Positions 1-38,742 of a stretch of 38,742 bases of DNA are shown here, one piece after another. The notes under the pieces are model-generated. The model was not told where the DNA came from. It did no database searches and saw only the letters and a list, made by a program, of their open reading frames with translations. Origin of the DNA: an uncultured Clostridia bacterium (GTDB taxonomy: Bacteria; Bacillota; Clostridia; Christensenellales; Aristaeellaceae). Made by a program: the position numbers and the translations under genes. The stretch's first letter is position 1; the number at the start of each line of letters is the position of its first letter. Location: the NCBI GenBank assembly GCA_946407745.1, contig CAMJPQ010000032.1, positions 1 through 38,742 of the forward strand, written 5' to 3'.

Positions 1-354
1 GGGTTAAATTCATCTGTCCATTCTATGGGGAGTATTTTAAACTCTGCTTTTTGTATAATCATGCATAATATCGGTGTACGGAAAATCTGTCTCGCTCAGG
101 AATATAATGCCGTGCAAGCAGCGCCTATAGAGCTCGGATGTTACACTGCCACGGTTTTTATACTCGGCATACCCTTCGGTGACGATAAACCAAATATATT
201 CCTTGACTTGCCTTTTCATGACAGGCGCTCGGATGCCGCTGAAATCAAGCACCCGTTCAGCTATACATTTCTCGAAGTAGGGGCCAGCGCCTATGGTCAG
301 CTTTCGCAGGTCCCAGACATCGGCATTGAAGAATTCATTCGCTATCTGGATCAT
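1..354 (-). pseudogene. Second tyrosine recombinase (Tn554 TnpB-like), N-terminal part, frameshifted and cut by window edge
   Basis: The open frame begins inside the end of the upstream recombinase (ATG at 354, alternative ATG at 390) and stops at 37. The reading resumes in another frame with KAEFKILPIEWTDEFN up to base 1. Removing one base from the run of five T (plus strand 48-52) joins the frames smoothly after DYTK, so a one-base insertion is the simplest explanation. The position directly behind a TnpA-like integrase, with overlap, matches the tnpA-tnpB order of Tn554-type elements, whose second protein is a much longer recombinase. No catalytic residues lie in the visible part, so the family call rests on context and is moderate. 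A sequencing error in a homopolymer is possible. Confidence 0.5.
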
Positions 355-1477
355 TTTCAGTCCACCCGAAGCCTTTCTGTGCAGTCTCATAAAGCTGTCG
401 GCTCTGCTCTTTCAGCAAGCCATCCCGGAAATGTTCGTATATCCGGGTGGAAGAAAGGCTGGCATGCCGCAGTTGATGCTTGATGCTCAGTTCGTCCCAG
501 CCTGCCTCTAACCGCGCAGTTGCGCAGCCATGGCGGCACATGTGGGGATGAACAGAAACGCCTACTGCTTTGCTGATTCGCTTAAATAGCTTTTCAACGG
601 TATCCGAACACATGGGCTGTCCGGCAGTCGGGCCAGCAAGGTTCAGAAACAGGTACTCGCTGCTGTAGGGCTGGCGCTCATGAATACAGTAGGCAGAGAC
701 CGCCTCCAGCACATCATTAGGCAGGTAGACCGCGCCAGCTGCCTTGCGCTTCACATGTGTTCCATTGATATTCCCCTCACGCGGCACAATGTTGATTTTA
801 CTGTCCCACACTTCGAGATCGGCCAAATGTAACCCCAGCGTTTCGCCAAGCCGAAGGCCGCCTTCATACATGATGCCTACGACAGCTTTGTCACGCCAGT
901 AATGGCACTCCGCAATTATTGCCTTGTATAGTTCTGGGGTAACGAATTCAAGTTGCTCTTTATCTGGAGATATATGAAACAGGCTCTTGCGTATGATGTG
1001 CTTCTTCTGAACCATTTCATAGAGGAATGACTTAAACCGGGCCGGTGCCACTCCCTCCCGATAAACGTGGAGTGGATCAGCTACTCCGTCACGTGCCAGA
1101 TAGTCATAGAAGCTGAGCACAGTCTCTATGATCACATTGATTGTCTTCGGCTTGCGAGCAACCGGCACCGGGCCGACGAACAGGATATTCTTTCCGGACA
1201 ATGTGTCGGGATGCTGGAGCCATAGCAGAAAATCTCCGAGCACATCCAATGGGCCAGCATTCGGCTGTGAGGCTATTTTGAGTAGATCGATTTCCCGGAG
1301 TTCCAGATAGTCTCCATACAGCTTGAGATGCTGGGCATACGATAGCAGTGTATTGTCGGCACGTCCCAATGTATCCAAGAACTTCAGATAGCGGTTGAAA
1401 TGCACAACCGGATGGTGTTGGGAATCAATAATGATCCAGCGCTCGCCATGATCCGTAATAACCGGCTGTACTTTCAT
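335..1477 (-). CDS. Tyrosine-type site-specific recombinase (Tn554 TnpA-like)
   Basis: This 380-residue protein is a phage-integrase-family DNA breaking-rejoining enzyme. The N-terminal third looks like a core-binding domain (DNTLLSYAQHLKLYGDYL). The catalytic domain shows the arginine in YEGGLRLGETLGLHL, an H-x-x-R box in HPHMCRHG, a further conserved H in LRHASLSSTR and the nucleophile Y in RIYEHF, so the active site looks intact. I chose ATG 1477 because GGAGG lies eight bases before it; the longer GTG start at 1486 lies within that signal. It overlaps the next recombinase, as in two- or three-recombinase transposons. It probably mobilises an element extending to the left of the window. 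Its upstream side faces the defence operon, so the island at 1.7-23.6 kb may or may not belong to the same element. Confidence 0.85.
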   Translation of the reverse strand: MKVQPVITDHGERWIIIDSQHHPVVHFNRYLKFLDTLGRADNTLLSYAQHLKLYGDYLELREIDLLKIASQPNAGPLDVLGDFLLWLQHPDTLSGKNILFVGPVPVARKPKTINVIIETVLSFYDYLARDGVADPLHVYREGVAPARFKSFLYEMVQKKHIIRKSLFHISPDKEQLEFVTPELYKAIIAECHYWRDKAVVGIMYEGGLRLGETLGLHLADLEVWDSKINIVPREGNINGTHVKRKAAGAVYLPNDVLEAVSAYCIHERQPYSSEYLFLNLAGPTAGQPMCSDTVEKLFKRISKAVGVSVHPHMCRHGCATARLEAGWDELSIKHQLRHASLSSTRIYEHFRDGLLKEQSRQLYETAQKGFGWTENDPDSE

Positions 1478-1541
1478 CTCGGCCACCTCCCCGTCAGCAA
1501 GCGTGAAGCAGTCTGAGGTTATACTGGCACCGGCTAAAAGA

Positions 1542-1589
1542 CAAGAGAGAGTGCCTGTCTTTCGTCATTTTGACAGGCACTCTCTCTTG
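1542..1589 (-). terminator. Perfect 18-bp inverted repeat, probable terminator of the defence operon
   Basis: Bases 1542-1559 and 1572-1589 are exact reverse complements (18 bp) around a 12-base loop. Read on the minus strand the stem is followed by a T-rich stretch (TCTTTTAG), so it can end transcripts arriving from the operon that stops at 1720. It also lies just upstream of the recombinase gene, so a role as an element end or insulator is possible. Confidence 0.6.
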
Positions 1590-1719
1590 CATATTTGGGA
1601 TCAGTATTGTATTGTCACACTTGCTTTTGCTCATGAGCAGGATAGGGCAACGCAGAGGTGCGACCTGAGCGGCCCATGAGATTTGGCAAGGGAGTGGCGC
1701 TTAACGGCTCCACTCTTTT

Positions 1720-3435
1720 TCATGTATTGAAGTACTGCCGGAGGTAGTTTCGGAGCGCAGGATCACAAACATATACGAAGGCTCCGCGAATACCTCGGGT
1801 CATGAGCGTAGAATAGATATTGATGATGTAATCTCGAAGAGCTTCATAGTCTCCGCTAACAGCCCGGCCCAGGTTGTCCTTGTAATTCTCCTGAATCACT
1901 TCAATCCGGCGGTTGATCCGATCATAGGTAATCTCCGGGCCAAAGATAACGCCAACGTAATTCAGATCATAGCCCTGGACCGTATGGATGCAGCCGACCT
2001 CATATGGCAGCCGATCAGAATTAATCCAGTCAGTATAGGTCCGGTTCCACAGATAGCCTCGGCCAATCTTGATGTCTCGGACATCGGTATCCCTTGGAGT
2101 GCCCTTCGAGATCCAGGGCCATGCGTAACCGGCAACGCCACAGGACAGTCCGACCTCAGCATCCATGCGGTTGATCTCGTCCATCATGGCGTCGACATCT
2201 TCGAAGAAGCGCAGCGAGTAATTCTCAAACGGACCATGCGCTGCAGTAGCCCGGCTATGAAGAACATCCTTCACATACTCAATGTAGTCGTCTCCGCCAA
2301 GGCAGCGGAGCTGCGATGACAGCGGAATCCGAGTCAGGCTCCGATAGCGGAAGATGCGGTCGAACATGCCGGAAGGAATATCCGAGGGTTTGACAGACTG
2401 TTCCGGATCATAGAAGAGCAGCTGCATCCGACTGCAGGCCATAAGCCAGTCCAACTCGGTGGCATTCTGCGGCAAACCTAACAGTTCGTTGTTCTTATCA
2501 TATGCCGGATACTGCGCAAGGGCTTTGCGCTGGCGCAGCCGGTGTGCCTCATCGCATACCAGTAGGTCAAACTTGCCGCTTTGTGCAGCTTTCGGCACCT
2601 CCACCGGGCTGAGAATCATATCGGACGAAAGGCCGCGCACAGTATTGAAAACATTCCGGAGCGTCTGTCGGAGTGACTGCATGGGAACAACGAAGCCGAT
2701 CTTGAGCGGCTTATTGGGATTGATCAGCGCTTGGATAGCGCTGACATCTGTGGCCTCGGTGGAATCGTCGACTTCAAAGGTATTATTGGCCAGATCGGTT
2801 AGGAGCTTTAGCAGAAAAACAGCCAGGATCGTCTTGCCGGTTCCAGCACCGCCCTCGACAACGATGGTCTGCTCCATATCAAACTTCAGATAGCCAACCA
2901 GCAGATGCAGCACCTTATCGATGACTTTCTGTTGATCCTCTGTAAGCGACTTATATGGAGAATACTTGAACAGGTCGGAGTTCTCGATATCGGCAATGCC
3001 ACTGCGGACCAGCCCAAGTTCCTTCAAAGCATCCCAAATCTTCAGAAACTGGTGCTCATATTCCTCCCTGGCATAATAGTCGAAGTTCGCCAGGCCGCTG
3101 TTGCCGTTCTGGAGGCGATACTTGCCGTCTGCGGAGACATACTTGATCAGAAATGCTTCCAGGTCCAAAATGACGGACTTATTGAAAGTCGCATCCGTCA
3201 TGATGTGGATCACCTTGAGGCGCTGCCTTGCGGGGTTCTCCCAGTGTTGTGCCGCACGTCTGCCAGCGTTGAGGGTCTCGCCAATATATGCCTCGCGGGT
3301 CTCATCGTTATGGATGAAGTACACCACAGGCCAGTTCGTGCCGAATTCCCGCTGACCTGAACGCCAGGCCTCAATGGCGGCCTGGCTCTGAGCATTGAAG
3401 GGAAAATCACGGACCTGGAGGTCAAAGCTTATCAT
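1720..3435 (-). CDS. GIY-YIG nuclease fused to DUF2075 P-loop helicase-like ATPase
   Basis: The 571-residue protein has two parts. Residues about 37-98 form a GIY-YIG nuclease domain (VVYFIH, then YIGET, with Arg and Glu candidates R59/R60 and E93). Residues about 160-570 form a DUF2075-type superfamily 1-like ATPase: Walker A GGAGTGKT (195-202), DEAH box (295-298), a late motif GCIHTVQGYDLNYVG (481-495) and a motif-VI-like region LMTRGIRGAFVY. It probably uses ATP to move on nucleic acid and cut it; the substrate is unknown. ATG 3435 is preferred over ATG 3492 because AAGGAG stands eight bases upstream, and this start overlaps the MazG-like gene by 14 bases, implying translational coupling. 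It is the last gene of the operon. Such proteins occur in defence islands. Confidence 0.8.
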   Translation of the reverse strand: MISFDLQVRDFPFNAQSQAAIEAWRSGQREFGTNWPVVYFIHNDETREAYIGETLNAGRRAAQHWENPARQRLKVIHIMTDATFNKSVILDLEAFLIKYVSADGKYRLQNGNSGLANFDYYAREEYEHQFLKIWDALKELGLVRSGIADIENSDLFKYSPYKSLTEDQQKVIDKVLHLLVGYLKFDMEQTIVVEGGAGTGKTILAVFLLKLLTDLANNTFEVDDSTEATDVSAIQALINPNKPLKIGFVVPMQSLRQTLRNVFNTVRGLSSDMILSPVEVPKAAQSGKFDLLVCDEAHRLRQRKALAQYPAYDKNNELLGLPQNATELDWLMACSRMQLLFYDPEQSVKPSDIPSGMFDRIFRYRSLTRIPLSSQLRCLGGDDYIEYVKDVLHSRATAAHGPFENYSLRFFEDVDAMMDEINRMDAEVGLSCGVAGYAWPWISKGTPRDTDVRDIKIGRGYLWNRTYTDWINSDRLPYEVGCIHTVQGYDLNYVGVIFGPEITYDRINRRIEVIQENYKDNLGRAVSGDYEALRDYIINIYSTLMTRGIRGAFVYVCDPALRNYLRQYFNT

Positions 3436-3745
3436 ACTTCGTGCTCCTTCCCTTGCTCTTCTCGACGGGATACTTCTGCGCACTGACGGCAAGCTTGCGC
3501 TTGACGATTTCGATGGGGTCCAGGCCGAGCTTGCTGGCCAGCAGCAGGCAGTAATTCAGCACATCCGCCAGTTCCTCCTCGACAGCTGCCGGATCAGCGT
3601 CATCGCTCCACTGATAGCATTCGAGCAGTTCTCCTGCTTCAATGGAGATAGATTTGGCCAGGTTCGCCGGACTGTGAAATTGATCCCAATCCCGCTCCTC
3701 AGTGAATTTGACAACAAGTGCCATCAGTTCTTGAATGTCGCTCAT
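3422..3745 (-). CDS. MazG-like nucleotide pyrophosphohydrolase
   Basis: This 107-residue all-alpha protein carries the MazG/dCTPase-type metal-binding signature: IEAGELLECYQW with paired glutamates, followed by EEELADVLNYCLLL (ExxxD). The family hydrolyses (d)NTPs to monophosphates and pyrophosphate. ATG 3745 is chosen because AAGGAG lies nine bases before it; the upstream in-frame ATG (3754) is part of that signal. The gene sits between a coiled-coil protein and the GIY-YIG/DUF2075 protein in the defence operon. By inference it may deplete or clean nucleotides during phage infection, but an ordinary housekeeping role cannot be excluded. Confidence 0.8.
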   Translation of the reverse strand: MSDIQELMALVVKFTEERDWDQFHSPANLAKSISIEAGELLECYQWSDDADPAAVEEELADVLNYCLLLASKLGLDPIEIVKRKLAVSAQKYPVEKSKGRSTKYDKL

Positions 3746-3764
3746 TCCGGCCATCTCCTTCGTG

Positions 3765-4133
3765 TCACTTTGTGGATAATTCGTCCAGCAATTCGTCTAG
3801 CGTCATGCCGCTTTGCTTCAGGGAAGCAAGCAACCGGTCAAGTTTCTCCGACTCATCCCTTCGCTGTGCTCGGAGCTGAGCCTTCTCTTCTTTCGACAGC
3901 GGATGGTCTCTTTCCTCCACCAGCCGTTCGCGCCGTGCAGATAGCTGGGCCAGCTTCTCCTTCGTGGCAGCCAGTGATGCCTGATGCTTTGCCAGCGCTT
4001 CTTGGTCTCGCTTCACAATGGCGTCCCGCTGAGCTTGGAGCTTCAGTGTTGACGCTATCATGATGTCCAGTTCATGTATACGCTCGTCAAGTGGCCTGCG
4101 ATGATATCCGCCACGCTTTGATGCCTTCTCCAT
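3765..4133 (-). CDS. Small charged coiled-coil protein, function unknown
   Basis: The protein has 122 residues. An Arg/Lys-rich N-terminus (EKASKRGGYHRRPLDERI) is followed by a long, strongly charged coiled coil over roughly residues 20-95 and a short acidic tail (MTLDELLDELSTK). The coiled coil suggests oligomerisation and the basic head suggests nucleic-acid contact; both are inferences. ATG 4133 is preferred because GGAGG lies eight bases upstream; longer in-frame starts up to 4196 lack a good site. It lies between the SEC-C and MazG-like genes of the operon with short gaps. I do not recognise a named family. Confidence 0.65.
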   Translation of the reverse strand: MEKASKRGGYHRRPLDERIHELDIMIASTLKLQAQRDAIVKRDQEALAKHQASLAATKEKLAQLSARRERLVEERDHPLSKEEKAQLRAQRRDESEKLDRLLASLKQSGMTLDELLDELSTK

Positions 4134-4231
4134 CATGTTCTCCTCCACAGTGCGTTCTATGGCTACTGCAATTACCATGTTAGCATACAACGCCACTGTT
4201 TTCGAGGAAGGCTTTCAAGGTTTCAAGGCAG

Positions 4232-5269
4232 TCATAGGGAGAAGAAATCAACAACCGCCGGAAGCAGTCTACTCGCATAAGTGTCATCTGTGGGAGCCAG
4301 ATCAACGAACATGCTTTGAAAGGCATGCTGCCGAACAGGGTCTAGCTTTTCCCATGAACTAGGTCTTATGGCAATGTTTTCAGTGCTTCTGATGATAGTA
4401 TTGTTCACAAAGTTTTTTCTTTCATCAGCTGATAACGACGATAGCCGGACAGATATGTCAGTAAAGAGCGTGTCAAATTTACTAAGCCATGCAAAAATGG
4501 CAATCGTTAATTCTCCTTCAGGAAATACTGAGAAATATAAGTGACGCATTGGTGCGCTTTCATCCAGTATGTTCTGAATCGGCAACTGGTCGAAGCCTGC
4601 TGTGGGGACCTCTTGACCTGTTGCTGCAAAATTGGCAGCACCGGGAAACTCCCAGATAAAGCTTGTCAGCACAGCATAATCATTGGCTAGCAAAGCTTTG
4701 TCGAAAAGCTTTTTTTCGTCTGCAAAATCCTTTGTCGCCAGGTCAAAACCTATGCCGAAAAGATTTGCCGTTCCGAGTAGCCTCTGCATTTCAAAGGCGT
4801 GCCTCTTCTTGTGATACTCAAATGCAAATGCTCTGTAAATGTGAAGAAATACTTGCTCGGTGGTTCCTGAAAAAGGAACATCTTCGATTGGTTGAAAGAG
4901 GGTTTTATCATGGTATCCACAGAAGCCTGTAAACACTGTGGCTGAATTCAATCCAATCTTCTTCAGTAATGAGCTCTCAAGCATATGCTCACCGAAGACA
5001 GGCATATAAACAAAACCATCTTCGGCAATTCGGCTCAAAACTTTTCCTTTGGGAATCGTATGAGCATTAATAATCGTATCAGAGCAGTGCGTATGGTCTG
5101 GAAATAAACACTCTTTAAAATTTGACTTCTTTTTTCCTTGGTTTATGAGAGAAAACAGGCTTTGGTCGTGGCTCCGCTGACTTCCTTGGTTTCTTCCAAG
5201 GCAACAGTTCTTGTATTTCTTACCGCTTCCGCAAGGACATGGATCATTTCTACCGACTTTTTTGCTCAT
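4232..5269 (-). CDS. SEC-C motif protein with HNH-like zinc site, defence-associated
   Basis: The 345-residue protein opens with a SEC-C zinc motif (GRNDPCPCGSGKKYKNCC, residues 6-23). Residues about 50-135 contain a Cys/His pattern, CLFPDHTHCSDTIINAHTIP, then a second block FTGFCGYHDKTLFQPIE. This spacing resembles a degenerate HNH/zinc-finger fold seen in uncharacterised SEC-C proteins from defence contexts. The C-terminal 200 residues are helical with no motif I can name. The start is 14 bases after the DUF499 gene and lacks a clear Shine-Dalgarno sequence, so translation may depend on coupling. A nuclease or nucleic-acid sensor role is plausible, but key catalytic residues are not certain. 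Confidence 0.65.
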   Translation of the reverse strand: MSKKVGRNDPCPCGSGKKYKNCCLGRNQGSQRSHDQSLFSLINQGKKKSNFKECLFPDHTHCSDTIINAHTIPKGKVLSRIAEDGFVYMPVFGEHMLESSLLKKIGLNSATVFTGFCGYHDKTLFQPIEDVPFSGTTEQVFLHIYRAFAFEYHKKRHAFEMQRLLGTANLFGIGFDLATKDFADEKKLFDKALLANDYAVLTSFIWEFPGAANFAATGQEVPTAGFDQLPIQNILDESAPMRHLYFSVFPEGELTIAIFAWLSKFDTLFTDISVRLSSLSADERKNFVNNTIIRSTENIAIRPSSWEKLDPVRQHAFQSMFVDLAPTDDTYASRLLPAVVDFFSL

Positions 5270-5283
5270 TGATTTACTATTGA

Positions 5284-8200
5284 TCAGTTGTCAAAGCCGA
5301 AGTCTTCAACATGCAACGTTCGGCAGTTTTCCGTTACTGTCCGCACTGTAGGAACCGGTGTGCCATCCGGCATAGTTGCGTCAACAAGCAACCGGATTTC
5401 CACCTTCGCGCCATTTACTTGCATGAGGTGATTGATTACCTCGTCCATCAGCGAACCGAGGCTCTTGATTACGCGAGTATTGTCCAGCGTTGTCGTCATG
5501 CCAAAGTGTGTATTGGTAGGCACAACTGGCTTTGGCGGCTGAGGATCGATCGGTCCAGGTCCGGGATTTGGATCAGGAGTGGGCTTAGGCGGAATGGGAT
5601 CAGGACGTGGAGGCGTAGGCTCGACTTCTGAAGCTTTCTGCTTTAGCGCCGGCAACAGCTTGACGATAAGACCAGAATTGTCAACGAATCCAATATATTG
5701 GTTAATCTTCAGCCCAAGATAGCGCGTTCCATCAAACGCATCAGCATAAGCAAAGAATTCTTCAGAATTAACTCCGGCTTGGATGGCCTCTTTGAGCACA
5801 TCGATGGAAGTAAGGCGCGGTAAATAACAGTAGGTGCAGAGTTGTTTCCAGAGTTCTCCAACATTCTTGTGGTTTCCATCACCCCACAGGAGCTTGTCCA
5901 GTTCCATAAGGAGAAGCGCAGGTGCCCATTTGCTGATCAGCTGCTCGTTCTGCTCCATCTTTCGAGCAGCCTTTGACACGATGGTATCCGTTCCGCCCCG
6001 GATACTGATGGTTTCCCAAACGATATCGCTTTTGCTCACATCAAGGTCAATATAAGGCACAAGCAGCCAGCAATACGTTTCTCTGACCCGATCCTCGATG
6101 GTTCGCTCACAGCGTTCGAGCATGTTCTGTGTTTCACGCTCTTGAGCCTTATCCAGGTTAAGATCAACGGTGTCATCTTTAATAGATTTCCATGCCAAGA
6201 ACTGACGCGCTGCCTCCTTCAACCCGGTCATAGCAGTCTGATCAGGAGCGATAAAGGCCAGCATATTCCGATAAATACGCGGCGATTGCCCACGGTTATT
6301 CAAAATATCAGTAGCCGCTGCAATAGCATGATCAGTGGGAATATTCGTCTTGTATGTGGCAGAAATTGGAAGAACGACGAGGCCAACATCCTGATCGTCA
6401 GAAACGTCAGCAGAGCTGGCAGGGTTGATGTGGAGTCGAGCGAAAGGCCGCTCTTTCCGGATTTCCCGGAGTCTCCGCTCGATTTCCATCTCTACGTTTT
6501 CCTTGGATTGCTGGCTTGCACGGTCCTCGGCTGTCTTCCGAAGAGTAGGTCGCGTATCATACCAGAAACGCTCCGCAGAAGGATTGGTGTAAAGATAGGT
6601 CAGACTAGTTTGGAGTGTATTCAATGCGTCGTTGAATGTTGCAATGTTTTCACCGGGCTGGATGGTGCCAAGACGCACTCTGGATGCTTCCAGGCCACGG
6701 ACCGATTGCTTCCGTTCGCTGGGAGCAGAGCCAAGCATGATTGTACGAGCAACGCGACGGCACGCCATCAGTTGACCAAAGCGAGGAATGCCCTGGTCTT
6801 TCTGATACGGAATGGAGTCCTTTCCGTCAACTTCATGATCCACAATGGAATTCCAGTTATCACCTACGTGCCTGGTCAATTCATCACGGACGGCGGGGAC
6901 ATCAAGTGTCATCGAACCGGGCATAATCATCAGCCCAGCATCTTGATTCATCCATAGGTCGTGAATCACCGCAGCCATGAGGCGCAGTACACCACGGGTC
7001 TTCTGGAAATGCTCAATTGTAGCCCAGTCTTCATAGAGACGGTCAAACACTTCTGGATGAATGGGATAACACGACTGCATCCTGGCGAGATAGTCGACTT
7101 CCTTGGCTTCAGTTGGGAAATCGGCAGCGTTGTCCTGATACATTTGGCTGAAAGCCATGCAAACCTGATCACGCTTACCTTCGTCCTTACATGACTGGAA
7201 GAGACGACGACGCACAATCTCGAAGCCTTCATTGGCTGCTACAGGTTTCCAGATGGATTCCATACGGCCAAATGTGTGCTCAATAGCCGCCAATGCTTCC
7301 TTGCCGCCACCTTCGCCAACCTCGATCTCACTCTCCGGGATAGACGCCACGACCAGGCTATTCTCGCTTGCCCGTGCTGCTTCCGTAAGTTCCTGGATGA
7401 AAGTAATGAGGTTGTCGAACGAACCGGCTGGCAAGTTGTCCTTGCGCCATAGTTTCTTAGCATAGGCAACAAGCTCATCAATCAGGATGACGCAAGGCCC
7501 GCAGGAGTTGAAAAGATCAATCAAAGCCTTCGAGCCAGGTGCAACGCCCTTCTTGTCAGCCTCTTTGATGAAATCATAGACCTTGGGCACGCCAGAATCC
7601 ACGGCCAGCTGTGCTGCCATTTCGCCCCAGAGAGTATTGATCGTCACACCGGGAAGTTGAGGTTCTCTACGGCTCTTTGAAGGATCAAGTGCGGTACCAA
7701 CAAGAACAGCAACTCGACAGATTGGCGGCATGGTTACGCCAGCTTCGGACAGCACTTCTTTCAGGCTGCTGACCTTTGCAACAGGGGCTTTTCCACGCAG
7801 CGTATGATACAATGCCAACATGCTGTGTGTTTTGCCACCGCCAAATGCCGTCTTCAGTTGGATAACCGGCTCACCATCCGAACCGGAAACTCTGCGTAAA
7901 GCCTGAACAAGAAGTCCCTTGATGCCCTCGGTCACGTATGTACGAGAAAAGAATTCAATAGGGTCCCTGTACTCATATGCACCTTCACCGCGTGCGACCT
8001 GGGCCAGATCAGCCGCAAACTCGGCCTTCTTATATCTGCCCTGTGCCACATCAGGGTGGGGTTCCATAACGGTTCTCCAACTTGGAAGCCCCGCTACTGG
8101 CGTCTTTTGCATAACGCCAGACCCTTTCTTTGCTGGATCAGCAGCGACATTCACGGCGCTTGCAGAGCCTTGTGCACTGCCATAGCGCAAGGTGCGGATC

Positions 8201-8649
8201 AGTCGTTGGAGGCCTTCTGTAGTTTCACCGCTCGTATCAATTTTGTCTGCCAGCAAAGACATAGTATCGAGCGCACGCTCTGTCTCTTTATCCGTGAAAT
8301 CGGTGCCCGTAAAATGAGCCCAAGTAACACGAGCATTCTTGATCTCTTTGCACCAGCTCCGAGCATTGGCAGGCAAGCGATACTTGAACAAATTAGACCA
8401 ATGAAGATCAATCAAATTCAAGCAGAAATTGATGTCCAAGCTGTCCTGGCGGTCAGCAAAATCGCTGCTATAGGAGAGCTTCTCCGCATCACGCGCATTG
8501 AATTCTGAAAGAACTCGGACAACGCCATCCTGCCACCACATATCATTAATCTTGTAGTCTGGAATCGTCTGCAATTGCTGCAGGATATATCCCGCAAGTG
8601 GCTCACGGAGAATCTGGAATGCTTCATCAATAATGCTGTGGTTGGTCAT
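5284..8649 (-). CDS. DUF499 P-loop ATPase with N-terminal Swt1-like HEPN domain (Hma-type ATPase)
   Basis: The protein has 1121 residues. Residues about 1-125 resemble the Swt1-family HEPN domain, and R107-V-T-W-A-H112 is an intact RX4H motif, the signature of HEPN ribonucleases. After a linker comes a DUF499 ATPase: Walker A FGGGKTH near 269-275 and Walker B VILIDE near 387-392. A proline-rich linker (about 1005-1043) precedes an ~80-residue C-terminal domain. The start at ATG 8649 has AAGGAGG nine bases upstream; the longer GTG at 8703 overlaps the methylase stop but has no ribosome site. In the helicase-methylase-ATPase defence candidate this is the ATPase. The HEPN domain suggests an RNA-cutting abortive effector, which is inference. 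Confidence 0.85.
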   Translation of the reverse strand: MTNHSIIDEAFQILREPLAGYILQQLQTIPDYKINDMWWQDGVVRVLSEFNARDAEKLSYSSDFADRQDSLDINFCLNLIDLHWSNLFKYRLPANARSWCKEIKNARVTWAHFTGTDFTDKETERALDTMSLLADKIDTSGETTEGLQRLIRTLRYGSAQGSASAVNVAADPAKKGSGVMQKTPVAGLPSWRTVMEPHPDVAQGRYKKAEFAADLAQVARGEGAYEYRDPIEFFSRTYVTEGIKGLLVQALRRVSGSDGEPVIQLKTAFGGGKTHSMLALYHTLRGKAPVAKVSSLKEVLSEAGVTMPPICRVAVLVGTALDPSKSRREPQLPGVTINTLWGEMAAQLAVDSGVPKVYDFIKEADKKGVAPGSKALIDLFNSCGPCVILIDELVAYAKKLWRKDNLPAGSFDNLITFIQELTEAARASENSLVVASIPESEIEVGEGGGKEALAAIEHTFGRMESIWKPVAANEGFEIVRRRLFQSCKDEGKRDQVCMAFSQMYQDNAADFPTEAKEVDYLARMQSCYPIHPEVFDRLYEDWATIEHFQKTRGVLRLMAAVIHDLWMNQDAGLMIMPGSMTLDVPAVRDELTRHVGDNWNSIVDHEVDGKDSIPYQKDQGIPRFGQLMACRRVARTIMLGSAPSERKQSVRGLEASRVRLGTIQPGENIATFNDALNTLQTSLTYLYTNPSAERFWYDTRPTLRKTAEDRASQQSKENVEMEIERRLREIRKERPFARLHINPASSADVSDDQDVGLVVLPISATYKTNIPTDHAIAAATDILNNRGQSPRIYRNMLAFIAPDQTAMTGLKEAARQFLAWKSIKDDTVDLNLDKAQERETQNMLERCERTIEDRVRETYCWLLVPYIDLDVSKSDIVWETISIRGGTDTIVSKAARKMEQNEQLISKWAPALLLMELDKLLWGDGNHKNVGELWKQLCTYCYLPRLTSIDVLKEAIQAGVNSEEFFAYADAFDGTRYLGLKINQYIGFVDNSGLIVKLLPALKQKASEVEPTPPRPDPIPPKPTPDPNPGPGPIDPQPPKPVVPTNTHFGMTTTLDNTRVIKSLGSLMDEVINHLMQVNGAKVEIRLLVDATMPDGTPVPTVRTVTENCRTLHVEDFGFDN

Positions 8650-8699
8650 CTGTTCATTCCTCCTTGCCCAGAGTTTAAGCGGAATTTGCCCGTATGCGG

Positions 8700-11516
8700 T
8701 CACTCATCAGGCGACATTTGCTTCATTACGTCGTCTAGTGTAATCTGCTCCGGCGTTTCTGCCTTGATAGAGGCGGCCATAGAAATAATCTCTGGCCAGG
8801 CAACAACCAAATTGTTGTACGCATAGCCCTCTTGTGCCCATCCTTTACGCTCACAGATCGTATATAGGCGATATGCCAAAGCTTTAGCATTCTCGGCATT
8901 GCTTCCATACATAGCAGCTAGAACGATGGCACAACCTTTGATACCTTCCTTCTCAAGCTTATGAGCGAGCTGCTGGGTCAGGAGCCAAATACATTCTTCA
9001 TTCGTGTTAATGCTATCCGGGAGCTCATCACGAGTTAGTAGATGGACACGTCCTTTTGCAGCTAGAAGAATATGATGATCAGCCAAGGCTTGCAAAGATG
9101 TGTTCTTTGCGGTAGCCAGTACCTGTGCTTCGCCAAAGGCTATCTCGTTGAAGGCATATTGCTGAAAGAGATCAACGCAGAAACGGCTACCAGAATCCAG
9201 TTCGCCTTCCTGCTCATTATAGAAGGCATCGAGTTCTTGGTTAATAATTTGAAGTGCCGCTCGAACGGACATGGGTTTACCATCCGCTTCAAGAACTGAC
9301 CTATAACGACTAAACACTCCAATTCCCGGGCCAATAGCAGATTGTGCCAAGTCTACAGGCGCTATATTGGCACTCTGTAGTTTTTCCAATGCCGGACGCA
9401 TTTCGCGATGGAGGATGTTGATAAACTCGCGGCGAGTCACACTGCGGGCATTCTCGTCACGTTTACGGCAAACGAGCACAATGGAAGATGCGAGGGCATT
9501 TGTTCCAGAGGCAATAGCACGGTTCACCATTTCAGTTCGCATCGGCCAAGTACCTGTGATAGAAAACCCTGCTTTGATGATAGCAGAAAGCATTGTTTCC
9601 CACCCAGATGATGATGTCTGCGCATCAGCATCGGTATCGCTTTGTTTAAACGCGTAGTAGATGGTTACAGGGATGTCTTCGGTGGCGTATTGATACAGTT
9701 GACAACAAGTTCTGTACATTCCATCTTCGAAGAACGTTTTTGCCTTTAACATACTCCCGTCATGACGATATGGCGTCGCAATTAGCTCTTCCGCCTTGGG
9801 AACAAGCATTGTATGAAATAATTGTGGATATGTTCCTTTTAGCGATTGTCTTAGCCAAATGTAAAAGAAATCTGATAGGTCTGCATAACCAATATTGTCA
9901 TAATACGGTGGATCAGTAGATATCATTACATCCCGTTGTCCACAATCAGTTTGCGCATCTCGCTGCTTTGCACTCCCAAGAGTACTGGCAAATTGCAAGT
10001 GCCTTATGCCCTTGATCATTCGTTCAAACAGATTATTAAAGCTTCCCGTAGAATTACTGAAAACATTGCATTCAGCATAATCCCACACCATAGGAATAGC
10101 CTGACGACTAAAAGTGTCTCTAATTTGAGTATTGTTCACGTGCCAACCGCAAACAGAAGAAGTCTGGTTTGTCATTTGATCCACCAAGAAGGCCAAATAT
10201 ACGCCAACTGCTTCTCCATATGCTCTTGCACCTCGCCCGCCATTGGCCAGGCCAATATGGTCGTTGAATAAACCTGCTGCCATCGCATCTTCTTCTGCAC
10301 GCTTTTGCGCATCCTGAACGAGCGAAGAAAAGGTTGTCAGTGCGGTAAGCTGCCGGTTGGTAAATAAGCTTGCATAAGTATCCATGCCGAATGCTGGAGT
10401 ACTAAACCAACGGGGGTTAGTGGGCAACATCCCATCCGGGTATTCTTCTGGCATGGACACACAAGCAGCATTAATTTGCTCAACGCTTGGTGTAAGATAT
10501 ATCCGCCCTTGATTGCTTTCTGCAACAATTGCAATCATTTGTGCACCCAAACGATGTGCTTTTCCTTCCTCCTTAACGTACTCATCCAGAGTTGTTTCGC
10601 CACAGGCTGGGCAAACAAAGGTGGCCCCCCTTCCTTTCTTAGGTTCCGGAATATCATTAGGTAGAGAAGGGCCAGAATACACTTTGAAATCGATATGGTC
10701 ACCGTTATGAACAGGAGAAATCCATGCGTATTTTGCTTTCTTTTTTGATAGTATGTAACTACTGGTGCAGGGTAGAGTACACCCACACGCAGGATTTGGG
10801 CACTTCACCGTTCTGGCCCAAATCCAAGCAATTACTGTCGCTTCTCCGCCGCCCTGCTCATTCGGCACTTTCACTTTGGGATATAAGTGTCCAATTCTTT
10901 CAAAGGCTTTATCCTTCATCCATTCACCATAGTACCGAACATCCTCTGCTAATCCCGAAGCACCTGTCCAGACTCCAGCATGAGTGGTTCCAACTTGACC
11001 ATTGCGCACATCCGGGTTCACTGGTGCTTGCCCAGCAAACTTCGGTGGGATTTCAATCATGGCCTTATTGATCATCACAGCTACAGGATTCAGGTCATGA
11101 GCATGAGCCTCCAACCCCAGCCGCTGGGCTTCCAGCGGGATTGCCCCACCACCGGCAAAGGGGTCGAGCAGAGCCGGCGGATTGTTGTTCGTGCTCTTCA
11201 TAATCTCTGCTCGTGCCTCTGCCAGCACCTGCGGATTATTGCTATTTTCCCATACTACAAGCCGTGACAGTATGTCAAACAGACGTTGCCGTTCTTTCTG
11301 CTGTTCTTCCTCGGTCGGAAATTGCTCCGGATGACTAGATGGATCATCCACCAGAGATGCCCATATGACAGCGCGTGCTGTTGCAAGGGGACGACGAGCC
11401 CACCAGAGGTGGAGGGTCGAAGGGTGACCATGCCGAATGGATTTCTCTCTCGCAGATTCTGCATTAATGGCTTCCAGAGGCAATGCGACCTCAATCAGTT
11501 TCTTTTTGTATGCCAT
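8700..11516 (-). CDS. DUF1156 DNA methylase (Hma-type methylase)
   Basis: The 938-residue protein begins with the typical DUF1156 segment (KKKLIEVALPLEAIN, then HPSTLHLWWARRPL). An S-adenosylmethionine site LLDPFAGGG (about 117-124) is followed by DLNPVAVMINKA. Zinc-ribbon-like cysteines lie around residues 230-320 (CPNPACGC, CPACGE). The catalytic motif DPPY is at 535-538 (DPPYYDNIGYADLSDFFYIW). The DPPY motif indicates amino-methylation of adenine N6 or cytosine N4; the target sequence is unknown. ATG 11516 is preferred (GAAGGG eight bases upstream) over GTG 11525, which overlaps the helicase stop. It is the second gene of the operon. It probably marks self DNA, analogous to other restriction-like systems. 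Confidence 0.87.
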   Translation of the reverse strand: MAYKKKLIEVALPLEAINAESAREKSIRHGHPSTLHLWWARRPLATARAVIWASLVDDPSSHPEQFPTEEEQQKERQRLFDILSRLVVWENSNNPQVLAEARAEIMKSTNNNPPALLDPFAGGGAIPLEAQRLGLEAHAHDLNPVAVMINKAMIEIPPKFAGQAPVNPDVRNGQVGTTHAGVWTGASGLAEDVRYYGEWMKDKAFERIGHLYPKVKVPNEQGGGEATVIAWIWARTVKCPNPACGCTLPCTSSYILSKKKAKYAWISPVHNGDHIDFKVYSGPSLPNDIPEPKKGRGATFVCPACGETTLDEYVKEEGKAHRLGAQMIAIVAESNQGRIYLTPSVEQINAACVSMPEEYPDGMLPTNPRWFSTPAFGMDTYASLFTNRQLTALTTFSSLVQDAQKRAEEDAMAAGLFNDHIGLANGGRGARAYGEAVGVYLAFLVDQMTNQTSSVCGWHVNNTQIRDTFSRQAIPMVWDYAECNVFSNSTGSFNNLFERMIKGIRHLQFASTLGSAKQRDAQTDCGQRDVMISTDPPYYDNIGYADLSDFFYIWLRQSLKGTYPQLFHTMLVPKAEELIATPYRHDGSMLKAKTFFEDGMYRTCCQLYQYATEDIPVTIYYAFKQSDTDADAQTSSSGWETMLSAIIKAGFSITGTWPMRTEMVNRAIASGTNALASSIVLVCRKRDENARSVTRREFINILHREMRPALEKLQSANIAPVDLAQSAIGPGIGVFSRYRSVLEADGKPMSVRAALQIINQELDAFYNEQEGELDSGSRFCVDLFQQYAFNEIAFGEAQVLATAKNTSLQALADHHILLAAKGRVHLLTRDELPDSINTNEECIWLLTQQLAHKLEKEGIKGCAIVLAAMYGSNAENAKALAYRLYTICERKGWAQEGYAYNNLVVAWPEIISMAASIKAETPEQITLDDVMKQMSPDE

Positions 11517-11521
11517 GTTCG

Positions 11522-14500
11522 TCACCCTTCTATCTGACCATTATGCAGGAGGTCAGCTATTTCATAGTTTACACTGCAAGCACCTTGATCTGGAGACTTG
11601 CCGAATGGCCTACGGATATAGACCGGCCTACCAGGAGTGGTTCCATCGACCTCCACCACTGCCAGAATATATTCGTCAGGCTTGTTTAGCGCTGTCAGGA
11701 TTTCATTCCGTGTCACAGTAACGGTGGTAGAGCCTTTCTGTCGGCCCTTCACTTCGATGAACCGCAGGCAAGGTCCGCCATGCCGCCTATCAACAGGGAT
11801 CACAGACTCGATATCATATCCGACACAGTCAGCGCTCACATCTCTCGGCAGATAGCCTTCTGTTTGCTCTCGCCGGAAGACAGCGCTCATGGCTGCTTTT
11901 TCTATTGCTGTCCGATTCTTACCAAAGAGGCTTCCTGTATTCGGGATGCCCATAAGTTTGTTCAACAAGCCCAGCGGAATAATCAGCGCACCACCCATGA
12001 TCACTGGCGGACACGGAGATACTTTCTTCTCCTGCTCTAATTCCGTGAGTCTGCGGTCCATTCGCGCCTGGAGCTCATCGGCTCTCCGCTGTGCCATGCT
12101 GCTATTAAGCTTGGCGTTTGGCTTCCCGGCTGCTTCCTTTTCTTTCAGGTCTAGGGCTCGCATATCCCAGTATTGGATCTCCTGGGTCAGTCGAGTCTTT
12201 ACAGCACTTGCTACCTTATCGGCCATTTGCTGTCGATGCCGTTTGACTTCAGCATAATGCGTCGGCACAATATGCTCCACGGCATAACCAATTGCAAGTT
12301 CTTCCACATTTGCCGTCAGCCAGCTTTGCTCCTTTGCGAAAGCATGGATAGCTTCACTTTCGGCATCGGTTGCCGGGCGATAGTCCAGATACGGAGCAAA
12401 GCCAGCATTCCGGGCTTTTCCGTCTTCTTTCAACTCGACGAACTGTAAGCGCTTGGAGACAACCCTCCGAGTGCCATTTTCCAGGATAGTGCCGTCCTGG
12501 ATAGCATTCTCAATATAGAACAGCAGCCGAGCATCCTCGCTTGGATCAGTCTCGTCGATCAGGATAGAGCCTCGCTTTAGCACATCGGCGTTCTGCTCGC
12601 GGATCAGATCAATGACTGCCTCCAGCAACGGATGCCCAGGGCAAATCTGGTCCGCAATCGGCAGGCCAGGCACAGTACAATTCTCCTTGTCGAAACACAC
12701 CCGCTCATAACGAGCAGCAACCGGAGTGCCAAAGCCAATGAGCTGATCCCTGGAGCGGACTTTGTAGGGGACCGAGAGAATCTCATAGCGGCCCTCTTCC
12801 TTTTTGCGGATGTTGCCGCCCAGTGAGCGGAAGGCCGCCAGGAAGAATGCCTCAATAAAGTGCGGCTGGAGTTTGTGAGCCTCCATGCGCTCCATCTCTT
12901 CACGAATGGCCATGACCTTGTGCACATCCATGGTGTCCTCGGTCAAAGCGCGCTCATCCAACAGCTCGCGGAGCTTTTTCTTGTCCAGCGAGCGGTCCAC
13001 TACCTGATAGAGCTTGGCCCTAGTTTCTGGCATATTGCCATAGCGGATGGCTTCGATCATCAGGTCGCGGAGCGGTTTGTTGTCAAAAGTCACTTTTCCG
13101 AGAATATCGAAGACCTTTCCGCCCAGCGCTTCACGCTCTTCTTCCAGCTTTTCAAACAGCCGCTGATAGACCGCGCCCTCGCGTGTTTCCTTTGAAACCA
13201 TGTTCCAGAGGTAGCAAACCTCGGTCTGCCCAATTCGGTGGATACGGCCAAAGCGCTGTTCGAGGCGGTTGGGATTCCAGGGCAGGTCATAGTTTACCAT
13301 CAAGTGCGCACGCTGGAGGTTGATGCCTTCTCCAGCCGCATCGGTGGCGATCAGGATGCGGACATCCTTATCCTGCTTGAATAGGGTTTCAACCTTCCGG
13401 CGATCATCGCGCAGCATGCCACCGTGAATCGTGACCACGGCTTCGTCCTTACCGAAGAGCGTTCTGATTTTATTCGCCAGATAGTTGAGGGTATCACGGT
13501 GCTCTGTGAAGATTATCAGTTTCTGCGGACTGCCGTTGGCGTCCCGCATCCGCTCGTCATCCTGGAGGATTGTAGAAAGCTCGTCCCATTTGCGGTCAAT
13601 GCCGCTCATACGGACTTGGTTGGCCATCGCTTCCAGACGGCGGAGAGTTTCAATTTCCGCTTCGAGTTCGGAGATTGTCCTGGCAGCAGACGCTTGGTCA
13701 ACAACCTTTTCTTCGGTATCCTCGAGTTCGTCGGAGGGCATATCATCCAGGTCCTCAGGTTCCTCGGGGATATCAAACTGCCATGGCATCTCGCTGGCCT
13801 TTTTGCCAAGCCGCAGCTCATTCAGCTGTGTTTCGAGCCGTTCGTGCCTCCGGTGGAGGGATTGATATATGGCCTCTGGTGAGGACGCAAGACGACGCTG
13901 CAAAATGGTCAAAGCAAAGCCCACAGAGCTGCGCTGTTTTCCGTCCAGATTCTCTGCGCGGTTAAACTCCTCCGTGACATATGTCGTCACGTTGGTATAT
14001 AGCTGCGCTTCCATAGGCGAAAGGTCATAGTTGACCGTGTACGCTATCCTTTCAGGGAATAGTGGCGTGCCATCAAACTTTAGGAGGTCCTCTTTAACCA
14101 GACGACGCATCACGTCGTCAACATCGATGGACTGGTTGCTTGTGCGCACAGCGCCTTCAAAGCGGTCCGGATCAACCAGCGACATGAATAGCTGGAAATC
14201 CACTTCCTTTCCATTATGAGGAGTTGCTGTCAGCAGCAGGAAATGCCGTGTGATACCGGACAGCATCCGGCCCAGCTGGAAGCGCCGAGTGTACTTAACC
14301 TCTCCACCCCACATGGTGGCGGACATCTTATGCGCTTCGTCGCAAACGATCAGATCCCAGTCCGTTGCGGCCAGCTTTTGTTGGAGCTCATCATTTCGCG
14401 CCAGCTTGTCCAACCGGGCTATGCAGTAATTGACCTCGTTGAAAATGTTCCCGGTAACCGCGGATTCCAAGCGGTCATTCGTCAGGATTTCAAAGCGCAG

Positions 14501-15028
14501 GTGGAACTTGGAGAAGAGCTCATCCTGCCATTGCTCGGCAAGATTACCAGGCGAAACGATAAGGCAGCGTTTCAGATCACCGCGGATGATCAGTTCTTTC
14601 AAGAGCAGGCCCGTCATGATCGTCTTGCCTGCGCCAGGGTCATCTGCCAGAACAAATCGGAGCGGGAGCCGAGGGAGCATCTCTTCATAAACGGCGGAAA
14701 TCTGATGAGGAAGCGGCTCAATGGCTGATGTATGGACAGCCAGGTAGGGATCAAAGAGGTGGGCCAGATCGATCCGGTATGCTTCCGAAACCAGCCGAAG
14801 CTGCTCGCCAGGAACGTCAAAAGACCACGGCAGGCTTTTCTTTACTATCGTAAGGGACGGCTCCGCGTCACGGAAAAGCAGTTCGGAGCCGGTCGTTCCC
14901 TGATTGGTCTTATAGAATACCTCTACACTGGCAGTACCATACCACTTGGTCGAGACAACAACAATTGGTTCCCCCGCCAGTATGCCTATGACAACGCTGC
15001 CAGCAGAAAGATCCTCCAGCTTCGCCAC
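11522..15028 (-). CDS. SNF2-family helicase with C-terminal DUF3883 domain (Hma-type helicase)
   Basis: The protein has 1168 residues. The SNF2 motor shows motif I DDPGAGKT (129-136), DEAH (230-233), LLTATPHNG, then the second RecA lobe with ATDAAGEGINLQ and RFGRIHRIGQ. An acidic insertion (EEPEDLDDMPSDELEDTEE) separates the lobes. The last ~120 residues contain a DUF3883 domain (GYDIESVIPV, then RFIEVKGR), whose D...EVK arrangement resembles PD-(D/E)xK nucleases. The GTG start at 15028 has AGGAGG eight bases upstream; a TTG start 39 bases earlier is unlikely. As first gene of the operon it sits behind a TATAAT promoter. It likely translocates on or remodels invading DNA; cleavage by the DUF3883 part is possible but unproven. 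Confidence 0.88.
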   Translation of the reverse strand: MAKLEDLSAGSVVIGILAGEPIVVVSTKWYGTASVEVFYKTNQGTTGSELLFRDAEPSLTIVKKSLPWSFDVPGEQLRLVSEAYRIDLAHLFDPYLAVHTSAIEPLPHQISAVYEEMLPRLPLRFVLADDPGAGKTIMTGLLLKELIIRGDLKRCLIVSPGNLAEQWQDELFSKFHLRFEILTNDRLESAVTGNIFNEVNYCIARLDKLARNDELQQKLAATDWDLIVCDEAHKMSATMWGGEVKYTRRFQLGRMLSGITRHFLLLTATPHNGKEVDFQLFMSLVDPDRFEGAVRTSNQSIDVDDVMRRLVKEDLLKFDGTPLFPERIAYTVNYDLSPMEAQLYTNVTTYVTEEFNRAENLDGKQRSSVGFALTILQRRLASSPEAIYQSLHRRHERLETQLNELRLGKKASEMPWQFDIPEEPEDLDDMPSDELEDTEEKVVDQASAARTISELEAEIETLRRLEAMANQVRMSGIDRKWDELSTILQDDERMRDANGSPQKLIIFTEHRDTLNYLANKIRTLFGKDEAVVTIHGGMLRDDRRKVETLFKQDKDVRILIATDAAGEGINLQRAHLMVNYDLPWNPNRLEQRFGRIHRIGQTEVCYLWNMVSKETREGAVYQRLFEKLEEEREALGGKVFDILGKVTFDNKPLRDLMIEAIRYGNMPETRAKLYQVVDRSLDKKKLRELLDERALTEDTMDVHKVMAIREEMERMEAHKLQPHFIEAFFLAAFRSLGGNIRKKEEGRYEILSVPYKVRSRDQLIGFGTPVAARYERVCFDKENCTVPGLPIADQICPGHPLLEAVIDLIREQNADVLKRGSILIDETDPSEDARLLFYIENAIQDGTILENGTRRVVSKRLQFVELKEDGKARNAGFAPYLDYRPATDAESEAIHAFAKEQSWLTANVEELAIGYAVEHIVPTHYAEVKRHRQQMADKVASAVKTRLTQEIQYWDMRALDLKEKEAAGKPNAKLNSSMAQRRADELQARMDRRLTELEQEKKVSPCPPVIMGGALIIPLGLLNKLMGIPNTGSLFGKNRTAIEKAAMSAVFRREQTEGYLPRDVSADCVGYDIESVIPVDRRHGGPCLRFIEVKGRQKGSTTVTVTRNEILTALNKPDEYILAVVEVDGTTPGRPVYIRRPFGKSPDQGACSVNYEIADLLHNGQIEG

Positions 15029-15055
15029 TGAAAGCACCTCCTGCGGAATAAAAAC

Positions 15056-15085
15056 ATTATAAATCAAAATATTTTATCATGAAAA
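15056..15085 (-). promoter_or_regulatory. Probable promoter of the seven-gene defence operon
   Basis: On the minus strand a perfect TATAAT (plus 15056-15061) lies 28 bases before the GTG start. A weak -35 TTTTCA (15080-15085) stands 18 bases away. The surrounding DNA is very A/T-rich. The weak -35 fits an activated or repressed promoter, for example by the divergent WYL regulator. Confidence 0.5.
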
Positions 15086-15197
15086 TCAGAAGAATGGAAG
15101 CCTTATTTTGCGTTCACCACTACACCAGAATGATGCGCTTCGGCCCTTGCGTAGAAAGGGAATATCATATAAAATGTCTTAGAAAGCAGGTGATGGT

Positions 15198-15731
15198 ATG
15201 GGCGAGAAAGAATTGCGCCAGCACCGGTGTTGTTTTACCGGCCACAGACCAGAGAAGCTCCAAGTTACTGAGGAGAATGTCAAAGCTTGGCTGAACAGCC
15301 AGATAGATAACGCCATTTCACAGGGGTTTGTCACTTTCATTACCGGCTGCGCTATGGGTGTGGATATATGGGCTGGTCAGATCGTGGTTGAAAAGCGAAA
15401 GCAAAACCCTGCGTTACACCTGATAGCCGCGTCCCCTTATCCTGGATTTGGCTTTCGGTGGAATGAAGAATGGCGCAGGCAGTATAAACAACTCTTGAAA
15501 GATGCAGACTTAATCCGATACGTAAGCGAGCGGTATACTGATGATTGTTTTATGAAGCGGAATATTTGGATGGTTGATCATAGCAACCTTGTTATCGCAG
15601 TATATAATGGGGCAGCAGGCGGAACAATGAATACCATAGAATATGCCAAGCAGCAAGGAATCAAAGTCATCCAGGTGATTTCAGCGCTGGACGGCCATGG
15701 AGGCGCAGATGACAGAGCAACATCTTTCTGA
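15198..15731 (+). CDS. SLOG-family protein (DUF1273/YpsA-like)
   Basis: The 177-residue Rossmann-like protein has the DUF1273 signatures: CCFTGHRPEKL near the N-terminus, then FITGCAMGVDIWAGQIV and a C-terminal NLVIAVYNGAAGGTMNTI. SLOG proteins bind nucleotide-like ligands, and many are proposed sensors of signal nucleotides in defence systems. It is transcribed divergently from the defence operon with about 170 bases between them, and its stop overlaps the next small gene. The start ATG 15198 has a modest AGGTGA site. A sensor or ligand-processing role for the neighbouring operon is inference. Confidence 0.75.
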   Translation: MGEKELRQHRCCFTGHRPEKLQVTEENVKAWLNSQIDNAISQGFVTFITGCAMGVDIWAGQIVVEKRKQNPALHLIAASPYPGFGFRWNEEWRRQYKQLLKDADLIRYVSERYTDDCFMKRNIWMVDHSNLVIAVYNGAAGGTMNTIEYAKQQGIKVIQVISALDGHGGADDRATSF

Positions 15732-16014
15732 ACTAGATCAGTTGGCGCGAGACATTTATGACTATGCTGCCAGCAAGCTCACTGACTATTTCCTGAAAGA
15801 ATATGGAAACAGGAAAAGAGGCTCATTCGATGAACAGATGGAGGACTTTCATCTTGTTGCAGAGAGAGCCAGCATTTACCTCATGGGAAATGTACTTGCA
15901 ATTATGAATGAAGCAACGGTAGAGGAGAGCATCGCTGTTCACAATAAGCATCTGAGATCAATGGTTCAGACCATCAGGAGTATGTCCGCCAATACAAACG
16001 GGCTCCCCAACTGA
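15709..16014 (+). CDS. Small helical protein between SLOG and WYL genes, unknown function
   Basis: The protein has 101 residues, is mostly helical and acidic (LDQLARDIYDYAASKLTDYFL), and carries no motif I recognise. ATG 15709 follows GGAGG by five bases; an earlier in-frame ATG at 15697 is possible. It overlaps the end of the SLOG gene by 23 bases and is followed 13 bases later by the WYL regulator, so the three genes form an operon. It could be a partner of either neighbour. Confidence 0.65.
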   Translation: MTEQHLSELDQLARDIYDYAASKLTDYFLKEYGNRKRGSFDEQMEDFHLVAERASIYLMGNVLAIMNEATVEESIAVHNKHLRSMVQTIRSMSANTNGLPN

Positions 16015-16027
16015 AGGAGAGAACACA

Positions 16028-17005
16028 ATGCAGGAGCAAAGCAGGATTCTATTGGTTCTCCGTTATCTGCTTGACACCACGGATGCCGAGCATGAAGTCT
16101 CGACACGTGATATCAAGGCCATGCTGGAAAAGAATGGCATACAAGCCCCTGTCAGCCGGACGATAGATGCCGATGTGGATTTGCTTGTGGCCGCCGGGTA
16201 TGACATTATCAGGACGCATGTCAACGGCAGGCCGTCCTTCTACAGAATCGAAGAGCGTGATTTTGATACTGTGGAGCTGAAGGTGCTCATTGACGCGGTT
16301 GCGGCTTCTAGGTTTATCAGTATTGAAAAGAGCAAGCGAATCATCAAACACCTGGCCTCCCTTGCCGCGGTGAGTGACCGGCCCTATCTGGAGAGCGAGC
16401 TTGCCCATGTTCGGTCCATCAAGAAGGCCGTTGGCGGCACAATGTATGCTGCAGATGCACTTTTCAGGGCCATTGTGGCACGGAAGAAAGTCCAGTTCCA
16501 GATGATCGAGTACCGAGCACCGGATAAGGCTGTTGTTCCGCACCGGGACGGCAAGGTGTATGTGGTTTCCCCGTATGCAACAATATGGTCCAATGATCGT
16601 TACTATCTCCTGGCGCAAGAGGACGAACGCGATCTCATCATCACGCCCAGGCTAGACCATATCCGGAAGGTCAGGATACTTGCTGAGGACGCCATCCCTG
16701 CCCCAAAGAATTTTGACATCGGATACTATTACTCCAGCAGCTATAAGATGTACAGCGGGCCAGAAGAGGATGTTACCATTGAGTGCGAGAACAGCCTCTT
16801 GGGGAAGTTCATCGACCGCTTTGGCATGGACTTCGAATGCATTCCCGTCACAGACCATTCTTTCCAGGCCACTGTCAAAGCGTGCATCAGCAGCACCTTC
16901 TTTGGCTGGCTTCTCCAGTACGCAGGGAGAATGAAACCTGTTACCCCGGAGACGGCAGTCACGCAATACAGAGAGCAGCTCATGAAAGCCCTCGAGAGCC
17001 TGTAA
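16028..17005 (+). CDS. WYL-domain transcriptional regulator
   Basis: The 325-residue protein has an N-terminal winged helix (ILLVLRYLLDTTDAEHEVSTRDIKAML, residues about 6-65) and a WYL-type ligand domain (VVSPYATIWSNDRYYLLAQ, residues about 178-196), followed by a C-terminal WCX-like extension. AAGGAG lies eight bases before ATG. WYL regulators bind nucleic-acid-derived ligands or single-stranded DNA and often control defence operons. As the last gene of the operon divergent to the helicase-methylase-ATPase cluster, it is the best candidate for controlling that promoter. A good intrinsic terminator follows. Confidence 0.85.
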   Translation: MQEQSRILLVLRYLLDTTDAEHEVSTRDIKAMLEKNGIQAPVSRTIDADVDLLVAAGYDIIRTHVNGRPSFYRIEERDFDTVELKVLIDAVAASRFISIEKSKRIIKHLASLAAVSDRPYLESELAHVRSIKKAVGGTMYAADALFRAIVARKKVQFQMIEYRAPDKAVVPHRDGKVYVVSPYATIWSNDRYYLLAQEDERDLIITPRLDHIRKVRILAEDAIPAPKNFDIGYYYSSSYKMYSGPEEDVTIECENSLLGKFIDRFGMDFECIPVTDHSFQATVKACISSTFFGWLLQYAGRMKPVTPETAVTQYREQLMKALESL

Positions 17006-17022
17006 ACCATATAAATCAAGGC

Positions 17023-17070
17023 ATCACCTAGACCGCAACATTCCGGTGTAACGGTCTGGGTGATTTTTCT
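17023..17070 (+). terminator. Intrinsic terminator after the WYL gene
   Basis: A 13-bp stem (17023-17035 with 17052-17064, one G-U pair) is followed by TTTTTCT. It closes the SLOG-WYL operon and separates it from the LexA-like gene. Confidence 0.8.
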
Positions 17071-17071
17071 C

Positions 17072-17100
17072 TTGATTTTTTCTGTTGCATGCCTTATAAT
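17072..17100 (+). promoter_or_regulatory. Promoter of the LexA-like repressor gene
   Basis: TTGATT (17072-17077), a 17-base spacer and TATAAT (17095-17100) form a good sigma-70-type promoter 45 bases before the LexA-like start codon. Confidence 0.7.
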
Positions 17101-17108
17101 CCTAATCG

Positions 17109-17123
17109 TTGACTGACAGTCAA
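17109..17123 (+). promoter_or_regulatory. Palindromic operator, likely autoregulation by the LexA-like protein
   Basis: TTGACTGACAGTCAA is a perfect 7-1-7 palindrome starting nine bases after the -10 box, over the expected transcription start. A repressor bound here would block its own promoter. Confidence 0.6.
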
Positions 17124-17145
17124 TGATTGTCCAGGAGGTGACCTC

Positions 17146-17754
17146 ATGCAGTACAAGAAGCCGGAGCTCATGGAGCGAATCAAGGACTTCGCACTCACCT
17201 ATTATCGGGAGAACAACAGGATGCCGGGCATCCGTGCGATTGCGGATGGCACAGGCATCAATCGAGGGTCCGTCCAAAAGTATCTGGTTGAAATGGGCAA
17301 CCGAGGCATGATCGAGTACGACGGCGGCATTGTGAGCATTCCGTCCGCCAGCACCACTGCTGATGTAAAAGAAACCTACAACGCAGGGATCATCGGCTCC
17401 GTCACCTGCGGAATTCCGGCGGATGCCACGGAGTATGTAGAGGATTATGTGCCTCTCCCGATCAGTATCTTTGGCAACGGCGAGCTGTACATCCTCCGGG
17501 CGGACGGAGACTCCATGATTGAGGCAGGCATCGATGACGGTGACCTTGTCGTGGTACGCCGCACCGAAGAGGCTAATGATGGAGATATCGTGGTCGCACT
17601 GGTCGATTCTACGACCACAACGCTAAAGCGTATCTTCCATGATGCCAAGCATCAGCGAATAATCCTGCATCCTGAAAATCACACGATGGAGGACATCATT
17701 GTCCCTTCCTGCATCGTACAGGGTGTAGCAGTCAAAGTGATCAAGAGCTTATAA
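17146..17754 (+). CDS. LexA/UmuD-family self-cleaving repressor
   Basis: The 202-residue protein has an N-terminal winged helix (residues 1-65; RMPGIRAIADGTGINRGSVQ) and a C-terminal S24 peptidase domain. Catalytic Ser123 lies in GDSMIEAGI and Lys161 in TTLKRIF. The expected cleavage pair is Cys88-Gly89 in SVTCGIPA, as in UmuD and several phage repressors rather than the Ala-Gly of LexA. AGGAGG is seven bases upstream of ATG. It should repress its own operator until RecA-promoted autocleavage and so link this element to DNA damage. It heads the plus-strand accessory cluster. Confidence 0.85.
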   Translation: MQYKKPELMERIKDFALTYYRENNRMPGIRAIADGTGINRGSVQKYLVEMGNRGMIEYDGGIVSIPSASTTADVKETYNAGIIGSVTCGIPADATEYVEDYVPLPISIFGNGELYILRADGDSMIEAGIDDGDLVVVRRTEEANDGDIVVALVDSTTTTLKRIFHDAKHQRIILHPENHTMEDIIVPSCIVQGVAVKVIKSL

Positions 17755-17772
17755 GACAGGAGGAACACGGAA

Positions 17773-18156
17773 ATGAGCAGAACAATACGACAGCCCAGCC
17801 GCGGCAGGAAGATGACCATGCTGGACTTTGACACAGAGCTGGTCCACTGTTATGCGGAGATCGAGAGATACATGTCCCCAGAGGAGAAGGCTCTTCGAGA
17901 TGATGCTCTGGCCGATATGGAATCAGACGGCTGGTATGGCTGCGATACCAGGACAGATGAGCGCGACGGCAAAATCCTGCTGGACTGGTTCAGCAAAAGC
18001 GGTATCACCACCTATGGTGTTGACGCACGCAACCCGGACTGGAGCTTTCTGGACAATTGGGAGCTTCATGATGCCGAGATGTTCTATGAAGCTCACGCTT
18101 ATCTTCCAATCGCCTACAGCCTGGCACAATACATTGACGCCCGGCGCGTTTCCTGA
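17773..18156 (+). CDS. Hypothetical protein, probably truncated by frameshifts
   Basis: The open frame gives 127 residues with an acidic, Trp-rich composition (ESDGWYGCDTRTDERDGK; NPDWSFLDNWELHDAEMF). AGGAGG lies nine bases before ATG. Downstream, a coherent coding stretch continues in other frames (DQMLTLAGQGK, then ASTPEWEPGAIRGKFNPAKY and on to SSVKE at 18291). It would be joined to this gene by removing one T near 18155 and one A from the AAAA run near 18184. The ancestral protein was therefore probably about 172 residues. I do not recognise its function; similar proteins seem to belong to Firmicutes mobile elements. Confidence 0.6.
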   Translation: MSRTIRQPSRGRKMTMLDFDTELVHCYAEIERYMSPEEKALRDDALADMESDGWYGCDTRTDERDGKILLDWFSKSGITTYGVDARNPDWSFLDNWELHDAEMFYEAHAYLPIAYSLAQYIDARRVS

Positions 18157-18271
18157 TCAGATGCTTACCCTTGCTGGACAGGGGAAAAGCCAGCACACCC
18201 GAATGGGAGCCAGGTGCCATTCGAGGCAAGTTCAACCCGGCGAAATATGAAGAGATGGAGGATCACAAAAG

Positions 18272-18478
18272 ATGGAGCAGCGTCAAGGAATGAATCCCTT
18301 CCGGAGCAAGGAGCCAGAGCTCAGGAAGCCGGTCGTACAGGCAGGGATGAGCGCCTGCGACTTGGTTTTGCAGAACGGTATTGCATACTGCGAGTTCAAA
18401 GACGAGGACAAAGGGCCTTACCGCGTGCGCGCAGAGGATGTCCTGGAAATGCTGCATAAGGTGTTTGAAATTCAGTAA
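18272..18478 (+). CDS. Small hypothetical protein
   Basis: The protein has 68 residues, with GGAGG ten bases before ATG. It contains PVVQAGMSACDLVLQNGIAY and an acidic C-terminus (AEDVLEMLHKVFEI). It sits in a run of small plus-strand genes 18 bases before the zinc-ribbon gene. I do not recognise the function. Confidence 0.55.
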   Translation: MEQRQGMNPFRSKEPELRKPVVQAGMSACDLVLQNGIAYCEFKDEDKGPYRVRAEDVLEMLHKVFEIQ

Positions 18479-18496
18479 CCTATTGGAGGATACGCG

Positions 18497-18730
18497 ATGG
18501 AAAACATAGCGGTGAAAGAGCTCGACGATCCAGAGGCAATATCCCTGTATGCCACATGCTCGCATTGCGGCCACCAGCTTGGCCAGTATGTGCCACCCTG
18601 CCGGAGGCATACGACTACGTGTCCCAAATGTGGGTCCAGGCTGGCCATTGCCGCCAAGGACAGCAGAATCATGATTGATGTGCTCGCAACGAAGGAGAAG
18701 CGTTTGCAGCACTTACGCACCACTGCCTGA
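18497..18730 (+). CDS. Small zinc-ribbon protein
   Basis: The 77-residue protein has two CxxC pairs, CSHCGHQLG and CPKCGSRLA, separated by about 20 residues, which form a classical zinc ribbon. GGAGG lies eight bases before ATG. Such small ribbons bind nucleic acid or protein partners. It ends the first small-gene run and is followed by a non-coding, strongly structured stretch ending in a terminator. Confidence 0.65.
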   Translation: MENIAVKELDDPEAISLYATCSHCGHQLGQYVPPCRRHTTTCPKCGSRLAIAAKDSRIMIDVLATKEKRLQHLRTTA

Positions 18731-18740
18731 TTTATAAACG

Positions 18741-18910
18741 CTCTGGTCGGTATAGAGAGCCGAGCGAACCCAAGAGTTCGGAGGGCTCCGCCCAACCAGA
18801 AAGATTTGCACAGGTCTGAAGCCGTCCACGAGCGGCATGAGCCCGGCAAATAGAGACCAATTGATACAGATATCCTGTATTCATTGGCACTATTTGCCGG
18901 GCTCTTTTTT
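18741..18910 (+). ncRNA. Candidate structured RNA ending in an intrinsic terminator
   Basis: This gene-free stretch shows nested complementarity: TCTGGT (18742-18747) with ACCAGA (18795-18800), GAGCC with GGCTC inside it, and CGAAC with GTTCG at the tip. A second small stem, GCCG/CGGC, follows at about 18821-18836, and then the terminator stem at 18839-18904 with six T. It may be a small RNA, or only the folded 3' end of the preceding mRNA. I recognise no named RNA family and see no clear dedicated promoter. Confidence 0.35.
18839..18910 (+). terminator. Strong intrinsic terminator with long loop
   Basis: Bases 18839-18853 and 18890-18904 are perfect 15-bp complements, with inner CCAAT/ATTGG and TACAG/CTGTA stems. 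Six T follow at 18905-18910. Confidence 0.8.
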
Positions 18911-19055
18911 ATTCCCTTTTCCAGAAAGAAAGGAACACTCCCACACACTCTTGCATCATGATGCACCCTTTCAGCGCATCCGGAAAGCGCTCGGGTGATC
19001 CGACTTCATGATGCCATAACCACCTGCAGCGGCTATCGGAAGCCAAGGCTGCAGT

Positions 19056-19152
19056 CCGAAACGGAGAACAATATGTTCTCGTTTGGGCTGGGCTTGTTTG
19101 CTGCACCCTTCGAGGCTCTCCGTTTCGGTCCCCACAGACTGAAAGGAGAGCC
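19056..19152 (+). promoter_or_regulatory. Attenuator-like leader of the sigma-region-4 gene
   Basis: There are three mutually exclusive pairings. A: 19056-19066 with 19118-19128 (11 bp). B: GGCTCTCC (19114-19121) with GGAGAGCC (19145-19152), which covers the ribosome site of the gene at 19158. C: GAGAACA (19064-19070) with TGTTCTC (19074-19080). A frees the downstream ribosome site, B hides it and C breaks A. Another hairpin lies at about 19024-19054. This resembles translational attenuation; the trigger is unknown. Confidence 0.5.
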
Positions 19153-19156
19153 TTGA
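19073..19156 (+). CDS. 27-codon upstream ORF / leader peptide
   Basis: ATG 19073 follows GGAG (19063-19066) by six bases and reads 27 codons (MFSFGLGLFAAPFEALRFGP, then HRLKGEP) to TGA 19154-19156. The stop is one base before the ATG of the sigma-region-4 gene. The ORF runs through the pairing elements of the leader, so ribosomes on it would disturb stems A and B and could also couple translation to the next gene. The peptide is hydrophobic at its N-terminal half. It could be a regulatory leader peptide or a real small protein. Confidence 0.45.
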   Translation: MFSFGLGLFAAPFEALRFGPHRLKGEP

Positions 19157-19157
19157 A

Positions 19158-19838
19158 ATGTTCAGCAATCATGATCACCCCATCATTACCATCCGCAGCA
19201 TTTTGTCCATGATTTCCCGCCCTGCGCTTGTCCTGAATGAGAAGACCGGCAAGCTGGAGAAACGCACTCCCACAGCTGCCCAGCTCCGCGCCAATGCTGA
19301 AGAGGTCATAACCAGCCCGGATGGCAGCATTACGGTCTACTCGACAGGCTATGCAGTATGTGAGGCGACGGCTGGCACCGTTGTCGTGGATATCAGTAAA
19401 TGCCGGAACGGCTACAGGCAGACATACGCCTTTGGGAGCGCAGGTGTCAGTGGAAGCTTCTCCCTTGATCCAGAGACGACTGATTGGCAGTGGATTGTCA
19501 TGGAAGCGGCGGAGGATCAAGCAGAGCGTAACCTGTGTCATCGGAAAGCCGACCGTCTTGGGAGCGGTATCAGCATGGACGCCCAGGAGGGTGATGCCTG
19601 GGAGACACAAGCGCAGCAGTGCCAGGAGCTTCCCGGAGAAGCATTGGATCGTCAGGAAACGATTGATGAGGCTATGGATTCGCTCACAGACCGGCAGAAA
19701 GAAATTGTTACGCTCTACTTTATCGATGGCAAGAATCAGCAGGAGATAGCCACCGAGCTTGGCATCAGCCAGGCTGCCGTATACTACGCGCTGGCCGCCG
19801 CGAAGAAGCGGTGGAAAAAACTATCAGAAAAAATCTAA
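19158..19838 (+). CDS. Sigma-70 region 4-like DNA-binding protein
   Basis: The protein has 226 residues. The C-terminal ~60 (TIDEAMDSLTDRQKEIVTLYF, then NQQEIATELGISQAAVYYAL) form a sigma region 4 helix-turn-helix. The N-terminal ~150 residues are of unknown fold and no region 2 is visible, so it is not a complete sigma factor. Similar proteins are common in Firmicutes integrative and phage-like elements and probably regulate element genes. AAAGGAG is nine bases before ATG and can be sequestered by an upstream complementary sequence. A 27-codon ORF ends one base before the start. Confidence 0.75.
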   Translation: MFSNHDHPIITIRSILSMISRPALVLNEKTGKLEKRTPTAAQLRANAEEVITSPDGSITVYSTGYAVCEATAGTVVVDISKCRNGYRQTYAFGSAGVSGSFSLDPETTDWQWIVMEAAEDQAERNLCHRKADRLGSGISMDAQEGDAWETQAQQCQELPGEALDRQETIDEAMDSLTDRQKEIVTLYFIDGKNQQEIATELGISQAAVYYALAAAKKRWKKLSEKI

Positions 19839-19919
19839 GCAGCTGCTTATATATCGGCCTCCCCCACGGCTAACGGTGAAGGGGTTCTCCCTTACGAAAT
19901 CATGAGGAGGTCACACCAA

Positions 19920-20120
19920 GTGGAAGAACACAAGTACCAGATGCACATTCAGGTGCCCAGTGCAAAGGAGAAGCCGATCTTTCAGGCACAGCGCGTCACG
20001 CTTCGTGACAGGCTGCTAACCCGGCTGTTTGGGAAGCGGCAGCAGTATGTGGTCATCATGCCTAGCTCTATGGTGGACAGCATATCGCTGGAGCCTGTGA
20101 GAGGCGGTGAGGCTGAATGA
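19920..20120 (+). CDS. Small hypothetical protein in the helicase operon
   Basis: The protein has 66 residues from GTG 19920, with AGGAGG nine bases upstream. An ATG at 19902 would place that signal inside the gene and is less likely. It contains TLRDRLLTRLFGKRQQYVVIMP and an acidic end. Its stop overlaps the ATG of the split helicase (ATGA). Function unknown. Confidence 0.5.
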   Translation: MEEHKYQMHIQVPSAKEKPIFQAQRVTLRDRLLTRLFGKRQQYVVIMPSSMVDSISLEPVRGGEAE

Positions 20121-22028
20121 GCCTGCCACAGGTCAAGCCACCAGTCAAAGTGCCACTGTACCAGCACCAGCAGCAGGCGTTCGAATTTGTCATGAGGATT
20201 TTCCACAGCGGCGAACCGAAGCAAACCGATGCGGAAGGAGGCAGGCAGGATGAAACAGGTCAGGATCACATGTGACTGGTGTGGGAAGCCCTTCGCCAAG
20301 TGTCCGGCAGCACTGCATGAGAGGAATTTCTGCTGCAAGGGCTGCTTTCACCAATGGAACCGGCAGCGTATGCATGACTTCAATGTGATCAGCAACCCCA
20401 TGAACAAGCCCGGAGGGGTATTTGAATCACGCATCAGGAGAGGAGCCCTGTTGCGGGGCCGTGGAGAGGGCAAGACGTACACCAAGTTTCTCGGAGGCTC
20501 AGAGCACCGGGTCATTGCAGAGCAGAAGATCGGGCGAAAACTGCTGCCCGGAGAGGTCGTGCACCATATCGACGGCAACAAGAAGAACAACGATCCGAGC
20601 AACCTGCTGGTTATGGCATCTCAATCAGAACATGCACGGCTCCATGCGGAGCTCAGAAGAAGGAAGGTGATCAAATGAGCATTTCCACTGGCAAAGGCGC
20701 AGCCCTCCTGATGGAAATGGGTTAGCACCGGGAAGACGATCACCACCATTGCCATCGTGGGCCAGCTTTCCCTGGAAGGAAGGGTCAAGCATGTGCTGGT
20801 GGTATCCCCACTGTCGATCATGGGCGTATGGCGCGATGAATTCCGGAAGTTTGCTGCATTCCCCTACAACCTGATTGTGCTCGAAGGCAGCGGTGCAAAA
20901 AAGTCGGACACGATCAGGCACATGATTGGCGCAGGCTTGCAGGTACTTGTTGTGAACTATGAGAGTGCCTGGCGGTTGGAAAAAGAACTATCCGCATGGC
21001 AGCCAGACATGATTGTTTGTGATGAGGGCCATAAGATCAAGACCCACAACACATCAGCCAGCAAAGCGCTGCACAGGCTTGGCACGCGAGCGAAGTACCG
21101 GCTGTTGCTGACCGGCACGGCCATCACCAACAAGCCCACCGACATCTTCAGCCAGTACAAGTTCTGTGATCCGAACGTGTACGGAAACAGCTTTTACCGC
21201 TTTCGTGCCAGGTATTTCGACATGGTTGGTTATGGCAACTATACGCCTGTCATGAAGAAATACATGGAGCAGGAGTATATGCAGCGTCTCCACAGCATTG
21301 CTTTCCGGGCCACGAAAGCCGAATGCCTGGACCTCCCGGAATTCACAGACGTCATTCAGCCTGTCGATCTTGAGCCTGCAGCAATGCGGACCTATCGTCA
21401 GCTGGTCAAGGACAGCTATACGGAACTGGTAGATGGCACGGTTACGGCAACCAATGTGCTGACCAGACTCCTCCGCCTTAGCCAGCTGACCGGAGGATTT
21501 CTTGGAACGGACGATGATCCCAGCCCAGAGCAGGTTTCCACGGCCAAGTTGGCTGCTCTGTCAGACATTGTTGACAGCAGCATGGAAGCCGACCATAAGC
21601 TGGTGATCATTGCGCGGTTCATACCGGAAATCCTGGCCATCAGCAAGCTGCTGGAAAAGAAGGGCATCCCCCACCGAGTTATCTCCGGAGATGTTCCCGC
21701 GGACAGGCGGGATGCAGCGGTCAGGGACTTCCAGACCAACCCTGGCTACAAGGTCTTTGTCGGCCAGATTGCTACTGTAGGCATGGGCATCACGTTGACT
21801 GCAGCATCGGAGATGGTCTTCTATTCCCTGGATTACAGCATGAGCAACTATGAGCAGACACGTGCTCGGATTCACCGTGTTGGTCAGAAGAATGCCTGCA
21901 CCTACATTCATCTGATCGCCCGAGGCACGGTTGACGAAAAGGTGCTGGAAGCCCTGCGCAACAAGGCCTCCCTGGCCAAGATGCTGGTAGACGACTACCG
22001 CGCAGGCATGAACCCATTCAGCAATTGA
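20117..22028 (+). pseudogene. SNF2-family helicase split by an HNH gene and broken in Walker A
   Basis: The N-terminal piece (20117-20275) reads MSLPQVKPPVKVPLYQHQQQ and then AFEFVMRIF, typical of the region before motif I. After the HNH gene the same frame resumes at 20675 with SISTGKGAALLMEMG and meets TAG at 20723. Four extra bases (20723-20726) separate this from TGKTITTIAIVGQLSLEG in the next frame, which runs to 22028. That part has DEGH (motif II), LLLTGTAITNKP, ATVGMGITLTAASE and RIHRVGQK. Without the four bases the motif would read EMGTGKT. The longest open piece (GTG 20757) lacks Walker A and should be inactive as an ATPase. Otherwise it is a complete SNF2 motor of the Firmicutes element type. 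Confidence 0.75.
20250..20678 (+). CDS. HNH endonuclease lying inside the helicase gene
   Basis: The 143-residue protein has an N-terminal zinc site (CDWCGKPFAKCP, then FCCKGC) and a C-terminal HNH motif (EVVHHIDGNKKNNDPSNLLV, then SEHARLH). AAGGAGG lies eight bases before ATG 20250; the upstream ATG 20229 is less likely. It overlaps the end of the helicase N-fragment and its stop overlaps the ATG that resumes the helicase. Free-standing HNH genes of this kind often act as homing endonucleases. The segment is too short to hold a group I intron around it. Confidence 0.8.
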   Translation: MKQVRITCDWCGKPFAKCPAALHERNFCCKGCFHQWNRQRMHDFNVISNPMNKPGGVFESRIRRGALLRGRGEGKTYTKFLGGSEHRVIAEQKIGRKLLPGEVVHHIDGNKKNNDPSNLLVMASQSEHARLHAELRRRKVIK

Positions 22029-22043
22029 TAGGAGGACAACGCT

Positions 22044-22454
22044 ATGGCAACCAAGATGATGACCCTTGCTGATAAACTGCTTGCCCTGAGGGAAAAGAAA
22101 ACTGCCTGGGAGGAAAAGCTCGATATCCTGAAGGGTGAGATTGAAACGACCGAGCAGAAGCTTATTGAACTGATGACCCAGACCGATACCCAGAACTTCA
22201 CGCATTCCGGGACGCAGTTCTCGATTCGCACCTCCACCCATGCCAGCGCGAGGGCAGGCATGAAAGCCGACTTGTTCAGCGCACTACGCGGAGAAGGCTA
22301 TGGCGAGCTGATCACCGAGACGATCAATGCCAATACGCTCACAGCATTCGTCAAGGAGCAGCGGGAGGCAAACGATGGCGAGCTGCCAGACTGGATGAGC
22401 GGTCTGGTATCCGTCTATGATGAAAAGAAGATCAGCATGCGCAAGAGCCGCTGA
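22044..22454 (+). CDS. Hypothetical protein with N-terminal coiled coil
   Basis: The protein has 136 residues with AGGAGG eight bases before ATG. Residues about 5-45 form a charged coiled coil (LLALREKKTAWEEKLDILKG). The rest is alpha/beta with IRTSTHASARAGMKADLF and a C-terminal DEKKISMRKSR. It follows the split helicase by 15 bases and belongs to the same operon. The family is not recognised; the layout resembles small accessory proteins that accompany SNF2 helicases in Firmicutes elements. Confidence 0.6.
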   Translation: MATKMMTLADKLLALREKKTAWEEKLDILKGEIETTEQKLIELMTQTDTQNFTHSGTQFSIRTSTHASARAGMKADLFSALRGEGYGELITETINANTLTAFVKEQREANDGELPDWMSGLVSVYDEKKISMRKSR

Positions 22455-22469
22455 TCTATGGAGGACGAT

Positions 22470-22961
22470 ATGAGCTATTCGATTTATGCTTATGGCATGA
22501 ACACGGTGGCGGAGGTCAAGGCTTACAACCTTGACTTCTCCACCACGCTTTTCCTGAGTTCTCTACTTCGCCAGCCCGGCGATGTGGTCATCTGCACTTA
22601 TTCCCTTCCGGCGGTGAATGCAATCTATCCGGCAGGGCTGAATATTCGGACAGAAGGCGTGACCATCATTGCCCATACAAACTATCTTGAACAGGCGAAA
22701 GCTCTCAAGCAACGATATCCGGCACTCCGAATCTACCTGAACAATCGTGCTCATGCGAAAATGATTTTGACTCATGACCGCCTTTGGGTCGGCAGCGCCA
22801 ATCTCACGAAATGTCACAGCATGGAGGGTACATTGGCAATTGCGTCCCCGGCAATATGCGCCTTCATGATGGACGAACTGCGGAGGAATGGAGCCTTTGA
22901 GCCGGGGAATGAAGTTGTTGTTTCATCCAGCGGAAGGAAGCCACCATGGAGGGGAATATAA
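22470..22961 (+). CDS. Single-HKD phospholipase D-like protein
   Basis: The 163-residue protein has one HKD motif, HAKMILTHDRLWVGSANLT (about residues 95-113), as in Nuc-type nucleases that dimerise to build an active site. No signal peptide is visible, so it acts in the cytoplasm, probably on nucleic acid. ATG 22470 follows GGAGG by five bases; ATG 22458 lies within that signal. It ends the helicase operon. Confidence 0.75.
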   Translation: MSYSIYAYGMNTVAEVKAYNLDFSTTLFLSSLLRQPGDVVICTYSLPAVNAIYPAGLNIRTEGVTIIAHTNYLEQAKALKQRYPALRIYLNNRAHAKMILTHDRLWVGSANLTKCHSMEGTLAIASPAICAFMMDELRRNGAFEPGNEVVVSSSGRKPPWRGI

Positions 22962-22970
22962 AAACATCGG

Positions 22971-22999
22971 ATGGCAAAACCGGAATAAACCGTTATAAT
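22971..22999 (+). promoter_or_regulatory. Probable promoter of the 89-residue protein gene
   Basis: TATAAT at 22994-22999 is preceded by ATGGCA (22971-22976) with a 17-base spacer, 47 bases before the start codon. Confidence 0.45.
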
Positions 23000-23046
23000 A
23001 TGGACGGGACACCCAAACACGAGTAGAAAATGAAGGAGGAGGTAAA

Positions 23047-23316
23047 ATGAACCAGATTCAGCAGGACAAGTTCTTCAATGGGCTTGGGTTTGAAAAAGTC
23101 GAAATGACTTACCCGTGCGGAACCTATATTTGTTTCAAGGCTCCTGCTGGTGATTTCTTTCGGATTGATCATTTTTCAAACACCTACGTCATTGAATATG
23201 CTGAGGATGAGGACGAGGCTCGAGCCAACTGTTTCGATGACGGGGATCTGTTTGATGACTCACTCCCGGAACCTGAATTGATAAAGCGGATTCAGGAAGC
23301 TATAAAAAACGGATAA
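23047..23316 (+). CDS. Small acidic hypothetical protein
   Basis: The protein has 89 residues with a very strong AAGGAGGAGG site before ATG. It is compact alpha/beta (GTYICFKAPAGDFFRIDHF) with an acidic second half (EYAEDEDEARANCFDDGD). It has its own promoter and lies last before the junction with GC-rich DNA. The size and acidity would fit an antitoxin, immunity or DNA-mimic protein, but no family is recognised. Confidence 0.6.
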   Translation: MNQIQQDKFFNGLGFEKVEMTYPCGTYICFKAPAGDFFRIDHFSNTYVIEYAEDEDEARANCFDDGDLFDDSLPEPELIKRIQEAIKNG

Positions 23317-23621
23317 CCACATAATAGCACTTATTTGGAGCTCCGATCATTCCATCCAGGATGTCCACGACGAAGCCCATAACCTTCTTGCAGCATAGTA
23401 TTCCAGAATGTCCATAATGGAGCTGGCCAGAGCGCCACTCCCTTGGAAAACCAATGCGATAAACCTCGGGGTTTGGGGCAGAGCCCCAAGGCCTCTTTAT
23501 ATCGAATAGGAAGGAGGCGCCGGTAGTGTGAGGAGCCTTTCGTTCATCCAATTCACCTCCCATAATCTGTGTAGTGGAGGTGGGAAGAAACTCCACCTTT
23601 TTCTTCCCAAATATTTGACTC
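23317..23621. other. Gene-free stretch containing the junction to GC-rich host DNA
   Basis: There is no convincing gene here. It holds a compact hairpin TTGGGGC/GCCCCAA (23473-23489), overlapping inverted repeats at 23574-23609, and the change from moderate to high GC at the start of the mannosyltransferase remnant (about 23620). The breakpoint lies somewhere between 23603 and 23622. Confidence 0.5.
23574..23609 (+). terminator. Overlapping inverted repeats with a T tract at the element edge
   Basis: GTGGAG (23574-23579) pairs with CTCCAC (23591-23596) and TTTTT follows. Alternatively TGGGAAGAA (23581-23589) pairs with TTCTTCCCA (23601-23609). It would act as a terminator, or as an element end. 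Confidence 0.5.
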
Positions 23622-24956
23622 ATGTACTTTGACGAGATCTACCACGCCCGCACCGCCTACGAGCACACCCAGGGCACCGTACCCTACGAGACCACCCACC
23701 CCCCGCTGGGCAAGGTGATCATGAGCTGGTTCGTGACCCTGCTGGGCATGACCCCCTTCGGCTGGCGTTTCGCCGGCTGCCTGATGGGCATGTTGATGGT
23801 GCCGGCCATGTATCTGCTGGGCAAGCAGCTGACCAAACGCACGGCCATGGGCTTTGCCGCCGCCGCGCTGATGGCCCTGGACTGCATGCACTACACCCAG
23901 ACCCGCATCGCCACCATCGACAGCTTCCCGGTGCTGTTCATCATCCTGTGCTTCTTCTTCATGCTGCGCTTCCTGCAGCGGGACATCGTGGCCGAGCCGC
24001 TGAAAAAGGTGCTGCCCGACCTGGCCCTCTCCGGCTTCTTCATGGGCTGCGCGGTGGCCTCCAAGTGGATCGGCGTCTATGCCGGGCTTGGGCTGGCGGT
24101 GCTGTATTTCTGGCACTGCGCGCGCCACCTGCTGCTGGGCCGCGGGGCGAAAAAGGCCCTGGCCGCGCGGGAGCTGTCCCCGGAGGACCGCGCCCGGCTG
24201 AAGCTGCGCGCCGATACCGCCCCCCGGCGGATACTGGTCCTCTGCCTGTGGTGCCTGCTGTTCTTTGTGGCGGTGCCGGCGGGCATCTATCTGCTCAGCT
24301 ACATCCCCTATTTCCGCTACGCCCACACCTCCTCCCCGGGCGAATGGCTGAAGCTGGTGCTCAATGCCCAGGAGGGCATGTTTTCCTACCACTCCAAGCC
24401 CGGCCTGGGCATGGACCACCTCTTCTACTCCCCCTGGTACGAGTGGCCGCTCATCGTGCGCCCCATGTACTACGCCATGGCCTACTACCTGCCGTAGGGC
24501 TGGAGCATGGCCATCTTCTGCTTCGGCAACCCGGCGGTGTGGTACGTTGGGCTGGCCGGCCTGGCCTTTACCCTGTGCCAGTGGGCGCTGGGCCACCGCT
24601 ACTCCCTGGCCGGCCGGGACTGGCCCCTGCACCTGCGCCGCCGCGACTGGGATGTGTCCGCCGCCTTCGTGCTGCTGGGGCTGCTGGCGCAGTTCCTGCC
24701 CTGGATGCTGGTGCCGCGCGGCACGTACATCTACCACTACTTCGCCTCGGTGCCCTTCCTCATTCTGGGCACGGTGCTGCTGCTGGACTGGGCGGGCCGG
24801 CGCTGGCCAAAGGCCGGCAAGTGGGCGCTCATCATCTACCTTGTGGTGTGCCTGGCATTCTTCATCGCCTGGTACCCCTACGCCAGCGGCACGGCAACGC
24901 CCTACGCCTGGCTGGACTTCCTCAAGCCCTTCCTGAAGGTGTATTACGCGCCGTGA
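23622..24956 (+). pseudogene. Protein O-mannosyltransferase (PMT family), 5'-truncated and with an internal amber stop
   Basis: The reading starts at the family's acidic loop (YFDEIYHARTAYEHTQG). The preceding membrane segment is missing. Then come THPPLGKVIM, several hydrophobic membrane segments and FGNPAVWYVG. In frame, TAG at 24495-24497 interrupts YYLP and GWSMAIFCFGNP, after which the frame stays open to 24956 with further membrane helices and a normal C-terminus. PMT enzymes transfer mannose from a lipid carrier to Ser/Thr of exported proteins. Loss of the N-terminus at the composition boundary indicates insertion or rearrangement, with the stop a later or sequencing change. Confidence 0.75.
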
Positions 24957-24983
24957 GGGAACCCAACAGACTGGCTGCGCGGG

Positions 24984-25015
24984 AAGGCTCCTCATCGCAA
25001 TGGGGAGCCTTTTCG
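24984..25015 (+). terminator. Intrinsic terminator after the mannosyltransferase remnant
   Basis: AAGGCTCC (24984-24991) pairs with GGAGCCTT (25004-25011), followed by TTCGTT. Confidence 0.65.
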
Positions 25016-25062
25016 TTGCCTGCGTGCCTGCGTGAGCCGCCGAGCGGCGGAAAAACTCGCTG

Positions 25063-25092
25063 TTGACACAACCCACACCCGGCATATATAAT
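25063..25092 (+). promoter_or_regulatory. Consensus promoter of the large surface protein gene
   Basis: TTGACA (25063-25068), an 18-base spacer and TATAAT (25087-25092) match both consensus hexamers. The start codon is at 25145, with GGAGG eight bases upstream of it. Confidence 0.8.
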
Positions 25093-25144
25093 CAGAATCA
25101 GCTAACTCTGTTCATACAGATCCATTGTTCCGGAGGAAACAGCG

Positions 25145-28100
25145 ATGAAAAAACTGCTTGCCCTGATACTCCTGCTGCTGTGCGCGGCCGTTGCGGCCAG
25201 CGCGGACGACGCGGTCTTCACGGTGCAGAACGCCGAGAGAATGACCATGCAGGAGTTCCGTTTTGATTTCAGCGTGCCCGGCGCGGACCGGGTCCACATG
25301 CACGAGGGGAACGACTGGAGTTCCTGGCAGTGGGAGACCGCCGGCAGCGAGGGGTACTTTACGCCCAGGCTGTACAATTCCGGCGATTATACCTTCCACC
25401 TGTGGGGCCAGTTCGACGGCGACTGGCGCGAGGTGGCGGACCCCATCACCGTCACGGCCACCGCGCCGTATGGTGAGCTGGTCTGGTTCAACGCCGACTG
25501 CGTGGTGCACACCGACGAGGGACAAACCGCCACCATCGGCCACGATGTGGCGCCGTACCACGAATATGTCACACGCTTCTGGACCGTGGACGGCCTGGAT
25601 GGATATGACGAAGGCAGCTCCTATGACAACGACGGCCGGGTGACGGAGAACAACACCGGCACCCACATCAGCGACCTTCAGGGCGGCCGGGTGTACGAGG
25701 CCTGGGTGTGGGACCTGTGCCAGGGCTATGAAGGCTCCCGCCATGCGGCCTTCATCACCGTGGGCGACAGCAACAGCGGCCTGGCGGTCCCGAATGACGG
25801 TCACCAGGTGTTCCTCTTCGCGGACGACGCCACGGTAAACACCTTTACGGATATCCATCTCACAGCGATGGGCCACGGCGCGGAGAGCGTGAAGCTCTTC
25901 GTGAGCCACAATGACGGTTACCTGAATGACGAGTTCGAATCAGACGGTGACCGGTACTTCCAGCAGTACAGCTGGCGCCACCCCGGCACCTACACGGTGG
26001 CGGCCTCCGCCTGCTTCGACGGCGTGTGGACCGACCCGGAGGGCTGCAAGTTCACCGTCACCGTGAGCAACCCCTACGGCAGCCTGCCGGCGCCCACTGT
26101 GTCCATGGCGGCCCAGACGGACCCCGGCCAGGATGTGTTCATCGACTTCTCTGAAACGGCCAACGCCGCCCACTACTCCTTCTGGATGTCCGACGCGGCG
26201 GATGAGAACGACCAGTATGTGTGGGGCGATGGGTGCACCGCGGATGAAAACACCCCTTATCCCCTGCGGATGCGCATCCCCGGCTACGTGCTGCAGCCCG
26301 GCCACAGCTACCACATCTACCTGGATGTGAACGCCCCGGGCTACACCGAGGGCCATGACGACCGCACCCTGACGGTGAACAGCGCCAGCGCGCCTTACCT
26401 GTATATTGAGAACACCTCTCCCACCACCATGGAGCAGGTGCACGTGGCGGTCAGCGCCCCCGGCGCAGAGCGCATCCGCTTCTCCTCAGGCTACGGCGAC
26501 TGGTGGGACGAGGACGGCTGGGAGGGCGAATGGTGGACCGACAGCTTCTCCCATGACTACTGGGCCGACCCGGACGTCACCGTGCGCGCCGAAGCCATGT
26601 ATAACGGCCAGTGGCAGCTGGTGGACGAGCAGACTGTGAGCATGTACTCCGGCTACGGCGAAATGCCCGGTCCGGATGAGTACCACCTGGCCCACTGCCT
26701 GACCGCTGGCGAGGACCTGACCGTCGGACTGAGCCTGCCGGGGGAGGCCTCCTTCTGGGATGTGACGGTGACCGACGTGGACAGCGGCGAGCAGGTCTGC
26801 GGAGCGTGGCGCATCTATGAGAGCCGCGAGGTGACCTTCAGCGCCGACAACTTCGAGAGCGGCAGGGAATACCGCGTCAACTTCCAGTTGTGCGGCTACG
26901 GCTACAACTCCTGGCGTGCGAGCGAACTGCTGTATGTGCAGGATGACACCTCCGCCGTGCTGCTCCTGTCCAAGACCGATGATGTTGAGGTGCTGGAGAG
27001 CATCACCGCGGTGGTCAGCGCCCCCGGCGCCGAGCGCATCCGTTTCTCCAGCGGCTACGGCAACTGGTGGGACGAGGACGGCTGGGAGGGCGACCTGTGG
27101 TCCACCGAAGGCGTCTGCTGGGACTACTGGGCCGACCCGGACGTCACCGTGCGCGCCGAGGCCATGTACAACGGCCAGTGGCAGCTGGTGGGCGAGCAGC
27201 ACGTGCACATGATCGCCAGCCACGGCGACATGCCTGCGCCGTCGTACTACCTGGCCCGCTGCCTGTCCGCCGGCGAGGACCTGATCGTCGGCCTGAGCAT
27301 GCCCGGGTACGCCAGCTACTGGAATATCAACGTGTACCGCGCGGATACCGGCGACTGGGTCTGCGGAGAGGGGCAGATCCGGGAGAGCCGCGAGGTGACC
27401 TTCGATGCCAGCCTCTTCGAGAGCGGCACGGAATACCGCATCGAGATCTATCTGTGCGGCTGGGGCTACAACGCCTGCCACGTGAACGATCTGCTGTATG
27501 TGCGGGACAACACCTCCGCCGTCCTGCTCCTGTCCAAGACCGATGACATCGACGTGATGGAGGGCATCTCCGCGGTGGTCTGCGCCCCCGGCGCCGAGCG
27601 CATCCGTTTCTCCACCGGCTATGACAACTGGTGGTACGAGGACGGCTGGGAGGGCGACAGCTGGTACGGCGCCTTCTCCCACGACTACTGGGCCGACCCG
27701 GACATCACCGTGAAGGCCGAGGCCATGTACAACGGCCAGTGGCAGCCGGTGGGCGAGCAGCACATCCACATGGTCGCCAGCAACGGTGACATGCCTGCGC
27801 CGGAGTACTCCGTGTCCAAGCGCATCGGCGATGAGCTGGCCATCAGCGTCACCCTGCCCGAGTACGCCGCGTATTGCGACGTGAACGTCCTCGACGGCGA
27901 TACGTATCTCTACAGCGACCGCCTGTATGAGAGCGGCACGATCACCTACCCCGGGAGCGAGTTCGAGCCCAACACGCCCTACACGGTGAACCTCAGCATG
28001 TGCGGCCGGGGCTATAACGCCTGGCACGCCAACGAGATAGCGATCCGGTCCGAGGGCAGCGACGCGTACCTGTATGTGAGCAAGAGCGAATTCACCACCG

Positions 28101-30946
28101 TGGATCCTGTGCAGGTGGTGGTCTATGCCCCCGGCGCGTCGAGGATCCGTTTCTACAACGGCTATAGCGACACACCCCCGAGCGTCAACGGCGACTGGTG
28201 GGCCGGCGAGTTCTCCCACGACTATTTCGCCGATCCAGACATCAGCTCCGTGTGGGCCACGGCCCGCTACAGCGACGGCTGGCGGCAGGTGGCCTCGCAG
28301 CCGATCCAAATGATCAGCCTTTTCGGCGACATGCCTGCGCCGTCGTACTACCTGTCCCACTGCCTGTCCGCCGGCGAGAACCTGACCGTCGGCCTGACCA
28401 TGCCTGATTACGCCAGCTACTGGAATGTGAGCGTGTACCGCGCGGATACCGGCGACTGGGTCAACGGAGAGGAACACATTTGTGAAACCAGCGAGGTAAC
28501 CTTCAGCGCCGACAACTTCGAGAGCGGTGTGGAATACCGCGTTGAATTCTTCCTGTTCGGCTACGGCTACAACGCCTGGTACGCGGACGAGCTGCTGTAT
28601 GTGCAGGATGAGAACCCCATCATGCTCCTGTCCAAAACCGATGGCATTGATGTGATGGAGAACATCACCGCGGTGGTCAGCGCCCCCGGCGCCGAGCGCA
28701 TCCGCTTCTCCAGCGGCTACGACAGTTGGTGGGACGAGGACGGCTGGGAGGGCGACAGCTGGTTCTGCGACAGCGTCAGCTGGAACTACTGGGCCGACCC
28801 GGACATCACCGTGAAGGCCGAGGCCATGTACAACGGCCAGTGGCAGCCGTTGGATGAGCAGCACGTGCACATGGCCGCCAGCAACGGCGAGATGCCTGCG
28901 CCGGACTACTCCATCTCCCAGCGCATTGACGACGAGCTGATGGTCAGTGTCATCCTGCCGGAATACGCCGCCTACTGCGACGTGAACGTCCGCGAGGGCG
29001 ATACGTATCTCCACAGAGACCGCCTGGATGAGAGCGGCACGCTCACCTACCCGGCGAGCGAGTTTGAGACCGGCGCGCTCTACACGGTGGAGCTGCACCT
29101 GTGCGGCTGGGGCTACAATGCCTGGCACACCGGGGAGACCGTGGTCCGTTCCGGCGGCTATAACGAGGACATCCAGCTGACCGTGAACGATGAGGACGGC
29201 TACCTGCAGGTTCCCGTGAACACCAATGTGAACGCGGTGGTCACCGCGCCGGCGAACGCCACGGCCATCCTCACCTGGGGCGGCTACAACTGGCAGTGGC
29301 GCTATACCAACAATGTGGAAGACAACCACAAGGTACTGCGCTTTGACGACTGGTACTTCGGCGAGGGCGAGCTGTCCCTGATGGCCAGGTACACCACCGA
29401 CGATCTGGACTACGGCGAGGACATCGATCGATACACCTGGAGCGGCCTGAGCAACGTGGTGGCGCTGAGCGCGTACGCCACCGGCGCGGCCACCGAGGCC
29501 AGCGTGACCCTGGCGGACAACGACCTCACCCGCGGCGACACCTTCAGCTTCACGGTGGACAACCTCGATCAGTTCAATGGCCTGAGCTGGAACATTCATG
29601 ACGAGCAGTACGACGGCTGGGTCTTTGACGAATGGCGCTGGGTGAGCTTCGAGGGCGAGGGCTCCACCACCGCTACCTTTGAGGAGGATACCACCTTCTG
29701 GTACACCGATCAGGAGGAGGCCCATTTCAGCCTGTGCACAGTGGCCAACGGCTTCAGCGGTGAGACGAACACGACCACCTGGCATGACATCACCCTGCGC
29801 GCCCAGGCCGGCGCCGAGCCGCAGTTCAGCGCTCCCGCCAGCGTGGCCCAGGGCGAGGATGTGGTGATCACCATCCTCAACCCCGAGGACGGTATGAACT
29901 GGCACGCCTGGATCTGGGAGAACGACAACCAGCACGAGTACCGCTACTGGGACGGCGTGGACACCATCCGCGTGCCCACCAACCAGATCCCCGCCAATGA
30001 GACCGTGCAGCTGTATGTGGCCCACGACGGCAAGGCCGGCTATGCCGGTGCGGACAAGGGCGTGGACCTGCAGGTGACCGGCCAGATCACCGACCCCGTG
30101 ATCCACACCGACAAGGAATATTACGCCACCGGCGAAACCTTTGAGATCATCGCCTATGCGCCCGGCGCGTCCGGCGTGGCGCTGAGCCTGTATCACGAAG
30201 GGGAGACTGATCCCTTCGCGCAGAACCAGGAGGAGAACGGCGACACCCTGTGGTTCTACTGGTCGGATGGCGGCGTGCACGAGATCCGCATTGAGATGAC
30301 CGCCACCTATCCCGACGGCAGCACCAAGACCGCCAGCGACACCATTAACACCTTTGCGCCCTATGGCCAGCTGGACACGCCCACCGTCACCGCCTCCCGC
30401 ATGCAGCAGCAGGGCTGGTTCATGGAATTCGACGTGGATCGCCACGGCGGCGAGTGGTGGTGGACCGTGGAGGTGCAGGACAACAGCGACAACGTGATCG
30501 CGCACTGGGACAAGAACACCTCCGGCGACGAGACCCACTTCGGCTTCGACACCGCCAATCTGCTGGGCAGCTACCACATCTTCGTCTACGCGTCCCAGCA
30601 GGGCTACAGCGACACCTGGGTCAACTTCGACTTCGAGGTGGTGGAGAACCTGGTGATCGCCACACTGCCCAGCGCCCTGACCGAGATCGAGGAAGAGGCC
30701 TTTGAGGGCGCTGACTTCCAGTGGGTGGTGATCCCGCAGTCGGTGACCTATATCGGCAGCCGCGCCTTCGCGAACTGCAGCAACCTGCAGGCCATTATCA
30801 TTCTGGGTCAGCCCACCATCGAGGAAGACGCCTTCGCAGGCGGCGTGGCCAGCCGCACCTTCTTCGCTGCGGAGAACAGCGATATCTGGTCCTGGCTGCT
30901 GAACCACGGCTGCTGGGTGGAGCCCCTGAGCTACGCCGGGTACTGA
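25145..30946 (+). CDS. Large secreted repeat protein with BspA-like leucine-rich C-terminus
   Basis: The protein has 1933 residues with a clear signal peptide (MKKLLALILLLLCAAVAASA). Residues about 416-1340 form five tandem domains of 182-188 residues, each with APGAERIRFSSGY-like, YWADPDVTV-like and AMYNGQW-like blocks. Beta-rich domains precede and follow these. The last ~90 residues contain BspA/LRR_5-type elements (ALTEIEEEAFEGADFQWVVI, then IGSRAFANCSNL). No LPXTG motif, dockerin or transmembrane anchor is visible at the C-terminus. It is probably an extracellular adhesion or matrix protein. The strong G/C third positions create a very long spurious antisense ORF. It has its own consensus promoter. 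Confidence 0.8.
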   Translation: MKKLLALILLLLCAAVAASADDAVFTVQNAERMTMQEFRFDFSVPGADRVHMHEGNDWSSWQWETAGSEGYFTPRLYNSGDYTFHLWGQFDGDWREVADPITVTATAPYGELVWFNADCVVHTDEGQTATIGHDVAPYHEYVTRFWTVDGLDGYDEGSSYDNDGRVTENNTGTHISDLQGGRVYEAWVWDLCQGYEGSRHAAFITVGDSNSGLAVPNDGHQVFLFADDATVNTFTDIHLTAMGHGAESVKLFVSHNDGYLNDEFESDGDRYFQQYSWRHPGTYTVAASACFDGVWTDPEGCKFTVTVSNPYGSLPAPTVSMAAQTDPGQDVFIDFSETANAAHYSFWMSDAADENDQYVWGDGCTADENTPYPLRMRIPGYVLQPGHSYHIYLDVNAPGYTEGHDDRTLTVNSASAPYLYIENTSPTTMEQVHVAVSAPGAERIRFSSGYGDWWDEDGWEGEWWTDSFSHDYWADPDVTVRAEAMYNGQWQLVDEQTVSMYSGYGEMPGPDEYHLAHCLTAGEDLTVGLSLPGEASFWDVTVTDVDSGEQVCGAWRIYESREVTFSADNFESGREYRVNFQLCGYGYNSWRASELLYVQDDTSAVLLLSKTDDVEVLESITAVVSAPGAERIRFSSGYGNWWDEDGWEGDLWSTEGVCWDYWADPDVTVRAEAMYNGQWQLVGEQHVHMIASHGDMPAPSYYLARCLSAGEDLIVGLSMPGYASYWNINVYRADTGDWVCGEGQIRESREVTFDASLFESGTEYRIEIYLCGWGYNACHVNDLLYVRDNTSAVLLLSKTDDIDVMEGISAVVCAPGAERIRFSTGYDNWWYEDGWEGDSWYGAFSHDYWADPDITVKAEAMYNGQWQPVGEQHIHMVASNGDMPAPEYSVSKRIGDELAISVTLPEYAAYCDVNVLDGDTYLYSDRLYESGTITYPGSEFEPNTPYTVNLSMCGRGYNAWHANEIAIRSEGSDAYLYVSKSEFTTVDPVQVVVYAPGASRIRFYNGYSDTPPSVNGDWWAGEFSHDYFADPDISSVWATARYSDGWRQVASQPIQMISLFGDMPAPSYYLSHCLSAGENLTVGLTMPDYASYWNVSVYRADTGDWVNGEEHICETSEVTFSADNFESGVEYRVEFFLFGYGYNAWYADELLYVQDENPIMLLSKTDGIDVMENITAVVSAPGAERIRFSSGYDSWWDEDGWEGDSWFCDSVSWNYWADPDITVKAEAMYNGQWQPLDEQHVHMAASNGEMPAPDYSISQRIDDELMVSVILPEYAAYCDVNVREGDTYLHRDRLDESGTLTYPASEFETGALYTVELHLCGWGYNAWHTGETVVRSGGYNEDIQLTVNDEDGYLQVPVNTNVNAVVTAPANATAILTWGGYNWQWRYTNNVEDNHKVLRFDDWYFGEGELSLMARYTTDDLDYGEDIDRYTWSGLSNVVALSAYATGAATEASVTLADNDLTRGDTFSFTVDNLDQFNGLSWNIHDEQYDGWVFDEWRWVSFEGEGSTTATFEEDTTFWYTDQEEAHFSLCTVANGFSGETNTTTWHDITLRAQAGAEPQFSAPASVAQGEDVVITILNPEDGMNWHAWIWENDNQHEYRYWDGVDTIRVPTNQIPANETVQLYVAHDGKAGYAGADKGVDLQVTGQITDPVIHTDKEYYATGETFEIIAYAPGASGVALSLYHEGETDPFAQNQEENGDTLWFYWSDGGVHEIRIEMTATYPDGSTKTASDTINTFAPYGQLDTPTVTASRMQQQGWFMEFDVDRHGGEWWWTVEVQDNSDNVIAHWDKNTSGDETHFGFDTANLLGSYHIFVYASQQGYSDTWVNFDFEVVENLVIATLPSALTEIEEEAFEGADFQWVVIPQSVTYIGSRAFANCSNLQAIIILGQPTIEEDAFAGGVASRTFFAAENSDIWSWLLNHGCWVEPLSYAGY
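26390..29162 (+). repeat. Five tandem 546-564 bp repeats within the surface protein gene
   Basis: Units begin near 26390, 26954, 27518, 28064 and 28619. Units 1, 2 and 4 share one type of second half (AGEDLTVGL...FESG.EYR). Units 3 and 5 share another (EYAAYCDVNV...GDTYL). The first halves are nearly alike except in unit 4, which has lost the WWDEDGWEGD block. Confidence 0.75.
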
Positions 30947-31305
30947 TCTCCTTTACGACCTGATCTGACCTCATCCGGCTTCGCTTCGCTCAGCCACCTT
31001 CTCCGGGGCTGCCGCCCGTTCTCCGCTGAAAACAGTCCACAGGACTGTTTTCCGGGCGCTCCGAACCCAAAGTGGAAGGCCAAGTAACTGAGCCTTCCCC
31101 TTTGGGGAAGGTGCCCGAAGGGCGGATGAGGTCACGACCGGAAGGCAAAGTAACTGAACCCTCCCACCTCGGGAAGGTGCCCGAAGGGCGGATGAGGCTG
31201 CAACAAAACGAATACAACCCAACAGCCCCGGACCGCCCTTCGGCCGTCCGGGGCTTTTCTGCGCGCCCGGCGGCGGCAGGCGCGGCGTGGAGAGGGACGA
31301 GGGGC
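30947..31305. repeat. Intergenic stretch with two copies of a REP-like 50-bp repeat
   Basis: There is no gene here. Copies at 31082-31131 and 31148-31197 share AAGTAACTGA, GGGAAGGTGCCCGAAGGG and CGGATGAGG. Copy 1 contains a CCTTCCCC/GGGGAAGG hairpin (31093-31111). A related inverted scrap lies near 30972-31008. A terminator hairpin follows at 31225-31254. Such CGGATGAGG/CTCATCCGC repeats are common between genes of Clostridia. Confidence 0.6.
31225..31258 (+). terminator. Intrinsic terminator between convergent genes
   Basis: GCCCCGGAC (31225-31233) pairs with GTCCGGGGC (31246-31254), then TTTT. It lies between the surface protein gene and the convergent DnaC-like gene. Confidence 0.7.
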
Positions 31306-31998
31306 TCATTCCTCCAGTATCCCCTTCAGGGCCGCCATCTTGCCGGCGGCGTTGGTCTTGCGGCGGGTGGGGCCCTCGATGCGGACGGGGGCGCACATCT
31401 CCATCACCCGCTCGTAGATGCGCCTGGCGGTGATGTGCTGCTCCTGCGCCATCACCGCCGGGTCCAGGTTGGTGGTCACCAGCAGCGGCCTGCCCGCCTT
31501 GTACCGCTCGTTGATGATCTCATACACCTGCTCGGTCATGTACCGGGTATCCCGCTCCGCGCCGAAGTCGTCCAGGATCAGCAGATCCACTCTGTGGATG
31601 CGCCGCAGCAGGTAAGCGCGCTGGTCGATGCTTTTGCTGCTCAAAGCGGCGGTCAGCGCCCACAGGTTGGTCAGCCACGGGTAATAGCCCTCCTCCTGCA
31701 GGGCGCTGGCAATGCACTCGGCAAAGAAGGTCTTGCCGCAGCCTGCCTCGCCGTAGAGCATCAGCCCGATGTTTTCCTCCCTCATCCGGGAAAACTTCCG
31801 CACATAGCGCTCCAGGGCCGCGGTGTTCTTTTCGCTGCGCCTGTCGTTCTGGAAGAAGGAAGCCACAGGCCTGTCCGCCACCGCCATGCTGACCAGGGTG
31901 GACAGGTCCTCCTCCACCTCGTACTTTTTCGCCCGCAGCGCGTCCTCCGCCTTCTTCCGCTCCCAGGCCTCCTCATCGCACCGGCACATGATGGACAC
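31306..31998 (-). CDS. DnaC/IstB-like replicative helicase loader, N-terminus missing
   Basis: The visible 230 residues contain an AAA+ domain: Walker A LYGEAGCGKTFFAE, Walker B LLILDDFGAERDT, sensor-1 LLVTTNLD and a C-terminal RRIYERVMEMC. Phage loaders of this type carry an N-terminal zinc segment ending near IMCRC; here the frame is cut immediately before it. A TAG stop lies three codons upstream of GTG 31998 and there is no ribosome binding site. The gene has probably been truncated by recombination at about 31999-32005. It would have loaded the replicative helicase for a phage or element. Confidence 0.7.
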   Translation of the reverse strand: MSIMCRCDEEAWERKKAEDALRAKKYEVEEDLSTLVSMAVADRPVASFFQNDRRSEKNTAALERYVRKFSRMREENIGLMLYGEAGCGKTFFAECIASALQEEGYYPWLTNLWALTAALSSKSIDQRAYLLRRIHRVDLLILDDFGAERDTRYMTEQVYEIINERYKAGRPLLVTTNLDPAVMAQEQHITARRIYERVMEMCAPVRIEGPTRRKTNAAGKMAALKGILEE

Positions 31999-32003
31999 CA
32001 GCC

Positions 32004-32207
32004 GCTACTGTTGCTGATGCCTGCAAGATGCGGAACATTTCGATGTTGACCATCCTCTCTGCCACCGAGAGCGCTCCCATGACCCAAGCTGAAGCAATTG
32101 CCTATGTGGTACATGATTTTAAGAAGCAGATCAATGCCCCGAACACCAGGTTTGTCCAGGCTGCCTTCGGCATCAACGATATCTGTTGTTGGAGAGCGGT
32201 AGCGTAA
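32004..32207 (+). pseudogene. C-terminal gene scrap of unknown origin
   Basis: From 32004 an open frame without start codon or ribosome site reads ATVADACKMRNISMLTILSA, then TQAEAIAYVVHDFKKQINAP and ends at TAA 32205-32207. Its natural codon use and position at the breakpoint of the DnaC-like gene suggest a remnant of another gene. I do not recognise it. Confidence 0.35.
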
Positions 32208-32375
32208 GGAACTGCAAAACCTGGTCAGCAAACTACAACTTGTGAATGGACAAATACGAGTCCCGATTATTGGACAGTCAGCCTGATAGAATGTAATCAC
32301 AGGGTGAGGGAAACAAGCCCTGAAATAAAAAGACAAGGTGAAGGAAAACACCATGAAACCAGAAAGGGAAACACC

Positions 32376-32579
32376 ATGAAGAAGACTGCTGGATACGAAA
32401 TCAACTACATCGAGAACACCATCACCGTGACCAAGAAGTTCCTAAAAGACGCTGGCATCATCGGCTCCGCTGCCTACAACGAACTGGCGCGTGTGCGCAA
32501 AGACCTGCCTGACTTCCAGATTGTGCAGCGCGAAATCACCAAGAAGCAGGGCAAGAAGACCTACGGCAAGCTGACCTAA
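32376..32579 (+). CDS. Small basic hypothetical protein
   Basis: The protein has 67 residues (ITVTKKFLKDAGIIGSAAYN, then ends KKQGKKTYGKLT). ATG 32376 follows AAAGGG by eight bases. A near-duplicate of the ribosome site and start (GAAAACACCATGAAA / GAAACACCATGAAG) lies 22 bases upstream. Small basic proteins of this kind occur in Firmicutes mobile elements; a DNA-binding role is only inferred. Confidence 0.5.
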   Translation: MKKTAGYEINYIENTITVTKKFLKDAGIIGSAAYNELARVRKDLPDFQIVQREITKKQGKKTYGKLT

Positions 32580-32641
32580 CCTGGCATAGTTTCACCCCCT
32601 TCCCGATACCTCTGGGTAAATGGAATAAGATAATCAAATAG

Positions 32642-32875
32642 TTAATTAATTATAGATGTTTGGTTACTGACGGCCTGCGTGAGGCGGTCTGGTTCTGTTC
32701 TCTGCAAATATTGCAGTAACCGCTCCAAGCTGTGGGCCGAGAGTCTATTGCGTCCGCAACGCCATTCATAGATGGTGTTTGGCCGCAAGCCAATGGCTTC
32801 GGCAATGGCCTTTATGGTTTGGCCTTTAACAGACAGCGCTGCTTGAAGCAAGGCTTCAGTTTCATATATGTACAT
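32642..32875 (-). CDS. Small XRE-like helix-turn-helix regulator
   Basis: The protein has 77 residues with the helix-turn-helix TIKAIAEAIGLRPNTIYEWR, followed by a dimerisation-like helix LSAHSLERLLQYL. ATG 32875 (MYIYETEALL) is preferred over 32953, because the extra N-terminal residues look non-coding; the ribosome site is weak. It stands alone on the minus strand between gene scraps of a prophage, likely as an isolated regulator of that remnant. Confidence 0.6.
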   Translation of the reverse strand: MYIYETEALLQAALSVKGQTIKAIAEAIGLRPNTIYEWRCGRNRLSAHSLERLLQYLQRTEPDRLTQAVSNQTSIIN

Positions 32876-33022
32876 CGTGGAATTGGTTCCTCTAATTGCG
32901 ATAGCACTTTCTGTCCGATGCCTCCAGATAATAGTCAAACCGCCACCCTCCAAAGGGCGGCGGTGTTTTATACCATATCTTTAAGAGGATGGCTCGCATG
33001 GAAGAATTCGTTTTCAGGGAGG

Positions 33023-33226
33023 CACAGTACGGTCGTGCTGAACGGCATCGGCAACGGCATTGTGTTGGACTGGGAGGCGCAGGAGTGCACCAGTCTGGAC
33101 GGCGGCCAGCTGCTGAATGATAAGGTGGATGGCGATCCGCAGTATCTGCCTCCCGGGAACAGCGTGATCAGCTGGACCGGGACGGTGGTAAAGCTGGTCG
33201 TAACGCCAAATTGGCGGTTTTTATAA
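33023..33226 (+). pseudogene. C-terminal remnant of a siphovirus distal tail (Dit-like) protein
   Basis: The frame ending at TAA 33224-33226 reads HSTVVLNGIGNGIVLDWEAQ, then LLNDKVDGDPQYLPPGNSVI and SWTG. This is the typical C-terminal jelly-roll end of phage tail proteins of the Dit type (NG.GN...G......V.GD...L.PG.N.ISW.G). The N-terminal part is absent; upstream sequence belongs to other DNA. In intact phages this gene directly precedes the tail endopeptidase gene, which here begins one kilobase later after an inserted two-gene cargo. Confidence 0.65.
33204..33222 (+). terminator. Short hairpin with T tract at the end of the tail remnant
   Basis: CGCCA (33204-33208) faces TGGCG (33212-33216) with a tiny loop, and TTTTT follows at 33218-33222. 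It is a weak intrinsic terminator separating the tail remnant from the cargo genes. Confidence 0.4.
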
Positions 33227-33237
33227 CGCTTACTACC

Positions 33238-33266
33238 TTCCGAAAATCTCTATGTTTTGCTATAAT
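33238..33266 (+). promoter_or_regulatory. Promoter of the two-gene cargo
   Basis: TATAAT (33261-33266) is preceded with a 17-base spacer by TTCCGA (33238-33243), 50 bases before the first cargo gene. Confidence 0.45.
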
Positions 33267-33316
33267 TGGTATGGGCCAACAGCTCACCAACTCGGGATTT
33301 GTAAGGAGGCGATAAT

Positions 33317-33664
33317 ATGGATGGCTATAACGAGGATTTTTGGAACGCGTTAGATGAATTGGTAAGCAATTCAGAAATCGTAATCGACAGACCCAGAGGC
33401 TCTGCCCATCCCAGATTCCCAAACTTCATCTATAAGGTTGACTATGGATATTTGAAAGATACCGCCTCTATGGATGGTGCAGGAATTGATGTGTGGGTCG
33501 GAAGCGGCGAGAAAAAGATCGATGCCATCATGTGTATCGTTGATTTAATGAAGAGAGATTCAGAGATCAAAATACTGGTGGGTTGTACGGAAGAAGAAAA
33601 ACTGGAAGTATACAAAACACATAATGAAACACAGTATATGAAAGGTGTTTTGATACGTCGGTAA
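33317..33664 (+). CDS. Minimal inorganic pyrophosphatase-like protein
   Basis: The 115-residue protein resembles the core of family I soluble pyrophosphatases: PRFPNFIYKVDYGYLKDTAS, then MDGAGIDVWVG and VDLMKRDSEIKILVGCTEEE. The family motif DGDPxD reads D53-G-A-G-I-D58, so the middle aspartate is missing. At 115 residues it is shorter than classical enzymes, and activity is uncertain. AAGGAGG stands before ATG. It forms a pair with the P-loop kinase gene, with its own promoter and terminator, inside a phage tail module. Confidence 0.6.
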   Translation: MDGYNEDFWNALDELVSNSEIVIDRPRGSAHPRFPNFIYKVDYGYLKDTASMDGAGIDVWVGSGEKKIDAIMCIVDLMKRDSEIKILVGCTEEEKLEVYKTHNETQYMKGVLIRR

Positions 33665-33687
33665 ATCGGGATTTGTGAGGAACAGAT

Positions 33688-34182
33688 ATGAAAACAATAT
33701 ATCTGATCGGCGGTACAATGGGCGTCGGTAAAACGACGGTAAGTCAGCAGCTGAAAAAGGAGTTGCCGAACAGTGTTTTTCTTGACGGCGATTGGTGTTG
33801 GGATGCCGATCCGTTTCAGGTAACAGAAGAAACAAAAGCCATGGTCATGCGCAACATCTGCTTCTTGCTGAATAGTTTTCTCCACTGTACGGCCTATAAA
33901 AATATCATTTTCTGCTGGGTAATGCATGAACAATCCATTATTGACGAAATAATCAATAGTCTGGACACAGGAGATGCGAGAGTCATAAAGATTTCGCTTA
34001 TGATCGATGAAACCAATTTGCGTAAAAGACTCTCTGCTGACATCGCCAGGGGGATCCGCAGTAACGATGTAATCGACAGAAGTGTTGCAAGAATCAACAT
34101 GTATCAAATACTTGACACCATAAAAGTGGATACAGTCAATAAGAACGTTTATGAAATCGTGAGCGAAATACTGACGCTTTGA
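33688..34182 (+). CDS. P-loop nucleotide kinase-like protein (AAA_33 type)
   Basis: The 164-residue protein starts with an almost immediate Walker A (GGTMGVGKTT, residues 8-17), followed by VFLDGDWCWDADPF, which resembles the substrate-binding region of small kinases. Later, NLRKRLSADIARGIRSNDVI gives lid-like arginines. The substrate is unknown (a nucleotide, a small metabolite or RNA ends are possible). It follows the pyrophosphatase-like gene by 23 bases and ends before a cUUCGg terminator. Confidence 0.65.
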   Translation: MKTIYLIGGTMGVGKTTVSQQLKKELPNSVFLDGDWCWDADPFQVTEETKAMVMRNICFLLNSFLHCTAYKNIIFCWVMHEQSIIDEIINSLDTGDARVIKISLMIDETNLRKRLSADIARGIRSNDVIDRSVARINMYQILDTIKVDTVNKNVYEIVSEILTL

Positions 34183-34224
34183 TATCAACAAATTCCTGGT
34201 TGTCGAGATGAATATGAACCATTG

Positions 34225-34250
34225 AGCGTCTCTTCGGAGACGCTTTCTTT
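34225..34250 (+). terminator. Intrinsic terminator with a UUCG tetraloop after the cargo genes
   Basis: AGCGTCTC (34225-34232) pairs with GAGACGCT (34237-34244) around the very stable loop TTCG closed by C-G. TTCTTT follows. Confidence 0.75.
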
Positions 34251-34277
34251 ATGTCCTTCGGGAGGAGGTGACCGCCC

Positions 34278-36419
34278 ACGATCTGCATTTACGAAGCCAA
34301 TACAACATCCTGGCATGGCAACGGCCTGTGCATCCTCCAGCCTTCCTCCTGCACCGTAACGGAGATCGCAGGCGGCGACTTCAGCCTGACGCTGGTCCAT
34401 CCCATCACGGAGGACCTGCGCTGGAAGGAACTGCAGGAGGAGCGGATTATCAAAGCGCCGGTCCCTGCCTACAAGCCGCTGGAGGATGACGGCACGGTTA
34501 TCGTCCCGGCGGAGCAGGCCACCGAGCAGTGCTTCCGCATCTATTCAGTCAGCGTTGATACCGCCAATCATGAGGTGTCCGTGGAGGCGCGGCATATCAG
34601 CTATGACTTCATGGCCAACATGTGCGGCAAGTTGTCCATCCAGGTGGGCACGTATGTGGTCAACGCCCTATCCAAAATGCGAGAGGCGCTCATGGCTCCG
34701 GATGACCGAATCCTCGCCACCAATATCGCCCGCAGGGTGAGCCTGGGTGATCGCAGCTTCGTCAATCCCATCAAGTACCTGCTCGACCCGGATATCGGGC
34801 TGGTGCAGCGCTCCCGGGCCAGGCTGGTACGGAACAATGCCGATTTCTATTTGCTGGATAACGATGACCCGCCCGACCGGGGATATGAGATCGTTTACGG
34901 CAAGAACATGACGGGCATCTCCTGGAGCAAGAGCACGGACGGTGTGGTCACACGCATCGTGCCCATCGGTGAAGATGCTGAGGGACGCAGAATGCTGCTG
35001 CCGGAGAAATGGATCGACAGTCCGCATATCAGCGAGTACCCCGTGATCCATACCGGCACACTGACGGTATCGGACGCCAAAGAAGTCGTTGTAGAAGAAA
35101 GCAGTGATGACGAGGAACCGGTATCCGATATCGAACCATTCACCAAAGAGCAGTGCTATGAACTGATGCGCCAGGCTGCAGCGGATGAGTTTGCCAAGGG
35201 CTGCGATATGCCTGACCTGACGCTGGATATAGACTTCATCCATATCGGCGATACCGAGGAGTACCGACAGTACCGCAATTTGGAGCGTGTCTTTCTGTAT
35301 GACCTGGTACGCATCCGGCATGCACCGACAGGCTTTGTGGCCAAGGCGCAGGTGTCAGGCTATGAATGGGATGCTCTGACGAAGCGCTACAAGAGCATCA
35401 CGGTCGGGAACGTGTTTGCCGTGGAAAGCAGCGCTGTGGCAGGATACCAGCTGTCGGAAGGCGCTGTGACGGCGACGAAGATCGCGCCGGGTTCCGTGTC
35501 TGGCAGTAGCCTGCGGGAATTGTCCGTCACTAACGGAAAGATCGCCCACGCGGCCATCGGCACGGCGAACATTCAGGATGCCGCCATCACACGCGCTCAG
35601 ATCGCAGACGCGGCGGTGGGCACAGCGCAGATCGGGCAGGCGGCTATCACGCAGGCGCTCATCGGCGCGGAGGCGGTCGGCACTACACAGATTGCTGACG
35701 GCTCCATTACCGATGCCAAAATCGTGGAGCTGACGGCAAACAAGATCAATGCCGGGACGCTGTCTGTTGAGCGGCTGGAGATGGTCGGCTCCCATAATTC
35801 CGTGGTCTATGCCCTCAACAATTCCGGAGGCCTTGTCTCCCAGAACGTTGACTCCCTGGACGGCGATGTGCTGACGGAACGCAGTATCACGGGAGACAAG
35901 ATCGTAGCCAACGCCATCACCGCCAATGAGATCGCCTCCCGGACCATCACATCCAATGAGATTCTGGCAGGCACGATCACAGGCGGTGAGATTGCCGCCG
36001 ATACCATCGAAGGCTCCAACATAAAAGCCGGAGCGATTACCACGAACCATGTGGCGTCCAATTTCGGCGAGACGCTGGACCTGTCCAGCAACACAGGTAT
36101 CAACCAGCGCGTGGAGCAGGTCTATTCCGATATGGATGAGCTGGTGGGCTTCCGCATCGAGATCGTTTCGACATCGGATATCCTTTCAGAGGATATACAG
36201 GCCACCACGCTCACCGCAAGGGTATGGCATGGCAGCGAGAACGTAACGGACAGCCTGCCAGCGTCCCGGTTCCAGTGGAAACGGAAATCGGCGGACGATA
36301 CCGCTGACGCCATATGGAACAACGCCCACAAGGGCATGAAAAGCATCACCCTCACCACCAGGGACGTGCTGTACAGCGCCACCTATGACTGTGAACTGTT
36401 GAAGGAGGAAGAATCGTAA
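34278..36419 (+). CDS. Phage tail endopeptidase / tail tip (Tal-like) protein, start codon lost
   Basis: The frame is coding from at least 34281 (ICIYEANTTSWHGNGLCILQ) to 36419, about 713 residues. The N-terminal part resembles siphovirus prophage tail endopeptidase proteins (DFSLTLVHPITEDLRWKELQ). Residues about 400-500 form short repeats (AAIGTANIQDAAITRAQIAD, then SITDAKIVELTANKINAGTL), suggesting a beta-helix shaft. A perfect AGGAGGTG (34263-34270) precedes CCGCCCACG, where ATGCCCACG is expected; the only other starts are CTG inside or GTG 34575 without a ribosome site. The start was probably lost by a two-base deletion, or by an assembly error. It is followed immediately by the next tail gene. 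Confidence 0.7.
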   Translation, partial: TICIYEANTTSWHGNGLCILQPSSCTVTEIAGGDFSLTLVHPITEDLRWKELQEERIIKAPVPAYKPLEDDGTVIVPAEQATEQCFRIYSVSVDTANHEVSVEARHISYDFMANMCGKLSIQVGTYVVNALSKMREALMAPDDRILATNIARRVSLGDRSFVNPIKYLLDPDIGLVQRSRARLVRNNADFYLLDNDDPPDRGYEIVYGKNMTGISWSKSTDGVVTRIVPIGEDAEGRRMLLPEKWIDSPHISEYPVIHTGTLTVSDAKEVVVEESSDDEEPVSDIEPFTKEQCYELMRQAAADEFAKGCDMPDLTLDIDFIHIGDTEEYRQYRNLERVFLYDLVRIRHAPTGFVAKAQVSGYEWDALTKRYKSITVGNVFAVESSAVAGYQLSEGAVTATKIAPGSVSGSSLRELSVTNGKIAHAAIGTANIQDAAITRAQIADAAVGTAQIGQAAITQALIGAEAVGTTQIADGSITDAKIVELTANKINAGTLSVERLEMVGSHNSVVYALNNSGGLVSQNVDSLDGDVLTERSITGDKIVANAITANEIASRTITSNEILAGTITGGEIAADTIEGSNIKAGAITTNHVASNFGETLDLSSNTGINQRVEQVYSDMDELVGFRIEIVSTSDILSEDIQATTLTARVWHGSENVTDSLPASRFQWKRKSADDTADAIWNNAHKGMKSITLTTRDVLYSATYDCELLKEEES

Positions 36420-38267
36420 ATGGCCATCATCGCAACCGGCTCCAAAACCATCATCGACTTGTCTGACGGCAAGTCGCTTTCTGTTTATCTGGGAGCCAAC
36501 CAGCCCCGGACACAGATCCATGACGTGAACGCCAGCACCTACAGCCCTGACTGGACAACCACGGCAGGCAAGCTGACGGTCACGCCCGTGGTGTACGCCA
36601 ACCAGACTGCCATCGCCCTGAGCAACACAGCGCTGACGATCACCTGGAAACGCAAGGACGGCTCTGCAGCCGAGGCGGCGCTCATCTCCGGCGAGACGGT
36701 CAGCGGCAAGGCGCTCACCGTCAACAAGAACAACCTGGCCACCGCGACCAGCAAGCAGCTGACCTATATCGCGTATGTGGCCTATGCCGATCCGGATACC
36801 GGCCTGACCATCAACGCGACAGCGGACATCACTTTCGCTCTGCTGACCACCGGCGAGGACGCGAAAAGCGCATGGATCAGCGGCGAACAGGTATTCAAGT
36901 ACACCGCTGCCGGAGCGGTTTCTCCGGCGCAGATCACGCTGACCGCCAACCTGCAGAACGTCACCATGGGCAAGTGGCAGTATAAGAACAGCTCCGGGAA
37001 CTGGGTGGATTATCCGACCACCAGCGACAATGCCAGCATCACGGGCACGACGCTCATCGTGAAGCCCGCGCACAGCGTGTTCGTCGGGCAGAGCGCTACG
37101 CTGCGCATCACCACGTCGGACGCCAACGTCAGCGATACGACCTCCATCTATAAGGTGCAGGACGGCGCTCCCGGCGGTGAAGGCTCTCCCGGTCAGAACG
37201 CCTCCGTGGTTTTCCTGACAAACGAAAATATCACTTACGCTGGAACGAAAGACGGCAAGGTTGCGGCTAACACAAAAGTGTGCAATGTGGTGGCCTATAC
37301 CGGCACCACAAAGGTCACGCCCACGGTCGGTACACCGACTGGAATGCCCACCGGCATGACGATTACTGTAGGCAGCGCGACGGACAACGAGATTCCGCTG
37401 ACAATCGCCATCGCTGCCAATTCAACTCTTGGCGCTGCCGGGCAGCTGAACGGCGTGGTGAATGTACCCGTAACTGCTCCGGTTGAAACTACGCTGCAGA
37501 TCCATTGGAGCAAGGTCAATACCGGAGCGACCGGCGCGGCGGTATATGTGCTGACGATTTATGCACCCGGAGGCACAGTGTTTACCAATGGGCAGGCCAA
37601 CGAAACAGACGAGCTGACCCTCAAAGCCCAGTATTTCTACGGCTCGACAGATTACACGGCTAACACCAAGGCTCAGTTCCTCTGGGAGAAGTATGAAAGC
37701 GGTTCCTGGGTAACTGTGCAGGCAGAAGCGACCGGCAATAACGGCAACACTTATACCGTCCATGCCACTGACGTGGTGGGTTCTGCGACCTATCGCTGCC
37801 GTTCCCGGTACAACAGCGGCTCCGTGTACAACTATGACACGATCACCATCATCGATAAGACTGACAATTACCAGGCGGACATAGACAGCACCGCCGGGGA
37901 TGTGTTTAAGAACACCGTGGGCCAGACCTGCCTGATCTGCCGCCTCTGGCAGAACGGCGCAGAGGTCGATCCGCTCAAGTCCACGACCTATTCTTCCACT
38001 GCTCCTTCTTCTCCCTCCACCGGGGATTTCTATTATCAGATCCAGAGCGGCGGCGCGACGACAAAACTCATGCGCTACAGCGGCTCCGCCTGGGCGGATG
38101 TGACGAGCGACGCCACCTACGGCCATGAGAAAACCTACACATGGTACCGCAGAGATAAGGATGGCAATCCCATGGACAGCGGCGCTGCCTTCGCCACCGG
38201 CAAGGTGATCTATGTGGACGGGGACGATGTGACGGTGAAGACCGTTTTTGTCTGCGAGGTGGAGTGA
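36420..38267 (+). CDS. Phage tail structural protein with Ig-like and short collagen-like segments
   Basis: The 615-residue protein has an N-terminal tail module (MAIIATGSKTIIDLSDGKSL), several beta-sandwich or Ig-like stretches rich in Thr/Ser, and a short Gly-rich segment DGAPGGEGSPGQNA (about 246-259) that links modules as in tail fibres. The start codon directly follows the stop of the endopeptidase gene. It belongs to the distal tail or receptor-binding apparatus. The precise role is unknown. Confidence 0.7.
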   Translation: MAIIATGSKTIIDLSDGKSLSVYLGANQPRTQIHDVNASTYSPDWTTTAGKLTVTPVVYANQTAIALSNTALTITWKRKDGSAAEAALISGETVSGKALTVNKNNLATATSKQLTYIAYVAYADPDTGLTINATADITFALLTTGEDAKSAWISGEQVFKYTAAGAVSPAQITLTANLQNVTMGKWQYKNSSGNWVDYPTTSDNASITGTTLIVKPAHSVFVGQSATLRITTSDANVSDTTSIYKVQDGAPGGEGSPGQNASVVFLTNENITYAGTKDGKVAANTKVCNVVAYTGTTKVTPTVGTPTGMPTGMTITVGSATDNEIPLTIAIAANSTLGAAGQLNGVVNVPVTAPVETTLQIHWSKVNTGATGAAVYVLTIYAPGGTVFTNGQANETDELTLKAQYFYGSTDYTANTKAQFLWEKYESGSWVTVQAEATGNNGNTYTVHATDVVGSATYRCRSRYNSGSVYNYDTITIIDKTDNYQADIDSTAGDVFKNTVGQTCLICRLWQNGAEVDPLKSTTYSSTAPSSPSTGDFYYQIQSGGATTKLMRYSGSAWADVTSDATYGHEKTYTWYRRDKDGNPMDSGAAFATGKVIYVDGDDVTVKTVFVCEVE

Positions 38268-38270
38268 ACC

Positions 38271-38742
38271 ATGATCGCGCAGGCGCAGTTTACCATCTCC
38301 GATCTTTCGGACGCTACCGCTGAAGTCATCGTCGGCACGCAGACCGCCGCCACCAATGCTTGGACGGGCAACGCCACTTTCTCGGAGCTGAAAGACGGAC
38401 AGACTATCCTGTACTGGCTCCCGTTCGCGGGCACGTCCTCATCCGCTACGCTGAATCTGACGCTGCCAAACGGAACGACCACCGGCGCTGTCCCCGTGTA
38501 TATCAACGGAACGACCCGCTGCACCACGCATGTGGCGGTGGGCAACATCACCCTGATGACCTACCGGGAGAACACGCCTATCGCCGGTTCCGGCAGTTAT
38601 ACGGGCTGGTGGATCAACCGGAACCAGGACACTACCACCAATTACTATGACCGCATCAATTACAAGGCTTCTGTCACAGCGGTAGGGGCGATTGCGGCTG
38701 GCAGGCTGGGCGTGTTCAACAGCGCGAGCAAGCTGATGCTGC
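38271..38742 (+). CDS. Phage tail protein, cut by the window edge
   Basis: The frame is open from ATG 38271 to the end of the window (157 residues seen). It begins MIAQAQFTISDLSDATAEVI and has beta-rich segments, including ATLNLTLPNGTTTGAVPVYI and TLMTYRENTPIAGSGSYTGW. This pattern is common in the base of phage fibre or baseplate proteins. It starts three bases after the preceding stop and continues the tail operon. Confidence 0.65.
   Translation, partial: MIAQAQFTISDLSDATAEVIVGTQTAATNAWTGNATFSELKDGQTILYWLPFAGTSSSATLNLTLPNGTTTGAVPVYINGTTRCTTHVAVGNITLMTYRENTPIAGSGSYTGWWINRNQDTTTNYYDRINYKASVTAVGAIAAGRLGVFNSASKLML

Follow-up and report, generated by a model that had tools for sequence, protein, structure and literature searches.

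The closest described counterpart of the locus analyzed here is Hma, a candidate three-gene operon of helicase, methylase and ATPase in PADLOC (PMC8565338). The same system was described in 2013 as an R-M-like operon in which HEPN-DUF499 is accompanied by SNF2-DUF3883 (PMC3710099), and in 2026 the HEPN-DUF499 operon was renamed Type-1 BREX-Related, or Type-1 BR (PMC12839542). The methylase was predicted to be an m5C enzyme in PMC8565338 and an N6-methylase in PMC12839542 (2026). At the level of folds, a TUDOR domain at the helicase N-terminus and an RRM at the ATPase C-terminus are features of Type-1 BR (PMC12839542). Type-2 BR is defined by a standalone DUF3780 and an HKD nuclease at the helicase N-terminus, while Type-3 BR has PglZ in its locus, alongside an inactive STAND.

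Gene organization and contig context

The window, which is the whole stretch of DNA analyzed (38,742 nt, from an uncultured Clostridia bacterium), is a complete contig of a 194-contig assembly and contains no N. Seven intact ORFs, designated A to G, were found to lie head to tail on the minus strand between 15028 and 1720 (Table 1), in agreement with the uninterrupted seven-gene operon of the original prediction, whose domain assignments were likewise upheld by Pfam and PADLOC. Genes A and B are separated by 5 nt, B and C overlap by 4 nt, C and D are 14 nt apart, E and F are 10 nt apart and F and G overlap by 14 nt. The widest gap of the run is that between D and E, at 95 nt (35 nt with the earlier E start). 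A promoter-like site upstream of HmaA is weak, as one such site was found with 0.7 expected by chance, and promoter and terminator scans of 1400-5600 gave results near chance level.

Table 1. Features of the gene run and its surroundings, in order of position in the window
Feature	Position	Strand	Description
Tyrosine integrase	335..1486	-	PF00589, phrog_1 integrase; next to the cargo block, outside the system
G	3435(ATG)-1720	-	GIY-YIG nuclease domain fused to SLFN-g3 (DUF2075) helicase
F	3754 or 3745 to 3422	-	MazG-like NTP pyrophosphatase, DCTPP1-like, PF12643
E	ORF 4196-3765; start read as 4136, giving 4136-3765	-	Charged orphan protein, 123 aa
D	5269-4232	-	SEC-C protein, PF02810
C (HmaC)	8703-5284	-	Swt1-like HEPN fused to DUF499 AAA+ ATPase
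B (HmaB)	11516(ATG) or 11525(GTG)-8700	-	DUF1156 DNA amino-methyltransferase, DPPY
A (HmaA)	15028(GTG)-11522	-	SNF2 helicase with C-terminal NOV_C/DUF3883 PD-(D/E)XK-type nuclease domain
Promoter-like site	15056..15085	-	TTTTCA-18-TATAAT, upstream of HmaA, 10/12 matches

The contig is prophage-like and, besides the integrase, carries an S24 protein, a phage helicase and tail-type proteins. The G+C content changes from gene to gene along the run (A 0.536, B 0.475, C 0.509, D 0.429, E 0.546, F 0.535 and G 0.529), which is the pattern expected of a mosaic. Steps as large as those between 0.43 in D and approximately 0.64 at 24-32 kb could also arise if assembly or binning had joined unrelated pieces, and the assembly is a draft with 3.01% contamination. 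However, the absence of N from the contig, the intact reading frames and the overlaps and gaps of 4 to 14 nt inside A-B-C-D and E-F-G make such an artefact highly improbable.

The Hma core

On the basis of sequence features, genes A, B and C are the known Hma/Type-1 BREX-Related system, as had been proposed for the first three genes: all three are matched by the PADLOC HmaA, HmaB and HmaC profiles in that order, each with an E-value of 0 (PDLC00659, PDLC00660/661 and PDLC00662, respectively). HmaA contains the Pfam domains SNF2, Helicase_C and NOV_C, the last of these at residues 1055-1151 of the 1181-aa ORF and representing the C-terminal PD-(D/E)XK nuclease of Type-1 BR. Its catalytic D and ExK are present and are retained in 23 of 24 aligned relatives, the remaining one being gapped at this point. 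HmaB is matched by PF06634 and has the DPPY motif of the DUF1156 methylases (found in 26 of 28 relatives, with two gapped), features from which an N6 specificity is putative. HmaC combines PF18731 (HEPN) with PF04465 (DUF499); the HEPN domain, which is often active in this family (Rx4-6H), has an R-x4-H motif in the window, with R kept in 17 and H in 16 of 18 relatives.

The window thus shares with the system of PMC3710099 and PMC12839542 a HEPN-fused DUF499, a DUF1156 methylase and an SNF2 helicase with a C-terminal PD-(D/E)XK nuclease, and no difference from Type-1 BR was seen in the core features tested. It does not fit the other two types, as no DUF3780 or PLD match was obtained among the window proteins scanned (Pfam, E-value 1e-3) and no PglZ match among ten proteins around the locus (best 25 families for HmaA).

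Relationship of genes D to G to the core

The same three genes as in the PADLOC definition of Hma (PMC8565338) are followed here by four that lie outside it. The original prediction had suggested that these might belong to a larger system. On such a reading, Hma would have a new subtype in which D to G serve as auxiliary effectors or regulators. The tight spacing, single strand and overlaps of the run are in keeping with this, and auxiliary nucleases have been reported beside BREX/BR cores (PMC12839542), although D to G were not encountered among its named effectors, and the words SEC-C, MazG and GIY-YIG have no occurrences in its main text. Against it, a set of 36 HmaC loci drawn from the phylum yielded no D, E, F or G; 27 of these loci have at least 7.5 kb of downstream flank and nine under 4.1 kb. 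The A-B-C order was kept in 27 of the 36. Conversely, no HmaB, HmaC, D or E was detected in the best 80 of at least 589 GIY-YIG/DUF2075 loci (referred to as G loci; 5 kb present on both sides in 47 of the 80), and HmaA was matched weakly in a single one (E-value 4.6e-5). In addition, the nearest relative (locus L059) gave a single blastn match, to window positions 1719-3759 (74.7%), which covers F-G alone and ends within a few bases of its borders. Within these samples, genes of the D to G group therefore occur without the core, which is the outcome that the original prediction had named as refuting it, and a unified seven-gene system is very improbable.

A conserved gene behind HmaC was also sought and rejected. 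Seven of the 17 closest HmaC loci have an operon-like follower gene, none of these followers recurring, and recurrence was confined to L167, L169, L171 and L173 (distant, with another gene order) and the pair L162 and L163. No HmaC match was obtained in viral contigs with a search that detects close relatives, and a search of three virus records was likewise empty, though uninformative.

Gene D looks, from its sequence relatives, like a separable cargo gene. It has a SEC-C domain (PF02810) with a conserved C...C...AH...GFCxxHD module, in which C54, H70, C117, H120 and D121 are present in all 34 distinct relatives and C62 in 33 of them. For a candidate HNH/His-Me finger (beta-beta-alpha metal fold) in this module, SEC-C was the sole match in Pfam and the PDB. 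Relatives lie on plasmids and viral contigs, unaccompanied by Hma genes. Twelve D loci lack every other gene of the run, and so do 31 of another 32 D loci, all viral. In one viral locus (L201), D adjoins F and G, with F convergent. A search of the class with whole D matched 229 of 240 genomes, a result swamped by SEC-C motifs in unrelated hits. Subsequent phmmer and structure searches used D minus its 40 N-terminal residues, and alignment A5 used whole D, so that many of its 80 viral hits match the SEC-C motif only.

Gene E appears as an orphan, though it might be a partner of F-G. Its best ribosome site, GGAGGAG, precedes the ATG at 4136/4133, and no relatives were found in plasmids or viral contigs. 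Among 240 genomes of the class it matched itself alone, and among 388 of the phylum there was, besides itself, one match (E-value 0.007) containing stops. A simple heptad test for a coiled coil scored no better than shuffles, the coiled-coil label being one of composition only.

The F-G gene pair

The alternative raised in the original prediction, a second module stacked behind the first, is supported for F and G. F was found in 74 of the best 80 G loci; in 71 it is the gene immediately preceding G, in the same orientation, and in three of the other nine the contig breaks off at G. F accompanies G in two of seven fetched plasmid loci, which are more distant, and in three of five viral loci (at any position or on either strand).

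F (PF12643) matches dCTP pyrophosphatase 1 with an E-value of 3.7e-19 and aligns over residues 5-106 of 107 with the DCTPP1/RS21-C6 enzymes (PDB 6sqw, 2a3q), sharing their C-terminal KYP...SxG...KY motif. Its predicted metal-binding ExxE/ExxD residues (E39, E42, E61 and D64) are present in 74 of 74 sequences. In contrast to DCTPP1, F is coupled to a nuclease-helicase. Candidate substrates of F are dCTP and modified dCTP.

The helicase part of G is matched by PF09848 with an E-value of 8.4e-56 (190 bits, cut-off 24), and its motif residues K201, D295, E296 and H298 are present in all of the best 80 of at least 589 loci. This region is called DUF2075 in several plasmid annotations. The N-terminal part alone scores 21.7 bits against PF01541, just under the cut-off of 22.6, with the GIY, YIG, R and E motif residues of the GIY-YIG superfamily present: Y39 and Y50 in 78, R60 and E93 in 79 and G52 in 78-79 of the 80. 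These residues are shared with I-TevI (1mk0) and T4 endonuclease II (2wsh), to which profile matches are weak (E-values of 0.002 and 0.017); G differs from both in carrying a fused SLFN-g3 helicase. In the PDB, G is matched best by AAA+ portions of ORC1 (E-value 1.4e-5), and PADLOC PDC-S14, AbiO and Nhi match parts of G with E-values of 3e-6 to 4e-10, none over the full length.

F-G may instead serve housekeeping or repair rather than defence, combining nucleotide-pool cleaning with the processing of stalled DNA, and be here by chance, an explanation to which we would give somewhat less than even odds. The resemblance of F to dCTP pyrophosphatase 1 and the 13 labelled groups in the tree are in its favor, as is the surrounding of F-G in L059, where no obvious defence gene was seen among translated ORFs inspected by eye alone. 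Unlike a housekeeping gene, however, a G-like match is present in just 21 of 245 class genomes (own genome included), mostly as a distant one. A relative of modification-directed restriction helicases was found in seven of the best 80 G loci (Bacillota and Bacteroidota) and on an L. plantarum plasmid, five of these seven loci and the plasmid also encoding NUDIX, a second nucleotide hydrolase. Restriction-type genes likewise adjoin F-G on a Priestia plasmid.

Defence enrichment around F-G is suggestive: at a PADLOC E-value of 1e-10, 129 families were matched in 128 near neighbours compared with 61 in 130 distant ones, these being random picks (130 from 202 and 130 from 184) and the families overlapping rather than counting distinct proteins. 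As defence matches such as Cas1 and Cas2 occur among the distant neighbours too, the enrichment is not proven, a point in favor of the housekeeping explanation. In the literature searched, neither a description of the F-G pair nor DUF2075 together with GIY-YIG, MazG or Schlafen was found, although papers naming G otherwise would be missed. A MazG domain, not necessarily that of F, is among the defence domains predicted by DefensePredictor (PMC13092281).

Proposed model and significance

The run is best explained, with a probability of approximately 0.9, as a block of defence cargo in a prophage-like element, built up by accretion from Hma, D, E and an autonomous F-G. This reading is supported by the Hma matches with E-values of 0, the HmaC loci without D to G, the pairing of F with G, the separable D, the G+C mosaic and the phage-type genes. 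Against it, F-G pairing weakens with distance, L201 unites D, F and G, and the close packing of the run means that its genes may be co-expressed and cooperate in this particular host.

Judging from their families, HmaB would methylate host adenines, HmaC would assemble a scanning complex with its HEPN RNase as a fallback, and HmaA would translocate on unmodified DNA and cut it with the NOV_C nuclease. F may hydrolyse a dCTP-like nucleotide and G may be a helicase-driven GIY-YIG nuclease; the two would act jointly, probably forming a second unit, linked to modification or to nucleotides, that counters invaders or maintains genome hygiene and may gain expression from its position behind the Hma genes through a putative shared transcript. 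A more speculative and rather unlikely proposal is that F-G represents an undescribed restriction-like system of two genes, widespread among bacteria, whose host is protected from it by a nucleotide-pool hydrolase rather than a methylase. F would then prevent modified dCTPs from entering the host chromosome, while G would attack DNA that contains modified bases or was synthesized from an altered pool. This proposal draws on the adjacency of F and G in the best loci, the conserved catalytic residues, the recurrent modification-directed restriction helicase and NUDIX.

The locus shows that a defence system is not defined by close gene spacing alone: separable cargo apparently makes up four of its seven genes. 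The Hma core was already known. The pair of a dCTP-pyrophosphatase-like enzyme and a GIY-YIG/Schlafen-type helicase has no described function in the literature searched and is kept together in most of the closest relatives, across many phyla. If defensive, F-G would connect the cutting of DNA with control of the nucleotide pool.

Organization and setting of the gene run

As originally predicted, all seven genes of the run are present among the window ORFs and all lie on the minus strand. The likeliest start of E is ATG 4136/4133, preceded by GGAGGAG, which results in a D–E spacing of 95 nt, the sole sizeable gap among the seven genes. For G the start is ATG 3435, giving a 14-nt overlap with F. 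G+C content is unlike between neighbors (0.429 in D vs. 0.529–0.546 in E to G).

Features of the contig and of relative loci
Feature	Coordinates	Remark
Integrase	335-1486	tyrosine type
G, GIY-YIG/SLFN-g3 (DUF2075) helicase	3435-1720	minus strand
F, MazG-like	3754 or 3745-3422	minus strand
E, charged orphan protein	4136-3765	minus strand
D, SEC-C protein	5269-4232	minus strand
HmaC	8703-5284	minus strand
HmaB	11516 or 11525-8700	minus strand
HmaA	15028-11522	minus strand
SLOG/YspA gene, small ORF, WYL-domain protein	15198-17005	SLOG/YspA gene divergent
S24 protein	17146-17754	repressor or UmuD-like
HNH	20229-20678	
Phage SNF2 helicase	20757-22028	phrog_62
Overlapping long ORFs	25145-30946	1933 aa (plus), 1473 aa (minus)
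Tail-type proteins	34575-38267	
First of these	34575-36419	best PHROG label minor head protein
SLFN-g3 helicases	L057:5320-7185, L058:5275-7152	N-terminus PD-(D/E)XK-like by eye
Small MazG-type protein	L059:9124-9444	by eye
D, F and G relatives	L201:2962-7053	viral contig

The contig is prophage-like, since an integrase, an S24 protein, an HNH protein, a phage helicase and tail-type proteins are present; no match to a terminase or major capsid protein was found among the proteins scanned. Most of the other labeled PHROG matches are to tail proteins. The seven genes take up the space between the integrase and the early region, a usual position of cargo. Immediately upstream of HmaA come the SLOG/YspA gene, small ORF and WYL-domain protein. 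Regulators of the WYL type are reported near defense islands (PMC9122601), and the WYL-domain protein could control the operon. The two overlapping long ORFs, the longer with BspA-type leucine-rich repeats close to its end, fall within a block of ~64% G+C, compared with ~47–52% on either side.

The Hma core

HmaA, HmaB and HmaC were each matched by PADLOC at E = 0, bearing out the predicted assignment of the first three genes to Hma. This core is an already known system. Its domain combination, a Swt1-like HEPN-DUF499 fusion in an operon with R-M components and SNF2-DUF3883, appears in a 2013 table (PMC3710099), was named Hma in 2021 (PMC8565338) and corresponds to the 2026 Type-1 BREX-Related class, whose HEPN-fused form is given for 1370 of 2446 taxa in a paper also citing earlier experimental evidence for phage defense by HmaA (PMC12839542). 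HmaC carries its Swt1-like HEPN at the N-terminus with R-x4-H intact (R in 17 and H in 16 of 18 relatives). The DPPY motif of HmaB is found in 26 of 28 relatives (the other two gapped), and D + ExK of the HmaA NOV_C nuclease domain in 23 of 24 (the other gapped).

Association of D to G with Hma

The original prediction had also offered D to G as parts of an extended system with this core or as a stacked second module; the first did not hold in the loci compared, and the second fits F-G. HmaC was searched in 398 genomes of the phylum, with 66 matching at E 1e-20 (the window's own counted), and 36 places (L143–L178) were taken from the top of the ranking, some of them, and most of the lower ones, being distant or partial. 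Gene order A-B-C was found in 27 of these, another order in four, and HmaA or HmaB was absent from the region in five. None of D, E, F or G was detected in the 36 loci (phmmer, E 1e-3), at least 7.5 kb beyond HmaC being covered in 27. An operon-like follower was present in seven of the 17 closest loci, with no follower gene recurring. A scan for G with a six-sequence profile (one genome per species, 84,980 species) gave at least 589 relatives, and in the best 80, which were kept (5-kb flanks on both sides in 47), HmaB, HmaC, D and E were all absent and HmaA was matched once, weakly. Hma genes were likewise absent from 12 D loci and 32 further viral D loci, some near-identical or overlapping and many short-flanked. 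On these HmaC-, G- and D-side counts, the association seen in the window was not re-encountered in the loci examined; the seven-gene run is a known system plus separable passengers.

D has a SEC-C zinc motif at its N-terminus and a second conserved residue set (in 34 distinct relatives: C54, H70, C117, H120 and D121 34/34; C62 and A69 33/34; G115 31/34), which we take to resemble zinc-bearing HNH-type modules; no tool gave a confirming match for this likeness. Relatives of D are located on plasmids and IMG/VR contigs. On viral contig L201 a D relative adjoins F and G relatives, with F convergent; apart from the window, no further locus seen combines D with F-G. No credible relatives of E were found in the plasmids, viral contigs, and class and phylum genomes searched.

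The F-G module and its company

F and G form a module. Among the best 80 of at least 589 G relatives, F was found in 74 loci, and in 71 it lay immediately upstream on the same strand. The closest of these relatives (L059, a MAG from Clostridia whose G is 83% identical) shares with the window one DNA match, of 74.7% at 1719-3759, which is F plus G to within a few bases; a second small protein, MazG-type by eye, lies just upstream of its F-G pair. When 77 of the 80 loci were placed in a tree together with the window, its tips bore 13 group labels (including Bacillota, Bacteroidota, several candidate groups, Thermoplasmatota, Pseudomonadota, Bdellovibrionota and Actinomycetota) with 16 label changes against a minimum of 12, though many rows are metagenome bins and single labels may be wrong. 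Strict pairing is disfavored, because F is often missing from more distant G loci (present in 2/7 plasmid and 3/5 viral loci, with viral position and strand varying).

Catalytic residues of both proteins are near-invariant. F matches dCTP pyrophosphatase 1 (E 3.7e-19), including its C-terminal motif, and G joins a GIY-YIG domain (weak profile scores, residues conserved) to an SLFN-g3 helicase. A Priestia plasmid helicase has another N-terminus without a GIY-YIG match and is still preceded by a MazG-like gene. The SLFN-g3 helicases of L057 and L058 carry, in place of GIY-YIG, an N-terminus resembling a PD-(D/E)XK nuclease by eye; the nuclease half may be exchangeable.

A PLD-DEAD-DUF3427 helicase is a recurrent neighbor of F-G (eight loci by clustering), and its copy in locus L075 matches the PADLOC Type IV methyl-directed restriction enzyme (E 3.8e-207). 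Direct search with this copy found it in seven of the best 80 of at least 589 G loci (four Bacillota, three Bacteroidota), five with a NUDIX hydrolase. It was also found on an L. plantarum plasmid, again accompanied by NUDIX, and in a single viral D locus (L206), but in none of the 36 HmaC loci. F and/or G were seen near a relative of this helicase, frequently with NUDIX, in L075, L063, L084, L083, L085, L067, L134 and L055, and three such loci have an HNH_4 protein. F/G, the Type IV helicase and these companions may form a composite system. The comparison of near vs. far PADLOC matches around F-G is only suggestive. ADP-ribosylglycohydrolase relatives occur within 10 kb of F-G in five of the 80 loci (L068, L070, L075, L060 and L091). 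Novelty is better sought in F and G as a pair, with a function that is inferred, than in the operon of seven genes.
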